NCBI GenBank assembly: GCA_033763895.1
Contig: JANRJQ010000010.1
Span: 252,146-316,145 of the forward strand
Reading direction: 5' to 3'
Source of the DNA: Chloroherpetonaceae bacterium
GTDB taxonomy: Bacteria > Bacteroidota > Chlorobiia > Chlorobiales > Thermochlorobacteraceae
DNA length: 64,000 nucleotides
In this document: positions 1-64,000 of the stretch, one piece after another
Layout of the letters: every line of letters begins with the position of its first letter
How positions within the stretch are numbered: position 1 is the first letter of the stretch
The notes under the pieces: model-generated
The model's input: only the letters and a program-made list of their open reading frames with translations
What the model was told of the DNA's origin: nothing
The model's database searches: none
Translations under genes and position numbers: made by a program

Positions 1-1
1 C

Positions 2-1216
2 CCACTAACTGATGCCGAACGAATAAAAGTGTTGCAGCTTTTGGAAATGGAGCGTAACGCCCTCTTAATGTACACAAGTTGCGGTTGGTTTTTCGATGAA
101 ATATCCGGAATTGAAACCGTGCAGGTAATTCAATATGCGGCGCGCGCTATGCAGCTGGCAAAGGAGGTTGCGGGAGAAGATTATGAGGAAGAATATCTGC
201 GAATTCTTAAACAAGCTAGAAGCAATGTCGCGGGGATTAAGAATGGCGGACGAGTTTATGAGTGGTATGTCAAACCGGCTTCTGTAGATACAAAAAGAGT
301 TGCTGCACATTATGCGGTATCTTCATTATTCGAATCTTTCCCAAAGAAGGCAGATATCTATTCATTCAGTACCGAGCAATTGCAACATGAAGTTGTGCAA
401 AATAAAGAGTGGAAATTGGTTTTTGGAAAAGTGTCGATTTTCTCGAAGATATCTTTCGAAAGCCACACCACTTTCTACGCTGTAAGTCATTTGGGTGGTC
501 ACGACCTCTCGGGGGGAATCAGCGAAGAGATGACCGATGAAGTTTTTGAAGAAGCAAAAAGAGAGATTAAAGTCGCTTTTGAAAAGGGAGATCAAAAACA
601 AACCATCCATTTAATTTCAAAGTATTTTGGTTCAGCTGAATATTCATTTCATCATGTTTTTGCTGACGAAAACAGAAAGATATTCAAGCATGTTTTGCAA
701 GGGGCACTAACTGAAATTGAAACAGCAATGCGAAAGACTTATGAAACGCAGCACTCACTGATTTCTGTCATGCGTGATACGCACACCCCGCTTCCAAAAG
801 CACTTAAAACAGCAGCAGAGTTTACTCTCAATCACGACCTAAGGGAACTCATCGAAAGCGAAATGCCAGACCCTGAAAAGGTGAGTGAATTAATGGAGGA
901 ATTGAGAGAACTCTCACTCGAACTTGATCACGAAACCCTTTCTTATGTCTCAGTCAAAGTCGTCAATGATTTGATTGACCGTTTTTATAAGAACCCCGAT
1001 GACCTTGACCTTCTAAAGAAATTGGATAAGCGCTTGGAGGCGATTGATAAACTTTATCTAAAGCTCGATCTTTGGCATGCCCAAAACACGCTCTTTGCCA
1101 TATCGATTAAAAATTACGGTTCAAAGAGAGTGGCAGCAATGCAAGGTGATTCTACAGCAAAGCAGTGGATTCGATTTTTCCAAGGCATTTCAAATTATTT
1201 GAAGGTGGAAGTATAA
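2..1216 (+). CDS. GH57-type glycosidase, DUF3536 C-terminal region (5' partial)
   Basis: The reading frame is open to the left edge of the window, so the gene starts upstream; 404 residues are visible. The segment near the start (ERNALLMYTSCGWFFDEISG, about residues 16-35 of the visible part) is typical of the DUF3536 region that follows the GH57 catalytic domain in proteins annotated as alpha-amylase/alpha-mannosidase. The rest is alpha-helical and acidic, as expected for that helical C-terminal region. The catalytic GH57 barrel itself would be outside the window, so substrate (probably an alpha-glucan) is inferred from the family only. The stop TAA shares its last A with the ATG of a 20-codon reading frame that runs into recO, so the gene is probably co-transcribed with recO. 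Confidence 0.75.
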   Translation, partial: PLTDAERIKVLQLLEMERNALLMYTSCGWFFDEISGIETVQVIQYAARAMQLAKEVAGEDYEEEYLRILKQARSNVAGIKNGGRVYEWYVKPASVDTKRVAAHYAVSSLFESFPKKADIYSFSTEQLQHEVVQNKEWKLVFGKVSIFSKISFESHTTFYAVSHLGGHDLSGGISEEMTDEVFEEAKREIKVAFEKGDQKQTIHLISKYFGSAEYSFHHVFADENRKIFKHVLQGALTEIETAMRKTYETQHSLISVMRDTHTPLPKALKTAAEFTLNHDLRELIESEMPDPEKVSELMEELRELSLELDHETLSYVSVKVVNDLIDRFYKNPDDLDLLKKLDKRLEAIDKLYLKLDLWHAQNTLFAISIKNYGSKRVAAMQGDSTAKQWIRFFQGISNYLKVEV

Positions 1217-1278
1217 TGTATAAAGCAAGATTGATGGGTTTGCTTGGTTATCCACTCAAAGGCAAAGATATACGATGA
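1216..1278 (+). other. 20-codon reading frame bridging the GH57 gene and recO
   Basis: An ATG overlaps the upstream stop codon (TAATG at 1214-1218) and the 20-codon frame ends at a TGA that overlaps the recO start (ATGA at 1275-1278). The predicted peptide is [20 protein letters not shown], basic and without a recognisable domain. The two overlaps would allow a ribosome to terminate and restart twice, coupling recO translation to the upstream gene. This arrangement is seen directly; that the peptide is made is inference, and it may simply be spacer sequence. Confidence 0.3.
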
Positions 1279-2075
1279 TTCAAAAATGCGAAGCGATCGT
1301 GCTGCGTTCTTTGGATTACCGCGATGAATCAAAAATTGTTACGCTTTACACCAAACAGTTTGGGATTCTTTCAGCAATTGCTAAAGGCGTTCGCAAGCCC
1401 GGTGCTAAAATGAGTTCTGTATTTGAACCCTCCTATTCTATTGATGCGATTCTTTACCGTAAAACAACACGCGATCTTCAACTTATATCCGATGCCACAG
1501 TTCGCGAGTCCTTTCCAGAAATCAGCCTAAGTCTCGAGCGTCTGAAGTATGTGATGCAGGTATTAGAAATTGTTCGACTTTCCATCACGGAAAGCGACCC
1601 TCAAATCAAAATATTCTTACTTCTAAAAGATTTTTTACGGGCGATTGCACAGGCAAAAAAAAATTATCAAAATTTCTTTTTTCTGTTTCAAATCAAGTTT
1701 ATTTCTGAATTAGGTTTTAAGCCGGATTTTTCAAAAAGCGTTATTTCAGGGCTTGACTTAAAGGAGATTTTAGAAGCTGGAATTAAAAGCTATAAACTTC
1801 CGAAACTCGTAATGATTACAGGTTTAGGCGGAATCGCCTTAAAAGATGAAGCGAAAGCCAATGGTTTAAACGCAATGGAGATTTCTGTTCAGGCCTTCAA
1901 ACTCTTTGATATACTCTCAAAAGAAAAATTCGATTCGCTTGAATCCATAATTATTCAACCAACAACGGCCGCCGAAATAGCTCGAATGTTAGATCAATAT
2001 TATAGAACTCACCTGCAAGACTTACCACCTCTTCGATCAAAAGATGTCTTTGGGCAAATGAGCGATTTCATTTAG
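1275..2075 (+). CDS. recO: DNA repair protein RecO
   Basis: RecO helps load RecA onto SSB-coated single-stranded DNA in the RecFOR pathway and anneals complementary strands. The 266-residue product has the family's N-terminal OB-fold pattern ([20 protein letters not shown] then [14 protein letters not shown]) and a helical C-terminal domain ([19 protein letters not shown]). Length is normal. The CxxC zinc motif found in many RecO proteins is not visible after the GFKPDF segment. The start ATG overlaps the TGA of a 20-codon upstream frame, which suggests translational coupling with the GH57 gene. The 3' end overlaps the convergent clpS stop codon by a few bases. Confidence 0.9.
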
Positions 2076-2401
2076 CCGGCAACAGTCTGGATCTCAGTCT
2101 TTAAGTGTATTTCTTCCAAAACGCCGCTGACCCTTAAACATTCTTCCAATTCGCCATCATACACCACAGAGCGACCTTTATTGTGAACTTCCCAAGTGTG
2201 TGCTTCTGCCTTACTTCGGCTGCAACGAACGGCTTTGATGATTTGATTGATAACTTCATCGAAGGTATGGAAGTTATCGTTATACAACACAACCATATAT
2301 GGGTCGTCGAAAAGGGTATCAACATTCGATTCTTTTTCCAAAACATCGCCAAAGCGAGAGGGTTCTTGTACGGAATTTGAGAATGAAGAGAAGAATATCA
2401 T
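2072..2401 (-). CDS. clpS: ATP-dependent Clp protease adaptor ClpS
   Basis: ClpS delivers substrates with destabilising N-terminal residues (N-end rule) to the ClpAP or ClpCP protease. The 109-residue product has a variable N-terminal tail of about 30 residues and then the ClpS core: [20 protein letters not shown], where the N-D pair corresponds to the acidic residues that grip the substrate N-terminus, followed by a helix containing [12 protein letters not shown] with the conserved His, and the closing strand. The stop codon overlaps that of convergent recO (2072-2075). It is a single gene read away from the DUF169 gene, so the 320-bp region upstream should hold two divergent promoters. No clpA is next to it. 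Confidence 0.92.
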
Positions 2402-2721
2402 GCCAAAGTGGAATGTGAAAATTTGTAAAAAGACGAACTTCGCCGTTAATGAAAAAAAGTTACTGAATGGAAAGTTTTACAGAAAGGGTAATGTAAAAAT
2501 TCAAACGAAAATTACGGTTGAAAAGTTTACGGTCTTCTTAACTTGATGGGAAGCAATGCCTTAATAATTTTGAATAAAAAATTTTTTATGATTCAGATTT
2601 ACGAGGGCGATTATATCTTCCTCAAGTTAACAAATTAAGAACAAGTGAATATTCTTTAAATCAATGAGTAAATTTTTCAGATTTTTGTTTTATGATTTTC
2701 AACTTATAAAATGAAAGAAGT
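2402..2721. other. 320-bp intergenic region between divergent clpS and DUF169 gene
   Basis: AT-rich with several A and T runs. A purine-rich stretch (AAAGAAG) sits just before the DUF169 ATG at 2722 and can act as its ribosome binding site. No RNA gene, terminator or convincing protein-coding frame is seen. It must contain the promoters of both flanking genes, but I cannot place them with confidence. Confidence 0.4.
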
Positions 2722-3477
2722 ATGAAACCAAGTGAAATGGCCGCAGCATTGGCGCTGATTGAGGGGATTCAGAGAAAGCCGGTTGGGATTAAGTTTATTC
2801 GAAAAGCCGATGAATTGCCTTCTGATATACCGGAGTTTGGCAAAGACGCGCAAGGCTCTGCAAAATCTATGTTATGCGCGATGTGGGGCGACGCATTTTC
2901 CGGAGCAGGGCCATTTTACACCGTCAAAAAACATCATATCTGTGGAGGAGGAGCCGTTGCCGCCGGCTTTGGTTCCCCGGTTCCCATTGAAGCTGCAGCG
3001 AAATTTATGGTTGGTGAAAAATTGGTTTTTGGAAATTTACCCGCTTTAAAGAAGGCGATGGATTCAACACTTCCGTTTGAGGATAATGAATTTGAAGCGC
3101 AAGTGATTTCTTCTTTAGAAGCAATCGATGACCTGTTTATCCCTGATATCGTTTTAGTCATTTGCAGTCCCGGGCAAGGTCAACACATTTTAAGAGCATA
3201 CGGATTTGATTCTGGGCAGGTGATATACGGCATTGGCGGAACTTCAACATGCGAAATGGTCACATCGTATGTGATGCATACAGAGCGACCCACATTCACG
3301 CTTGGCGATTTGGGCGGAAATACGGGTATGAGTATCGGCGAGCATGAAGTCCTTTTAGCCTTCCCTTATCAAGATATGGTCATTGCTGTATCAAACTTGG
3401 AGCGGATTTGCCGAAATTCAACGATGTATAAACACTCGCTTTATCATGAGCTTCCACGAACGGTTTCATTAAAATAA
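2722..3477 (+). CDS. DUF169 family protein
   Basis: The 251-residue product belongs to the DUF169 family, whose biochemical role is not established. Recognisable parts are the start (RKPVGIKFI), the central glycine-rich segment ICGGGAVAAGFG (residues about 74-85) and a later GGTSTCEMVTSYV segment. Cys residues at SMLCAMWGD, HICGGG, VICSPGQGQ and STCEMV are spaced through the protein, so metal or cofactor binding is possible but unproven. No signal peptide is seen, so it is probably cytoplasmic. An RBS-like purine stretch precedes the ATG. It is followed after 18 bases by a symporter gene in the same frame, suggesting a two-gene operon. Confidence 0.8.
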   Translation: MKPSEMAAALALIEGIQRKPVGIKFIRKADELPSDIPEFGKDAQGSAKSMLCAMWGDAFSGAGPFYTVKKHHICGGGAVAAGFGSPVPIEAAAKFMVGEKLVFGNLPALKKAMDSTLPFEDNEFEAQVISSLEAIDDLFIPDIVLVICSPGQGQHILRAYGFDSGQVIYGIGGTSTCEMVTSYVMHTERPTFTLGDLGGNTGMSIGEHEVLLAFPYQDMVIAVSNLERICRNSTMYKHSLYHELPRTVSLK

Positions 3478-3495
3478 AAATCACGGATTTTCAAC

Positions 3496-4884
3496 TTGAA
3501 TTGGATTCTGTTCGGCATCGTTACTTATGTGGCATTACAAATCGTAATTGGGTTTTGGGCTTCAAGAAGTATTTCAACAGAAGATGATTATCTCTTGGCA
3601 GGCCGAAAATTCGGATACGGGCTTTCCATTTTTTCAATTTTTGCAACTTGGTTTGGCGCAGAAACTTGCATCGGGTCATCCGGTCGAATATTTCAAGAAG
3701 GAATATTCGGCGGCTTAGCAGACCCGATTGGCTATGGCCTTTGCATTTTTTTTATGGGATTAGTCTTTGCTGTTCCACTTTGGAAAAAACAACTAACTAC
3801 CCTCGTCGATCTTTTCCGTATTCGATTTTCAGAAAATACCGAGAGGCTTGCGGCCCTTTTAATGGCGCCAACGTCAATGCTTTGGGCTGCGGCACAAATA
3901 CGAGCATTTGGACAAGTAATTGCATTTGTTTCGAATTTTAGTGTTGATATTGCTATTTCGTTTGCCGCGATAGTGGTGATAATCTACACCGTTTCAGGTG
4001 GGTTAATGGCAGATGCTGTGACGGATATTATTCAAGGCGGGATGTTAATTCTTGGGCTAATAATTATTTTTGTTGCTCTTGTTATGAATTCTCAATTACA
4101 ATCAGGATTCTCTCAAATTCATCCGGAAAAATTTCTTCTTGTTTCTGAAAAGCATTCTACAATGGATTTGCTTGAAGCTTTAGCCATTCCACTTGTTGGC
4201 TCAATGGTGGTTCAAGAACTTGTTGCTCGAACATTAGCAGCTAAAAGCCCTCGTGTTGCGAAAAATTCAGCACTCATTGCCTCGGGAGTTTATTTTCTTG
4301 TTGGACTTATTCCTGCGATTATTGGTTTGATTGGTTTTTCTTTAGTTCCAGAAGGAACGGAACCTGAACAAGTCCTTTCAACGGTAGCGAAAAGCGTATT
4401 AAGCCCTTTGTTATTTATTCTTTTTACGGGTGCGCTTGTCTCGGCAATTCTTTCAACAGTCGATAGTGCACTGTTGGCTTCAGGTGCAATTCTCTCGCAC
4501 AATTTGGTCTTAAGAGTTTTTCCACACAAAAGCGAGGAGCTGAAGCTTCGTTGGACTAGAATGCTTGTGATTTTATCTGGAGTTATCGCTTATTTACTTG
4601 CACTAACAGGAGGAAGTGTCTATGAATTGGCGGAGAGCACTTCGGGTTTTTCAAGCGCGGGAATTTTTACAATCACTGTGTTTGGTCTTTTCTCAGCCTT
4701 TGGTTCCGAAAGAGCGGCAATCACTTCACTCATTGTTGGAACGCTTCTCTGGCTTGTTGGATCAAGTTCTCTTGGATGGAGCTATCCTTATTTGATTTCA
4801 CTTTTAGGAGCAGTGGTGAGTTACTTATTAATTGGTTGGCTGGAAAAGAATGGATCGACATCCCTTAGACGATATAAACGCTAA
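3496..4884 (+). CDS. Sodium:solute symporter (SSS family)
   Basis: A 462-residue polytopic inner-membrane protein of the solute:sodium symporter family (PutP/PanF-like). It shows the family's N-terminal pattern (DDYLLAGRKFGYGLSIFSIF, about residues 28-47), then ATWFGAETCIGSSG in the second membrane segment, and roughly 12-13 hydrophobic segments. The motif SAILSTVDSALLASGAILSHN near residue 330 is the conserved SSS signature region. The substrate cannot be told from sequence. Only TTG at 3496 is available as a conventional start, because an in-frame TAA (the stop of the DUF169 gene) lies 18 bases before it. The operon with the DUF169 gene suggests linked function. Confidence 0.88.
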   Translation: MNWILFGIVTYVALQIVIGFWASRSISTEDDYLLAGRKFGYGLSIFSIFATWFGAETCIGSSGRIFQEGIFGGLADPIGYGLCIFFMGLVFAVPLWKKQLTTLVDLFRIRFSENTERLAALLMAPTSMLWAAAQIRAFGQVIAFVSNFSVDIAISFAAIVVIIYTVSGGLMADAVTDIIQGGMLILGLIIIFVALVMNSQLQSGFSQIHPEKFLLVSEKHSTMDLLEALAIPLVGSMVVQELVARTLAAKSPRVAKNSALIASGVYFLVGLIPAIIGLIGFSLVPEGTEPEQVLSTVAKSVLSPLLFILFTGALVSAILSTVDSALLASGAILSHNLVLRVFPHKSEELKLRWTRMLVILSGVIAYLLALTGGSVYELAESTSGFSSAGIFTITVFGLFSAFGSERAAITSLIVGTLLWLVGSSSLGWSYPYLISLLGAVVSYLLIGWLEKNGSTSLRRYKR

Positions 4885-4903
4885 GAGATTTTTTTCTTAA
4901 TTC

Positions 4904-4932
4904 TTGTGAATGAAAGAGCTTGGGCGTATTTT
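4904..4932 (+). promoter_or_regulatory. Candidate sigma-70-type promoter for tRNA-Val
   Basis: TTGTGA at 4904-4909 and TATTTT at 4927-4932 are separated by 17 bases, and transcription would begin about 10 bases before the tRNA. The spacing and position are what one expects of a tRNA promoter. The match is by eye only. Confidence 0.4.
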
Positions 4933-4949
4933 TGATGCTCTTTATTTAA

Positions 4950-5026
4950 GGGCAATTAGCTCAGTTGGTTAGAGCGCATGCTTCACACGCATGAGGTCAG
5001 AGGTTCGACTCCTCTATTGCCCACCA
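4950..5026 (+). tRNA. trnV: tRNA-Val (anticodon CAC)
   Basis: The 77-base gene folds as a cloverleaf: acceptor GGGCAAT pairs with ATTGCCC, D stem GCTC/GAGC, anticodon stem CATGC/GCATG around loop TTCACAC (anticodon CAC, reads GTG), T stem AGAGG/CCTCT with loop TTCGACT, discriminator A and encoded CCA at 5024-5026. It stands alone between the symporter and a lipoprotein gene. Confidence 0.97.
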
Positions 5027-5059
5027 ACAACTCACAAGAACCCTTCGCAATGATTTCCA

Positions 5060-5797
5060 ATGTCGATAACCAAAGACAATACCTTGACTCACCGAAAGAT
5101 ACGCCATTCAAAATCGTTTATTTTCTCATTGCTTTTGCTTGGTATTCCTTTTCTTGATGCATGCAGAACAACTGAGAAAATGTCAGAAGATGAGGCACTT
5201 TTTTACGCAGAGAGAAACATCATTTTTTTAGATTTATCAATGAGGCTTTATAAAGGCTTGGAAATTGGAATAAGGGATGCAAGTAATAAGCAAATGGAAT
5301 TAAGGAGTGATAGTCAAAAAACTTTTCGCCCAACTCCGGTGATGATTTCAAATGCTGCGATTGCTAATTCAATAGGAAGAAGAAAAACATTTCAAGAGGA
5401 TTTCACATCAGCCTTGAAAGAATTTGTAAGTTCAAATCGCCTTTTCTCTTTAAGAACTCATTTGAATAATGAAACCGCTCTTATTCAAATTAATCCGCGC
5501 TTTTCAGTAAAATCTATTGAGCGAAGCGACGAAAATGAAAGGTGGAAAGTTCAAATTGCAGTGGCGTATTCGTTTGAGATTAGTCTGAATCATGAAATCC
5601 TAAAATCCGGTGTAGATCACTTTATTTATACTGCATACGCGCACCAAGAAAATGCGGAGTGGTTAAAAAACGAATTCGCTGAAGATGAAGCAATGCAACA
5701 TAAGAGCAATTTTTGGGGAGAAATTCTTATCCCCTTAACCGTTTCCTCAGCGGTTGGAATCATTGTATATTTATTTTTTTCAGTTCGAACCAATTAA
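5060..5797 (+). CDS. Putative lipoprotein of unknown function with C-terminal membrane segment
   Basis: I do not recognise the family. The 245-residue product has a basic N-terminus, a hydrophobic stretch (FIFSLLLLGIPFL) and a possible lipobox LDAC with Cys at residue 35, so it is probably lipid-anchored. The middle is mixed alpha/beta and soluble. The last 25 residues contain a second hydrophobic segment (IPLTVSSAVGIIVYLFF) that could span a membrane, which is unusual for a lipoprotein. The n-region before the hydrophobic stretch is long (18 residues). It lies just upstream of bamD in the same direction, so a role in envelope biology is possible but not shown. Confidence 0.6.
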   Translation: MSITKDNTLTHRKIRHSKSFIFSLLLLGIPFLDACRTTEKMSEDEALFYAERNIIFLDLSMRLYKGLEIGIRDASNKQMELRSDSQKTFRPTPVMISNAAIANSIGRRKTFQEDFTSALKEFVSSNRLFSLRTHLNNETALIQINPRFSVKSIERSDENERWKVQIAVAYSFEISLNHEILKSGVDHFIYTAYAHQENAEWLKNEFAEDEAMQHKSNFWGEILIPLTVSSAVGIIVYLFFSVRTN

Positions 5798-5842
5798 CCA
5801 TTTGCGCATTGCTTCGAGTTAATTCGAAGTCTAATAAGATTC

Positions 5843-6778
5843 ATGAAAGCATCCAACAAAAATTTATTCTGTTTCCAGAAAGCAGTCAGTTTTTTTTTAA
5901 TTAGCCTATTTATCCTTTCTATTGTTTCTTCCTGCAAATCGGTAGAAGGACCGGCAACGAACACCTTGCCCGATTTATTTGCCTATGCCAAAAGGCTTTA
6001 CGAATACGGGGCTTATTCAGACGCGAATTTAGAGCTTCAGAAACTGACTTATACTTCTCGTGCGACTGAGTATGAGGATGATGTTCAGTTTTATTTAGGG
6101 TTAAGCTATTATCAAAACCGTCAGTTTTTACTTTCTTCCGATGCTTATCAAACATTGCTGCGAAATGTACCCGGCTCGCCCTATGGTAAGCAAGCTTTCT
6201 TTGGAATCGCTAGTTGTTATTATTCACTTTCTCCTACTTATGCTCTTGACCAAGAGTACACTCGGCGCGCAATCTCTCAATATCAAGCTTTTCTCGAAAC
6301 CTATCCACCCCCAGACTCCGCTAAAATTGCCGAGGAAATCGACAACCTCAAAACACTCTTAGTAGCAACTGACGATAGCACACGAAAAACGCGGTATAAT
6401 GATTTAATTTCAAGGTTGCAGGCTCAATATGGGCAATTAGACACCCTTCGATTAGCAGAAGAAAGAATTCAAATTTGCAGAGCCAAGCTTGCCCGCAAAA
6501 CATTAGAAACTGCCAAGCAATATGTGAATCTTCGCGCCTTTCGCTCAGCCACACTTTATTTTGACGAAGTGATGACGAGTTTTTCGGATAGCGAACTTTA
6601 CGAAGAAGCTCTTTTGGGGAAAATTGATATGCTAAGAATTCGTAAGCGGTGGCAAGATGCAATGGCTGAAATTGAAAAGTATGAAGATCGATTTCCAGCG
6701 AAAAAAAATGTAGTTGAGTCGGTCAAGAGAACCGTTGAGAGCGAATTGAGTGGAACGCAATCAGCACTTCAATATTGA
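5843..6778 (+). CDS. bamD: Outer membrane assembly lipoprotein BamD
   Basis: BamD is the TPR lipoprotein of the BAM complex that inserts beta-barrel proteins into the outer membrane. The 311-residue product begins with a signal peptide ending in the lipobox IVSSC (Cys about residue 31). TPR repeats follow: YEYGAYSDANLELQKL, YYQNRQFLLSSDAYQTLL, then the BamD signature DQEYTRRAISQYQAFLETYP (about residues 138-157), and a last repeat around ALLGKIDMLRIRKRWQDA. Length is slightly above E. coli BamD. nadD follows after 13 bases, so the two are likely co-transcribed. Confidence 0.88.
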   Translation: MKASNKNLFCFQKAVSFFLISLFILSIVSSCKSVEGPATNTLPDLFAYAKRLYEYGAYSDANLELQKLTYTSRATEYEDDVQFYLGLSYYQNRQFLLSSDAYQTLLRNVPGSPYGKQAFFGIASCYYSLSPTYALDQEYTRRAISQYQAFLETYPPPDSAKIAEEIDNLKTLLVATDDSTRKTRYNDLISRLQAQYGQLDTLRLAEERIQICRAKLARKTLETAKQYVNLRAFRSATLYFDEVMTSFSDSELYEEALLGKIDMLRIRKRWQDAMAEIEKYEDRFPAKKNVVESVKRTVESELSGTQSALQY

Positions 6779-6791
6779 TCTTAAGAATTTC

Positions 6792-7406
6792 ATGATGCAC
6801 ATTGCTTTGTTTGGCGGCTCCTTTGACCCACCACATTTGGGTCATTTTGCAATGGCACTTTTAATTCGAGAATTGTTTTCTCCCGATCAAATCCTTTTAA
6901 GCGTTTCCCAAAACCCATTCAAGACAGATTCAAGTGCAGAAACTTATCATCGTGTTGAGATGACCAAGTTAATGGCTCGTGAATTGAATAAAACAGGAGA
7001 GGTTTTTGAAGTGTTTGATTGGGAATTATCGAGACCCGCTCCCTCCTTTACCATCGATACCATTCGTTATATTCACGGGCAAAACCCTACTGCCCAATTA
7101 ACACTCTGTATTGGCGAAGATAACTTCAATTTATTTTCGAAATGGAAGAACTATGAAAAAATTCTTACTTATGCTTCGCTTGCTGTGTTCAAAAGGCCAA
7201 GTCAAAACGGGCAGCCAATAAATGATTCATTTCTTATTGCACCAGAAGACTTGGAGAGGAAAGTTACGGTTATAGACTTCAATTCGGATTTTTCATCTTC
7301 GGAAATCAGAAAGAACTTAGCGACAGGTGAGTCTGTCGATGAAGGACTTTTGCCGGAGGTACTTCAATATTTGCGTAAACACTGCTTGTACAATGTGATG
7401 GGGTAG
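6792..7406 (+). CDS. nadD: Nicotinate-nucleotide adenylyltransferase NadD
   Basis: NadD converts nicotinate mononucleotide plus ATP to deamido-NAD in NAD biosynthesis. The 204-residue product opens with the nucleotidyltransferase motif ALFGGSFDPPHLGHF (GxFDPxHxGH) and ends with the second motif FSSSEIRKNLATGE (SSTxIR-like). IGEDNF and KWKNYEKIL are also typical. The start is placed at ATG 6792 (ATG 6795 is equally possible) because the longer frame would overlap bamD and adds residues outside the family fold. It lies 13 bases after bamD. Confidence 0.93.
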   Translation: MMHIALFGGSFDPPHLGHFAMALLIRELFSPDQILLSVSQNPFKTDSSAETYHRVEMTKLMARELNKTGEVFEVFDWELSRPAPSFTIDTIRYIHGQNPTAQLTLCIGEDNFNLFSKWKNYEKILTYASLAVFKRPSQNGQPINDSFLIAPEDLERKVTVIDFNSDFSSSEIRKNLATGESVDEGLLPEVLQYLRKHCLYNVMG

Positions 7407-7441
7407 CAGGCCCCATTAAACCAATTTCGCGGTAATCATTT

Positions 7442-9061
7442 ATGAATTTCACCGATTCTATTTTTTCGTCCCTTGAGCCGCATCCCAAAGACTTCCCCAT
7501 ATTTTTAAGTGCGCTTGCGATCATTTTCTCTCAACTTCTTATCACAGAGTTTTTGAAGCGAAAAAATATTATGAGCGCAGCGCATACGCGGAAAGTGATT
7601 CACATTCTGACAGGCGTTTTAATTTTTATTGCGCCAAATTTTTTTCATACCGGATTTTATCCTGCCTTGATTCCCTTAATATTTATTCCCATTAATCTCA
7701 TTGCCGTTCGATTCGGTTGGTTTGAATCCATTCACGGCTCTGAAAGAGGTGAACTAACAAATCAGAACAAGATTGAGCATAACTATGGCACGGTTTATTA
7801 TCCTTTCGCTTTTTTGATTTTAGTTGTACTGTTTTGGGGTTCACACACTTGGGTAATTCAGGTTTCAATGTTGGTATTGGCCATTGGAGATGCTGGGGCG
7901 TCACTTTTTGGAGAAAGTGTGAAGAAGCCTCATTTCTACAATTTGGCAGGGCGTGAATCAAAACCCAAAACAATAGAAGGTTCATTAATGATGTTTGGGC
8001 TTAGCCTTGTAATCATTTATCTCTCGCTGAAATTTTTTAAGCAGGAATCACTTGCCCTTCTTTCGATTGACGACAAAACACTTTTCGTGCTTTCAATTTC
8101 CCTTGCCTTGATTGCTACAGCCACAGAAGCACTTCTTTCCGGAGGAATCGATAATCTTTTTGTCCCTCTTTCCGTGGCTTATCCAATGGTGATTTTTGAT
8201 ATTCAAGGTGCTGAAATGATTCGAAATATTATTTTGGCAACTTGTATTTCTTTTCTCTTTGTTAGACTTTCTGTATGGCTGAAATTCCTTAATGCGAGCG
8301 GGGGAACCGCCACCTTTCTTTTCGGTGCAAATATTTTTTGTATGGGAGGCGTAAAGTGGACCGTACCTGTTTTAGCATTCTTTTTACTTTCTTCAATTCT
8401 TTCCAAAGTTGGGAAGGCTAGAAAAAAGAAATTTGATTTAATCTTTGAAAAAGGGTCACAGCGAGATGCTGGTCAGGTGTATGCGAATGGAGGGATTGCT
8501 TGGTTAATAATGATTTGGTATTCTTTTACTCCAGAACCAATTCTTTTCGTCGCGTTTTTGGGCACCCTTGCCGCGGTTCAAGCCGATACGTGGGCAACTG
8601 AAATTGGGACGATGTTGCGGAACCCTAAGCCTGTTTCAATTATTTCTTTTAAGCCAGTGGCACCCGGAACTTCCGGAGGTATTACGGTCACAGGTACATC
8701 CAGTGCGTTTCTGGGTGCCGCAGTGATTGCGTTAAGCGGGTGGTTGATTGCAAGCAGTGAAATCCGGAGTCTCTTTGGGGATGGTTCATCAAGCGGGTTG
8801 CTCGAGGCGATTGGATGTATCGGTTTGGCGGGGTTAATTGGAAGCTTGATTGATAGCTTCTTAGGTGCAACAGTTCAAGCAATGTATTTCGATGAAATTC
8901 GCCAAAAGGAAACTGAGCGAACACATTCGCGTAAAGAGGATGGGACACCCATTGAAAACCGACTCATTAAAGGATACCTTTGGGCTGACAATGATTTGGT
9001 GAATTTAATTTGTGCAATATCCGGTGCAGGAATATCTGTTATCATCTATTCCTTAATTTAA
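7442..9061 (+). CDS. Fused phytol kinase-like (VTE5) and DUF92 phytyl-phosphate kinase-like (VTE6) membrane protein
   Basis: The 539-residue integral membrane protein joins two families. Residues about 35-260 resemble the phytol/dolichol kinase (CTP-dependent, VTE5-like) family: HTRKVIHILTGVLIF, NYGTVYYPFAFLI and GDAGASLFGES followed by a KTIEGS motif. Residues about 280-539 are a DUF92/TMEM19 domain: NASGGTATFLFGANIF, RDAGQVYANGGIAWLI, AAVQADTWATEIGTML, PGTSGGITVTGT and GLIGSLIDSFLGATVQ. In plants and cyanobacteria VTE5 makes phytyl phosphate and VTE6 makes phytyl diphosphate, salvaging phytol released from chlorophyll. A fused enzyme would carry out both steps, but substrate specificity here is inference. 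It fits with bchI elsewhere in the window. Confidence 0.82.
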   Translation: MNFTDSIFSSLEPHPKDFPIFLSALAIIFSQLLITEFLKRKNIMSAAHTRKVIHILTGVLIFIAPNFFHTGFYPALIPLIFIPINLIAVRFGWFESIHGSERGELTNQNKIEHNYGTVYYPFAFLILVVLFWGSHTWVIQVSMLVLAIGDAGASLFGESVKKPHFYNLAGRESKPKTIEGSLMMFGLSLVIIYLSLKFFKQESLALLSIDDKTLFVLSISLALIATATEALLSGGIDNLFVPLSVAYPMVIFDIQGAEMIRNIILATCISFLFVRLSVWLKFLNASGGTATFLFGANIFCMGGVKWTVPVLAFFLLSSILSKVGKARKKKFDLIFEKGSQRDAGQVYANGGIAWLIMIWYSFTPEPILFVAFLGTLAAVQADTWATEIGTMLRNPKPVSIISFKPVAPGTSGGITVTGTSSAFLGAAVIALSGWLIASSEIRSLFGDGSSSGLLEAIGCIGLAGLIGSLIDSFLGATVQAMYFDEIRQKETERTHSRKEDGTPIENRLIKGYLWADNDLVNLICAISGAGISVIIYSLI

Positions 9062-9062
9062 T

Positions 9063-9091
9063 TTGACTTTATTTACAAACTGAACTTTAAT
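9063..9091 (+). promoter_or_regulatory. Candidate sigma-70-type promoter
   Basis: TTGACT at 9063-9068 and TTTAAT at 9086-9091 are separated by 17 bases, each one mismatch from consensus. The following gene starts at 9114, leaving room for a short leader. Identified by eye. Confidence 0.4.
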
Positions 9092-9113
9092 TGATATTTA
9101 CCCAAATGGTTTT

Positions 9114-9908
9114 ATGAAGATTGATATGAAAAAAAACGGAATTTTATTGCTCTCTGCGTTACTCATTGCTTCACTAATTTTCACAGAATCAAGTTCGCTT
9201 TATGCACAAACATCTGCCGGCAGTAGCGCAACAACAGAGGCACGATATCTTTACAACATGCCTACAGCCGGAGTTTTAAAGAGAGGAACTTACGCAATTG
9301 AAGGTTGGGCGCATAGCGAAGGAGGAACCATTTTACTTGCAAGTGTCGGCCTTTCAAATCGATTCACTTTTGGAATTTCGTATGGTGCTACAAATCTCAT
9401 TGGTTCAGGAAATCCAAAGGGGAATAAGTACCCCGGCGTAATGGCACGATATCGATTGTTGGATGAAGAAATCGCATTTCCTGCAATAACATTAGGATTC
9501 GAATCTCAAGGAAGAGGAAATTGGATAGGAAATCGGTATGAACGGAAAGCGCCCGGACTTTTTGCCGTCGCATCCAAAAATTTTGAAATGCTTGGGTTTA
9601 TCACTTTTCACGGTGGTGTGAGTTATAGTGCATTAGAAAGAGAAGATGATGCGAGCCCTAATTTCTTTTTTGGGGTTGAAAAAACAATTGGTCAAGAAAT
9701 TTCGATATACGGGCAATTCGATGCAGGTCTCAATGATGACACAACGCCTTCTTTTGGAAACGGAAGAGGCTTTTTAGATTTGGGCGTTCGATGGTTTGCC
9801 GGAAGTGGAATTACAATCGAAGTAAATTTTTCGAATGTGCTTGATAACTACAAAAACATTGGTGCCATTAATCGAAGCATTCGTTTGGAGTATGTAGGTT
9901 TGTTTTAG
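9114..9908 (+). CDS. Outer-membrane beta-barrel-like exported protein
   Basis: I do not recognise a named family. The 264-residue product begins with a signal peptide (hydrophobic ILLLSALLIASLIF, probable cleavage after SLYAQ near residue 32). The mature part is rich in alternating polar and hydrophobic strands with many Gly and aromatic residues, and ends in ...LEYVGLF with a terminal Phe, the usual C-terminal signal of BAM-inserted beta barrels. Phrases such as LSNRFTFGISYGATNLIG and IEVNFSNVLDNY look like barrel strands. ATG 9114 is used; ATG 9126 (MKKNGILLL) is an alternative and gives a shorter signal peptide. A promoter candidate sits immediately upstream. It ends convergently 8 bases from the receiver-protein gene. 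Confidence 0.6.
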   Translation: MKIDMKKNGILLLSALLIASLIFTESSSLYAQTSAGSSATTEARYLYNMPTAGVLKRGTYAIEGWAHSEGGTILLASVGLSNRFTFGISYGATNLIGSGNPKGNKYPGVMARYRLLDEEIAFPAITLGFESQGRGNWIGNRYERKAPGLFAVASKNFEMLGFITFHGGVSYSALEREDDASPNFFFGVEKTIGQEISIYGQFDAGLNDDTTPSFGNGRGFLDLGVRWFAGSGITIEVNFSNVLDNYKNIGAINRSIRLEYVGLF

Positions 9909-9916
9909 AATGAGGT

Positions 9917-10630
9917 CTATGAATTTTCTTGGAGTAAGTCAATGATTTTTTGATCCTCGGAATACTCTTTTGTTTTAATCGACTTTAATTCAACCAAGCG
10001 ATTTACAACATCCTTAATTCGCCCAACTTGGGTGCGGCTGTTTTGAATCATTCGAAGTGCTTTTTGTAACTCAGCACCCTCAATTGACTCTATATCTAAT
10101 CTATTGGCCAAAAGCTCCAAATATCCTGAAATTACCGAGAGTGGATTATTAATTTCGTGTGCGAAAGTGACAGCCGTTTGAGTAAGTATCTTCAGCCGTT
10201 CATACTCCTGTTGCTTTTCTTTTAATCGATAAATTCTTGAACCCACCCACACTCTTAAAGCCAATTCATTCATATTAATTGGTTTTTCAAGGTAATCATC
10301 CACACCTGCATTAAACGCATGCGTGCGACTTGCGATTCCTTCCTGTCCGGTAATCATGATAAAATAGGTAGCAAGAAAATTGGGGTTGGCACGAAGTGTT
10401 TTACAAAAATCGATGCCGCTTTTATGTGGTAGATTCCAATCACAAATGACGATAGGGAAGGTTGACTTTTCGATTTCTAATTCGGCAAGTTCTATTGAAA
10501 CAGCCGTGACCACGTCGCAGCGATGCCGCTTTAAAATTTCCGATACGATACGTAACGAATTGACATCATCATCAACAATCAAAACCTTTGCGCCAATATT
10601 CGAAAGGGAAAAAGTGTCTTCAAATATCAC
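9917..10630 (-). CDS. Response regulator receiver fused to a histidine-kinase dimerisation domain
   Basis: The 237-residue product has a receiver domain at residues about 15-130 with the acidic cluster IVDDD, phospho-acceptor Asp64 in VICDWNLP and Lys117 in LEKP. A short coiled-coil linker leads to a HisKA-type segment (about 150-215) with the H-box TFAHEINNPLSVISGY (His158). The protein then ends; there are no N, G1 or G2 boxes, so it cannot bind ATP as a kinase by itself. It may be a phosphorelay intermediate or an inhibitor/partner of a kinase such as the one encoded at 12737-14683. The start is GTG at 10630; no ATG fits in frame. It is the last gene of the minus-strand series after hscA. 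Confidence 0.8.
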   Translation of the reverse strand: MIFEDTFSLSNIGAKVLIVDDDVNSLRIVSEILKRHRCDVVTAVSIELAELEIEKSTFPIVICDWNLPHKSGIDFCKTLRANPNFLATYFIMITGQEGIASRTHAFNAGVDDYLEKPINMNELALRVWVGSRIYRLKEKQQEYERLKILTQTAVTFAHEINNPLSVISGYLELLANRLDIESIEGAELQKALRMIQNSRTQVGRIKDVVNRLVELKSIKTKEYSEDQKIIDLLQENS

Positions 10631-10713
10631 GTGTTCAAAATTGAAGTGTTAAAGAAAAAAGCAAATCAAATAGACGAGTTAATCGATTAAATGCAAAATA
10701 TACTAATAACGAC

Positions 10714-12606
10714 TTAAATCACTTCATTGACATTACGTTTTTCAAGTGCTTTGCTAACGGCGGCGTTCATAACTAATCCAGCAAAATTTGTGGTCAGTTG
10801 ATTGGTTTTTTCAGTTTGGTCGGTGATTAAATTTCGGTCAGCACTTTGTAGTGCACTTTTTAAGTTTGAGATTGCTTGGCGAATTTCGGACTGTTCATTT
10901 TCAGGTAAGGTATTGAAGAGTGAAAGGTTTGATGAAATTGATTTTTCGATGGCGGCAATCATCGATTCCGCCTCAACCCGAGATTCAATGAGCAGGCGCT
11001 CTTCGACATCAGTCTTTGCATTCATGAAGCCGGCAAGCAACATTTCTTCAACTTCCTCATCGGTAAGCCCGTAAGTGGGTTTCACTTCGATGCTTTGCGT
11101 TTGATTGGTTCGTTCATCCTTTGCCGTGACTGTTAAAATACCGTTGGCATCGAGCCCAAACATAACAAGGATTCGGGGCATGCCGGCTGGTAATGGAGGA
11201 ATCGGTTTTAAGGTAAATCTGGCAAGGCTGCGATTATCCTTTACAAGCTCTCGCTCTCCTTGAAGCACATGAACATCAATGCCGGTTTGGTTATCAACAG
11301 AGGTCGTGAATTCTTGAGCGACTTTAATGGGAACCTTTGTATTTCTTGGGATAATTGGAACAAATACACCACCGACGGTTTCAATGCCGAGCGAAAGTGG
11401 GGTAACATCTAAGAGTAAAACATCGTCTGTATCACCCGAAAGAACGCCCGCTTGGACAGCTGCTCCTAAAGCAACAACTTCATCAGGGTTGAGCTTATCG
11501 AAGGGGACTTTTCCTCCAAATATTGATGAAACGAATTTTTTCACAAATGGGGTACGCGTCGAACCGCCTACAAGTACAATAGAATCAATTTCTTGTGAGG
11601 TTAACCCGGAATCTTTCAGAGCTTTTAGACAGGGCGATTTTGTTTTTTCGATAACGGGAGCGATGATGGATTCAAATTCATTTCGGCTTATAGTACGTTC
11701 GAACCACTGCCCGCATACATCCAGTCGAATTACAGTTTCTTCATCTTGCGTGAGTTCGCGTTTGGCGGTTTCGCATGCTCTTTTCAATCGCTCACGAATT
11801 TGGATATTTGTTGTAAGGTCAAAAGAAAACCGTTGAAAGATTTCGTTGGAAACCACGCTCAAAAGAGCATTATCAATATCATCGCCTCCCAAATGTGTAT
11901 CGCCATTAGTCGAAAGCACTTCAAAAATTCCATCTTCTAATTTTAAAATTGAAATATCAAATGTTCCACCACCAAGATCATAAACGGCAACTGTTCCCGC
12001 TTTTGATTTATCGAGCCCATAAGCCAAAGCTGCTGCCGTTGGTTCATTGACAATTCGAAGCACATCGAGCCCGGCTAATCGACCGGCATCTTTCGTCGCT
12101 TGTCTTTGCGCATCATTAAAGTAGGCGGGAACAGTAATTACAGCTTTTAAGACGGGCTCTTCAAAATAATCATCAGCCCAGCGCTTTAATTCACGAAGGA
12201 TAAAAGATGAAATTTCAATTGGCGTAAAGGCACGAACTTCTTTACCATTCGAAATTTCGATTTTTGCAAGTCTCTCACCTTCTCCCACGACTTTATATCC
12301 CAAACCGGTAAGTTCAGGTTGAATATCTGAGTAAGCTCTTCCCATCAAACGTTTAACCGAATAAATACAACGTTCGTGACTGTCACTTTGGAACTCTCTT
12401 ACAGCTGAGCCAACGATTGGTTTAAAATCGTCATCGAAGTAAACCAATGAAGGGACAATGCGTTCTTTGGTGTATTTATTGGAGATAATTGCCGGTGAAT
12501 CTCCGTGCATATAAGCAACAAGGCTATTCGTGGTTCCGAGATCAATTCCGATTATTCTTTCTCGTTTAATACTTCCGGTACGAATATCAATTGGTATGCT
12601 TGGCAT
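10714..12606 (-). CDS. hscA: Fe-S cluster assembly chaperone HscA (Hsp70 family)
   Basis: The 630-residue product is an Hsp70 with a complete ATPase domain ([15 protein letters not shown] near residue 20, [12 protein letters not shown] near 207, [15 protein letters not shown] near 345) and a substrate domain plus short lid. Several features fit HscA better than DnaK: an N-terminal extension before the first motif, [21 protein letters not shown], the [14 protein letters not shown] segment and a C-terminus ending in [14 protein letters not shown], close to the E. coli HscA end. HscA works with HscB to move Fe-S clusters off IscU. Neither hscB nor fdx is beside it, but iscX is three genes upstream on the same strand. 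A palindrome lies in its leader region at 12683-12697. DnaK paralogue remains the alternative. Confidence 0.82.
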
Positions 12607-12682
12607 AAAAATAAAGTTTGAATTATTAACCTAACACGAAGCCGACGGGTTACGTGCCTTATATCGTTTCGAGAAAACAAGT

Positions 12683-12697
12683 TTGCTTAATAAGCAA
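12683..12697. promoter_or_regulatory. 15-bp palindrome upstream of hscA
   Basis: TTGCTTA at 12683-12689 and TAAGCAA at 12691-12697 form a perfect 7-bp inverted repeat around one central A. It lies in the 130-bp spacer between the histidine-kinase stop and the hscA start, 77 bases before the hscA ATG. It could be an operator or a small leader hairpin; no regulator is known. Confidence 0.35.
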
Positions 12698-12736
12698 GTA
12701 AGACATGTGAGTCGTAGTTTTCTGGATTTAGAAGAA

Positions 12737-14683
12737 TTATTCATTGTGTTTTGGGACAGTAAAGTGCATTTCAGTTCCCTCACCCAAATCTGAAATAATC
12801 CAGATTTTTCCACCATACTGCTCAATGATTTTTTTGACGATGGCAAGACCAACGCCACTTCCTTGCCCATTAGGATTTAATCGTTCAAAAATTTTGAATA
12901 CGCGTTCGTGATCGTCGGGATTGATGCCTATCCCATTATCCTTGACATAAAACTCCCAATGAAAATCAGCTTCAATAACGCCGACGATGATATGAGGAGT
13001 TTCAGAATTTGAGGTGTAGCGAACGGCGTTTCCTATGAGATTCGTAAGTACTTGTTCAATTCGGCGGCGAGGATATCGAACCTGCGGGAGATCAGTTGCA
13101 ATATCAATAATTGTTTTCTTCGATGAATACTCTCCCCAATAATTTTCTGCAATGGATTGAACCATCTTATAAGTATCCACAATATCATAACGAACATTTT
13201 CATGAGAGACGCGAGAGAGCTCGAGTAACTCGACAACCATATCCTCCATATTTTTGGCGTTATAGCGAATGCGTTCCAAACAATAACGGCTGTCATAATT
13301 CATTTGCTCATAATTCATTTCCTGAATTTGAGAAGAAAAGCCTTGAATGGAAATCAGCGGTGCTCGTAAATCATGAGAGACAGAGTAAACAAAGTTTTCA
13401 AGATCGGCATTTTTCTGAGCAAGCGTTTTATTAGCCACAGCAAGTGCTTTCATCAAATTTCGTTTAAAAAGATTTTCGCTGAATACACTTGAAATGACGC
13501 GCGCGAGTCTCATTTCTGAACTTGTAATTTTTTTTCCTTGAATGGTAAGAACCTGAAGCACGCCTAACAGTTCTTTTGAAGCAACCAGCGGAAGGCTGTA
13601 GAGGCTTTGCGCGTTCAGTTCCTTTAATGGTTTTACCAAATAGTGAAGTGAGGGCTGACTTTGAACATTTTCAACAATAATTTCTTTTTGCTCAAGAGCT
13701 GTTTTAACTGCAATTCCGATTTCTTCAGGTTTGGTTTGATAAGTACTTACTTTTTGAAGGAGGTTTGGGTTATCAAAATCACGGGTATTCGTAAGGGTAA
13801 GGCGCTCCTCAGCTTTATTAAACGAGTAAATAAAGATGATGGAAGGCGAAAAGATTTCCCCAAATTGTCGAACCAATTCTTGTGCGGCATCCGTGAAATT
13901 TGTAGCATTTTCGACGATAGACGTTGTGCGGATAATGGCCTCGCGGGCAAGTTGTTCTTCTTTTTCATAAGTGATGTTTTGCATCAGTACCTTGAACCCG
14001 CTGAAAGCAGCATTAGCATAAACCAATGGGGAGAACTCGGCTAAAAAGATGGAGAGAACATTTTTTGAATTGTAAAGCTTGATTTCAGTTTTTGAAATGC
14101 TGCCACTTCTTGTTTCTTCCACTGCTTGTAGAACACGCTCTCGATCATTAGGTTGAAGGGATTGAAAGAAATCAAACCCTTGTAGATTATCGCGGCTGAC
14201 ATCGAAAAAGATTTCGCCGGTTCTGTTCATTTCCTTCGGTTGAAAGGCATCGTCACAAATGAGAATTATTTCTGCCGTTGAATCAAAAAGGCTTCGGTAT
14301 TGAAGCTCGGTGAAAAGTAACTCCTCAGTTCGTGCACGAATCGCTTCGGAAAGCTGCTCATAACTATAAGTTTCTTCGTTGCTGATTTCCTCCTGAACCG
14401 CATTGATTCTCGAATTCATTTCAATTACCCGCGTTTGAAGATTCTTTAATCGATCGATAATCACAAACATTAATGCGCTTGACGCGACAGCAAGGATAAG
14501 AATCAGCGAGGCGGTATAAATGAAATGAGTCAGAAAAAAATCATCAAGAAAAAAAATGATAAGGGCAATAAGGCAAACGAACGCAAAGTTTATCAGGGGG
14601 AGAGAAAAACGAATTGGAATAGTCTTTAGCGTTTGGAGCGCTTTGATAAGGTTATGTTCATCATCAAAAAATTGTCTTGGCAT
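12737..14683 (-). CDS. Membrane sensor histidine kinase (PAS-GAF-HisKA-HATPase)
   Basis: The 648-residue product has two N-terminal membrane segments (residues about 28-48 and 54-74) separated by only a few residues, so it has almost no periplasmic part and probably senses cytoplasmic or membrane signals. A coiled coil (about 75-125) leads to a PAS domain (LQYRSLFDSTAEIILICDD), a GAF domain (about 265-400), the dimerisation domain with H-box FVYSVSHDLRAPLISIQGF (about residue 430), and a complete ATPase domain (DNGIGI and GSGVGLAIVKKIIEQYGG). It begins 4 bases after the moxR stop, so the two are almost certainly co-transcribed. The receiver protein at 9917-10630 is a possible partner. Confidence 0.9.
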   Translation of the reverse strand: MPRQFFDDEHNLIKALQTLKTIPIRFSLPLINFAFVCLIALIIFFLDDFFLTHFIYTASLILILAVASSALMFVIIDRLKNLQTRVIEMNSRINAVQEEISNEETYSYEQLSEAIRARTEELLFTELQYRSLFDSTAEIILICDDAFQPKEMNRTGEIFFDVSRDNLQGFDFFQSLQPNDRERVLQAVEETRSGSISKTEIKLYNSKNVLSIFLAEFSPLVYANAAFSGFKVLMQNITYEKEEQLAREAIIRTTSIVENATNFTDAAQELVRQFGEIFSPSIIFIYSFNKAEERLTLTNTRDFDNPNLLQKVSTYQTKPEEIGIAVKTALEQKEIIVENVQSQPSLHYLVKPLKELNAQSLYSLPLVASKELLGVLQVLTIQGKKITSSEMRLARVISSVFSENLFKRNLMKALAVANKTLAQKNADLENFVYSVSHDLRAPLISIQGFSSQIQEMNYEQMNYDSRYCLERIRYNAKNMEDMVVELLELSRVSHENVRYDIVDTYKMVQSIAENYWGEYSSKKTIIDIATDLPQVRYPRRRIEQVLTNLIGNAVRYTSNSETPHIIVGVIEADFHWEFYVKDNGIGINPDDHERVFKIFERLNPNGQGSGVGLAIVKKIIEQYGGKIWIISDLGEGTEMHFTVPKHNE

Positions 14684-14687
14684 TATT

Positions 14688-15686
14688 TTAAGTTCGAATC
14701 AAATTTTTGACAATGGTTTCGGGTTTAATTCCCTCTGCTTCTGCACTAAAGTTGGTAATGATTCGATGTCTCAATACCGGTAAAGCCACCGCGCGAATAT
14801 CGGCAATTTCGGGCGTGAATCTCCCTTGAAGCAAGCAGCGGACTTTTGAAGCAATAATTAAATACTGTGAGGCTCTTGGGCCAGCTCCCCAACTTACAAA
14901 CTGTTTCACCTCTTTCTCTTCTGTAACACTAGGCCTAGTTTTGGATACCAAAGACACAGCATAATCAATCACATTATCTGCAACCGGAACCGAACGTGTC
15001 AGTTCTTGATATGCAATAATTTTTTCAGCATTCATAACTTTTTCAAGCACTGGCCGATAGGTGGAAGTTGTTGACCTAACGATTTCTTTTTCTTCGTTAA
15101 ATGAGGGATACTCTATCCAAAGATTAAACATAAATCGGTCAAGTTGGGCTTCTGGAAGAGGATAGGTTCCTTCTTGTTCAACGGGGTTTTGCGTTGCCAA
15201 CACAAAAAAAGGCTCGGGTAATCGATAACGTTTTCCGGCAGAAGTCACCTGATGCTCTTGCATTGCTTCAAGCATTGCAGACTGCGTTTTGGGAGGCGTG
15301 CGGTTGATTTCGTCTGCCAAAACAATATTGGCAAAAAGTGGACCTTCAAGAAATTTGAACTGCCTCGATTTGGTAACAGCATCTTCTTCTAAAATTTCAG
15401 TGCCTGTAATATCGGAAGGCATTAAATCGGGAGTAAATTGAACTCGTCGAAAATCTAGCGCAAGAACCTTAGCGAGTGTTGAAACCAACAATGTTTTTGC
15501 CAATCCCGGTACACCAACCATTAACGCGTGACCCCGAGCAAGAATGGTCATCATCAATTCGTCAATGATTTCTTCTTGCCCGATTATCACTTTCCCCATT
15601 TCCTTTTTCAATCGGTTGAAATCGAAGGCTAACTCTTCGGAAAGCCGAATGAGCTCGGAGTTACTTTTGGTGTTTTCTGTATTCAT
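14688..15686 (-). CDS. MoxR-family AAA+ ATPase
   Basis: MoxR ATPases act as chaperones or assembly factors, usually for von Willebrand A-domain proteins or metal-cofactor enzymes. The 332-residue product shows Walker A GVPGLAKTLL (about residue 58), Walker B VLADEINRTPPKTQSAML with sensor ATQNPVEQEGTYPLPEAQLD (about 160), and the lid domain ending in VLRHRIITNFSAEAEGI. Length is normal. The usual DUF58/VWA/Bat partner genes are not next to it; instead it is followed 4 bases later by a histidine kinase and preceded by iscX. A role linked to that signalling or Fe-S context is inference. Confidence 0.9.
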   Translation of the reverse strand: MNTENTKSNSELIRLSEELAFDFNRLKKEMGKVIIGQEEIIDELMMTILARGHALMVGVPGLAKTLLVSTLAKVLALDFRRVQFTPDLMPSDITGTEILEEDAVTKSRQFKFLEGPLFANIVLADEINRTPPKTQSAMLEAMQEHQVTSAGKRYRLPEPFFVLATQNPVEQEGTYPLPEAQLDRFMFNLWIEYPSFNEEKEIVRSTTSTYRPVLEKVMNAEKIIAYQELTRSVPVADNVIDYAVSLVSKTRPSVTEEKEVKQFVSWGAGPRASQYLIIASKVRCLLQGRFTPEIADIRAVALPVLRHRIITNFSAEAEGIKPETIVKNLIRT

Positions 15687-15732
15687 GAAATAAGTTTGCC
15701 GGAAGCGAATTAAAATTTATAGTTCGGAGCGA

Positions 15733-15942
15733 TTATTGGTTGTCTTTCCATTCTTCGTACCAAGCCATTTGAATGGCCTCAAGTTTACTTTCGTTAGACT
15801 GTTTCGCATCATCACCAAATTCTTCGAGCTCAAGAACAAATTTGTGCAAATCGGTAAACCGAACAGTGAGCGGGTCTGTCGAAGGCATTTTTTCAAAGAG
15901 CAAAATGCCAATATCCTCTGCGTCTTTCCAAGTTAATTTCAT
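15733..15942 (-). CDS. iscX: Fe-S assembly protein IscX
   Basis: The 69-residue product matches IscX (YfhJ), a small acidic protein that binds IscS and iron and modulates Fe-S cluster assembly. The family pattern is clear: LTWKDAEDIGILLFE, DPLTVRFTDLHKFVLELEEF, GDDAKQSNESKLEAIQMAW ending in an acidic tail. In E. coli it sits in the isc operon after hscA and fdx. Here it lies between tatC (13 bases upstream) and moxR (46 bases downstream), with hscA three genes further along on the same strand. Confidence 0.93.
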   Translation of the reverse strand: MKLTWKDAEDIGILLFEKMPSTDPLTVRFTDLHKFVLELEEFGDDAKQSNESKLEAIQMAWYEEWKDNQ

Positions 15943-15955
15943 TAATTATAAGATT

Positions 15956-16729
15956 TTATGAAGCTGAAAAAAGTTCTTCGCGTTCTTTCTTTTCTCTTTT
16001 CTTTTGTACTGCAAGTGAAATAAAAATACTGAGCTCATAAAGAATGAGCATCGGAACGGCAATGACAAGCATTGTCACAGCATCCGTTGAGGGTGTTACA
16101 AGAGCAGAAATGATTAAAATAGCAACAACGGCGTGACGCCTGTAATGCCTCATAAATGCTGGTGTTAAGAAGCCAATCTTTGAGAGGATGTAAGAAACAA
16201 AGGGGAGTTCAAAAATTAGCCCGGTTGTAAGCATTGTCCCAATAAAGAAGCTCATATACTCATCAATCGAAATATTGTTCTCAATCAGAGGCGAGCCGAA
16301 AGTAGCAAAAAACTTTAGCGAAATCGGTAGTACAACAAAGTAGCCGAAGGAAATTCCGGATAAAAAACAAATTGACACAAACAAAACGACAAATCGTGCT
16401 GCTTTTCGTTCTTTCGGCAAAAGCCCGGGCAAGATGAATTGCCAAATTTGATGAAAAATAATTGGAAACGATACCGCAAATGACGAAAAGAGTACCGCCT
16501 GAAGATATAAGGAGATTTGACCGTAAGGAACAAGGTTTTGAAGTTTTGCATTTGGGTTCGAAAGTTTCAACGGACGAAATAGAACCTCATTGATAATAAA
16601 ATCAGCAAAATAAATGCAAACTCCAGAGACCAAGAGAAGAGAAAGTATGGAACGCATCAATCTGCCTCGTAATTCTTCGAGGTGCTCGATGAATCCAACT
16701 TCTTCCGCATGTTTTTCGACACGCGCCAT
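15956..16729 (-). CDS. tatC: Twin-arginine translocase subunit TatC
   Basis: TatC is the receptor for twin-arginine signal peptides in export of folded proteins. The 257-residue product has the N-terminal signature FIEHLEELRGRLMRSI (about residues 13-28) followed by six membrane segments; IFHQIWQFILPGL, YFVVLPISLKFFATFG and FELPFVSYILSKIGF are all family hallmarks. The cytoplasmic C-terminal tail is short and charged. It is followed closely by iscX; no tatA is adjacent. Tat commonly exports Fe-S proteins, so its closeness to iscX and hscA may be meaningful, but this is inference. Confidence 0.95.
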   Translation of the reverse strand: MARVEKHAEEVGFIEHLEELRGRLMRSILSLLLVSGVCIYFADFIINEVLFRPLKLSNPNAKLQNLVPYGQISLYLQAVLFSSFAVSFPIIFHQIWQFILPGLLPKERKAARFVVLFVSICFLSGISFGYFVVLPISLKFFATFGSPLIENNISIDEYMSFFIGTMLTTGLIFELPFVSYILSKIGFLTPAFMRHYRRHAVVAILIISALVTPSTDAVTMLVIAVPMLILYELSIFISLAVQKKREKKEREELFSAS

Positions 16730-16809
16730 ATCTACTTTATATTATTTAAATAGAATGAATAATACCTCATTCTATTTTCGGTTTGTTCAAAAATTAGTTC
16801 AGATTTTTC

Positions 16810-17427
16810 TTATCGAATCACTTTTTCAGGATTTGATAAAGCATAATTTTTCCAAGACGATCCACGGTTCGGTTTTTCTTTTTTTTGTTTCAAAAGAAAA
16901 CTCAATGCGCCGGTTTCACCACCATTTGAATCGATAGAATTCTCCTGATAAAGATTAGGTTTCATTCGGAAACTGTCACAAAGAGCGATGCCAAGTGCAT
17001 CTGATGCATCCTTCCATTTCCCGGTATCAGAAAGATTGAGAATTTTTTTAATCATAAATTCAACCTGTTCTTTTGAGGCATTCCCTTTACCTGTTACGGA
17101 TTGCTTGATAACCCTCGGTGCATATTCATTATACTCCAAATTTCTTATCGCAGATAGCACCATCAATGCACCACGAACTTGTCCGAGCTTTAAGGTTGAT
17201 TGAATATTTTTCCCGTAAAAAGCAGTTTCTATGGCAAAGCGCTTGGGTTTATGAACTGAAATGAGCCTTTCAAGTGCGTCATAAATAGATTTAATTCTTT
17301 TCGGCATCGTCTCGCTCGTGGTGGTGCGAATGATTCCAAAATCGAGAGTATGAAAATTGCCACTCTGAATTTCGATAATTCCATAACCGGTAATCAAAGT
17401 GCCCGGGTCAACGCCAAGAATAACCAT
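16810..17427 (-). CDS. ruvC: Holliday junction resolvase RuvC
   Basis: RuvC cleaves Holliday junctions together with RuvAB. The 205-residue product carries the four catalytic acidic residues in context: Asp in ILGVDPGT (N-terminus), Glu in AIETAFYGKN (about 67) and two Asp in KDASDALGIALC (about 140). The C-terminus extends about 40 basic, low-complexity residues past the usual end. The start is placed at ATG 17427; the longer frame begins with TTG at 17436 and adds only three residues. It follows prfB by about 15 bases in the same direction. Confidence 0.95.
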   Translation of the reverse strand: MVILGVDPGTLITGYGIIEIQSGNFHTLDFGIIRTTTSETMPKRIKSIYDALERLISVHKPKRFAIETAFYGKNIQSTLKLGQVRGALMVLSAIRNLEYNEYAPRVIKQSVTGKGNASKEQVEFMIKKILNLSDTGKWKDASDALGIALCDSFRMKPNLYQENSIDSNGGETGALSFLLKQKKEKPNRGSSWKNYALSNPEKVIR

Positions 17428-17442
17428 TGAATTCAAAATGAA

Positions 17443-18538
17443 TTAATCGCCAAATTCCATCAAATAACGCTCGATAAAATCATCCAAATCGCCATCCATT
17501 ACAGTTTCAACATCAAAGCGTTCAAAGTTTGTACGATGATCTTTCACGCGGCGGTCATCAAAAACATAACTGCGTATTTGAGAGCCCCACTCTATTTTCT
17601 TTTTCTTTCCATCAAGTTCGCGCTTTCTTGCTTCTTCTTCTTCTCGCTTTTGTTGATAAAGACGAGATTTCAACATCTTCATTGCGCGTTCTTTGTTTTG
17701 AAATTGCGAGCGCTCCTGTTGGCAAGCCACGACAATCCCCGAGGGGACGTGGGTAATTCTTACTGCAGTTTCAACTTTATTTACATTTTGCCCGCCTTTT
17801 CCGCCACTTCGAAAGGTATCGATCTGCAAGTCATCGCGGCGGATTTCAATTGGCACATCTTCCGGCGCTTCAGGAAAGGCATAAACGCTCGCAAAAGAGG
17901 TATGCCGCCGTGCATTCGAATCAAACGGAGAGACACGCACCAATCGATGAACGCCGTTTTCCGCTTTGAGATATCCGTAGGCATAATCGCCCTGAATTTC
18001 AAGAGTTGCTGTTTTAATTCCGGCACCTTCACCCTCTTGATAATCATCGGTGTAAACCTTAAAGCCTCGCCTTTCAGCCCATCGCATATACATTCGGTAG
18101 AGCATATCCGCCCAATCTTGCGCCTCAGTGCCACCCGCGCCGGCATGTATGGTTAAGATGGCGTTCCGTTTATCATCCACACCAGAAAGCATATTTTTGA
18201 ATTCCAGCGAAGTAATGTCTTTTTCTAATGCGTCAATATTTTTTTGGGCAGATATAAGATAAGACTCCTCCCCAAGTTCGGCCGCGACTTCAATGGATTC
18301 ACGTTCACCATTCGCTTTTTCTTCAAGGGCTTGAAAAGACTCAATCCAAATCTTGTGCTCCGCAATTTCTTTAAGCGTTTTTTGGGCTGTGGTATTATCG
18401 CTCCAAAAATCTGAGGCAGCGGTAGTAGCTTCTAAAGTTTGAACAGATTCGATACGATGATCGATGTCAAAGAAACCTCCGTAATTGAGAAAGTCGTTCA
18501 AAAAGTGTGGTGAGTTTTTCGCGTTCTAATTCAAACAT
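17443..18538 (-). CDS. prfB: Peptide chain release factor 2, expressed by programmed +1 frameshift
   Basis: RF2 ends translation at UGA and UAA. The main frame has SPF in [16 protein letters not shown] (stop-codon recognition, RF2 type) and the GGQ motif in [12 protein letters not shown]. The gene starts in another frame: ATG at 18538 opens 23 codons ([20 protein letters not shown]...) ending at an in-frame TGA (18469-18467). The site CGGAGGTTTCTTTGAC contains an internal Shine-Dalgarno-like GGAGG, the slippery CTT and the TGA. After a +1 shift at CTT-T the protein continues [13 protein letters not shown], giving 364 residues, the normal RF2 length. The real coding parts are 18538-18470 and 18468-17443. 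When RF2 is scarce the ribosome pauses at TGA and shifts, a known autoregulation. Confidence 0.95.
18466..18481 (-). promoter_or_regulatory. prfB programmed +1 frameshift site
   Basis: Reading on the minus strand, CGGAGG (18481-18476), TTT, the slippery codon CTT (18472-18470), the stop TGA (18469-18467) and C reproduce the classical RF2 frameshift signal. The GGAGG placed 3 bases before CTT acts as the stimulatory Shine-Dalgarno element. It is stronger here than the AGGGGG form of E. coli in pairing continuity. Confidence 0.93.
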
Positions 18539-18562
18539 TGTATTCAGATGAATAATTAAAAA

Positions 18563-20944
18563 TTAATTTTGTGATAGTTCAACAATTGTCGCTCCCGTTC
18601 CGCCTTCATCCCAATTTCCGAGCCTAAAGGATTTAACTCTACGGTCACTTTTCAGATAATCGGAAATCCGTTTTCTTAAAGCGCCGGTTCCCTTTCCGTG
18701 AATGATATCAACAGAGATTAACCCATTTTGGATTGCGCCGTCGATAAAACGGGCTACATCTGTGATGGCCTCTTCACCGGTTTTACCGCGTAAATCCAAC
18801 CGTGTGCTGAAATCTTTGATTTCATGAATTGAAATCCCGCCATAATTTTTGGGGGTTTCAACCGCGTCTTTACGGGATAGTTCGCGAGCATCTTTTGAAG
18901 AGATTTTCTCCAAATTTCGAAGTGCGGTTTTAAGCCTAAAGTTACCAATTGAAACAAAGGCATCCTCATCAGAAACTTCAAGGATTTCCCCAAAGGTTTG
19001 AGAATCTATAAGTTTAACTTTATCACCGGGTCTAAATTGCGAATCCAGTATAGTTTTTTCAACAATTGGCTCGGTATCTTTTGCGACAGATTTCCTCATG
19101 TCTTCAACCGACCTTCGCGATTGCTTGATGACCTCAGGGTCTGCTTGTGAAGACTTAATATCTCGAATCGCTTTCTCAATAAGTGCATTGGCTTCAGCCA
19201 AAAGCCGTTTTCCTTCAGCCATACTTTGACGGCGTAAATCTTTGCGCTCTCTTTCAAGTTCCAATTTCGATTTTTCAACTTGCTCTGTAAGGCGTTTTAA
19301 TCTTTCGTTTTCAGATCGAAGTGTGGTGCGTTCTTCAATTGTTTTTTGAAGTTCTGAATTCAGGTTGATGATTAATTCCTCGAGTGCATGTTTGCTTTCG
19401 CCCAATGCGATTTCAGCATTCTTTAAGATATGTGGGGCAAATCCCATTCGCTTTGCCATTTCAAGTGCGAAACTGCTGCCGGGAACTCCTACCTGAAATC
19501 GGTAAGTTGGCCGCAATTCAACACTATCAAATTGCATAGATCCATTAATGACGCCCTCCTTTTGATGTGCATAAGCTTTCAAAGTTCCTTGGTGCGTGGT
19601 TACAACAGTTAATGCATTTCTTACTAAAAGACTCTCTAAGACGCCTATTGCAATGGCGGCGCCTTCATCAGGATCTGTGCCGGAACAAATTTCATCGATG
19701 AGAACAAGACTTTCGTTTGTGGCTTCGTCAAGAATAAATTTGAGATTACGCAAATGAGAACTGAATGTTGAAAGGTCGTTTTCAATTGATTGTTCATCAC
19801 CTATTTCTACAAAAATCTGATCGAAGAGTGTGAGGTGCGAATCTTCACGACAAGGTAATAAATAGCCGTGTCGGAGCATTTCTGAAAGTAACCCAAGCGT
19901 TTTAAGCGCCACTGATTTCCCCCCGGCATTTGGGCCGGTGATTACCAAAGTTCTTGAGTTTGCACCAAGTTCAAGCGAAAGCGGTTCAATGCTTTTGCCA
20001 GTATTTCGATTGGATAAATAAAGCCAAGGATGATAAGCATTAATGAGTCTTAGCGCTTTTGTTTCTGAAAAATTGGGAAGTACGGCTCTCATCATAATCG
20101 CAAGCCTAGCTTTTGCATAGAGCGCATCAAATTGCGAAAGGATTTCTTGTGTGGAGAGTAAGTTTTCAAGGTAAGCGCGAAGGTCGCGGGCTACTTCTCT
20201 TAAGATCCTTTCGATTTCACGAATTTCTTCGATTTCTAACTCTCGAATCTCATTTGAGAGCATCAGAGTTTCGGCTGGTTCAATAAAAACAGTATGACCC
20301 GATTGGGAGAGATCGTGAATAAAGCCTTGAACAGAATATTTATGCTCAACCCGGAACCCAAGAACCAAACGTCCATTCCGAATGGTAACGCCTTCTTCCA
20401 TCAACATGTTCTTTTCAGCGTATCGTCTTTGGAGTGCATCAAATTTGCGACGTAAGGAATCTCTACGATTGGCAAGGCGAGAACGAATGTCTGACAAGGC
20501 GTCGGATGCGGTATTTTTTACTTCGCCAAAATCATCAATAATTCGTGAAATTTCATGTTGGAGCGATTTCTCCATCCACAAATTTTCAGTGAGTTGATTG
20601 AGATTGGGGTAGGTCTCACGCCGATTAAAAATAAATTTTTTCAGTTGTGAAGAAAGCCGAAGTGAAACGCCTACAGCAAGCAACTCTTTCGGAAAAAGAA
20701 AATTATTTTCAATGGTAAGCTTTTGATAAATAATTCGGGTATCGGGCATTGATAATATGGGAAGCTCTTCACCCGATTCCATTAGTAATTTTAACTCTGC
20801 CGTTTTTTTTAGTTCAAATTGCAAGGCGGTGGCACTAAGAAAGGGTTGCTCAATTTCAAGCTTTGACCTACCCATATCTGAAATACAGAGGGTTTCAGCA
20901 AATCGCTGAATTTTATCAAATTCTATTTTTTCTGAATTTTTCAT
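18563..20944 (-). CDS. mutS2: Endonuclease MutS2 (MutS-like ATPase with Smr domain)
   Basis: MutS2 limits homologous recombination or rescues collided ribosomes, depending on species. The 793-residue product has the MutS-type core with helical clamp, Walker A ITGPNAGGKSVALKTLGLL (about residue 335), Walker B VLIDEICSGTDPDEGAAIA (about 415), a long charged coiled coil (about 520-640), and a C-terminal Smr nuclease domain: LDLRGKTGEEAITDV then IIHGKGTGALRKRI. The mismatch-recognition domain of MutS1 is absent, as usual. The start is set at ATG 20944 (MKNSEKIEFDKIQRF); the longer frame begins with TTG at 21013. prfB begins 24 bases downstream. Confidence 0.94.
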   Translation of the reverse strand: MKNSEKIEFDKIQRFAETLCISDMGRSKLEIEQPFLSATALQFELKKTAELKLLMESGEELPILSMPDTRIIYQKLTIENNFLFPKELLAVGVSLRLSSQLKKFIFNRRETYPNLNQLTENLWMEKSLQHEISRIIDDFGEVKNTASDALSDIRSRLANRRDSLRRKFDALQRRYAEKNMLMEEGVTIRNGRLVLGFRVEHKYSVQGFIHDLSQSGHTVFIEPAETLMLSNEIRELEIEEIREIERILREVARDLRAYLENLLSTQEILSQFDALYAKARLAIMMRAVLPNFSETKALRLINAYHPWLYLSNRNTGKSIEPLSLELGANSRTLVITGPNAGGKSVALKTLGLLSEMLRHGYLLPCREDSHLTLFDQIFVEIGDEQSIENDLSTFSSHLRNLKFILDEATNESLVLIDEICSGTDPDEGAAIAIGVLESLLVRNALTVVTTHQGTLKAYAHQKEGVINGSMQFDSVELRPTYRFQVGVPGSSFALEMAKRMGFAPHILKNAEIALGESKHALEELIINLNSELQKTIEERTTLRSENERLKRLTEQVEKSKLELERERKDLRRQSMAEGKRLLAEANALIEKAIRDIKSSQADPEVIKQSRRSVEDMRKSVAKDTEPIVEKTILDSQFRPGDKVKLIDSQTFGEILEVSDEDAFVSIGNFRLKTALRNLEKISSKDARELSRKDAVETPKNYGGISIHEIKDFSTRLDLRGKTGEEAITDVARFIDGAIQNGLISVDIIHGKGTGALRKRISDYLKSDRRVKSFRLGNWDEGGTGATIVELSQN

Positions 20945-21165
20945 TACAATTTTATATGAACCTTCAAAACGGTGCGCCAAAGATAGACGTTTCAAATAAA
21001 AGCCCACAGGCAAATATCAAGAATTTGAAGTGGCCGTCAGGAAAAATCAACGTAACTTGGTCACTTTTTTGAGAACAAGGATAAACTTTGATTTTATTTT
21101 CCTAAATTTTCAAATTAATAATTTGGGCTATCACTAATTTGTATTATAAGTCCGCTTTGAATTTC

Positions 21166-24100
21166 ATGACCGCACGGATTCTTTTTTTTATATCCGCGAT
21201 AACTCTTTTTGCTCAACCACTTTTTGCACAGCAACGGTGTTTTACCTACACCGATGAGAACGGGCTTCCCAGTGTATTGACAAAAAACATTGTAAAAGAC
21301 CGCGATGGAATTACGTGGATTGCAACCGATGCAGGTCTTGTAAAATTTGATGGAATTAAATTCACCACGTTCACCGATAGCCTACCAAGCCCTTATGTGA
21401 AAGAAATATTCAAAACCTCCAAAGGCGAACTCGTTATTGTAACCGATTTTGGTGTTGGATTTATTGAATCATTTGGCAACACCATTCGATATTCTGAGAT
21501 CGCTTCCGGGAATAATGTTCCTTCAGAAAGAGGTCTTTATTATCCAAAGCAAGTTTTCGAAAGTTCCGATAATGCATTATGGTTTAGTGAACCAAATGCA
21601 ATTGTTCGATTTGGCACAAAATCAGGCTCTGCAGAAAAGTTTAATCGATATACTTTTGACCCCGAATATCAAAGCGAAAGTTATTCGCGTTCATTCTCAC
21701 TCGTGGAAACAGAGGATAACCAATTAATCTGTGCCGCGTGGAAAGGCACTTTTTTTGTATTTGATGCCATTGCTGATAAGTTTGTTCCAATGCTCAATAT
21801 AGACTCCACAAGTTCAGACACTGTTTCTAAAATTGGGAAATTTTTAATCAACCAAATTAAGCAAAGCAAAACCTATGGCTTGCTCGCGGCAACAAGTTGG
21901 GGCGTTTATCAAGTTATTCCTTCAAAGGATTTAAAGACGGTTTCTTTGAATCGTGTTATTGCTTTAGATGGTGTTTCCTCTTTTATAGAAACAGCTTCCG
22001 GCGAATTTTATTTAGGGACTTGGTTGCAAGGCGTCTATTATGCTAAAAAAGGACAGGTTAGACCAGAAAAACTCAATGAGATTCAGTTCAGTGTTGTTCA
22101 TAACATTGCTCCTGACGACAATGATGGCATTTGGTTTGCAACAGATGAAGGAATTGCGCTTGTCCAAAAAACGTTCTTTCGACCTCTTCCACTTCGAGGC
22201 AAAAGAGTTTTTATTCAAAGTATCAGTTCCTCAAATGATCAAAGCGTGCTCGTTCAAGATCAAGAGAATGCATATTTAATTTATTCTCCTTCGCTTGATA
22301 CCCAAAAAGTTATTGATACCACGCATCGTTCTTATCCAATTCTAAGTTCCGACGAAAATCTTTTGGTAAGAGTAATCCCAAAAAACCCAAATCATTTGCT
22401 CTTTGCAGCAGCGGGCGGTAGAAATGATCAATGGATGTCTTATCAAGATGGTGTTGTTGAACATTATATCAATGGTACGACCTATCGTATTGAGTTACCC
22501 AAGCAAGTCGATGAATTAATCACAAAAAGAATGGATGCGTTGATTGTTGATCGAGAACAAGGGCTTTGGGGAATTGCTTCAGGTTTGGATCGGGTATTAA
22601 GAATCGATGCAAGGCACCGTGTCACTGAATATGGAAAGAGCAAAGGAATTACAAGTGCACCCTCTGTCTTGAAGGAAACCAAACGAGGGTTTCTCTATTG
22701 CGGTGCCAGTGGAAATGAATCTTACCTCTTTCGGTTCGATCTGTATTCCGACCGTTTCATTAATATCAGCGTACCACTTCCATTTAAACCAAAGGTTCCG
22801 CTTGTTGTTCATGACCTCGCCTTAAACGAAGACGGTACGGTATGGATTGGAACTAATCACGGACTGCTTCGATACAAAGATGGATATGTTGATCAAATTG
22901 AACTCGCCGGACTTCTCGAACAGCCTACCATCAAAGCACTGTTACTTGATGAAAAAGATCAATTGTGGATTGGGACTCAAAAAGGCGTATTGGTTTATAA
23001 CCAAACTGAAATAACCCCGTTTCAAAAGCAGGAAGGCTTGCCGAGTACTGAGGTGATTTACCGAGGAATCATAAATGATGATAAAAAAACTATTTGGGTT
23101 GGTACTTCAAATGGGTTAGCCTTTTGGCAAGCAATTACCGATTCTTTACCGGTAACCCCACCACCGCGAATTACTTCGATCGTTGTGAACAGAAATGAAA
23201 ACCGTCTTGACTTATTAAATAATATCTTCCCCAGCAACGCTTTCTTGGAATTTGGTTTTGCTCCAAGAATTTTGCCGGCAGAAAGAGCGTTGTTTCAATA
23301 TCGCATTTCCGGGGTTCAAGAATGGTCGTTACCAAGTTCAGAAACAAATTTTGTTTTGCCTTTGCTTCCAGCGGGAGACTACAATTTGGAAGTTCGAACG
23401 CAGCAAGCCGGTTATCAATGGAGTAAACCAATTACATACACTTTTTCCATTTTATATCCGTGGTATCAACGTTGGTGGATGTTTGTGGCTTATGTTATTC
23501 TTTTCGGTATCACCATTTTTTATATACGCAAGTATAATTCCACACTTGCAGACCGTAGGAGATTCGAAGAAGAACAGAGAAAAATGGTTTCATTAATCGA
23601 ATACAGTTCAGAATGTATTGTGATGATGTCTCCCGAGGAAGATCTTTCATTTATCAACACCTCTGGTCAAATCATGCTTGGTATCGATTCTCCAGACGAA
23701 ATGAAAAACAAGAAAATGTCAGACTTCATTTACGGGAAAGATCAAATGCTTTACCGGCGAATGATTTACCCGACGGCTCTCTTGAGTGGTCAATGGTCGG
23801 GGGAAATCCGCTTTAGACATTTGAAAACAGGCCTTGATATTCCAGTTCAATACAATTCATTTGCCATTCGTGATGCCAAAAGTGATCGAGTGGTTGCAAT
23901 AGCTTCGATAAGCAGCGACATCACTCTTCGAAAGCAAATTGAACAGGCTCTGATTGATGCACGCGAAGAAGCCTTGAAAGCCGCACAACTTAAGGCAGAG
24001 TTTTTAGCCAACATGTCTCACGAAATTCGAACCCCGATGAACGCGGTTATCGGGATGACAGGTCTTTTGCTTGAAACCCCGCTTAACCACGAACAGCGTG

Positions 24101-25713
24101 AATATGTAGAAACAATTCGAACCTCAGGTGACGCTCTGCTCACCATTATTAACGATATTCTTGACTTCTCTAAGATTGAATCAGGCAAACTTCAATTGGA
24201 AAATTATCCGTTCAATTTGCGCTCTGTTGTCGAAGAAGTCTTAGAACTTTTTGCTGTCAAAGCGGCGGAGAAAAACCTCGATATCGCTTACATTTTCCAC
24301 GATAACTCTCCGATGCGAATCATCAGCGACGCAACGCGTTTAAGGCAGATTCTCGTTAATCTTGTGGGAAATGCTGTAAAGTTTACGCCTTCCGGTGAGG
24401 TTGTGATTGAAGTATCAGTTGAAGAAACCGGAATTATCGAAAAGAAATCGCTGACTGAACAGCTTGCTGAAGGCGATGTAAGTGAAATCGATGTCACAAA
24501 ACTTGATGCCAGTGTTCGTGATGAATTACCTTCAGCAGAAGAAATGGAAAAATTGAAAGCTGAAATGCCACCGAAGCCTGCTGTCAAACCAAAAATGCGT
24601 TTACTCTTTAAGGTTCGAGATACGGGCATCGGTATTTCACGAGAGGGAATTAGCCGCTTGTTTCAATCCTTCTCTCAAGTTGATTCTTCTACCACACGAC
24701 GCTATGGTGGAACGGGGTTAGGCCTTGCAATTAGCAAAAGGCTTGCCGAGCTAATGGGTGGAAATATGTGGGTCGATTCTGAAATCGGCACCGGTTCAAC
24801 CTTCTCATTTACTTTGCTAACTGAAGCGCTTCCTAATTCAAGCGAAGACGTCCGAATGCCAAAAATTAGCCTTGCTGGCAAGAAAATGTTGATTGTGGAT
24901 GATAATGCTACAAATCGCCGCATTTTGCAGCTCCAAGCCAATGTCGCGGGAATGCTTTCTATTGAAGTAAATAACGGCGAAGAAGCGCTTGAAATTATCA
25001 AGCGCGGCGAGCATTTTGACGTCGCTATTCTTGATTACTTAATGCCTGAAATGGACGGGGTTTCGCTCGCACTCGAGATCAGAAAAATGCGTTCTCCAGA
25101 ACAGCTTCCGATTGTAATGTTAACCTCGATTGGAAGAAGAGAAGAAAATGCAGTGGCCAACAGCGTAAACTTTGCTGCTTATATCTATAAACCCATTAAA
25201 CAAGCACAGCTTTACGAAATTTTAGAAAACATCTTTAGAAAAGTTGACAATCAAAGTGAATTGGCGGTGGCCTCACCCCAACAGCTCGATGGGAATTTGG
25301 CACAACGAATCCCGCTTCGAATCCTTCTTGCCGAAGATAATGCGGTTAATCAAAAGCTCGCGATTAAGCTGCTCGAAAAAATGGGATACCGAGCCGATAT
25401 TGCCGGTAATGGGTTGGAAGTAATTTCAGCATTGAAACGTCAATCCTATGATATTATTTTAATGGACGTCCAAATGCCGGAAATGGATGGACTTGCCGCA
25501 ACGCGCCAAATCCGTGCTTTGTGGAACGACTATGAAAGGCCGTTTATCATTGCAATGACAGCCAATGCAATGCAAGGCGACCGTGAAATGTGCCTTGAAG
25601 CCGGAATGGATGATTATCTTAGTAAGCCGATACGCGTGGCAGAATTGCAAGCCAGCCTTGAACATTGGGGAAAGCTAAGAATTGAATCTCAAAAAAAGTT
25701 GCAAATCAGCTAA
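21166..25713 (+). CDS. Large hybrid sensor histidine kinase with periplasmic beta-propeller
   Basis: The 1515-residue product starts with a signal peptide (ILFFISAITLFAQPLFAQ), followed by Reg_prop (two-component regulator propeller) repeats (for example DRDGITWIATDAGLVKFDG and EDGTVWIGTNHGLLRYKDG) to about residue 660, a Y_Y_Y domain, and one membrane segment near 770. In the cytoplasm come a PAS domain (about 800-925), the H-box LANMSHEIRTPMNAVIGMT (about 950), an ATPase domain (DTGIGIS about 1150, GGTGLGLAISKRL about 1183) and two receiver domains with phospho-Asp in ILDYLMP (about 1289) and LMDVQMP (about 1432). The ATPase domain carries an acidic insertion of about 50 residues (about 1090-1140). 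The start is ATG 21166; the longer frame begins with TTG. The Hpt gene follows after 20 bases. Confidence 0.9.
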   Translation: MTARILFFISAITLFAQPLFAQQRCFTYTDENGLPSVLTKNIVKDRDGITWIATDAGLVKFDGIKFTTFTDSLPSPYVKEIFKTSKGELVIVTDFGVGFIESFGNTIRYSEIASGNNVPSERGLYYPKQVFESSDNALWFSEPNAIVRFGTKSGSAEKFNRYTFDPEYQSESYSRSFSLVETEDNQLICAAWKGTFFVFDAIADKFVPMLNIDSTSSDTVSKIGKFLINQIKQSKTYGLLAATSWGVYQVIPSKDLKTVSLNRVIALDGVSSFIETASGEFYLGTWLQGVYYAKKGQVRPEKLNEIQFSVVHNIAPDDNDGIWFATDEGIALVQKTFFRPLPLRGKRVFIQSISSSNDQSVLVQDQENAYLIYSPSLDTQKVIDTTHRSYPILSSDENLLVRVIPKNPNHLLFAAAGGRNDQWMSYQDGVVEHYINGTTYRIELPKQVDELITKRMDALIVDREQGLWGIASGLDRVLRIDARHRVTEYGKSKGITSAPSVLKETKRGFLYCGASGNESYLFRFDLYSDRFINISVPLPFKPKVPLVVHDLALNEDGTVWIGTNHGLLRYKDGYVDQIELAGLLEQPTIKALLLDEKDQLWIGTQKGVLVYNQTEITPFQKQEGLPSTEVIYRGIINDDKKTIWVGTSNGLAFWQAITDSLPVTPPPRITSIVVNRNENRLDLLNNIFPSNAFLEFGFAPRILPAERALFQYRISGVQEWSLPSSETNFVLPLLPAGDYNLEVRTQQAGYQWSKPITYTFSILYPWYQRWWMFVAYVILFGITIFYIRKYNSTLADRRRFEEEQRKMVSLIEYSSECIVMMSPEEDLSFINTSGQIMLGIDSPDEMKNKKMSDFIYGKDQMLYRRMIYPTALLSGQWSGEIRFRHLKTGLDIPVQYNSFAIRDAKSDRVVAIASISSDITLRKQIEQALIDAREEALKAAQLKAEFLANMSHEIRTPMNAVIGMTGLLLETPLNHEQREYVETIRTSGDALLTIINDILDFSKIESGKLQLENYPFNLRSVVEEVLELFAVKAAEKNLDIAYIFHDNSPMRIISDATRLRQILVNLVGNAVKFTPSGEVVIEVSVEETGIIEKKSLTEQLAEGDVSEIDVTKLDASVRDELPSAEEMEKLKAEMPPKPAVKPKMRLLFKVRDTGIGISREGISRLFQSFSQVDSSTTRRYGGTGLGLAISKRLAELMGGNMWVDSEIGTGSTFSFTLLTEALPNSSEDVRMPKISLAGKKMLIVDDNATNRRILQLQANVAGMLSIEVNNGEEALEIIKRGEHFDVAILDYLMPEMDGVSLALEIRKMRSPEQLPIVMLTSIGRREENAVANSVNFAAYIYKPIKQAQLYEILENIFRKVDNQSELAVASPQQLDGNLAQRIPLRILLAEDNAVNQKLAIKLLEKMGYRADIAGNGLEVISALKRQSYDIILMDVQMPEMDGLAATRQIRALWNDYERPFIIAMTANAMQGDREMCLEAGMDDYLSKPIRVAELQASLEHWGKLRIESQKKLQIS

Positions 25714-25733
25714 TTTCCTTTTAATAAATTCAA

Positions 25734-26096
25734 ATGGATACATTTAGTTTTAATGACAAGCCGTTGTTGGATTTAGCAACACTTGGAAGTTTAAGAGAAA
25801 TTTATTCCACCCCAGAAGAACTCAAAGAAATTGTTGATTTATTTGTTGCAGACGCCAAAAAAAATATACACGAAATATCAGTTTCTTTTAACGACGCCGA
25901 TGCTTTAAGGCATGCTGCACATTCCCTCAAAGGGAGCAGCAGTGTTATCGGAGCGATTCGCTTGGCGGAAGTTTCTTTTCAGATAGAGATTTGCGGGCGA
26001 AATAATCAATTACAAAATGTCCCTTCCTTTTATCAATACCTTAAGCCCATTTATGAAGAAACAATGACGATCCTTCTTAAAGAGGTTGAAAAGTAA
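25734..26096 (+). CDS. Histidine phosphotransfer (Hpt) protein
   Basis: A 120-residue four-helix Hpt domain with phospho-acceptor His63 in RHAAHSLKGSSSVIGAIRLA. It stands as a separate small protein 20 bases after a hybrid kinase that has two receivers but no Hpt domain, so it very likely completes that phosphorelay. The final response regulator is not encoded next to it. mrdA starts 5 bases after its stop, so mrdA may share the transcript. Confidence 0.88.
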   Translation: MDTFSFNDKPLLDLATLGSLREIYSTPEELKEIVDLFVADAKKNIHEISVSFNDADALRHAAHSLKGSSSVIGAIRLAEVSFQIEICGRNNQLQNVPSFYQYLKPIYEETMTILLKEVEK

Positions 26097-26101
26097 GCGC
26101 A

Positions 26102-27901
26102 ATGGAAAATCGACAACTCTCCGTTTCTCTTGTTTATACTCTTATTGCAATCATTTTTTCTGTTTTGCTCTCCCGAATTTTTTACCTCCAAATGGTAGAG
26201 CAAACAGAGCTCGGTAAAATATCATCACAAAATAGTGTTCGTAAAATTCCTGTTGATCCGGCTCGAGGTGATATTTACGATCGATACGGAGAAATTGTCG
26301 TGGGTAGTCAACCGCGCTATACGGTTCAACTAACACCTGCAAATTTTGATCGAAAAAACACCCAATTCCTCAGTGAAATCGTTGGAGTTCCCGAAAACAC
26401 CTTAAATGATTTGATCAATGAAGGAATTCTCTATAACCGCTTTGCTCCTGTTAAAATTAAGCGCGATGCCGATTTCTCAATTATCAACCGCGTTGAAGAA
26501 AATTTATGGCAACTAACCGGAGTTGAATTGGTCATTGAAAATAAACGCAGATACCCTGATTCTTTTCGTGGCGCTCATATTTTTGGCTACACGAAAATTA
26601 TCTCTAAAGTCATGCTTGAAAAGCTTTCTAAAGAAGACTATTCACGAAACGATATCATTGGTTACAGTGGCCTTGAGCGTACTTATGAAGAAAAATTAAA
26701 GGGTAAAAAAGGCACCAAATTGATTATGGTGAATTCACTCGGAAAATTTGTGAGTGACTATAATGGGGGAAATGAAAATGTGCCGTCCCAAAATGGAATT
26801 GATCTCTACACCACATTAGATGCAGGGCTTCAGGTGGTTGCCGAAAGTTTGCTTACAGCAACCGGAAAATCAGGAGCAATTGTTGCGATTGACCCGAGAG
26901 ACGGTGGCATTCTCGCTATGGTTTCAAAACCGGATTACGACCCAAATTTGATGGAGGGTGTGATTGATTCCAAACTCTGGGAATCCTTAACCACCGGCGC
27001 GGCAAAGCCCCTCTTTAACCGATCGATTCAAACCCGTTATCCACCCGGTTCAACCTACAAAATGATTTCAACTTTAGCCGCACTTGAAGAAAAAATCGCC
27101 AAGCCCTCTCAAACCTTCTTCTGCTCCGGTCGATTTCGATTTGGGAATAAAGAGTTTCTTTGTCACGGTGGTAAAGGGCACGGCTCCGTGGATATGACAA
27201 AAGCAATCGAGGTGTCTTGTAATTCCTATTTTTATAACTTGATGTTTAAGATTGGCTTTGAAAATTGGACGAAATACGGCCGGCTTTTTGGGTTTGGAAG
27301 AAAAACGGGAATTGATATCCCAGATGAGTTTTCGGCGCCATTGCCGTCCAAAGAATACTTTGATAAAATCTATGGCTTTCGTCGATGGACAGATGGATAC
27401 TTGGTAAGTTTAAGCATAGGACAAGGAGAAGTGGGCGCTTCGCCAATGCAGATGGCGGTTTATACCGCCGCTCTTGCCAATAGTGGCCTTTTGCTCAAAC
27501 CCCATTTTTTGAAGGGCTACAACGACCCCGAAACAGGGAAATTCATTTCACATAAAATTGATAGCACAAGGCTGCCAATTTCTCAATCAACTTTTGATGT
27601 TGTACGAAATGGAATGCTTCGTTGCGTTGAATATGGAACGGCCCAAATTGCCAAAGTACCAAATGTACAAGTCGCCGGAAAAACAGGCACAGCCCAAAAC
27701 CCTCACGGTGATGATCATGCGTGGTTTATCAGTTTTGCACCATATGAGAATCCGTCGATTGCAATCGTCGTAATGGTTGAAAATGCCGGTTTTGGTGGCG
27801 TTGTTGCTGCCCCGATTTCAGGTGAAATGATGAAGTACTATTTCTCGAATCGCGAAAGGAAAGAGGTCGCTCCCGCACAAAACGCCATTACTTCTCGGTA
27901 A
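26102..27901 (+). CDS. mrdA: Penicillin-binding protein 2
   Basis: PBP2 is the class B transpeptidase of the elongasome, cross-linking peptidoglycan in the lateral wall of rod-shaped cells. The 599-residue product has one N-terminal membrane anchor (VSLVYTLIAIIFSVLLSRIF), the dimerisation domain with DPARGDIYDRYG (about 52), and the transpeptidase domain with active-site Ser317 in PPGSTYKM, SxN in SCNSYF (about 371) and KTG in AGKTGTAQN (about 524). The C-terminus is normal in length. In many bacteria it sits with mreBCD and rodA; here it follows the Hpt gene by 5 bases and no mre or rodA gene is adjacent. Confidence 0.93.
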   Translation: MENRQLSVSLVYTLIAIIFSVLLSRIFYLQMVEQTELGKISSQNSVRKIPVDPARGDIYDRYGEIVVGSQPRYTVQLTPANFDRKNTQFLSEIVGVPENTLNDLINEGILYNRFAPVKIKRDADFSIINRVEENLWQLTGVELVIENKRRYPDSFRGAHIFGYTKIISKVMLEKLSKEDYSRNDIIGYSGLERTYEEKLKGKKGTKLIMVNSLGKFVSDYNGGNENVPSQNGIDLYTTLDAGLQVVAESLLTATGKSGAIVAIDPRDGGILAMVSKPDYDPNLMEGVIDSKLWESLTTGAAKPLFNRSIQTRYPPGSTYKMISTLAALEEKIAKPSQTFFCSGRFRFGNKEFLCHGGKGHGSVDMTKAIEVSCNSYFYNLMFKIGFENWTKYGRLFGFGRKTGIDIPDEFSAPLPSKEYFDKIYGFRRWTDGYLVSLSIGQGEVGASPMQMAVYTAALANSGLLLKPHFLKGYNDPETGKFISHKIDSTRLPISQSTFDVVRNGMLRCVEYGTAQIAKVPNVQVAGKTGTAQNPHGDDHAWFISFAPYENPSIAIVVMVENAGFGGVVAAPISGEMMKYYFSNRERKEVAPAQNAITSR

Positions 27902-27958
27902 GGCAATAAAATACGAGAAGTGAAATTTTAATAACATCCCCAAAAATTTAGGCACGAC

Positions 27959-29461
27959 ATGTCTGTTCAAAAAACTGAACATAAATTAACGACAGAAGAA
28001 GCGCTGGCATATTCGAAGATTGAGTCTTGGGTCAAAGCCAGAGTTTCTGAAAAGCCGTCGCCATTTACATTGCAAGATGCAATTGCAGCAAGCGGAATCG
28101 AAGCAGCCATTCTTGAGCCTGTCCTGTCGAATCTGATAGCGCGTTATTCCTGCAGGCTTCAAGTGACTGAAAATGGCGAGTTGATTTTTGATTTCGATGC
28201 CCCGCTCAAACGCTTAAATCAAAAGCCACTTGAAGATTATGCGAAAGAAATTCTCTCTTTTTTGTGGAAAGGGTTTCAACTTTTTTTCAAGGCGTGGATT
28301 GCTTTGACCCTAGTGGTTTATTTCTCACTCTTCGTGGTGATTCTAATCGCAATCATTTTAGGTCTGGCTTTTTCAGGCGATAATAAAAAGAATAAAAATT
28401 CACTTGATGTCTCCGCCTTAGGGAAGGTGTTCGATGTATTCTTCTCCATTTTTCGATTCTCCACTGTTATCAGTAATACTACTCGCGCAACAGATCAGTT
28501 CGGTTATGATTATAAAAAATTTAAGCCTAAGCCTTCGGTACTGAACGAGAATAAAAAAGGATTCGTGGCATCAGTGTATGACTTTGTCTTTGGACCGCCA
28601 CGTGTCGAAAAAGATATACTTTCGGATGAAAAGGAAGTCTTGGCCTTTCTGAGAGAAAATGCCGGAGTAATTTCACAAACGGAAGTGATGGCACTTTCGG
28701 GAAGAGATCAAAAAAGTGCAGCCCATTTTTTTGCTCGATGTGCTGGAAAATTCGGAGGTATAATCAAAGTCTCAGAAAACGGAAGTATTTATGCTGTCTA
28801 TGACGAAGTACTTATTGGAAAGGATGCAGCAGAAACTAAGTCAATTGAATATTACTGGGATGAATATGAGCCAAAGTTTGAATTCTCATCAAATACAGTG
28901 GGGCGTGACATGCTCATTGGGGCAATGAATTTTTTTAACTTGGCAATGAGTCTTTTTATGCTCAACCTTATTTGGGAATTGCCTTCACCATCAATTCAAA
29001 TAATCATTAATGCATTTAAGGCCAATGACCTGAATGATCCTTTCATTTGGTTCTTTAGTTTTGCCCCATTCATTTTTTCTTTTCTTTTTTTTATCATTCC
29101 ATTTATTCGCGCGTTTTGGATAATAAAAATGAATCAAAAACTTCACGAGATTAATATTCGTAAGCGATTTTGGAAATCCGCTTTTGTTACAAAAGGAAGT
29201 CCAAAAAGCCTGAAAGAATTTGAAGGACTCGTGAATGCCAATTCAAAAGAAGAAAAAATTACAGGGAGCATTTTCAATCTCTATTTTGAAAAATTAAAAA
29301 CCGAACTAGGATTTGAAATGACCGCAGATTCTGATGGCACTTACCGCGTAAGTTTTCCTCAGTTACACCTTGAATTGAACGATGTTCAAGCATTAAGAGA
29401 AAAAAGAAACCTTGCTCCAAAGCTTGGAAAAGTTATATTGGATACAGGGAAAAGTAACTGA
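27959..29461 (+). CDS. Unknown membrane protein with repeated winged-helix-like segments
   Basis: I do not recognise the family. The 500-residue product has a helical region with a probable winged-helix pattern (about residues 38-80, ending LQVTENGELIFDF), a strong membrane hairpin (about 110-140, FLWKGFQLFFKAWIALTLVV then VILIAIILGLAF), a second winged-helix-like segment (about 222-282, ending IIKVSENGSIYAVY), two further membrane segments (about 325-380), and a third ENG/SDG-like strand near the end (MTADSDGTYRVSF). The repeated motif suggests internal duplication. It has no signal peptide and the soluble parts are probably cytoplasmic. A STAS-like gene follows after 37 bases. Confidence 0.6.
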   Translation: MSVQKTEHKLTTEEALAYSKIESWVKARVSEKPSPFTLQDAIAASGIEAAILEPVLSNLIARYSCRLQVTENGELIFDFDAPLKRLNQKPLEDYAKEILSFLWKGFQLFFKAWIALTLVVYFSLFVVILIAIILGLAFSGDNKKNKNSLDVSALGKVFDVFFSIFRFSTVISNTTRATDQFGYDYKKFKPKPSVLNENKKGFVASVYDFVFGPPRVEKDILSDEKEVLAFLRENAGVISQTEVMALSGRDQKSAAHFFARCAGKFGGIIKVSENGSIYAVYDEVLIGKDAAETKSIEYYWDEYEPKFEFSSNTVGRDMLIGAMNFFNLAMSLFMLNLIWELPSPSIQIIINAFKANDLNDPFIWFFSFAPFIFSFLFFIIPFIRAFWIIKMNQKLHEINIRKRFWKSAFVTKGSPKSLKEFEGLVNANSKEEKITGSIFNLYFEKLKTELGFEMTADSDGTYRVSFPQLHLELNDVQALREKRNLAPKLGKVILDTGKSN

Positions 29462-29498
29462 AGTTTAGATTTTAAATTAAAATCATTCGTTACAAGCA

Positions 29499-29864
29499 AT
29501 GCCTTTTGAATACCAAATCGAAAAGGAACTCGTTTCTGTTAGAGGTTTTGGAGAAAGCAGTCTTCACGAATGTATTGAAGCGCTTCATGTAGTGATGAGT
29601 GATTCCGACTACCAAGAACATACACCGGTTATTGTCGATTTAAGCCATATCTCGTACACCCCATCTTTTCACGACTTAAAAGAAATTGGAGCAATTTCAG
29701 AGGAATTGTGTCAAAAGTTTAAGTCAAAAATAGCCGTGGTAGTTTCTGGATTTCTACATTTTGGTTTGGCTAAAACATTGTGCGGAATCATCGAAATTCA
29801 CGGAGTTAAAATGAATGTGTTTTTTCGAGAAGACACTGCTAAGCATTGGGTACATGATGCTTAA
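29499..29864 (+). CDS. STAS/SpoIIAA-like small protein of unknown function
   Basis: The 121-residue product shows an alternating beta-alpha pattern like STAS or SpoIIAA-like domains: FEYQIEKELVSVRGFG, a helix, VIVDLSHISYTP, a second helix with LKEIGAISEELCQKF, the strand KIAVVVSG, and HFGLAKTLCGIIEIHG. The place where anti-sigma antagonists carry the phosphorylated Ser is not clearly present, so classical partner-switching is uncertain. It is followed by an exported transglutaminase-like gene. Function cannot be assigned. Confidence 0.45.
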   Translation: MPFEYQIEKELVSVRGFGESSLHECIEALHVVMSDSDYQEHTPVIVDLSHISYTPSFHDLKEIGAISEELCQKFKSKIAVVVSGFLHFGLAKTLCGIIEIHGVKMNVFFREDTAKHWVHDA

Positions 29865-29960
29865 ATGAAATCAAGATCAAAGGGATACTTTGCAGAACAC
29901 TTTCCGCCGAATTGATTCGCCGTTATTTCGTCGCAATTCTGAATCCAAAGCAGATTATTC

Positions 29961-31451
29961 ATGATAAAAAAAATATCATTCCTTTTCATACCATTCCTTT
30001 TGATTAACCCAGTATTTGCTCAAGATTCTGATTTTGAAGCTTGGAAAAAGAAGGAAGCTGAATCCTTCAAGCAATTTAAAGATGCAGAAGACAAGGCCTT
30101 TATTGGGTTCTTAAGAGCCGATTGGAAAGCCTTTAAAGCGTCTTTAGGAGAAAAACCGGATGAAACCCCTAAACCAAAAAAGATTCCAATAGCAGAAACG
30201 CAACCTAATCGAAATATCATTGGTTATAAAAAATCAAATAAAGTTACAGAAACCACTAAGCCTGAAATAAGTAAAGCCTATAAAGCTCCACCCAAAAAGG
30301 TTGCCGAGCCTGTGGCTGAAGAACGAGAAAACTTTAACTTTTCTGAAGCAGCTTTTTATGGTTCTCCATTTGCAGTTTCTTATCCAAAAAAAGTCCCTCA
30401 ATCAATTACGAGCAAGGTCACAAGCGAACTTATCGCCAAGTTTTATGAGTCAATGGCATCATCTCAATACGATAGCACCCTTCGCCAAGCCTTATTTTAT
30501 AAGCGATGGTATGGACTCAATGATTGGGGGTTCGCGTTACTTCTTTCTAAAATGGCCTTGCAAGTTTATCCAAAATCAACCGACTCCCGTCATCTGTTTG
30601 TTTGGTTTTTTCTTCTAAAATCAGGGTTTGATGCGAGAGTGGGCTATGATGATGAAGGGGTTGCTTTGATGCTACCTTCTGAAAATACAATGTATGCCAC
30701 ACCCTATTTTACAATCGATTCGAAACGCTTTTACTTGATTTCTTTTGAGGGTAAGCCTGCGAAAGCACGATCTCTTTATACTTACGAGGGCAAAAATCCA
30801 AAATCTATAAAGCTGATTAACCTCTCATTTTCTCAGCCCTTGCTACTAAAACCGTCTTCTCAAGTCAGACGGCTCTCATTTGAATACAACGGCGAAAAAA
30901 TTTCTTTTGCAGTCGCCTACAATCGCTCAAATGTTGAATTTCTTAAGGCTTACCCACAAACCAACATTCAACTCTATTTTGATAGTAAAATTCCAAAAGA
31001 TCTCGAAGCTTCATTGTTAGGCGCATTGCAACCGTATCTAACCGGAAAAACAGAAGCGGAGGCTGCTAATTTTCTACTGCGTTTTGTTCAAAAAGCGTTT
31101 CAATACAAAACCGATGATGATCAATTTGGATATGAAAAGTATTTCTTCCCCGAAGAATCAATCTTTTATCCTTATTGTGACTGTGAAGACCGCTCAATTT
31201 TGTATGCTTATCTTATTCGAAAACTTATCGGTTTAGAAGTGGTTGGGCTTGACTACCCCGGTCATATTGCAACAGCTGTGAAGTTTTCATCCCCCCTTGA
31301 AGGAGACTTTGATAAACTTGAAGTCAATGGTGATAGCTACATCATTTGTGATCCAACTTATATCAATGCTGATATTGGAATGGCAATGCCAAACCTAAAA
31401 AATACTGTACCAACCATTATTCCACTTCAAGCGCCAAACCGTGCCCGATAA
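29961..31451 (+). CDS. Exported transglutaminase-like protein
   Basis: The 496-residue product has a signal peptide (ISFLFIPFLLINPVFAQ, about 20 residues), a charged Lys/Glu/Pro-rich region (about 25-115), a central domain of unknown type and a C-terminal papain-fold core like that of transglutaminases: Cys in PYCDCEDRSILYAYLI (about 408-425), His in DYPGHIATAV and Asp in ICDPTY, giving a plausible Cys-His-Asp triad. Such proteins are usually proteases or peptide cross-linkers acting in the periplasm. Substrate unknown. Its last 11 bases overlap the GTG start of the Nudix gene, suggesting translational coupling. Confidence 0.65.
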   Translation: MIKKISFLFIPFLLINPVFAQDSDFEAWKKKEAESFKQFKDAEDKAFIGFLRADWKAFKASLGEKPDETPKPKKIPIAETQPNRNIIGYKKSNKVTETTKPEISKAYKAPPKKVAEPVAEERENFNFSEAAFYGSPFAVSYPKKVPQSITSKVTSELIAKFYESMASSQYDSTLRQALFYKRWYGLNDWGFALLLSKMALQVYPKSTDSRHLFVWFFLLKSGFDARVGYDDEGVALMLPSENTMYATPYFTIDSKRFYLISFEGKPAKARSLYTYEGKNPKSIKLINLSFSQPLLLKPSSQVRRLSFEYNGEKISFAVAYNRSNVEFLKAYPQTNIQLYFDSKIPKDLEASLLGALQPYLTGKTEAEAANFLLRFVQKAFQYKTDDDQFGYEKYFFPEESIFYPYCDCEDRSILYAYLIRKLIGLEVVGLDYPGHIATAVKFSSPLEGDFDKLEVNGDSYIICDPTYINADIGMAMPNLKNTVPTIIPLQAPNRAR

Positions 31452-32031
31452 AGATAAAAACTACCAATTCCCGAACGACCCAAAGCCTTATCAATTGCTA
31501 GAGTCGAAGTATCTCTTTACTCAACCGCCTTGGCTTGTCATGCGCGAAGACCGGCTCAAAGTGCCTGATGGAGGAATTATTGAAAAATATTGGGTTTGGG
31601 AATATCCTGCTTGGGTGAATGTTATAGCAATAACTGAACGAAATGAAATTGTACTCATTCGGCAATATCGTTACGCGTTGGGGAAAGTTTATTTTGAAAT
31701 TCCTGCGGGTACTATAGACCCGGGAGAGACGAATCTTGAAAGCGCTGCACGTCGAGAATTACTTGAAGAAACGGGCTACGGCGAGGGAACTTGGGAACTC
31801 TTCATGACCCTCTCGGCAAATCCTGCGCTTCAAAACAATCTTACTTATACTTTTCTGGCAAAAGGTGTCCGGAAAATCTCAGAGCAGAAACTTGAATCTA
31901 CAGAAGATATTCAGGTTCATTTAATGCCCGTGGATGAATTAAAAGAGATTTTATTTAATGAAGGATTTATTCAAGCTCTACATACAGCTCCTTTACTGAA
32001 ATATCTTCTCATGAGGGAGCAAGGTAATTAA
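31441..32031 (+). CDS. Nudix hydrolase, ADP-ribose pyrophosphatase type
   Basis: The 196-residue product contains a complete Nudix box, beginning GTIDPGETNLESAARRELLE and ending ETGY (Gx5Ex7REUxEExGU), about residues 95-118, with the upstream strand IVLIRQYRYALGKVYFEIPAG, as in ADP-ribose pyrophosphatases (NudF type). It probably hydrolyses ADP-ribose or a related nucleoside diphosphate derivative; exact substrate is not proven. It starts with GTG at 31441, overlapping the upstream gene by 11 bases; the two are probably co-transcribed. Confidence 0.88.
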   Translation: MPDKDKNYQFPNDPKPYQLLESKYLFTQPPWLVMREDRLKVPDGGIIEKYWVWEYPAWVNVIAITERNEIVLIRQYRYALGKVYFEIPAGTIDPGETNLESAARRELLEETGYGEGTWELFMTLSANPALQNNLTYTFLAKGVRKISEQKLESTEDIQVHLMPVDELKEILFNEGFIQALHTAPLLKYLLMREQGN

Positions 32032-32304
32032 CAAGCATTTCAATAAAGCAATTTTGTTTCTCAAAAGCTATTTTCTTTGAGACTTTTGAAAAAATTCAAA
32101 ATGGCACGAATTAGCCCTTCAAGTGGTTAAGAAACAAAGAAAAAATTTGTAAGCGATTGCAATAATGAAGATTATCACTACCTTGAAAAAAATTTAACCC
32201 TTTGATGAATCACCGATTTATATCCAACCTTTTTTTTACTTCTTGCTTGCTTTGCAATTCAAGTCAAAATGGCTTCGCAAAGAATCTAACTGAAATCAAT
32301 AATC

Positions 32305-32802
32305 ATGTTTGAAACTGTCGAATTACAAGCTGCGACGAAATCGGAGCTTTATAAAGAATTAACCAAACAGCTTTATCATCTCATTGACGGTGAGCGAGAC
32401 TTTATCGCCAATGCGTCGAATTTTTCATCACTATTGTTTAACTCACTCCCTGATTTAAATTGGGCAGGTTTTTATATTTATAAAGAAAAGGAACTTGTTT
32501 TAGGCCCTTTTCAAGGTAAACCTGCGTGTGTCCGAATTGCTATCGGAAAAGGGGTTTGTGGTACCGCGGCTGAACGGCTTAAAACAGTGATTGTCAAAGA
32601 CGTCCATTCCTTCCCGGGGCACATTGCATGCGATGCCGCTTCGAATTCAGAGATTGTGGTACCAATGATTAAAAATGGTGTATTCATTGGGGTTCTTGAT
32701 TTAGATAGCCCGTTGGTCGAACGCTTTGATGAAGAGGATAAAGCCGGTCTTGAAAATTTGGTTGAAATGTTTCTCAGTAAAACAGACATTCGTTATTTCT
32801 AA
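32305..32802 (+). CDS. msrC: Free methionine-R-sulfoxide reductase (GAF domain)
   Basis: The 165-residue GAF-domain protein matches fRMsr (YebR/MsrC), which reduces free methionine-(R)-sulfoxide. The three conserved cysteines are present: PACVRIAIG (about residue 75), GKGVCGTAA (about 85-90) and GHIACDAAS (about 109). The signature LPDLNWAGFYIYKEKELVLGP and PMIKNGVFIGVLDLDS are typical. Length is normal. A 35-codon frame (32205-32312) overlaps its start, noted as doubtful. No obvious operon partner. Confidence 0.9.
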   Translation: MFETVELQAATKSELYKELTKQLYHLIDGERDFIANASNFSSLLFNSLPDLNWAGFYIYKEKELVLGPFQGKPACVRIAIGKGVCGTAAERLKTVIVKDVHSFPGHIACDAASNSEIVVPMIKNGVFIGVLDLDSPLVERFDEEDKAGLENLVEMFLSKTDIRYF

Positions 32803-32914
32803 AAATCCATTGATACAGATAAAATTTTATATTTGGCTGAAGAAGGCCTTTGGAATGCAGTATAGCTTGCATCTCCGTTACTAATAATTACAGAACGGCA
32901 ACTTCATTGAGTAT

Positions 32915-34342
32915 ATGAATCACGACAATGAGTTTTTTGATGAAAGCGCCAATCCGTCTTCACGGCCGCGTCATAATCATACCCTAAAAACGGCGAAGTC
33001 ACTCGCTGATAATCCATCTGAGCTTTGTGCCGTATCCGATACGGACGCTCTTGATGAGTATGTCATTATTCTTCTCGAGAATAGTGAACCGGAGCGTGCT
33101 TTGGTCATTGCCGAGCACTTTATTCAAATAGCCCCATTCAGCAGCGATAGTTGGTTTCGATTTGGGGCATCGCTCTCGGCATTAGCCCGATTCAAAGATT
33201 CAATTGATTCGCTCGAAAAAGCCTTGAAGTTGAATCCTAATGATTTTGAAATTTTAATGCACTTAGGCATCACACATGATAATGCAGGTAATCTTGATGA
33301 GTCATTAGCCTATTTTGAAGAAGCTGTAAAATTTGCCCCATACGACGATGAAGCGCACTTCTGCCGAGCCTTAGCCCTTGAAAAAATGGAGCGCTATCAG
33401 GAAGCAGAACAAGAATTGGAAGCATGCCTGAAAATTAATCCGTTACACCCTGAGGCTTGGTATGAATTGGGTTATTGTAAAGATATGATGAGCAAATTTG
33501 ATGAAAGCTTAAATTGTTACGATAAACACTTGGATTTTGAGCCCTACAGCACGAATACTTGGTACAACCGAGGGATTATCCTCACAAAATTAAATCGGTT
33601 AAAAGAAGCAGTTCACAGTTATGATATGGCACTGGCCATTCGTGAAAACTTTTCCTCTGCGTGGTATAACCGCGGGAATGTATTGGCTTCGATGAATCAG
33701 TTAGAAGAAGCCATTCAAAGCTACCGCCAAACGCTTACTTATGAGCCCAATGATGTTTCAAGCTATTTTAACATCGCGATGGCGTTTGAGGAATTAGAAA
33801 ATTTTCCAGAAGCGATTACTCATTACTTAAAGTGCGTTGAAATCGATCCTGAGTATGCAGATGGATGGTATGCACTTGCGTGCTGTTACGATGCCGCCGA
33901 AAGTTTTGAAAGCGCATATGCCGCTATAACTCATGCCTTAGACCTTTCTCCGGCATGTCCGGATTTCCTTCACATCAAGGCTGATGTGGAGTTCAACTTA
34001 GGGAGAACTGAGGATGCATTATTAACTTATGAAGAGTTGCTTCAATTGGAGCCCGATAATGTTTACGTTTGGTTTGATTATGCCGCCTCTCTACTTGATT
34101 CCGGCGATGCTGCTGCAGCAGTCACGGCTTTCGAACAAGTGATTCGCTTGGAACCGAATCTATCAGATGCTCATTTTGAATTGGCATGTGCTTATAAAAT
34201 ACTTGGGAATACTCAAGAAACTCTAATCGCCTTGCGAAATGCAATCATGCTTGATTCAGAAAAACGATCTTTATTTCAAAAGGTTTTTCCTGAGCTTTAC
34301 AAACATGACTCTGTTCGAAGCTATTTAGGAATTACAACCTAA
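32915..34342 (+). CDS. Tetratricopeptide-repeat protein
   Basis: The 475-residue acidic product is almost entirely TPR units of 34 residues; about 12 repeats can be counted, for example FKDSIDSLEKALKLNPND, NLDESLAYFEEAVKFAPYD and LKEAVHSYDMALAIRENFSS. There is no signal peptide, so it is probably cytoplasmic, and no enzymatic domain is seen. TPR arrays bind protein partners, which cannot be named here. It lies upstream of aroE in the same direction (39 bases). The first 45 residues are low-complexity and probably disordered. Confidence 0.8.
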   Translation: MNHDNEFFDESANPSSRPRHNHTLKTAKSLADNPSELCAVSDTDALDEYVIILLENSEPERALVIAEHFIQIAPFSSDSWFRFGASLSALARFKDSIDSLEKALKLNPNDFEILMHLGITHDNAGNLDESLAYFEEAVKFAPYDDEAHFCRALALEKMERYQEAEQELEACLKINPLHPEAWYELGYCKDMMSKFDESLNCYDKHLDFEPYSTNTWYNRGIILTKLNRLKEAVHSYDMALAIRENFSSAWYNRGNVLASMNQLEEAIQSYRQTLTYEPNDVSSYFNIAMAFEELENFPEAITHYLKCVEIDPEYADGWYALACCYDAAESFESAYAAITHALDLSPACPDFLHIKADVEFNLGRTEDALLTYEELLQLEPDNVYVWFDYAASLLDSGDAAAAVTAFEQVIRLEPNLSDAHFELACAYKILGNTQETLIALRNAIMLDSEKRSLFQKVFPELYKHDSVRSYLGITT

Positions 34343-34381
34343 GACTCTTCGGTTTTTAATTTGATATCATCTTTTATCTTA

Positions 34382-35323
34382 ATGTCACAAGCGAAAAAAA
34401 TATTAGGTTTAATCGGACATGAAATCGATTATTCGCTTTCTCCGCTGATGCACAACACAGCTGCCGAGGCATTGGGATTGGATGTATTCTACACCATCTT
34501 TGACGTTTATCCTCCTGAAAACCTCTCTGACGCTCTCTATGGAATTCGCGCACTTGATATTATGGGCGTTAATGTAACAATTCCCTATAAAGAACAAGTG
34601 GTTCGTTATATGGATTCATTATCCGCTGAAGCCTCTGAGGTTCGTGCCGTAAATACAATACTAAATCATGAAGGAAACCTCATTGGATACAATACGGATA
34701 TCTATGGTTTTTCAGAGCCATTGAAATCCTATAAAGATCAAATCGAAGGTCATGCCGTGGCCGTATATGGAACCGGCGGCGCCGCAAGAGCGGTTGTTCA
34801 AGCCTTAAAGCAATATTTCAATCCTTCAAAAGTATATATCCTTGCACGCGATGAAGGTAAAGGCGGTGCATTTGTTGATCGCTTCAAACGCCGGAGCAAA
34901 AATATGAAGATTTCTGCTGTTGAAATGACTGACGAAAGTGTGGTACCAATTCTTGAGGAATGCCGGCTAATCGTTAATTCTACACCAATCGGAACGCATC
35001 ACCATAGCCCTTCCGCAAATCAAACTGCGACGGCGATAACCAAACCTGATCCTCTTGTATTGCCCGAATGGAAAATTTGGAATTCTGATAAAATCGCCTA
35101 CGATTTGGTTTATCGCCCACAAATGACGGATTTCCTCTCTGTAGCCAAAAAAGAAGGTGCGCAAATCGTCTCAGGCCTTGAAATGCTCATTCATCAAGGG
35201 GCTAAATCCTTCGAAATATGGACAGGTAAAGAAATGCCAATCGAAAAAGTAAGGGCAATATTGCTTGCTAAACTCGATGAGCAAGCTCACACCAACGAAT
35301 TGCCGACCGCTCACCTTAAGTGA
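34382..35323 (+). CDS. aroE: Shikimate dehydrogenase AroE
   Basis: AroE reduces 3-dehydroshikimate to shikimate with NADPH in aromatic amino acid synthesis. The 313-residue product has the shikimate-binding DYSLSPLMHN (about 14-23), the catalytic Lys in NVTIPYK (about 68), RAVNTIL, GYNTDIYGF with the catalytic Asp, the nucleotide-binding GTGGAARAVVQA (about 128) and YDLVYRP and GLEMLIHQGAKSFEIW near the end. It is somewhat longer than E. coli AroE (272). The start is ATG 34382 (MSQAKKILGLIGH); the longer frame begins with TTG at 34361. Confidence 0.94.
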   Translation: MSQAKKILGLIGHEIDYSLSPLMHNTAAEALGLDVFYTIFDVYPPENLSDALYGIRALDIMGVNVTIPYKEQVVRYMDSLSAEASEVRAVNTILNHEGNLIGYNTDIYGFSEPLKSYKDQIEGHAVAVYGTGGAARAVVQALKQYFNPSKVYILARDEGKGGAFVDRFKRRSKNMKISAVEMTDESVVPILEECRLIVNSTPIGTHHHSPSANQTATAITKPDPLVLPEWKIWNSDKIAYDLVYRPQMTDFLSVAKKEGAQIVSGLEMLIHQGAKSFEIWTGKEMPIEKVRAILLAKLDEQAHTNELPTAHLK

Positions 35324-35425
35324 CCCTTTTTCTTTTTTGTTCAAACTTATACATTTTAACATTCGTTAACATGATACCTTTCCGCTCTACAAGGTTTTTG
35401 GAGCGGCACTTAACTTTATTCAAAA

Positions 35426-35821
35426 ATGCTTACAAAAATTTTAACCGAAAGGCACATTTTAGGCCTAACGCTTTGGAGTTATCTTGAATCAAACGACAGG
35501 AAAAGCCCCGTTTTTTCCGAAGTCTTTTCTGAGAATAATTCTCAAATTGAACTCCTTCAAAGCTTCGCAAGTGAAAACACTCTTGCAACCGTTACACAAA
35601 ATATCCGTCAATTTGCTGAAAATGCACCACTAACGCCACGAACTGAAAAAGAAGTGATGCAACTCGTTTTAGACAAAGAATTTGAAATCATGCGACTGAC
35701 TGAGGAATTGATGATGCATCCGGATACCAGTGTATTTGTGCTTCGAAATATTCGATATGCCGCGAAGTCACATAAATTGTTCGTTGAGGAGTTATCCGAA
35801 AAGGCAACTTCTTCATTTTAA
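35426..35821 (+). CDS. Small alpha-helical protein of unknown function
   Basis: I do not recognise the family. The 131-residue product is predicted mostly helical, acidic and soluble, with no signal peptide and no Cys. It has an upstream hairpin-like sequence (CCGCTC at 35382-35387 with GAGCGG at 35401-35406) that could be the aroE terminator or a leader structure, and is followed by a good terminator at 35899-35925. That it has its own terminator supports a real gene. Confidence 0.55.
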   Translation: MLTKILTERHILGLTLWSYLESNDRKSPVFSEVFSENNSQIELLQSFASENTLATVTQNIRQFAENAPLTPRTEKEVMQLVLDKEFEIMRLTEELMMHPDTSVFVLRNIRYAAKSHKLFVEELSEKATSSF

Positions 35822-35898
35822 CCTCCGTGATTCCTTACCTAAAATTGTTTTTTCTGATTTGTTGAAAGATTTATAATGGGAAGGGTCGAAAAGCATGA

Positions 35899-35925
35899 AA
35901 GGGCGAGCCAATCGCCCTTCTTTAT
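35899..35925 (+). terminator. Rho-independent terminator
   Basis: AAGGGCGA (35899-35906) pairs perfectly with TCGCCCTT (35912-35919) around a 5-base loop, followed by CTTTATTTATT. It ends the transcript of the preceding small gene. Confidence 0.8.
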
Positions 35926-36091
35926 TTATTTGAAAAAGAGCTTTATTCAACCCTTTTTCAATCTATTTTTGTACAATGTTTTTGAAGACGCCAAGTGCAA
36001 TCAAAAAACTAAGCGGTGAAATTGCTCTTACCGAAAATAGCGTTGAATCTTCCTTTCACACGTTTGCAAATTAAATACCGAGATCAATTCA

Positions 36092-37138
36092 ATGAATATT
36101 TCTATTCAAAACATAAAAAAATCTTACAACGGAAAAGTTGCTCTCAATTCAATTTCTTTTCTAATCCCGGAAGGGATTTTTTTTTCAATCTTAGGAAAAT
36201 CCGGGAGTGGAAAATCTACCTTACTTCGATTGATCGCAGGCCTTGAAAAACCTGAAAGCGGGAGAATTGAATTTGATGGGAAAGATGCTGCTGCGACTTT
36301 GCCACATAAACGACGAACCGCGATGGTATTTCAAAACTATGCGTTATTTCCACATCTTTCAGTCTTTGAAAACGTCGCTTTTGCACCGCGGGAGCAGAAA
36401 CAAACAGAGGATGAAATTCGCCGCAATGTCACAGAAAAATTGACCCTTTTAGGCATTGAAAAAAAGGCGAAATCAAAAATTTCAGAACTTTCGGGTGGTG
36501 AGCAGCAGCGGGTTGCAATTGCTCGTGCGCTTGCAACAGGCTTTGAAACGATTCTCTTTGATGAACCGCTCTCAAACCTTGATGCGCCATTAAGAAAGGA
36601 ATTGCAAAAGGAATTAAAAGCCATTCAACGCGAAAGCGGGCAAACCTTTATTTATGTCACGCATGATCAAGAGGAAGCCTTGAGCCTTTCAAACGGAATC
36701 GCAATTTTAGAAAACGGATTGCTGAAAGAATATGGCGCACCCGATGAAATCTATAACTCACCGAAAAGCTTAATCGGAGCGCTCTTCTTGGGAGAATCCG
36801 TTGGATTAAGTGCCGCTCGAATAGCAACAAATGAGGTAAAAACCGAACGTGGAATGATCTTGAAAGGTGAATCGGAAATTCCACACGAGAAAGTCGCTGT
36901 GGTGATTCGTCCAGAATCAATTGAACCATTTCATTCATCTTTTGGTGATGAAACTCTAAACGAAAAAAAAATGCCTCCCAATGTATTTAAGGCAGAAGTA
37001 AAGGCAAGTTTTTTTAAAGGGTCCTTTACAGAGTATGTGATTCGAGCAGGCGACGAAATGCTTTTAATGCATGCACCTTCAGGGTTTACGGGCGGACTTG
37101 TACGAATCAAATCATTTTTTATTTTTCCTCTTTCATAG
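36092..37138 (+). CDS. ABC transporter ATP-binding protein (spermidine/iron/sulfate type), orphan
   Basis: The 348-residue product has a full ABC ATPase domain: Walker A LGKSGSGKSTLLRLIAGLE (about residue 36), Q-loop VFQNYALFPHLSVFENVAFA, signature LSGGEQQRVAIARALA (about 131), Walker B ILFDEPLSNLDAPLR and H-loop THDQEEALSLS. The C-terminal 110 residues look like a TOBE-type regulatory domain, as in PotA, FbpC or CysA importers. No permease or binding-protein gene is adjacent, so the substrate and partners cannot be stated; the gene may serve permeases encoded elsewhere. Confidence 0.9.
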   Translation: MNISIQNIKKSYNGKVALNSISFLIPEGIFFSILGKSGSGKSTLLRLIAGLEKPESGRIEFDGKDAAATLPHKRRTAMVFQNYALFPHLSVFENVAFAPREQKQTEDEIRRNVTEKLTLLGIEKKAKSKISELSGGEQQRVAIARALATGFETILFDEPLSNLDAPLRKELQKELKAIQRESGQTFIYVTHDQEEALSLSNGIAILENGLLKEYGAPDEIYNSPKSLIGALFLGESVGLSAARIATNEVKTERGMILKGESEIPHEKVAVVIRPESIEPFHSSFGDETLNEKKMPPNVFKAEVKASFFKGSFTEYVIRAGDEMLLMHAPSGFTGGLVRIKSFFIFPLS

Positions 37139-37181
37139 TTCTGTAGCACTTTCAAAAGTTTGATCAAATTTTGTAGTACCA

Positions 37182-37508
37182 ATGTTTCAGTTTTCTCGCC
37201 GCACGGCGTCATCAATTTTTGATTCACCCTCAACACACAAGGAAGCACCAACTGAATCCACCGGAGTCGCCCCACGCTGGGCTGAGCTTGCAGCAGCCGA
37301 TAAAACAAATCCGGTAATAACTCAAACCAATATTGCCGCAGCTTGCCCTTTTTGTGTCAATTACGATTTAACTACCCACATGTGCACGCTCTATGGCGAA
37401 CCCATCCCACAAGTTGAAACCAACGCCAACCCTTGCAAAGGGAATACCTTTTCAAGAAAATTTTTCAGCGGCAACCGTTTGGCTCAGCTGCGCTCTTTGA
37501 GAGGATAG
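37182..37508 (+). CDS. Small Cys-rich protein of unknown function
   Basis: I do not recognise the family. The 108-residue product has a Ser/Thr-rich, probably disordered first half and then four cysteines in the pattern C-x2-C-x9-C-x16-C (ACPFCVNYD, HMCTLYGE, ANPCKGNTF, about residues 55-86), which could bind zinc or an Fe-S cluster. There is no signal peptide. The C-terminus is basic. It begins 43 bases after the ABC ATPase gene and is followed by a repeat-rich spacer. Confidence 0.5.
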   Translation: MFQFSRRTASSIFDSPSTHKEAPTESTGVAPRWAELAAADKTNPVITQTNIAAACPFCVNYDLTTHMCTLYGEPIPQVETNANPCKGNTFSRKFFSGNRLAQLRSLRG

Positions 37509-37539
37509 ATGCAGGTCATTTGAATCGTTCACCTTACAT

Positions 37540-37693
37540 GTCATTCCCGCAAGTCGCTATGCGACGCGTCGGGAATCGAGCATACCCATCAATCTGTCGC
37601 ATTCAGGATTCCGGACAAGCCGGAATGACGAATTGGAAAAGCGTGCAGGATTGAGCGGCGAGCTTGCCGAGCCTCATAAAGCCACGGAATGAC
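37540..37693. repeat. Dispersed palindromic repeat, GTCATTCC...GGAATGAC type (copy 1)
   Basis: It begins GTCATTCCCGCAAGTCGC and ends GGAATGAC, so the ends are inverted repeats. An inner copy of the same end (GGAATGAC, ending at 37629) makes it look composite. Internal stretches (GCGACGCGTCGGGAATC near the left, GTGCAGGATT in the right half) also occur in the copy at 39257-39370. Confidence 0.75.
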
Positions 37694-37702
37694 AAACTGT
37701 GA

Positions 37703-37727
37703 GGTGGTTGAGCTTGTCGAAACCACC
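37703..37727. repeat. 25-bp palindromic repeat, GGTGGTT...AACCACC type (copy 1)
   Basis: GGTGGTT and AACCACC flank GAGCTTGTCGA. The same element, in the opposite orientation or with small changes, occurs at 37844, 39416 and 39498. Confidence 0.8.
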
Positions 37728-37748
37728 GTGTTGAAAGCCTTATGTTTT

Positions 37749-37829
37749 GTCATTTCGAACGAAGCAGAGCGGAGTGAGAAATCTCAATTGTGCGGATAGT
37801 CGGAGATTTCTCGCCGTGCTCGAAATGAC
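37749..37829. repeat. Palindromic repeat, GTCATTTCGA...TCGAAATGAC type
   Basis: An 81-bp element with perfect terminal 10-bp inverted repeats (GTCATTTCGA and TCGAAATGAC) and a second internal inverted pair (GAGAAATCTC / GAGATTTCTC). It can fold as one long hairpin. Structure like this is common in dispersed intergenic repeats, whose movement is not explained here. Confidence 0.8.
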
Positions 37830-37843
37830 CTGTATGAATGCAA

Positions 37844-37867
37844 GTGGTTTCGACGGGCTCAACCACC
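37844..37867. repeat. Palindromic repeat, GTGGTTTCGAC type (copy 2)
   Basis: GTGGTTTCGACGGGCTCAAC followed by CACC; the reverse orientation of the 37703 copy with two base changes. Confidence 0.75.
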
Positions 37868-37942
37868 ACGCCATTTTTCACTTACGGTAAAGGAAAAAAG
37901 CAATCTGTGAAACTCCGTTAAATCCGCGTCATCCGCGTTCCA

Positions 37943-39121
37943 TTAAGGGTTCGGAAAAGATTCGGTTGAAGTTCCAAAAATCTTCTTCAACTCCCGTTCA
38001 ACCTTTTCACCGGCATCCATTGTTTCAAGCGGGTCGCGGCGCAGCCGGTGCCGAAGTGCAGCGGTGGATACCGCTAAGATGTCTTCTACCGTTGCTTCGT
38101 TTCGCCCCTCGTAAGCCGCATGAGCAGAGGCCGTGCGCATCACGGTAAGTTCTCCGCGGTGACCGTCGATTCCCAAGTTCATACAAAGCAAGGCTATCTT
38201 TGAAAGCAACTCATCGGGCATCGTCACTGAATCAACCAATGATTTTGCTTTTTCAATTTTGGATTGCAGTGCTTTTTGTTCCGGCTCCCATTCTTTCAAA
38301 AATTCTTTCGGGTTTTCATCAAAGCTGCGGCGACGCTTGACAATCTCAACCCTTTTCGCCACATCATTAATGGTATTAATTCTCGCATGAAGCCCGAATC
38401 GGTCGAGAAGCTGCGGACGAAGCTCGCCTTCTTCAGGGTTTCCTGAACCAACAAGCACAAACCGTGCCGGATGCTGAATGCTAATTCCTTCACGCTCAAC
38501 CGTATTTCTTCCGCTTGCCGCCGAATCAAGCAAGACATCCACCAAGTGATCATCAAGCAAATTGACTTCATCGATATACAAAAAGCCGCGATTCGCTTTC
38601 GCAAGCAAACCCGGCTCAAATGCTTTTGCGCCTTTGGTGAGCGCCTGTTCAATATCGATGGTGCCGCACACACGGTCTTCCGTTGCGCCTAAAGGCAAAT
38701 CAACCACCGGTACAGGAATTTTCTCAACATGCGGGTGTTTGGCATGAGCCGTTTCATGCAAGTATTCTTTCAACGAGCGGTTGTAGGGGTCGTTTTGCAC
38801 GCGTTCAATTTCAGGCAGCACATCTGCAAGAGCACGAACTGTGGTGCTTTTCCCCGTTCCGCGATGCCCCATCACTAAAACGCCACCGATTCTCGGATTG
38901 ATAATATTGAGAATCAAACACAATTTCATTTCCTCTTGCCCCACAATCGCCGTGAATGGAAACACCAATTCCCCCTTTGGTTTCATTACAGGCTTTGGTG
39001 CATGATGCTCCTCATGATGCGTTTTTGATTTTGGATTTGGACTCGATTTCTTCAAAGAGGGAACTGGTTTCTTGCTTGGTTTGGTGCGTTTTGAAAGGGA
39101 AACGCCGGTTTTTTTGGTCAT
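37943..39121 (-). CDS. bchI: Magnesium chelatase ATPase subunit I
   Basis: BchI is the AAA+ subunit of magnesium chelatase, which inserts Mg into protoporphyrin IX, the first committed step of (bacterio)chlorophyll synthesis. The 392-residue product has a Lys/Pro/His-rich N-terminal extension (about residues 1-52), then FPFTAIVGQEEMKLCL, Walker A MGHRGTGKSTTVRAL (about 88), the insertion loop LPLGATEDRVCGTIDI, Walker B GFLYIDEVNLLDDHLVDVLL, and sensor/Arg-finger region GNPEEGELRPQLLDRFGL. HRGELTVMRTASAHAAYEGR ends the lid. The start is ATG 39121; the longer frame starts at TTG 39136. bchD and bchH are not adjacent. Repeat-rich spacers flank the gene on both sides. Confidence 0.92.
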   Translation of the reverse strand: MTKKTGVSLSKRTKPSKKPVPSLKKSSPNPKSKTHHEEHHAPKPVMKPKGELVFPFTAIVGQEEMKLCLILNIINPRIGGVLVMGHRGTGKSTTVRALADVLPEIERVQNDPYNRSLKEYLHETAHAKHPHVEKIPVPVVDLPLGATEDRVCGTIDIEQALTKGAKAFEPGLLAKANRGFLYIDEVNLLDDHLVDVLLDSAASGRNTVEREGISIQHPARFVLVGSGNPEEGELRPQLLDRFGLHARINTINDVAKRVEIVKRRRSFDENPKEFLKEWEPEQKALQSKIEKAKSLVDSVTMPDELLSKIALLCMNLGIDGHRGELTVMRTASAHAAYEGRNEATVEDILAVSTAALRHRLRRDPLETMDAGEKVERELKKIFGTSTESFPNP

Positions 39122-39256
39122 AGTGATTGTATTCAAAGATTGTGAAATTCGCTTTCACCTGCGCCCGAATTCGAGATGGTTTTGGTTGCAAAGTTAAGGA
39201 ATTTGTCAGTTCAAAGGAGAGTGAAAAATGCGAGGCGTTTCCAAAAATACTTTCAT

Positions 39257-39370
39257 GTCATTCCCGCAAGTCGCGAAGCGACGCGTCGGGAATCTGTGGT
39301 GAGCGCAACATTCATCTCGTGCAGGATTCTGCTGCGAGTTTACTGAGTATTTATAAAAGCCCGGAGTGAC
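39257..39370. repeat. Dispersed palindromic repeat, GTCATTCC type (copy 2)
   Basis: Begins GTCATTCCCGCAAGTCGC and ends GGAGTGAC, with internal GTGCAGGATT shared with copy 1. The ends are imperfect inverted repeats. Confidence 0.75.
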
Positions 39371-39415
39371 AATTGTGGTGGCCACGGCTTGTCGAAATGC
39401 CCCCCTTCACGACAC

Positions 39416-39440
39416 GGTGGTTTCGACGAGCTCAACCACC
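39416..39440. repeat. 25-bp palindromic repeat (copy 3)
   Basis: GGTGGTTTCGACGAGCTC followed by AACCACC; same element as at 37703 in reverse orientation. Confidence 0.8.
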
Positions 39441-39497
39441 TCAATTAAGTGTATTAATCCTGTTTATCATTAAATCATAAAAATCATAGTTCAGACA

Positions 39498-39521
39498 GTG
39501 GTTTCGACAAGCTCAACCACC
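39498..39521. repeat. Palindromic repeat (copy 4), overlapping the glycosyltransferase stop codon
   Basis: GTGGTTTCGACAAGCTCAAC followed by CACC. The TGA stop of the glycosyltransferase gene (39513-39515 on the minus strand) and its last two Gly codons lie inside this repeat. Confidence 0.8.
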
Positions 39522-40577
39522 CCGCTGAATCGCGCTCGCCGCCGCCAAAACATCCGCTGCCTTCATCTCGGCAAGGCACTTCGGTTCGCCGAATTTACAC
39601 ACCGTTGAAACACACGGCGCACACGAAAGACCCGAAACTCTCAGCCCTATTGAATTCTCCAAATGATACGGATGCGTGTTCCGCTCATCACCGGCACCGT
39701 TGAGTACAACGGTTGGCGACCCCACCGCATTCGCCAAATGCGCCGTTCCCGAATCCGTAGAAATCACCAAATCACACCCCGCAAGCACCGACGCAAGTTC
39801 CACCACCGATGTCTTCCCGCCCAAATTCAGCATTCGCTCAGGCGCAGATATCATCGATTGAAACGCATCAAGATACGCGCGTTCTTTTGCAATGCCGGTA
39901 ACGATTAGTTGCACACGCGGGTCGCGGAGTAAGTCTTCTGCAAGTTCAATACCCAAGCGAAGAGGAACAACCTTCGAAGGGCTTTCGGAACAAAGGTTCA
40001 ACACAATCTTCTTCATTCCTGCAAAGGGCAAAAGCAGGGGAGAAGGTATGACTTTAAGTTTTGCTTCAAGCGGTGCAAGTGTTTGCGAAGCCGGCGCATA
40101 GTGATGAAACGCGGGATTCAAAAGCGCAGCATATTCTTCAGTTCGGTGTAAATTTTGGGGCTTTGGAAGTGATGATGAAAGCAGAAGGCTGCGAAACTCA
40201 CCACCAAACCCCACGCGCACTTTCGCACCGGTAAACCACCCCAAAAGTGCCGTTGAAAACGATTCAGGCAAAGAAATAAAAAGGTCAAACTCGCCGTGCG
40301 ACTTTAGGATGGAATGAGCAAATGATCTTAACCCCAAAACCCCACGGTGCTCCGTTTTCGAAAACCCATACACTGCCGTGAGCGGCGCCGAAAGCGAAAG
40401 CAGGGGCTCCAAGCCTTTTTTCGCAATTCCTATAATCTCCGATTTCGGATACGCCTCCCGAAGCCGCTTCACAAAGCCCAAACTCATCACCACATCGCCA
40501 AGCCAATTGGGTGAGCGGAAAAGAATGCGGTGCGGCGTTTTATTTTGAGGAATACTTGAAGAGACTAAGGTTGACAT
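39513..40577 (-). CDS. Glycosyltransferase family 9 (ADP-heptose:LPS heptosyltransferase-like)
   Basis: The 354-residue product matches GT9 heptosyltransferases of LPS inner-core synthesis: ILFRSPNWLGDVVMSLGFVK at the N-terminus (about 18-37), the family LFISLPESFSTAL region, and the donor-binding C-terminal half with LVISTDSGTAHLANAVGSPT (about 270-289). The C-terminus after SAIQR is provided by a dispersed repeat that supplies the last two Gly and the stop. Whether it transfers heptose or another sugar is not provable from sequence. No other LPS gene is adjacent. Confidence 0.86.
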   Translation of the reverse strand: MSTLVSSSIPQNKTPHRILFRSPNWLGDVVMSLGFVKRLREAYPKSEIIGIAKKGLEPLLSLSAPLTAVYGFSKTEHRGVLGLRSFAHSILKSHGEFDLFISLPESFSTALLGWFTGAKVRVGFGGEFRSLLLSSSLPKPQNLHRTEEYAALLNPAFHHYAPASQTLAPLEAKLKVIPSPLLLPFAGMKKIVLNLCSESPSKVVPLRLGIELAEDLLRDPRVQLIVTGIAKERAYLDAFQSMISAPERMLNLGGKTSVVELASVLAGCDLVISTDSGTAHLANAVGSPTVVLNGAGDERNTHPYHLENSIGLRVSGLSCAPCVSTVCKFGEPKCLAEMKAADVLAAASAIQRGG

Positions 40578-40806
40578 ACGAATAAAAAAAATTCTTTTGA
40601 TCGGTGTTTGAAGGTAAAGAAACCAAAGGGTAAAGAAGAAATTTAATTTTGAATTAACGCATTAAAATCAAAGAACTCCTATATTAAACAAGCCCTCATT
40701 TTATCCCTCATAATTTATCTGCTGCAATTGAAAGTTTCCTTAGGCTCGAGCCTTTGGGTTCTTAAAAAATTGATTATTTGAATTGCAAAATTATCCGAAA
40801 CCAAAC

Positions 40807-43800
40807 ATGAAAAAGATTTATTACGCGATTACTTTATTGATTTTTTTTCCACTAATCGCTTTTTCACAAACAGATCCTACGCCTCAATCGGTACCCTTTA
40901 GCCAAAATTTCTTAACCTTTGATGGTGCTCAAACAGTTTACCCATCTGGTTTCCAAGGGTGGACAATTGCAGGTAGTACTGCTCTAACTTTTCCAACAGC
41001 TGCGCCAAATGGAAACCAAGCCTTAGCCGGCGGAACAAATGCATCCGCTGGTTCAGGGGTTTTTGATATGAATGGGAAAATGGGTGTGCTCTCAACCGGA
41101 GCAGCGTTACGCTCAATCGCTTTTGCCATAAATACCACAGGCCTCTCTTCCATAAATATATCTTACACGGCAGCAACCCAGAGGCAAGAAACAGGGGCAA
41201 GAATCGGAGCTATTGGATTGCAATACCGAATTGGCACAAGTGGAACATTCACCGATATTTCCGGTACAGAATATCAAAATCCCGGCGGTTCAAACAACAC
41301 CACAGGTACTGGATTAATTAATCCTCAAACCATTTCAGTTGTTCTCCCCGCTGCTTGTGATAATCAAGCCAATGTGCAATTGCGTTGGGTCTATCGTGAA
41401 GTTTCGGGTGCAGGAAATCGACCAAGTTTTTCTGTTGATGACATTGTCGTTTCTTCCTCACCCTCAATTCAAGCGTCAGCAGTTGCGCCGGGTGCGATAT
41501 CCAGTACCAGTATCAACATCTTTTGGACAAATGGCAATGGCGCAAATCGAATTGTCGTCGCCCGTAATAATCAACTGCCCGAATTGCCGGTCAGCGGAAC
41601 CGCTTACACAGCTAATTCAATTTTTGGCTCCGGTTCTCTCATTGGAGCAAATACCTATGTGGTTTATAACGGTTCTGGAAATTCTGTAACAGTAACCGGT
41701 CTCTTGAACAATAATCAATATTCGTTTCAAATTTTTGAATACAATGGTTCTGGAATTACCTCAGTCTATAATGTATCAACGAGTTCAGGCAATTCAATTA
41801 ATCTTTTAGCCCTTGACCCAGCCGCGGAAAGAATTCGACTTTCACCCTCACTAACAAATTCGTTTACAACCATTCAAGGAACGCCCTCTGCTCCCCAAAC
41901 CCTGACTTTAACGGGTTCTAATTTATCAGGCTTAGATATTGAAATTGGTAGCAATAATTCCGCCTTCGAGCTGTCATTAGATGGAACGACCTACGCTCCA
42001 AATTTGACCCTTACCAATGGAACTGCTTTCCCATACAGTTATAGTGGAGGCACTTTAACCGCTACAGTATTTGTAAGAATACAAGCATTCCATCCGGAAG
42101 GAACAGTATCCGGTGGTGTCGTGTCCGCTTACATCAATGGAGGTATTTTTTCAACAACCAGCACGAATGTCGCAACTTCTTTTGTTAATGCCAATGAACC
42201 GTCAACTCAAGCGTCAGGAATCTCAATATCTGGTGTGTTGTCAAATCAATTTACGGTCAATTGGACAAGCGGCTCAGGCGCAAATCGCTTGGTCGTGGTT
42301 CGGCAAGGCGGAGACCCTGTTTCTCCGGTTGACGGAGTAAGCTATACCGCAAATGCAAATTTTGGAAGCGGTTCAAATCTTGGAAGCTTAAGCTATGTGG
42401 TGTATTTGGGCAATTCAAATACGGTCACAGTTACGGGTTTAATTTCAACAACATCCTATACGGTTGCAATTTATGAAGTGAATGGTACCGGAAGTACTTC
42501 TAATTTTAATACTTCGGTGACCGATGGCGTTAATCGTATTTCTCAAACCACTGGAGGTCCTAATGTTATCACCACTTTGGGCACTGTATTGACGGAAGCA
42601 TTTAACATTGGCACTTCATCAACAGCAGCATTACCTACGGGATGGCTCATGTCTCCGGCAGGTTCTACTTCACCAACTTGGACTGACGCGGGAAACTTTA
42701 GTGCTACCACCCAAGCTGCAAGTTCTGGGACGCCAACAGCCGGAGGAAGGTACAATTGGTCAATAACCGGAGATGGAAACCGTGCCATAGGATTTATGAC
42801 TTCTGGAGGTTACGCTTCTCCGAATAGTATAATGGCGCGTTTTACAAATGGAACAGGCACAACGGTCAATGCGATATCGGTCAATTTCGCCATTAACCGT
42901 TACCGGATTAATACCGCTCCGGCATCAATCCAATTTTTCTACTCTTTGGATGGTTCAACTTGGACATCGGTTTCCGCCGGCAACATACCGACTACCGATA
43001 TACCAACCGGTACAAGTACCTATACCTTTTCAACGCCTTTAGTCAATACCCGAACCCTAAGCATTACGGGTCTTACAATTCCTGATGGCTCACAATTTTA
43101 TTTGCGTTGGAATTTCAATACGGGAGGGACGAATTCTCAGGGGTTGGGATTAGATGATGTGAATATTACGGTTCAAGCAACAGCCGCAGCCCCAACGGCT
43201 CAACACAATTCATTGCCATCACTTTCCACAACCAGTTCGTCAGCAACATTCAGTTGGGCGGGCGGCAATGGCGCGCGAACAATCGTGTTGCTCAAAGCCG
43301 CAAGCGCTGTGGATTCAAATCCGGTAAATGGAAATGGCTATACTGCCAATTCTGTCTTTGGAAGCGGAAGCCAACTTGGAACGGGAAATTTTGTGGTATT
43401 TGATGGAACGGGAAGTTCAGTCACGGTCACGGGCCTTAATTCAGGCACTCAATATCATCTTGCAATTTATACCTACAATGGCAACGGATTATCCTCCAAT
43501 TATTTAACCCCTGCCTATACCAATAATTTTACCACGCCCGGGCTTGCACCCGTAACTGCGCTAACCGCGGCGCCAATTACAGGAACACAAGCAACTGTTG
43601 ATTGGACACTTCCGGTTAATTTCGCGCCTGCTTCAGGAACCATTCTCGTTTTTGCGAAAGAAGGCAGTGCGATAACGGTTGGGTCTCCATCCTTGAATTC
43701 ATCTTCCTATACCGCCGATGCCAATTTCACCGGCACAGGCACGGCGTATGAAAACGACCCCGCCGCGAAGTGTGTCTATAACGGCGATGCCGCATCGGTA

Positions 43801-46800
43801 ACCGTTACCAACCTCACCTCCGGTAACACCTATCATTACTTGGTCTTTCATGTCTCAGGCGGAACCTTGTATTCGGATAGTCGCGCCTCGAGTGCCGCAC
43901 AACCCACCGAAAGGATTTGGATTGGTGCTTCCGGTCAACCGTGGACGACCACAACCAATTGGAATCCAAACGGGCTTCCTTCTGCCGGTGAGTTTATCGT
44001 CATTAATTCTTCAACAACAATAGCCACTGTTCCAACGGTCAGTATCGGTGCATTGAGCATAGGAACTGGGGCGACGGTAACGCTTCAAACGCCGGCAACG
44101 AATACACTCACGGTTACCGCATCTCAAAACGCTGTAAGAATTCCTTCAGGAGCTTCATTAACATTATCAAATAATGTTTCATTAACACTTGCTTCGGGTT
44201 CAGCTGCTCGGATTAATGGACAACTGCAATTGGGAAATGGTAGTATTACACGTACAGGAGCTACTTTAGAATTCTTAAATGGCTCAGAATTTATCTTAAA
44301 TGCCGAGGCAGGTGCAATACCAACCGCAACTTGGTCTTCGAACTCAACTGTTACCATTACAGGTTACACAACCGGCACCGTAGCACCAAGCGGTTTAACT
44401 CAAAACTTCGGCAATTTTGTCTGGAATAACCCTATACAATCTGTAACTGTCAATCTTGCAGGAAGTCTAAATTCAATTGCAGGTTATGCTGCTTTCAACA
44501 CCGGAACGGGTACTCTGAATCTCACAACAGGGGCATCTTATACCCTTAACGTTGGAGGAGATTTCACCCTTGCCGGCGGTACAGTGCAACTTTCATCAGG
44601 AGCCGGAGCCCCAACCTTAAATGTGGGAGGAAATGTGACAATGAATCTTGCGAATGTCATTTTGAGGGGAACGACCGGAAGTAGTACGGCCACCATTAAC
44701 ATTACCGGGTCGATGACAATGTCAGGAACTTCTGCTCAATTTGAAGGTGCAACCTCGAGTGGAGGAATCATCAATATGTCCATCGGTCAAGATTTGACCG
44801 TTGCGCAAGGGAATTTTTACGGGTTAGGCGTTGCCAATAATCCCTCCACAACAAGTGTCATAACCATCGGTGGAAAAGTTGCGGTTGGTGGCGGAGCTAA
44901 TCCAAGTAATTTATTTCCAAATGGCTCTTCGAATGCCGCATCAAATATCGTTTTCAACATTGGAGGCGATTTGGAACTCAATACCAACGGAACAATTAGC
45001 TCCACAGCTACAATTGCGCCTGTATTAAATTTTTTCGGCGGGTCAACCAATGCCGTAATTCTCAGCGGCTCTGGAGGTTTATTCGTCAATAATGTGAATC
45101 TCTCTGTTGGGAGTGGAAAAATTGCTTCGCTTGGAAGATCAATCGTATTGCCAGACTTTACGACTTTCAGTGTCTTAAATAATGGAACGCTGAACACCAA
45201 TAACTTTACTTTATCGGGGGGTGCGATCTTTAATCTCAATGCCGAAGGAACTTTGATCGTAACAAGTACCTCTGGTATAAATTCTTCGGGTTCCACGGGT
45301 AATATTCAAACGACAAGCAGAATCTTTAACTCAAACGCTCGTTACATTTATTCAACAAGTTCAAACGGCTCCACGGGAAACGCCTTACCTTCGCCCGTTA
45401 AGTTTGTTGGCATAGACCATCCCTCAGATCTAACTGAGACCGCAATCTCCGGATTGAGAACCATCTCAGATACTTTGTATTTACGAAGAGGCCGTTTCGA
45501 TAACACCAATTTTAACTTCAACGTAGCCAATAACGGGTTTGTTGTTCGAGAAACAGGCGAGATATTCCCAAATCAACTCGCTTATGCCGGTCAATACAAC
45601 CTCACGTATGCTCATACAAGCGGAACCGTTTCTATCGGGGATGAATTTCCAAACACACTGAATATTTTAGATACGCTGGTGATCAATCACTCCGGAACCG
45701 AAGTCTTTATAACTGGGGATCGTCAAGTAAATGCACGGCTTCGTTTGCAAAATGGCATCTTAAATACATTTGGATCCACGCTTACCTTAACCCCTTCGAC
45801 CGAAATCCGTGGTGGAAGCAATGCCAGTTATGTTACAGGAAATTTGGCTCATCAAAATACGACTACTCCTACGAATAAACTCTTTCCCTTTGGAGACTTA
45901 GGCATTTACCGTCCCATTTCACTCACGCTTGCAGCCAATGTGAGTGTTTCTACCGTTACAGGTGCTTTGAATTTTACTGCCGGCGCGGCCTATCTTTACA
46001 AAACTGTTACTCCACCTGCCGTGGTCTCCGGATTAAGGTTTTATGAATTTGCAAATGGCTCAATTAATACGACTTTGACCGGTGTTTCAGGGTTTCAAGT
46101 CAATGCCGATGATAATGTGGCTAACTTTGGCTTTAATACCAACCTTCGCTTGGCTTATGGCTATGATGGAAACCCAAGTTGGTTTTTAAGAGATTTAACC
46201 GCAGTTCCAAATACGCAAACAGCAAACTTGCCAATTACAATTGCTTCAACAGCAATCGTACAAGGGTTTACTGCATTCCAAAATTTTGGCATCGTGCTTG
46301 CCTCTACCATCGGCGATAACCCGCTGCCCGTTGAACTCGCATCCTTTACCGCCGTTTCAACCATAGACGGCGCAAAGCTCAATTGGCGCACCGCCTCCGA
46401 AACTGAAAACTCGGGCTTCCTCATCTTCCGCGATGGCGTTCAATTGGCTTCATTTGCAGAAGTTGCTTCCCTGAAAGGCAAAGGCACCACATCGCGCGCA
46501 AGCGATTATGCCTTTGTGGATTCAACCGTGCAATTTGGCAAAACCTATACTTACCAATTGAAAGATGTGAGTTTTAGTGGGGCTATCAAAGAACATTCAC
46601 CAATTACGCTTACCATTACCGTGCGTGCACGGCCGAAGGAATTCGCTCTTGGGCAAAATTACCCGAATCCCTTTAACCCCGCCACGCGGATTAAATATCA
46701 ATTGCCCGTGAAAAGCAATGTGAGCATTGAAGTTTATGATGTGCTCGGTAAAAAAGTCGCAATCCTTGCCTCAGGGGTTAAAGAAGCAGGGTATTATGAA

Positions 46801-46899
46801 GCCATCCTGAACGGTACAAATCTCTCAAGCGGGATTTATTTCTACCGTATCCAAGCCGGGGGATTTGTGAAAACGTTGAAAATGTTACTCGTCAAATAG
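40807..46899 (+). CDS. Giant T9SS-secreted surface protein with fibronectin-III-like repeats
   Basis: The 2030-residue product has a signal peptide (IYYAITLLIFFPLIAFSQ), then at least four related modules of about 90-100 residues resembling fibronectin III domains. Each contains a TVNW/NIFW-like strand, TANxxFGSG, FVVFNG or YVVYNG, TVTGL and YEYNG phrases. A long Ser/Thr/Asn/Gly-rich beta-helix-like region (about 1100-1600, NGTLNT, NLTTGASY) follows, then a domain with PLPVELASFTAVSTIDGAKL, and the T9SS type A sorting domain ([20 protein letters not shown] ... [20 protein letters not shown]). It should be exported and surface-anchored or released. The start is ATG 40807; the longer frame starts with TTG. 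A strong terminator follows. Confidence 0.85.
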   Translation: MKKIYYAITLLIFFPLIAFSQTDPTPQSVPFSQNFLTFDGAQTVYPSGFQGWTIAGSTALTFPTAAPNGNQALAGGTNASAGSGVFDMNGKMGVLSTGAALRSIAFAINTTGLSSINISYTAATQRQETGARIGAIGLQYRIGTSGTFTDISGTEYQNPGGSNNTTGTGLINPQTISVVLPAACDNQANVQLRWVYREVSGAGNRPSFSVDDIVVSSSPSIQASAVAPGAISSTSINIFWTNGNGANRIVVARNNQLPELPVSGTAYTANSIFGSGSLIGANTYVVYNGSGNSVTVTGLLNNNQYSFQIFEYNGSGITSVYNVSTSSGNSINLLALDPAAERIRLSPSLTNSFTTIQGTPSAPQTLTLTGSNLSGLDIEIGSNNSAFELSLDGTTYAPNLTLTNGTAFPYSYSGGTLTATVFVRIQAFHPEGTVSGGVVSAYINGGIFSTTSTNVATSFVNANEPSTQASGISISGVLSNQFTVNWTSGSGANRLVVVRQGGDPVSPVDGVSYTANANFGSGSNLGSLSYVVYLGNSNTVTVTGLISTTSYTVAIYEVNGTGSTSNFNTSVTDGVNRISQTTGGPNVITTLGTVLTEAFNIGTSSTAALPTGWLMSPAGSTSPTWTDAGNFSATTQAASSGTPTAGGRYNWSITGDGNRAIGFMTSGGYASPNSIMARFTNGTGTTVNAISVNFAINRYRINTAPASIQFFYSLDGSTWTSVSAGNIPTTDIPTGTSTYTFSTPLVNTRTLSITGLTIPDGSQFYLRWNFNTGGTNSQGLGLDDVNITVQATAAAPTAQHNSLPSLSTTSSSATFSWAGGNGARTIVLLKAASAVDSNPVNGNGYTANSVFGSGSQLGTGNFVVFDGTGSSVTVTGLNSGTQYHLAIYTYNGNGLSSNYLTPAYTNNFTTPGLAPVTALTAAPITGTQATVDWTLPVNFAPASGTILVFAKEGSAITVGSPSLNSSSYTADANFTGTGTAYENDPAAKCVYNGDAASVTVTNLTSGNTYHYLVFHVSGGTLYSDSRASSAAQPTERIWIGASGQPWTTTTNWNPNGLPSAGEFIVINSSTTIATVPTVSIGALSIGTGATVTLQTPATNTLTVTASQNAVRIPSGASLTLSNNVSLTLASGSAARINGQLQLGNGSITRTGATLEFLNGSEFILNAEAGAIPTATWSSNSTVTITGYTTGTVAPSGLTQNFGNFVWNNPIQSVTVNLAGSLNSIAGYAAFNTGTGTLNLTTGASYTLNVGGDFTLAGGTVQLSSGAGAPTLNVGGNVTMNLANVILRGTTGSSTATINITGSMTMSGTSAQFEGATSSGGIINMSIGQDLTVAQGNFYGLGVANNPSTTSVITIGGKVAVGGGANPSNLFPNGSSNAASNIVFNIGGDLELNTNGTISSTATIAPVLNFFGGSTNAVILSGSGGLFVNNVNLSVGSGKIASLGRSIVLPDFTTFSVLNNGTLNTNNFTLSGGAIFNLNAEGTLIVTSTSGINSSGSTGNIQTTSRIFNSNARYIYSTSSNGSTGNALPSPVKFVGIDHPSDLTETAISGLRTISDTLYLRRGRFDNTNFNFNVANNGFVVRETGEIFPNQLAYAGQYNLTYAHTSGTVSIGDEFPNTLNILDTLVINHSGTEVFITGDRQVNARLRLQNGILNTFGSTLTLTPSTEIRGGSNASYVTGNLAHQNTTTPTNKLFPFGDLGIYRPISLTLAANVSVSTVTGALNFTAGAAYLYKTVTPPAVVSGLRFYEFANGSINTTLTGVSGFQVNADDNVANFGFNTNLRLAYGYDGNPSWFLRDLTAVPNTQTANLPITIASTAIVQGFTAFQNFGIVLASTIGDNPLPVELASFTAVSTIDGAKLNWRTASETENSGFLIFRDGVQLASFAEVASLKGKGTTSRASDYAFVDSTVQFGKTYTYQLKDVSFSGAIKEHSPITLTITVRARPKEFALGQNYPNPFNPATRIKYQLPVKSNVSIEVYDVLGKKVAILASGVKEAGYYEAILNGTNLSSGIYFYRIQAGGFVKTLKMLLVK

Positions 46900-46998
46900 T
46901 GTAGAGAGAAGCAGGGCTAGGCAAAACGACAACTGCCACAGGGGCGTCGAATCCACCCAAATGCGCCCCCTTACTGACCATAACCATCGTTTACTCTG

Positions 46999-47035
46999 AA
47001 GAGGTGCTTTCGATTTCATAAGCACCTCTTTTTTT
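46999..47035 (+). terminator. Rho-independent terminator
   Basis: AAGAGGTGCTT (46999-47009) pairs perfectly with AAGCACCTCTT (47020-47030) around a 10-base loop, followed by T residues to 47035. It ends the first giant T9SS transcript. Confidence 0.9.
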
Positions 47036-47222
47036 GATGCAAGCCCATTGCCCTTCAAAAGCGTACTTTTCGCCATTTCAATAAAGCCAAACATCGCGCT
47101 GAAAAAGGATTCACAAGGGCGGATAAAATGGGAGATAATAGGGCGTCACAAGCCTCCGAAAGCCTTGATATTAAACCGGATTGAAGCTGAAATTGAAAAA
47201 ATAATAGCCTCATCTGAACCTG

Positions 47223-47327
47223 TTTTAAGGCTACTTTTAAACTCTTTTAAGGCTATTTTCATTTTGTTTTTAACCTTAAAACAAAATGTTTTTAAGCTTA
47301 AAATAAATTGTTTTTAACTTAAAAACC
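47223..47327. repeat. AT-rich array with TTTTAA every ~22 bp
   Basis: TTTTAA occurs at 47223, 47245, 47268, 47290 and 47312, spaced 22, 23, 22 and 22 bases. The last three units form a 22-bp tandem repeat (TGTTTTTAACCTTAAAAC.., TGTTTTTAAGCTTAAAAT.., TGTTTTTAACTTAAAAAC) at 47265-47327, each also partly palindromic. Confidence 0.75.
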
Positions 47328-47769
47328 ATTTTAGAATGCCTTATCAAACACTTAAAAATGGTGCTTCATGACATTCAAAAAGGCAACAGGTGAGTCTTGG
47401 TAAGGCTTAGAAAAAAAAGGGAAATTGGGGCATTAACCTTCGCTTAATATGGTTTATTCAAAAATTTTCGTTATTTTATAAGACTCATAGTAATAGGTGA
47501 AAAGATTTTTCACCGCTCGGAGGTATTGTTTCAATGATTTCATGTGATTAAAGCCCCTTAATGAAAAGGGAAATCGACCGTGAAGGGATTTGATTATAGG
47601 CAATTCGATTGAAAGAATACTATAAACAACATAAAAGGAAATTTAACAGGAAATCCAGTTGGCGAGTCAAGCATCGCCGGAAATTGATACAAAGGAAGAA
47701 ATGACCAATTATTCATTGTTTCCCAACATTATCAAAGTTTATCAACTTATTATTAATACCAAACGCATC

Positions 47770-50700
47770 ATGAATAGAACGATACGATTATTTTTATTTC
47801 TACTGCTGTCCTCTTTCGTGTCTTCCCAAGCTTTTGGGCAAGCGACTCTTTCTTCGGGAGTTTACACTCAAGATTTTACTTCTTTAAATACCAGCGCTAC
47901 TGCAACCTTACCAACAGGGTTTGTGGTTAGTAATGGAACTGTATTTTCAGGAGGTACAACTGCTACAACCCAAGCGGCAGGAACATCAGGGACTGGTATT
48001 TTAACAGGTTCTTCTACTGGGGGTACTTATAATTTCGCCAATGGCGTTACAGGTTCTTCAACTGATCGAGCCTTAGGTTTTTTGTCATCTGGAGGATTTA
48101 GTTCTCCGAGAAACATCATGCTTCAATTTTCAAACAATACCGGCTCTACGGTGACTTCTTTAAGAGTTCGGTTTGATTACGAAAAATACCGTTCTGGAAC
48201 TCGTGCTTTTGATATGAATTTCTTCCACGGGTCTGACGGAACAAATTGGACTGCTTCTGTCGCGGGTGACCAAAATTATCCAGCAGATGCAAATAACACT
48301 ACAATTTCAAACCCACCTGCAACTACTTCTAAAACAGTTGTTATCACAGGTCTTTCCATTCCCAATGGTTCAAATTATTATCTTCGTTGGTCATATACCG
48401 GTTCAGGTGGTTCAACCAATGCACAAGGGTTAGGTCTTGATAACCTCGAGTTAGTTGCAGAGCCAACCACAGCGACTGCGATTGCCACTGGTTCAATTTC
48501 ATCCAACTCCATTCAAGTAAATTGGACCAATGGAAATGGTGCCAATCGTATTGTTGTCGCCCGTCAAGGCGGTGACCCGGTTGCGCCAACCGATGGCACA
48601 ACTTATACCGCGAATGCCGCTTTTGGTTCAGGTACAGATATTGGTTCATCGAGTTTTGTGGTCTTTAATGGTAGCGGTAGCACGGTTACGGTAACCGGTT
48701 TAGCGGCAAGCACTTCTTATACCTTTGATGTGTATGAATACAACGGTACAGGCGCAAATATCAATTATAATTTAGTTGCAACATCTACCGTCAATCGAAT
48801 TACGGCTTCGACTACTGCCGCAGGTATTGGAAGTTTGACATTTTCCGTGGCAAACCGCACGAATTTCATTTCAACGCCTTCCACGAATTCAAACGTACAA
48901 ACCGTTACTTTGTCAGGGTCGGATTTAGATGGCACACCGTTATCGATATCCGATGGCTCCGGTGCATTTGAGTTTTCGCTTGACAATGTGACGTTTAATT
49001 CAACGCTGAATTTGCCTTACACAGCGCCAACCCTTTCAGCAACAACCATTTACATCCGTTTAAGCGATCAAGCAATTGGCACCTATTCGGCAGGGATTAC
49101 ACCCACAGGGGGTGGCGATGCCACACCACCGTCGCTTGGGCTTTGGGGCCGCTCGATTGATTCTGAGCCTGCCACACAAGCATCGGGCATTAGTTTCTCC
49201 GGCGTGGGAACCAACAGCATGACCGTCAATTGGACACGCGGAAGCGGTTCTGAAGTCGTTGTTTTAATGCGTGATAATGCTGCTACGGAGAATCCGGTGG
49301 ATACCGTCAGCTATACGGCAAACAGCGTTTTTTCAAGCGGTGATTTAGTTGGATTCAGCACCTTTGTTGTTTATCGTGGCAACGGTACATCCGTATCTGT
49401 TTCGGGGTTAAATGCGAACACTTCTTATACCGCCACCGTCTTGGAATTGAATGGGAGCGGTTCAAATACAAATTACAACATCACAACTACGGCAAGCGTT
49501 AATACCGCAAGCCAAAGCACGAATGTTCAATTGCTGGATTTAACGACAGACGGCAGTGCTGTGGTTATCACCTTTGATGATGCTGTTTCGGGTTCGAATG
49601 GCGGTACATATGCAGGAACAGGGTTTGAACCAGCGGATGGGGATGGAACTTTGAACTCCTCCTCTTGGGCATTAAGTGGGATGAGTGACGGGAATGTGGA
49701 TTTCGGTGCGACCGCAAGTGGAGGTGATTTTGGAAGAGGCGTAACATCAGGTGGGGTTACTGACGGCGGGTTGTACGCCTTGGATGATGGTAGCGCGATA
49801 CGATTGATGATTCAACCTTCGGGTTCTGACTGGAGTTCTTCTTCAACGGCAAACCTAACGCTGCGTGTTCGAAACACGATGGGTTCGACAATGAATCAGG
49901 TGGAAATTTCCTATGATTTATTGGTTCGAAATGATGGGGGTGTTTCAAGTCAATTTAATTTTCTCTATTCAACGGATGGAGTGAATTACATCCCGGTACC
50001 TGAATTAAATTATGTTTCTCCCGCAGCTGGTAGTTCTACAGTATTTGATCCTGTTGTTCCAACCAACGGTACTGCTTTTCGCGTACGCATTAGTGGGTTG
50101 AATATTCCCAATAACGGCGTCTTTTATTTAAGATGGAATGGCGGCGATGTGAGTGGTTCGGGTACAAGAGATGAATTTGCTTTAGATAATATCTCAATTA
50201 CCCCAATTAATGGTGGCTCTATCGATGCTACCTCTGATGGTGCCAATCTGATTGTCGTTGGTGATCCGGTAGGCGCAACCCCAACTATTGATACGGATAT
50301 TTCGCTTCAAAATTTAAGAGTAGATGCAGCGGGTTTCTTAAACGCGCAAGCTTTTTCATTAGAAGTTGCGTCTGGTGGAAGTGCCATCATTAATGGTACC
50401 TATCAATTAACCAACACAAACGGCTTCAGTGGTGGCGGTGCAACCTCTTTAACCAATACCAATACCCCAACCATTACATTAGGGGCTGCGTCAACGGTGA
50501 TCTATGCTACTTCAACGTCAACCCAAACGGTAACGGGTCGCACGGATTATGCAAACTTGACTTTAGAGGGTTTCAACCCAAGTAAAACTCTAAGTGGTAA
50601 CCTAACCGTAAGCGGCACAATGACTTTTGGTGGGTCAGGAACCGGAACCTTTACCTCTGGTGCGAATACAGTAATCTTCCAAAATGGAAATACGCCAATC

Positions 50701-53700
50701 GTTCGAAGTGGGGTGCTTCAATGGAATGCGAATTCGACAAACCTTCAATTTGGAAGCACCGGAAATTTGGGTGGTAATGCTTTTACGCTTCCGAATGATT
50801 TATTTTCAGCGGGTGGAAATTCGATGGCGTCATTGACAATGAACCGGACGAATACGGTTGAATTGGGTAACCAAAATATTTTACCCGGAACTCTGACCTT
50901 AAACCTTGGGATTTTGATTACCCAAAATGGCGGTGGTACTTCAACGGCACGCATTGAAGTAACCAGCAATTTGCCGGCGGCAATTACGGGTTACAAAACG
51001 GATTCGCATGTTCGCGGCGTTTTGGCGCGTGCCATCCAAACGAATATTTCAGTGGATGGAACGAGTTATGTCTTTCCAATTGCCAATAGTGTAGGGGAAT
51101 ATCAACCGGTATCTTTAAATGATATCCGTACTAATGTTGGGGCATCAAGTGTCTTTGTTGTTACGCCTTCTGCTACGGGAGCCAGCACAGTGACGGGTGC
51201 CCTAACCAATGTTCGCCCGCAAAATTGGTTTTTTGAAGAAATCAACGCTCCGCTTGAATTAACGAGTGCAACTTTAGAAATTAAAGGGCTTACTACTTTA
51301 TTAACGAATGAATCTTTTGTCGCAATCTCGAATGCCCAAAGTGGCGATTACAGCCCTATCGGCGGCGTCATTGTTGATTCTGTTGTTACAAGCACTGCAC
51401 AAGCGTTTACCTTAAATGCAGGAACGCGTTATGCCGCGATTGCCGATAATGTGGTTACGCCAACCATTCATGCGAGCGGTATTAATTTTACCGGCGTAAG
51501 TGGTGGCACCATCACAATTAACTTTACACCGGGTAACGGATCAAACCGAATGGTGGTTGTTCGTGAAGGAAACCCGGTAACTTTTGTACCGGTTGACAAT
51601 ACGGTTTATTCGGGCATTAATTCGATTTTTTCTTTTGCAACCAATCAAGATGGTGACAACAACCGAATTGTATCGGCTGGAACATCATCTTCGGTAAATG
51701 TCACGGGTTTAACCGGAAATACCACTTATCACTTTGCCGTGTATGAATATGGTGGCAGTGTCCCGCTTGGAACCGGTCGATTCTTTACAACCGGTGCGCC
51801 AACGGCATCCAGAAATACACTTCCGGCTCAACCGACAACCGATGCTTCGGGACTCGTTTTTAATCCGGTAGGAGAAACAACGATGACCCTCACTTGGACA
51901 AATGGTAATGGCGAAGGTCGTTTGGTAGTCATGAATGAATACGCCACAGCGGTAGTAGCACCAACCGATGCGGTCGCTTATACTGCGAATGCAGCTTTTG
52001 GAAGCGGTTCAACAACCGGCACCGGAAACTTTGTCGTCTTCAATGGTTCAGGCAATACGGTGAATGTAACAGGTCTTACACCCGGAACATTCTATATGGT
52101 GAGTGTTTATGAATACAATGGTTCCGGAATCAATTCAAATTATGATCCGAATGGCTTAAGAACTTCTAAAATCACTTTATCGACTGAGCCAACGGAGCAT
52201 GTGAATACAATTGCCGGTGGAAGCATTACAAAATCGTCCTTAACCCTTTCTTGGGTAAATCCCGGAACCGGTCCTACGCCAACAGGGTACTTGGTTCTGC
52301 GCCGTGCTGGTTCAGCGCCAACCACCTTGCCTTCTGATACAACAACTTATACGGTGGGAACAATTTTCGGAAATGCAACGGTAGCTGCTAATGTGGCACA
52401 TCCAACAAATTCAGCTGCCATTTCAGGTCTAGCTTCAGGAACTGATCATTATTTTGTGGTTTATCCCTATCGCCAAGTGAGCGGTGCGGCAAATAGCGGG
52501 TCAACCAATTACTTTACGACAGGTGCTCCTTCCGCAAATTTTACAACAACCGCAGGTCAAGTTTATACTTGGAATGCGTCATCCGGTGCTTGGAGTACTG
52601 CCGGAAATTGGTCACCCTCGGGTCCACCAACCGATGGCGATCAGGCGTTGTTTAGTGGTGAAGGAACGATTACCGTTTCTTCAATTCCAACGACCTCAAT
52701 CGGGGGAATCGAAATCACGGGCGGATCCACTGTGACATTTAATGTAAGTGCAGCAAATAACACCATTACTTTAACCGGATTTGGAACAGGAACAGGCAAT
52801 GCCTTGCATATTGACGGCACTGATACTCTTGTTGTAACAACACCCATTTGTACCTTAAGTGTTGCTTCCGGAGCAACAGCCGAAATTGAAGGTCGAATTC
52901 GTTTTCAACTTGCTGCGGGTCGTTTGTTAGGAGCTGATTCAGCCTCGATTCTTTTCCAAGGAACAGGACCGAAAGAAGCCTTCGCAAGTAACGGTTCCTC
53001 AGGGAATATGTTTGGGAACTCTGGTATTGAAAATACAGTGATTTTCAGAAGCGGTTCAAGGTATGTTCATTTTGCAGGTGCAAACCCATTTGGATTAACC
53101 GGACCAGCCTCAAAAATAGTATTTGAATCCGGTAGCATTTATGAATTGAAAGGTGGATCTATAACCCCAGCTGTAGCCGGAAGAACTTATGCAAATATTT
53201 TGGTTAATGGAAGTGGAATTTCGTCAAGCTTTTCCTCAACAACCTTGCCGTTTACTGTTGATACAATCAACATTTCTTCGGCAAACACGGTTACATTTAA
53301 TATTCCCGTAGGAATGAACATAAGAGGGAACTTTACCCGAACCGCAGGGTCAGTTTCCTTTACCGGAGGAGGAAATGAAATTAATTTTGTAGGCACAACG
53401 CCTCAAACAGTAACAGGTTTTGTGAGTAGTTTTGGAGCCGGTACTGATATTCAAATTAATAACCCGGCCGGAGTCACTTTTACCGGAAATTATACCTTAG
53501 AAGACACCCTTGATTTGGTGAGCGGTGTTTTAAGTATATCTCCCGGAAGTATTCTTCGAATGAATTCTACAGGTACAATTACAGGAGGAAGTAACAGCAG
53601 TTATTTAGTTGGTCAATTAGAGCGCTCTTTTACCACTACGCGTCAAAGTCTGTTATATCCTTTTGGCATCCAAAATGTTTATCGCCCGATCCAAGTTCGG

Positions 53701-54690
53701 GGAACATCTGCAGGTACCTCCTTCCTTCGTGGTGAGTTAGACACGACTGCCGGCGAAGCGTATAGTTTTGCCGAAGCTTTTTCTCCAAGAACTGTTTCAG
53801 GCAAATGGTATTATCGGTTTACAAATGCGGCAGGCGGTGCCTCGATGACCGTAGATTCTATTCCACAATTTAGAATCAACAGTGATGATAATCTTGCGCC
53901 GCTTGCGTCTAACATCATTTTGGACTTGGCTTACGCATTTGAAACTTCACCTTTTAGCCCTTGGACTCAATTGGCGTTAGCTTCTCCTCCGAATACCTTG
54001 CCGGGAAATTTGCCAACAGATATTAGCAGTGTTGCGTTTTCACAAACCCTCACACTTGCAGCACCTACAAATGTTTGGGGCGTCGTACTTTCTTCGGATA
54101 TCGGAGACAATCCGCTTCCCGTTGAGCTTTCCGAATTTAAGGCAATCTCAACGTTTGAAGGGGCAAAGCTTACTTGGCGCACAGCATCTGAAACAGAAAA
54201 CGCCGGTTTCTTAATCTACAGAGATGGCGTTCAAATTGCGTCTTTCTCAGAGTATCCCGGGTTAAAAGGCAGAGGCACAACAAGCAATGCCACGAACTAT
54301 TCGTTCATTGACTCAACGGTCCAGTTTGGAAAAACCTATACTTATAAATTAAGAGATGTCAGTTTCAGTGGGGCTGTTCGTTCGCATGAACCACTTACAC
54401 TGACCATTTCACAACGCGTAGGGCTTCGAGAGTATGCGCTTTCGCAGAACTACCCGAATCCGTTCAACCCAAGCACAACAATAAGATATCAATTGCCTGA
54501 AAAGAGCAATGTGACGATTGATGTGTATGATATTTTGGGTAAGAAGGTTCAAACTTTGGTGAATGGAACCAAGGATGCTGGAAATTATGAAGTGAACTTT
54601 AATGCTCGTAATCTTTCAAGTGGCGTGTATTTCTATCGAATCCAAGCGGGTAGCTTCACCAAAACATTGAAGATGATGCTCATCAAGTAA
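47770..54690 (+). CDS. Giant T9SS-secreted surface protein with fibronectin-III-like repeats
   Basis: The 2306-residue product begins with a signal peptide ([18 protein letters not shown]). It has at least five modules of the same type as the neighbouring giant protein, with phrases such as [45 protein letters not shown] and [14 protein letters not shown], plus Ser/Thr/Gly-rich beta-helix-like parts and a tail domain starting [20 protein letters not shown]. It ends with a T9SS type A sorting domain ([20 protein letters not shown] ... [12 protein letters not shown]). Start ATG 47770 is used; the longer frame adds 37 residues before the signal peptide. The last about 250 bases are nearly identical to those of the third T9SS gene. 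Confidence 0.85.
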
Positions 54691-54713
54691 ACATCACAAT
54701 TTTATAAGATTGA

Positions 54714-54744
54714 AAAAGACGCCTTTCGGGGCGTCTTTTTTTTT
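54714..54744 (+). terminator. Rho-independent terminator
   Basis: AAGACGCC (54716-54723) pairs with GGCGTCTT (54730-54737) around TTTCGG, followed by T residues. The same sequence ends the third T9SS gene. Confidence 0.9.
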
Positions 54745-54816
54745 GTGGTAGGTCACAAAAAAATAGTGAGAAAATCACAATATTTAATAAGAAACACTAA
54801 CCTAAAATAAAGCACG

Positions 54817-55929
54817 ATGAAACACTTCGATAAAAATATTTGCCAACGCTCACCGAAATCGTTAATTATATATTTCTTTCTCATGATCAGCGTCTTCGTT
54901 GAGGTAAATGGGCAAACCACACCTTTGGGCGGGCCGGAACTTCGGCCGGTGAAACCCTTAAACTTAGAAAATCCAGCTCGAGGAGTAAGCACCGCCGGAA
55001 CAGGAAAAAAAGTGATTATTCTTATCACACAAAATTGGGAGTCAAGCATTCTTGCTGCGTGGAAAAGTGCCGCATCCACTTTTGGAGATTCACTGAATGT
55101 TCAAAATACCTATTCGATATTGGATTCACTAACTGTGATGCAAACGTACGATGTCATTATTTATGGTGAAGGAACCTCAGTGAATAACATCACCACAGCG
55201 CGAAGTAATAATTTGATTCAGTATGTTCGTTCCGGAAGGTCACTGTACCTGCAAGGAGAGTATCAAACGACCTATGAAACAAATATCATGTTTAAACGGC
55301 TTGTCGATAGCTTAGGCGGAAATTTCTCTTGGAGCGCGGGCGTTACCGGAGATCAAAAACCGGTGACCATTTCAACTTCACTATCAAATATTCCAAATCC
55401 AACTGTGCCATTAAACTACTATTGGTGGGGCGTTGCAGGCACGACCGATGAAAATCAAGTGAAAACCTATTTGTCAAAAGGTGCAAATAAATTAGGTTTT
55501 TATTATAAACCAACGCCAAATGGCGGTGTGGTGGTCATGAACACAGACCAAGATTGGGTTAGGGATATTGCAGCATCAAATGGTATAAATTTATTAATAA
55601 ATACCTATTACCACCTCATTAATAACAAAACTCTTTCAGTTGGTCGAGAAGAATCAGTAAGAATTAGAGAGTTTGCTTTATCACAAAACTACCCGAATCC
55701 GTTCAACCCCAGCACACGCATTAAGTATCAATTGCCTGAAAAGGGCAATGTGTCGATTGATGTGTATGATATTTTGGGTAAGAAGGTTCAAACTTTGGTG
55801 AATGGAACAAAGGATGCCGGAAATTATGAAGTAACATTCAATGCTCGTAATCTTTCAAGCGGCGTGTATTTTTATCGCATCCAAGCGGGTAGCTTTACCA
55901 AAACATTGAAGATGATGCTCATTAAGTAA
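54817..55929 (+). CDS. T9SS-sorted secreted protein with a GATase/ThuA-like fold (unknown function)
   Basis: The 370-residue product has an N-terminal hydrophobic segment ([19 protein letters not shown]) that fits a signal peptide cleaved after NGQ. The central domain (about 60-275) has an alternating alpha/beta pattern with VIILITQNW near its start and [12 protein letters not shown]-like and [12 protein letters not shown] phrases, resembling a glutamine-amidotransferase/ThuA-like fold without a recognisable catalytic Cys, so this is a weak fold guess. The T9SS sorting domain ([20 protein letters not shown] ... [12 protein letters not shown]) ends it. The tail and terminator are a near-copy of those of the preceding giant gene. 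Confidence 0.65.
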
Positions 55930-55952
55930 ACATCACAATTTAATAAGATTGA

Positions 55953-55981
55953 AAAAGACGCCTTTCGGGGCGTCTTTTTTT
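55953..55981 (+). terminator. Rho-independent terminator
   Basis: AAGACGCC (55955-55962), loop TTTCGG and GGCGTCTT (55969-55976) followed by T residues; a copy of the terminator at 54714. It lies 4 bases from the end of the convergent methyltransferase gene. Confidence 0.9.
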
Positions 55982-55984
55982 GTC

Positions 55985-56716
55985 TTACTTTTTTTCTGCT
56001 ATCGCGATAATTGAAAGTCCAAAAGGAAAGGTAAGTGACGAAGTTTTGAGAACGCTAAGTTCGGATTGGAAAATCGATTTTAAGGAGTTGTTTACAAAAG
56101 GAGAAGGAATGGCAAATTCATTCCCTTCTTGCATATTCAGAATTTTCTTAATCGTTCGTACTGCAGCCGCAAGCGGAAAGAGATAGGAATTGAAATAGGA
56201 AATTTTCTTTATCCCGAATCCCGCATTCAGAATTACGCGGGCCAATTGGGGCTTGGTATAGCGGCGTTTGTGATGATTGAGGTCGTCGTGCTTTGACCAC
56301 ATCCATTGATACGCCGGAACGGTAATCAGACACAAGCCTTTAGAAGAAAGCAAGTCCTTTGCGCGAAGAAGCGCACCCAAGTCGTCGTCTAAGTGTTCGA
56401 TGACATCGAAGAAAGTCACGGCATCAAATGTGTTGCCTTGAACGGCTGAAAGATTTTCGGGTGAACCTTGCGAAACGCCAATTAAGCCCCGCTTTTGGCA
56501 CATCCCAACAGCAATAGGCGAAGCATCAACACCCCAAACTTGGAATGCTTCTTGCGCTTTTTCTAAAAAGTAGCCGGTGCCACAGCCGATATCTAAAAGC
56601 TTTGATTTTGGGGCGAGAAATTGAAGGGCGAGTGTGTAAAGAATTTCTCTTCGCGCTTGAAACCACCAATGCGACCGCTCGACCTCATAAAACTCGTGAT
56701 ATAACGATTCATCCAT
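55985..56716 (-). CDS. Class I SAM-dependent methyltransferase
   Basis: The 243-residue product has the methyltransferase motif I LLDIGCGTGYFLEKAQ (about 40-55), an acidic strand VWGVDAS, and FDAVTFFDVIEHLDDD (motif II region), as in Methyltransf_11/23 enzymes. A later segment NHHKRRYTKPQLARVILNAG is typical of the subgroup adjoining polyisoprenyl-phosphate glycosyltransferases. The start is ATG 56716; the longer frame starts with TTG at 56737. It overlaps the preceding glycosyltransferase stop by about 8 bases, so the two form an operon and probably act on the same sugar-lipid or surface polysaccharide. The substrate is unknown. Confidence 0.87.
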   Translation of the reverse strand: MDESLYHEFYEVERSHWWFQARREILYTLALQFLAPKSKLLDIGCGTGYFLEKAQEAFQVWGVDASPIAVGMCQKRGLIGVSQGSPENLSAVQGNTFDAVTFFDVIEHLDDDLGALLRAKDLLSSKGLCLITVPAYQWMWSKHDDLNHHKRRYTKPQLARVILNAGFGIKKISYFNSYLFPLAAAVRTIKKILNMQEGNEFAIPSPFVNNSLKSIFQSELSVLKTSSLTFPFGLSIIAIAEKK

Positions 56717-57704
56717 TCTGACTTTCCTTTCTATCAATAGTTTTGTAAGGAAAACCGATTTGTGAACTGATCAGATAAATCGGCCGCGATTTCACTTCAT
56801 CGTAGATTCTGCCAATGTATTCACCTATTATCCCAATGGTAAGAAGTTGAACCCCGCCCAAAAAGAGAATGATGACCATCGTTGAAGCCCAGCCTTCTGG
56901 CTGAATGCCAACGGTGAGTTTTTGAATGAGGTAAATAATTCCAAGAATAAAGCTAAGCGAGGAAACGGTAAGCCCAAAGTAGGTTGCAAGCCGAAGCGGG
57001 GCAAATGAAAAAGAGAAAATGCCGTCAAGTGCAAGCTTCATGAGTTTTGAAAGTGTGTATTTCACTTCACCGGCATAGCGTTTATCGCGTTCGTATTCTA
57101 AGCCAACTTGTTTAAAGCCAATCCAACTGCGAAGCCCGCGCACGAACCGATTTCGCTCGGGGAGTGAGCGCAAGACTTGAACCACTTTTTGATCGATAAG
57201 GCCAAAGTCGCCGGAGTCAAGTGGCATTTCGATGGAAGTAATTTTTTGAAGCAATTGATAGAAGCTTGAATAAGCAAGGCGTTTCAAGGCATTTTCTTTA
57301 CGGTTGCGGCGAATGGCGTAAATCACCTCATAACCTTCTTTCCACTTCGAATAAAATTTTTCGATGATTTCGGGCGGGTCCTGAAGGTCGGCATCCATAA
57401 TCATTACGGCTTTCCCTGAAGCGTGGTCAATGCCGCAGGTAATGGCAATTTGGTGCCCGAAGTTTCGCGCAAGATGGATGACGCGGAATCGATTGTCTTT
57501 TTGGGCGATTTCAGCGAGCAGTCGTGGTGTTTCATCACGGCTGCCATCGTTAATAAGGATGACTTCAAAACGAACGGCAAGCAGTTCAAGGCTTGATTTC
57601 AAACGATCGTAAAGCGTATCAATGAGCTCCGCTTCGTTAAAAACAGGAATGACGACAGAAAGATCAATATCGTGGAAAAATGCGCCTTCAGGCCGATGTG
57701 TCAT
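56709..57704 (-). CDS. Polyisoprenyl-phosphate glycosyltransferase (GT2, DPM1/GtrB-like)
   Basis: The 331-residue product has a GT2 catalytic domain: LSVVIPVFNEAELIDTLYDR at the start, NDGSRDET (about 54), the DXD-type DADLQDPPEII (about 104), and two C-terminal membrane segments (about 235-260 and 270-295). Such enzymes transfer a sugar from a nucleotide sugar to undecaprenyl phosphate. It is followed in overlap by the methyltransferase gene. The final acceptor is not known. Confidence 0.9.
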   Translation of the reverse strand: MTHRPEGAFFHDIDLSVVIPVFNEAELIDTLYDRLKSSLELLAVRFEVILINDGSRDETPRLLAEIAQKDNRFRVIHLARNFGHQIAITCGIDHASGKAVMIMDADLQDPPEIIEKFYSKWKEGYEVIYAIRRNRKENALKRLAYSSFYQLLQKITSIEMPLDSGDFGLIDQKVVQVLRSLPERNRFVRGLRSWIGFKQVGLEYERDKRYAGEVKYTLSKLMKLALDGIFSFSFAPLRLATYFGLTVSSLSFILGIIYLIQKLTVGIQPEGWASTMVIILFLGGVQLLTIGIIGEYIGRIYDEVKSRPIYLISSQIGFPYKTIDRKESQNG

Positions 57705-57777
57705 ATAGGAATTAAACGCTTGTCAAAATTTGAACCGAAGATACGCTTCACAATGAATCGAAAAAAGAGTAAATAAA

Positions 57778-57810
57778 AAAGCCATCACTTCTATTTGAAA
57801 TGATGGCTTT
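57778..57810 (-). terminator. Terminator between S46 peptidase gene and GT2 gene
   Basis: AAAGCCATCA (57778-57787) pairs perfectly with TGATGGCTTT (57801-57810); inner TTC/GAA pairs extend it. On the minus strand it is followed by a T-run (complement of AAAAAA at 57775-57780), fitting termination of the S46 peptidase transcript. Confidence 0.75.
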
Positions 57811-57849
57811 ATTAAAATCAACCAATTCAGTGTAAATCAATTGAAAGGA

Positions 57850-59994
57850 TTATTTACCAGCCTTGATTTCATTTTTTGGGGTTTCGCTTGTGAGTTCTTT
57901 AACCAGTTTCTCCGCTTTATAGATGTATTTCAATGCAGCGACAATCCCGCCGGTATGAACCGAAACGGCGCGGTTGGCTTCAGGTGTATAGATAAATGAG
58001 CCGGGCAAACTTTCGATGTTTCCATCAAAGATAAGGCCAACGGCTTCCAGATTTTTATTGACCGCGGCGCTTCCGCTGTTGCCGCCGATGATATCGTTGG
58101 TTGACACAAAATTCATTGGTGCGCTCAAGAGCTCTTTGGGAGGATTTTCCCAACGCTTGGGCAACGACCAAGGGAATTGTTTATTGAAGGAGTAATATCG
58201 GTCGTAAAGACCATAGTATGTGGTTTGAAACGGCGCCGTGGTGCCGTTGTAATCATAACCCTTTACAACGCCGTCATTGATGCGAAGCGAAAAAGTGGCA
58301 TCGGGTGGGGTGTCAGTTCCATAAATTTCAAAAAATGTTTTCGAAAGGCGCGTGCGAAGTACTGCAACTTTGGCTTGTAACTCTCGTTGTTTCGCGCCAG
58401 CCAAGCGAAGTCTTCTTAAGGCGATTGTACCCAGTTTAAGAAATGGCTCTGAGGATTGTGTGAGTTCTTTTTGTGATAAGTTAAAAAGGGCTTCTACTGC
58501 GGCTTGGTCATAAAGTTTGGTTTCTTTTATCAGCATCTTGGCCGCTGCCTCCGGAGAGCTTGATTGAAGTGATGCTTTGGTGTATTCATCTTCGGCCCCT
58601 AAATAATCGAGAGCCAAATGAAGATGCAATGCAAGAAATTGCTCATCTAAAGAAAGAACCGGCGAGCTGTTTTTCATTTCTTCTAATACACCAGCCTTAA
58701 TTTTTTCGAATTGCTCGGTTTGACCGCGTTCTTTGGCTTGAGCGGCTGAAAGCAAGGCATAGGCTCTTTGTAAACCGACATCTTGAGAATTGAAAACAAT
58801 ACGATCCGGAATCGATTTTTTGGTTTCAAGAACTAAAGTTTCCATTTCGCTCCAAAAGGATGAATCTGACGCGAATTTTGGATTTGCTGCAAGGTCAACA
58901 CGAAAGCGAGCCTCAAACGCTTTTTTTCGGGCAAAAAGATACCCATCTTGAAGCCCTCGGAGCTGACCGGAGTAGGCTTTTATGCCATTCTCTAATCCAA
59001 AAATTTCATTAAGAATGCTATCGCTTTTCGCCGTTTCGTTATAGGCTTTGAGAATCGCAGAGCGGGATTGAAGAAGCCGAAGTTGAAGTGGCAAAATGAA
59101 ATCGCGGCTTAAAGCAAGTTGAGAAACGGTGTTCAAGCGTTCGGTTCTTCCGGGATTTCCAACAACAAAGATGGGTTCGCCTTCTTTTACGCCATTGATG
59201 TTAAAGCGGTAGAAATCGGGTGTTTTACACGGATTGCCCTTTTCATCATAAGCTCGGAAGAAGGAGAAATCCATAGCATACCGCGGGTAGGTGAAGTTAT
59301 CCGGATCGCCACCAAAATAGCCAAGTTGCAGTTCAGGAATAAAAACCAATCGAATATCATTGTATCGTTTAAATCCATAAAGCGAGTAGCGACCGCCGCT
59401 ATAAAGGGTAATCGTTTGAATTTCAAGGGGTTTCCATTCCGGTTTTTCACCATATTGAACTTTAAGAACAGCAAGCATTGAATCACGCAATTTGACCTTT
59501 TCAGCTTCGGTTTTCCCTTGCGCCATACCGGCTTCGACCAATGCCGTGACATCTTCTATCCGGTCTAATTGATCAACAAAAAGACCCGGAACGCGGCGTT
59601 CTTCAGCAAGTGATTTCGCTGAAAAGCCATTGGCATTCATGTCTTCGCCCTTTTTTGCGGTTTTCATTGCAACCTCTCGAGCCACATGATGATTGGTCAT
59701 AATCAATCCATTTGGGGATACAAACGAACCGGTTCCGCCAACCTCTGTAAATCGAAGCGATGCTTTTCTTGCTTTGGTCAGCCAAGCTTCTGTTGCTTTA
59801 ATGCCATATTCACTTTCAAAATATTTCAAAGGTGGGTTTTCAAAAGTCCACATTTTCCCGTTATCAAATTTTCCGGGTTTAACTGTATCGGGATTGAAAG
59901 GGGCTTGAGCAAGCAGCAGCGAAGAAAGCAAAAGAGCAAATGAGAATAGCAAGCCTTTCAAAGAGGCCTTTCTCGAGGCAAAATGTGATTGCAT
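57850..59994 (-). CDS. S46 family dipeptidyl-peptidase (DPP7/DPP11-like)
   Basis: S46 peptidases remove dipeptides from the N-terminus of peptides in the periplasm of Bacteroidota and relatives that live on amino acids. The 714-residue product starts with a signal peptide (LLFSFALLLSSLLLAQ). The catalytic triad is visible: His in LIMTNHHVAREV (about residue 98), Asp in YFGGDPDNFTYPR (about 235) and Ser in IGGNSGSAAVN (about 655). A helical insertion between them (about 290-540) is characteristic. Whether it prefers hydrophobic (DPP7) or acidic (DPP11) residues cannot be told with confidence. It is transcribed divergently from carB. Confidence 0.9.
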   Translation of the reverse strand: MQSHFASRKASLKGLLFSFALLLSSLLLAQAPFNPDTVKPGKFDNGKMWTFENPPLKYFESEYGIKATEAWLTKARKASLRFTEVGGTGSFVSPNGLIMTNHHVAREVAMKTAKKGEDMNANGFSAKSLAEERRVPGLFVDQLDRIEDVTALVEAGMAQGKTEAEKVKLRDSMLAVLKVQYGEKPEWKPLEIQTITLYSGGRYSLYGFKRYNDIRLVFIPELQLGYFGGDPDNFTYPRYAMDFSFFRAYDEKGNPCKTPDFYRFNINGVKEGEPIFVVGNPGRTERLNTVSQLALSRDFILPLQLRLLQSRSAILKAYNETAKSDSILNEIFGLENGIKAYSGQLRGLQDGYLFARKKAFEARFRVDLAANPKFASDSSFWSEMETLVLETKKSIPDRIVFNSQDVGLQRAYALLSAAQAKERGQTEQFEKIKAGVLEEMKNSSPVLSLDEQFLALHLHLALDYLGAEDEYTKASLQSSSPEAAAKMLIKETKLYDQAAVEALFNLSQKELTQSSEPFLKLGTIALRRLRLAGAKQRELQAKVAVLRTRLSKTFFEIYGTDTPPDATFSLRINDGVVKGYDYNGTTAPFQTTYYGLYDRYYSFNKQFPWSLPKRWENPPKELLSAPMNFVSTNDIIGGNSGSAAVNKNLEAVGLIFDGNIESLPGSFIYTPEANRAVSVHTGGIVAALKYIYKAEKLVKELTSETPKNEIKAGK

Positions 59995-60243
59995 ATGAAT
60001 GGTATTTGGTTAAAACGTCACTTACAGTGGAAACAGTCGGCGTTTCACTGAATAAGAATTTAAGAAGTGAAACGGGTTTCCTCATATTCATTTTACAAGT
60101 ATCTCAGTGAAAATGTCACTTTTTTCTTTGGGAATTTTTCAATGAATGATAAAAAGTTAGAACCTTCTCCCTATTTTTGCACGCAAAGTTTAATGACCCG
60201 TAAATTCTTATCCCACTGAAACTTGATCTTAAAAGCACAATCA

Positions 60244-62241
60244 ATGTCTGAAAAGAAATCATTCGTCAATAACCCAAAACAAAGCGCACTTACAATGAAG
60301 TCTCTTCAACCACATCCAAAGAAAATGCAATTAACATCTATTGAAGAAGCCTTGTCTCACAAGCTTACAGCTGAAAAGCTTCGTGAAGCCAAAGAGAATG
60401 GGTTCTCAGATGTTCAACTCGCCAATATTTTTAATGCCAAGCCTGAGAATATTCGTGCGCTTGCCAATTACTTTGGGGTGAAGGCGGTTTTCAAGACAAT
60501 TGATACTTGTGCTGCGGAGTTTGATACAACAACACCCTATTATTACTCCACCTATGAAGAGGAGAATGAATCCGTATCAAGTGAGAAGAAAAAAGTGATG
60601 ATTCTCGGCGGCGGGCCAAACCGAATCGGACAAGGCATTGAGTTCGATTATTGCTGTGTTCAAGCGGTTTTCACGCTCAAAAAAATGGGAATTGAAACCA
60701 TTATGGTGAATTGCAATCCCGAGACGGTTTCTACCGATTACGATGTTTCGGATAAACTGTACTTCGAGCCTCTCACCTTTGAAGATGTCATGAATATTAT
60801 TGAACATGAAAAGCCTTACGGGGTGATCGTCAGTTTTGGCGGTCAAACCCCTCTTCGGTTATCGACGGCTTTAACCAAAGCCGGTGTTCGAATTTTGGGC
60901 ACAAGCTCCGAGGGCATTGATGTCGCTGAAGACCGAGAGAAGTTTGGCGTATTGCTTCAAAAGCTCAAGATTCCGCATCCGCCTTATGGCACGGCAAGAA
61001 ATCTTGATGAAGCCAAAGCAGCAGCACATTCAATTGGTTATCCCGTTCTCGTTCGGCCAAGTTATGTTTTGGGCGGAAGGGCAATGAAAATTGTTTACTC
61101 TGAAGAAGCGCTTGAAAATTATGTGGCGCAAGCATTAAAGGTTTCAGATGAGCACCCGCTTCTCATTGATCGATTTTTGGAGCACGCGGTGGAATATGAT
61201 ATTGATGTCGTCTCCGATGGAAAAGACACAGTTGTCTCGGGGATTATGCAGCACATTGAAGTTGCCGGAATACATAGCGGCGACTCGACTTCGGTTCTGC
61301 CTCCCCACAATACCCCAAAGAAAGTGATTGAAACAATGAAAACCTATACCCGCAAATTAGCGAAAGCCCTCAAGGTATCGGGACTGATGAATGTTCAGTA
61401 TGCCGTGCAGGCTGGAAAGGTCTATGTCCTTGAGGTGAACCCACGAGCCAGCCGAACAGTGCCATTTGTGGCAAAAGCTACCGGAACGCCTATGATTGAA
61501 ATTGCTTGCCGTGTCATGCTTGGCGAAAAGCTTCAACCGTTAATCACAAAGCTGAAACTTAAAGATTGCGATGAACTAAAGCTCGGGCATATCGCCGTTA
61601 AAGAACCGGTTTTTCCATTTTCAAAATTCTTGAAGTCTGGGGTTTTTTTAGGTCCAGAAATGCGTTCAACCGGTGAAGTAATGGGGTTAGGAACTTCCTT
61701 CGGTGAGGCATTTACAAAGGCAGCGTTTGGTGCTGGAAATAAATTGCCGACATCGGGAACTGTACTCGTAAGCCTTAGTGATGTGGATAAAAATGCTCTA
61801 ACAGCCCGCTTGATGGCCGCTTATGAAAAGAGTGGATTTGAGTTTATGGCGACTTCTGGCACAGCTGCATTTTTGCGTCAATTCGACATCGATTGCAAAA
61901 CCGTTTTCAAAGTAGGCGAAGGTCGCCCAAATGTGTTTGATGTAATTCGAATGGGGAAAGTTCAGTTTGTCATCAATACGCCCTTAGGTGAGCGCTCCCG
62001 ATATGATGAAGAGGCGATTGGAACTGCGGCTGTACTTTCGGGAATTGCTTATGCAACAACGATTGAAACCGCTGAAGCGGCACTTGCTGGTATTCAAGAA
62101 TTGAGAAAATCATCGTTTCGCGTGAAATCTCTTCAAGACTATTTGGGATACAAAAAGCCAAAAGCAATCTCGCCAAAGCGAAATCCAAGTTCCAAAGGAG
62201 TCACCAAACAAAAAGGCGCAAAAAATATAAAAGCCCGATAA
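60244..62241 (+). CDS. carB: Carbamoyl-phosphate synthase large subunit, C-terminal half (split type)
   Basis: The 665-residue product corresponds to the second half of CarB: the end of the oligomerisation domain (KTIDTCAAEFDTTTPYYYST, about residues 82-101), the carbamoyl-phosphate-forming ATP-grasp domain (ILGGGPNRIGQGIEFDYCC about 118; VNPRASRTVPFVAKATG about 402) and the MGS-type allosteric domain (about 530-640, FEFMATSGTAAFLRQ). The bicarbonate-activating first half is absent and there is no trace of it upstream, so the enzyme is split as in some archaea and Aquifex. The other half must be elsewhere. Start is ATG 60244; the longer frame begins at TTG. The C-terminal 30 residues are Lys-rich. 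A hairpin overlaps the stop codon. Confidence 0.88.
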   Translation: MSEKKSFVNNPKQSALTMKSLQPHPKKMQLTSIEEALSHKLTAEKLREAKENGFSDVQLANIFNAKPENIRALANYFGVKAVFKTIDTCAAEFDTTTPYYYSTYEEENESVSSEKKKVMILGGGPNRIGQGIEFDYCCVQAVFTLKKMGIETIMVNCNPETVSTDYDVSDKLYFEPLTFEDVMNIIEHEKPYGVIVSFGGQTPLRLSTALTKAGVRILGTSSEGIDVAEDREKFGVLLQKLKIPHPPYGTARNLDEAKAAAHSIGYPVLVRPSYVLGGRAMKIVYSEEALENYVAQALKVSDEHPLLIDRFLEHAVEYDIDVVSDGKDTVVSGIMQHIEVAGIHSGDSTSVLPPHNTPKKVIETMKTYTRKLAKALKVSGLMNVQYAVQAGKVYVLEVNPRASRTVPFVAKATGTPMIEIACRVMLGEKLQPLITKLKLKDCDELKLGHIAVKEPVFPFSKFLKSGVFLGPEMRSTGEVMGLGTSFGEAFTKAAFGAGNKLPTSGTVLVSLSDVDKNALTARLMAAYEKSGFEFMATSGTAAFLRQFDIDCKTVFKVGEGRPNVFDVIRMGKVQFVINTPLGERSRYDEEAIGTAAVLSGIAYATTIETAEAALAGIQELRKSSFRVKSLQDYLGYKKPKAISPKRNPSSKGVTKQKGAKNIKAR

Positions 62242-62252
62242 TCGGGCTTTTG
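62228..62252. terminator. Bidirectional terminator
   Basis: AAAGCCCG (62230-62237) and CGGGCTTT (62243-62250) form a hairpin with loop ATAAT that includes the carB stop codon (TAA 62239-62241). A and T runs on both sides allow termination for carB and for the convergent STAS gene. Confidence 0.8.
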
Positions 62253-62273
62253 AAAAGTTCTCACTTTTAGTAG

Positions 62274-62609
62274 TTAGTAGCTTGCAACTGCTTCGTCTTG
62301 GGTTTCATAAATCTCGAAAATTCGATCGAGCTTTGTAACCACAAAAAGCGACTTGATTCTCTCCGATGCTTGGCACAACTTCAAATTTCCGCCTGAATTC
62401 TTTACAAATGTCAGTGCCGATGTCATAGCCCCAAGTCCGGAAGAATTCATATATGAAACCTTGGCGAGATCAACCACAAACTGCTTCGAGCCCTCAGTAA
62501 GGAGCAAACGCAAGGCTTGATGAAACTCTTGAGCATCTGTGCCGCTGAGTACATCTGTTTGAAATTCAAGCACGAGAATTTCGCCAATTTGCTTTTTGCT
62601 AAAGAGCAT
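62274..62609 (-). CDS. STAS-domain anti-sigma factor antagonist
   Basis: The 111-residue product is a STAS domain like SpoIIAA/RsbV: the strand LVLEFQTDVLSGTDA, a helix, the signature FVVDLAKVSYMNSSGLGAMT with the phosphorylatable Ser in MNSSGLG (about residues 56-62), and the final strand GNLKLCQASERIKSLF. Such proteins relieve anti-sigma factors in partner switching. The start is ATG 62609 (MLFSKKQIGE); the longer frame runs back into secF. It begins 2 bases after the secF stop, so it is transcribed with secDF. The matching kinase is not in the window. Confidence 0.88.
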   Translation of the reverse strand: MLFSKKQIGEILVLEFQTDVLSGTDAQEFHQALRLLLTEGSKQFVVDLAKVSYMNSSGLGAMTSALTFVKNSGGNLKLCQASERIKSLFVVTKLDRIFEIYETQDEAVASY

Positions 62610-62611
62610 GA

Positions 62612-63535
62612 TTATCCTCTTAATTTGATTTTTTCTCCCGATTTTTCTTGCCAATCAAGAACAATCGCTGAAGCGATAAAGATTGAGGAATAAGTACCAA
62701 CAAAAATTCCAATTAACATCGCAAAAGCAAAACTTCTGATAATTGACCCGCCAAAAATAAAAAGAACCAAGACAGAAAGAAGAACAGTACCTGATGTAAT
62801 AATGGTTCGGCTTAAAGTTTCATTAAGGCTATCGTTGAATACCTTTTCATAAGGCTCGGTTTTTCTAATCTTTAAATTCTCGCGAATACGGTCATAAACG
62901 ACGACTGTATCAGTTATCGAATATCCAACGATTGTAAGAAAGGCGGCAATTACGGTTAAATCAACTTCAAGAGACATAAAACTAAAGACCCCGCCAAAGA
63001 GACTAAAAAGCCCTGCTACAAATAGAACATCATGAAAGATTGCGAAAACACCCGCAGCTGCAAACTTAAACTCAAAACGGAAAGAGACATAGATAAGAAT
63101 AATTACCAAAGCGCCTAAAAGAGCATAAACGGCCGATAATTTGAGGTCGTTGGCGATTGTTGGACCAACGGCATCAATTTTCAAGATTTCAAAAGGGTTT
63201 TGTGCAAGTTCCCGCTTTAAGCCGGTTTCCAATCGCCCTTGTAAATCATTTAAATCGCCACTGAAATCAGTAGTAATCATTACTTCTTTAGGGTTTCCGA
63301 ATTCTTTGATTACCCCGCTTATTTCCACTGAAGAAGCAATTGCACGGATTTTTGCAATTTCAACCGGTTCTTGAAAACGTAGAACAATTTCAGTTCCTCC
63401 TTTGAAGTCTATTCCGTAATGGAATCCGCGGATGGCCATTGAACCTAATCCAACAAAGAGCATGACTGCAGAAATCACATAAGCGATTTTTCGCTTACCG
63501 ATAAAATCAAAATTTGTGTTGTGTAAAAGTCGCAT
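62612..63535 (-). CDS. secF: Protein translocase subunit SecF
   Basis: SecF with SecD uses the proton gradient to drive late steps of Sec export. The 307-residue product has an N-terminal membrane segment, the periplasmic motif YGIDFKGGTEIVLRFQE (about 38-54), and five later membrane segments including FLTIVGYSITDTVVVYDRIR (about 200-220) typical of SecF. Length is normal. It follows secD in the same direction with a 48-base gap, and the STAS gene follows 2 bases after its stop. Confidence 0.94.
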   Translation of the reverse strand: MRLLHNTNFDFIGKRKIAYVISAVMLFVGLGSMAIRGFHYGIDFKGGTEIVLRFQEPVEIAKIRAIASSVEISGVIKEFGNPKEVMITTDFSGDLNDLQGRLETGLKRELAQNPFEILKIDAVGPTIANDLKLSAVYALLGALVIILIYVSFRFEFKFAAAGVFAIFHDVLFVAGLFSLFGGVFSFMSLEVDLTVIAAFLTIVGYSITDTVVVYDRIRENLKIRKTEPYEKVFNDSLNETLSRTIITSGTVLLSVLVLFIFGGSIIRSFAFAMLIGIFVGTYSSIFIASAIVLDWQEKSGEKIKLRG

Positions 63536-63583
63536 TTCTATTTAAGATTATATAATTCCTATTATTGACTTGAATTTGATTGT

Positions 63584-64000
63584 TTAGCCGAATGAGACGG
63601 ATGAGGTTTGCTCACGGTCATGAATCCAATCAAGAACAATTTTGGTAATGACAATGGCAGTAAAAAGACTTACCGCAATTCCAATCATTAAGGTTACGGC
63701 AAAGCCTTTAATTGGCCCAATTCCGAAAAAGTATAAAAGGGCACCGGCAGCAAAGGTTGTCACGTGTGAATCGAGAATTGCAGAAAAAGCCTTGTCATAT
63801 CCAAGGTCGATAGCAAGTTTCATCATTTTACCTCGCCCAGATTCCTCGCGAATGCGCTCAAAAATGAGCACATTGGCATCAACAGCCATACCAATCGTAA
63901 GCACTAACCCGGCAATGCCCGGAAGCGTGAGTGTGGCACTAAATCCGGCAAGTGCTGCAATCACAAAAACGATATTGAATACGAGAGCTAAATTTGCAAT
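63584..64000 (-). CDS. secD: Protein translocase subunit SecD, C-terminal part (partial at window edge)
   Basis: The frame is open to the right edge, so only the last 138 residues are seen. They hold the C-terminal membrane bundle of Sec[21 protein letters not shown] followed by [10 protein letters not shown], then [20 protein letters not shown] and [20 protein letters not shown]. These are strongly conserved in SecD. The beginning lies outside the window. secF follows, as is usual. Confidence 0.92.

Follow-up and report, generated by a model that had tools for sequence, protein, structure and literature searches.

Why should a relative of the green sulfur bacteria carry two kinase-like domains for isoprenoid alcohols on a single polypeptide, and is the protein devoted to recycling the tails of its pigments? 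The question arises from one gene in the 64,000-nucleotide stretch of DNA analysed here, called the window. Positions 7442-9061 of the + strand hold one intact ORF, with an ATG start and no interruption, encoding 539 amino acid residues. The first-pass annotation read the product as a phytol kinase-like domain joined to a DUF92 domain, and took the fusion in a likely phototroph as a sign of channelled salvage of phytol (or farnesol/geranylgeraniol) from (bacterio)chlorophyll turnover. The features of the gene and of its upstream neighbor are as follows.

6750-7406, + strand: nadD (nicotinate-nucleotide adenylyltransferase); likely true start near 6792
7442-9061, + strand: candidate fused prenol kinase/prenyl-phosphate kinase gene; 539 aa; predicted model with 16 long helices, read as membrane-spanning
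7475-8227, + strand: N half, SEC59/VTE5-like, CdsA-like kinase domain; residues 12-262, 8 long helices
7589-7603, + strand: RKVIH clamp; residues 50-54, with R and H in 60/60 and K in 52/60 aligned fused proteins
7889-7912, + strand: DAGASLFG; residues 150-157, D150 in 60/60
7967-7984, + strand: KTIEGS; residues 176-181, aligning with the CdsA KTWEG motif
8126-8155, + strand: EALLSGGIDN; residues 229-238, E229, D237 and N238 in 60/60
8246-9028, + strand: C half, DUF92 domain, candidate prenyl-phosphate kinase; residues 269-529
8450-8491, + strand: KGSQRDAGQVYANG; residues 337-350, in the C half
8582-8608, + strand: ADTWATEIG; residues 381-389
8666-8680, + strand: GTSGG; residues 409-413
8852-8878, + strand: DSFLGATVQ; residues 471-479
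8990-9004, + strand: NDLVN; residues 517-521

The C half is readily assigned. It matches the DUF92 profile PF01940 from profile position 2 to 251 of 251, with an E value of 4.5e-66 and 223.2 bits against a cut-off of 27.5. VTE6, At1g78620, COG1836 and DUF92 are taken here to be one family, with which the C half shares a complete DUF92 domain. The fused protein differs from VTE6 in having DUF92 and an alcohol kinase on one chain, and in scoring 112 bits with the NCBIfam model TIGR00297, under that model's cut-off of 205.85; thus, it is not filed under TIGR00297. The N half yields nothing significant in Pfam, where the single row returned is a chance one (ENOD40, E 0.16), or in NCBIfam. PF01148 does not match the window protein in the Pfam search, and it reaches 21.2 and 23.1 bits in two fused relatives, below its cut-off of 24. 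Because no curated model of either collection matches, the description of the N half as phytol kinase-like must lean on other evidence.

That evidence comes from the predicted fold, from profile comparison and from motifs. For the whole protein, AlphaFold2 gives a model with a mean pLDDT of 93.6 and a pTM of 0.92; for the N half folded alone the values are 93.7 and 0.91. Eight long helices follow in the same order in both halves, with an additional beta stretch (residues 481-510) ahead of the last helix of the C half. Among solved structures, CdsA (4q2e, 4q2g) is the best match of the N-half fold and a partial match of the C half. With 4q2g, the N half gives a VIA Z of 8.9 (rmsd 4.3 over 165 residues; next unrelated chain 6.3), and CdsA laid on the whole model aligns with residues 356-539 of the C half at a Z of 5.2 (rmsd 2.9 over 121 residues), a match that is weak alone; both Z values fall under about 13, where a score can reflect an arrangement common among helical proteins. 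Foldseek agrees with this ranking but not in significance, with a probability of 0.90 and an E value of 0.088 for the N-half model against CdsA, and neither the whole-protein nor the N-half model has a Foldseek match at E ≤ 0.001. In the whole model, the N half also resembles membrane pyrophosphatase (Z up to 7.8), which we take as a common helical arrangement. This candidate was set aside because it is missing from the 50 rows shown for the N half folded alone, an absence that is not evidence in itself. Searches of solved structures by sequence gave no match for the single protein, and with the N and C profiles the matches did not rise above chance level.

Profile comparisons point in the same direction. 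A profile built from 131 N halves, with duplicates kept and a 95% filter applied, matches the profile of 30 CdsA-type CTP transferases at 95.8%, with a P of 7.3e-9 over 191 columns. The alignment places the kinase K-S/T-x-x-G-S opposite the KTWEG of CdsA, so that CdsA and the fused protein share a D..A...G plus K-T/S-x-E-G pattern. The C-half profile matches CdsA with a P of 1.7e-4 to 2.9e-4 over 75-78 columns. When the two halves are compared with each other, they match in register, with P values of 1.8e-3 and 1.5e-3 for 31-33 sequences (probability 15-17%) and of 1.7e-3 for profiles of all fused proteins. The deepest alignment, with stand-alone members added, gives a P of 3.5e-5 and a probability of 71.7%, so that support for common ancestry is moderate. 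The controls were five families, that is, four hydrophobic neighbor clusters and BchK-type prenyltransferases. All 20 comparisons of the N and C profiles with them gave a P of 0.068 or worse, and three CdsA controls gave P values of 0.28, 0.037 and 0.40. The two halves probably have the same fold and are distant duplicates of one another, which these comparisons make likely without proving it. CdsA itself transfers CMP, whereas kinases transfer phosphate, and the window genome has a separate CdsA of its own.

The motifs can be set beside those of the Plasmodium prenol kinase, PolK. PMC10849223 reports a model of that enzyme in which there are eight helices and a hinge glutamate, and in which the putative CTP pocket is closed off by a clamp of Arg29, Lys30 and His33. 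The eight predicted helices and the R50-K51-V-I-H54 sequence of the fused N half match this description, and the invariant E229 may correspond to the hinge glutamate. Compared by description, the N half has eight helices, an Arg-Lys-x-x-His clamp and a CdsA-like fold in common with the SEC59-like enzymes VTE5, FOLK and PolK; the fused protein differs from them in having a second kinase domain attached. PMC9782597 describes a strong preference for CTP in VTE5, FOLK and VTE6 and reports AtVTE6 as a CTP-preferring phytyl-P kinase, and PMC3223725 gives At1g78620/COG1836 a predicted role in phytol-phosphate metabolism.

Conservation was judged in an alignment of 60 fused proteins: the window protein plus those of 59 loci, drawn from the 78 named ones that have both halves. 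The N half has eight invariant residues, R50, H54, G116, D150, G180, E229, D237 and N238, and K51 and K176 are further conserved. In the C half, judged among these fused relatives rather than against plant VTE6, the residues found in 60/60 are G287, R341, Q345, N349, G350, D382, T383, W384, T386, E387, G389, G409, G412, D471, S472, N517 and N521. Since the invariant and near-invariant residues are intact in both halves of the window protein, neither half looks dead. The domain search proposed in the first-pass annotation bears out the C half, where DUF92 is complete, and not the N half, which no kinase profile of Pfam or NCBIfam matched. Taken with the intact ORF and with the profile, fold and motifs of the N half, these results confirm the original observation of one 539-residue chain with a phytol kinase-like and a DUF92 half.

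A further element varies within the family. A CxxC is present in the last part of 47/60 aligned fused proteins, in the region corresponding to residues 481-510 (about positions 8882-8971), where the consensus reads CxxC...HC and is possibly metal-binding. It is missing from 13/60 proteins: the window protein, each of the nine further Chlorobia rows of the alignment, and those of loci L132, L153 and L164.

How widespread is the fusion? A search of relatives found a near-full-length match in 59/60 other genomes, at 45-58% identity, which argues that the fused ORF is not a chance one. In the 60th genome, G060, the two halves lie in different frames. Counts for Chlorobia refer to 98 genomes of the window genome's class, its own included, the class label being inferred. 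In this set, 88/98 genomes have a near-full-length match, and another six match in part or in split form (G060, G066, G077, G082, G087 and G090); three are hit through a stand-alone kinase only (G076, G085 and G093), and G078 has none. In G060 and G082 (loci L094 and L095) the halves occupy overlapping but different frames, either an assembly error or a real split. Each of the order's four family codes has genomes with the fusion. DUF92 was found in 94/98 class genomes and in 131/296 others of the phylum sample (225/394 in all). The N-half profile and DUF92 were found in 287 and 225 of the 394 genomes, respectively; no weight was given to this co-occurrence, since more distant relatives are picked up by the N profile as well.

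A scan of named organisms, seeded on one C-half motif, ranked at least 585 relatives of a fused query, and the top 80 were considered. Both halves lie on one chain in 78 of these 80 loci. As the ranking favors fused proteins, the scan tells of breadth and not of frequency. Among the matches listed, the holders include KSB1, Calditrichota, Neomarinimicrobiota, Ignavibacteriales, Bacteroidetes MAGs, the isolate Roseithermus sacchariphilus, which we take to belong to Rhodothermota, and Chlorobiaceae. The groups other than Chlorobia are not known to include phototrophs. The remaining two of the 80, both from Melioribacteraceae (L181 and L192), have DUF92 and no recognizable N half. In one of them, L181:3353-4966, DUF92 occupies residues 279-533, preceded by about 278 residues to which the N-half profile gives no match. 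Some genomes also have DUF92 as a stand-alone protein, roughly 230-290 aa long. A plasmid search gave one match, to the DUF92 part only, in Thermomicrobium roseum. Five loci, L196-L199 from four genomes of one family (f36) and L203 from G110, join an N-type kinase domain to a divergent C-terminal region that barely or not at all matches DUF92; the same loci have a PEP-synthase-like ORF, as judged by eye.

The N-half tree, made by a quick method from 89 rows (63 of them fused ones left after thinning at 55% identity), has long branches that leave its deeper order unsure. In it, the fused rows from Chlorobia, five in number, group in a single clade (99) nested within non-Chlorobia fused rows. 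The fused rows are not strictly monophyletic, in that L111 falls outside and the f36 rows and some stand-alone N domains fall inside.

The host is very probably a phototrophic relative of the Chlorobia, because its genome has a gene for the FMO antenna protein (674.9 bits) and the window carries bchI, for the magnesium chelatase subunit BchI, at 37943-39136 (TIGR02030, 529.5 bits vs 466.95). The two genes uphold the first-pass call of a likely phototroph. bchI lies 29 kb from the fused gene. No pigment gene adjoins the fused gene in the window; by eye, none is among its recurrent neighbors either, and no isoprenoid enzyme is found among the 30 largest neighbor clusters around the family's loci. 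The recurrent neighbors are clade-specific housekeeping genes: in Chlorobiaceae, tol genes and amino-acid biosynthesis genes, the genes downstream looking like tol/envelope genes; in Rhodothermota-like loci, a dicarboxylate symporter; in Ignavibacteria-like loci, TPR and sigma-factor genes; and elsewhere, a DNA polymerase subunit (all by eye). With housekeeping neighbors and no isoprenoid enzyme among them, the neighborhood is uninformative on function. On the upstream side in the window, nadD stops 35 bases short of the fused gene, and we claim no functional link between the two.

Other features of the window are recorded here for completeness. The ORFs at 40783-46899 and 47659-54690 encode very large secreted-looking proteins of 2038 and 2343 aa, which share with the product of 54817-55929 a C-terminal end resembling a sorting signal (by eye). 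Positions 2722-4884 encode a DUF169 protein followed by a sodium-solute-symporter-like ORF (by eye).

The window genome (3.55 Mb in 14 contigs, 99.09% complete) has a single DUF92 match, within the fused protein, and three N-half homologues, one being the fused gene and two standing alone. Of these two, L209:4457-5149 on contig C10 encodes 230 aa and begins 22 bases downstream of a prenyltransferase gene, L209:5172-6194. The prenyltransferase scores 467.4 bits with the bacteriochlorophyll c synthase model, under its cut-off of 494, and 246 bits with the (bacterio)chlorophyll synthase model TIGR01476, above its cut-off of 212.3. The kinase is of the same family as the fused N half and has the same motifs: R-K-x-x-H, D..A...G, K-S-x-E-G-S and D-N. 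It differs from the fused protein in its length, in having no DUF92, in adjoining bacteriochlorophyll c synthase and in belonging to a separate clade (99) of the N-half tree, formed by 13 bchK-linked kinases.

This arrangement recurs. The kinase gene lies directly downstream of bchK, on the same strand, in all 28 loci examined, which are that of the window's own genome and 27 (12 + 15; L211-L222 and L253-L267) from the 91 others having the kinase, with all four family codes represented. The two genes are 22-167 bases apart in 26 of the 28 pairs, and the gap is -44 and -268 in the other two, where the longest ORF was used. The bchK-linked kinase was found in 92/98 Chlorobia genomes and in 71/74 of those of high quality. 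In G009 it was found neither in the genome nor in the BchK locus, where a BchK-like gene is kept (62% identity). G085, a 98%-complete Chlorobia genome, has the stand-alone kinase and no DUF92 that we could find, perhaps because of an assembly gap. The third homologue in the window genome, L210:4642-5346 on contig C4, encodes 234 aa and has a weak PF01148 match (14.2 bits); bchK has no match in its 10-kb locus. The stand-alone, bchK-linked kinase is a better candidate than the fused enzyme for salvage of pigment tails.

Can the fused enzyme nonetheless be dedicated to phytol salvage from pigment turnover, as the first-pass annotation proposed? The phototrophic host and the occurrence of the fusion across the order would fit such a role. 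Yet the fused gene is not directly linked to pigment genes, nor, to judge from the KSB1, Calditrichota, Neomarinimicrobiota, Ignavibacteriales and Rhodothermota proteins, is it restricted to phototrophs. BchL reached at best 40.3 bits in 30 non-Chlorobia genomes with the fusion; this is weak support, because only one of four Chlorobia controls (G009) passed the marker's cut-off, a second scoring 342.3 bits over part of the model and the other two, the window's own genome included, 195-208 bits. The nesting of Chlorobia N halves among others, and the separate kinase beside bchK, also tell against a dedicated role, which we consider unlikely. Of the earlier interpretation, the two-kinase architecture stands, on domain, predicted fold and motifs; its restriction to phytol and to phototrophy was too narrow, and the step from fusion to phytol salvage finds no specific support.

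Two further explanations are about as improbable. The N half could be a CTP-dependent diacylglycerol or dolichol/polyprenol kinase of the SEC59/DGK1 type serving envelope lipids, with the C half acting on a long polyprenyl phosphate. The SEC59/CTP-transferase fold group to which the N half belongs is a broad one, with several lipid substrates among its members, and the tol/envelope-like genes in Chlorobiaceae would suit this role. However, the diphosphate of a long polyprenol would, on general grounds, have to be broken down again before it could serve as a glycan carrier, and fusion to DUF92 points to short prenyl chains, the plant member being reported in PMC9782597 to act on phytyl phosphate. 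It would also take much to persuade us that one half is catalytically dead, or that the halves are independent enzymes tied together without hand-over. DUF92 does stand alone in some other genomes, and the four f36 genomes and G110 pair the N-type domain with a divergent C-terminal region; against this stand the intact residues of both window halves and the keeping of the fusion across a large phylogenetic range.

In the explanation that we prefer and regard as reasonably probable, two CdsA-like CTP-transferase domains, probably related to each other, stand in tandem in the fused protein, which acts as a two-step prenol to prenyl-diphosphate kinase. In the first step, the N half would make the monophosphate of a free isoprenoid alcohol (C15-C20: farnesol, geranylgeraniol or phytol). 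In the second, the C half, of the DUF92/VTE6 type, would convert the prenyl monophosphate to the diphosphate, usable by prenyltransferases. CTP as the donor, the substrates, the order of steps, the hand-over between halves and the use of the product are all proposed from sequence and predicted structure. The enzyme would be an old, general prenol-salvage enzyme of a bacterial group, kept in the phototrophic Chlorobia, in which the second, stand-alone alcohol kinase beside bchK probably handles bacteriochlorophyll tails. The C half of the fused enzyme could add the second phosphate for both kinases. Indeed, if pigment tails are recycled by way of the bchK-linked kinase, the fused C half would be required, since no other DUF92 was found in the genome. 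Chlorobium bacteriochlorophyll c carries mainly farnesol, which makes farnesol as likely a pigment-derived substrate as phytol; farnesol or geranylgeraniol may fit at least as well as phytol. A more speculative proposal, which we offer tentatively, is that of a split pathway in Chlorobia. The bchK-linked kinase would make farnesyl phosphate, and the fused DUF92 half, the only one in the cell, would make the diphosphate re-used by BchK, the fused enzyme having arisen by ancient internal duplication of one CTP-transferase fold to take prenols to diphosphates on one chain.

The VTE6 paper, or the SEED notes behind PMC3223725, may mention fused COG0170-COG1836 genes. Neither a VTE5-VTE6 fusion nor a bchK-linked kinase is described in the titles and abstract openings of the matches listed, a set to which the central VTE6 paper does not belong. 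PMC4921024, on gene fusions, contains none of the terms searched for, and the passages of PMC9069557 examined hold nothing on Chlorobi kinases.

Prenol salvage genes are hardly characterized, and few of the kinases have been identified so far, according to PMC9782597 and PMC10849223. A single chain that may carry out both steps offers a clean test case for the function of DUF92 and for hand-over between the two activities. For the bchK-linked kinase, in turn, gene removal would put the recycling of pigment tails by green sulfur bacteria to a direct test.
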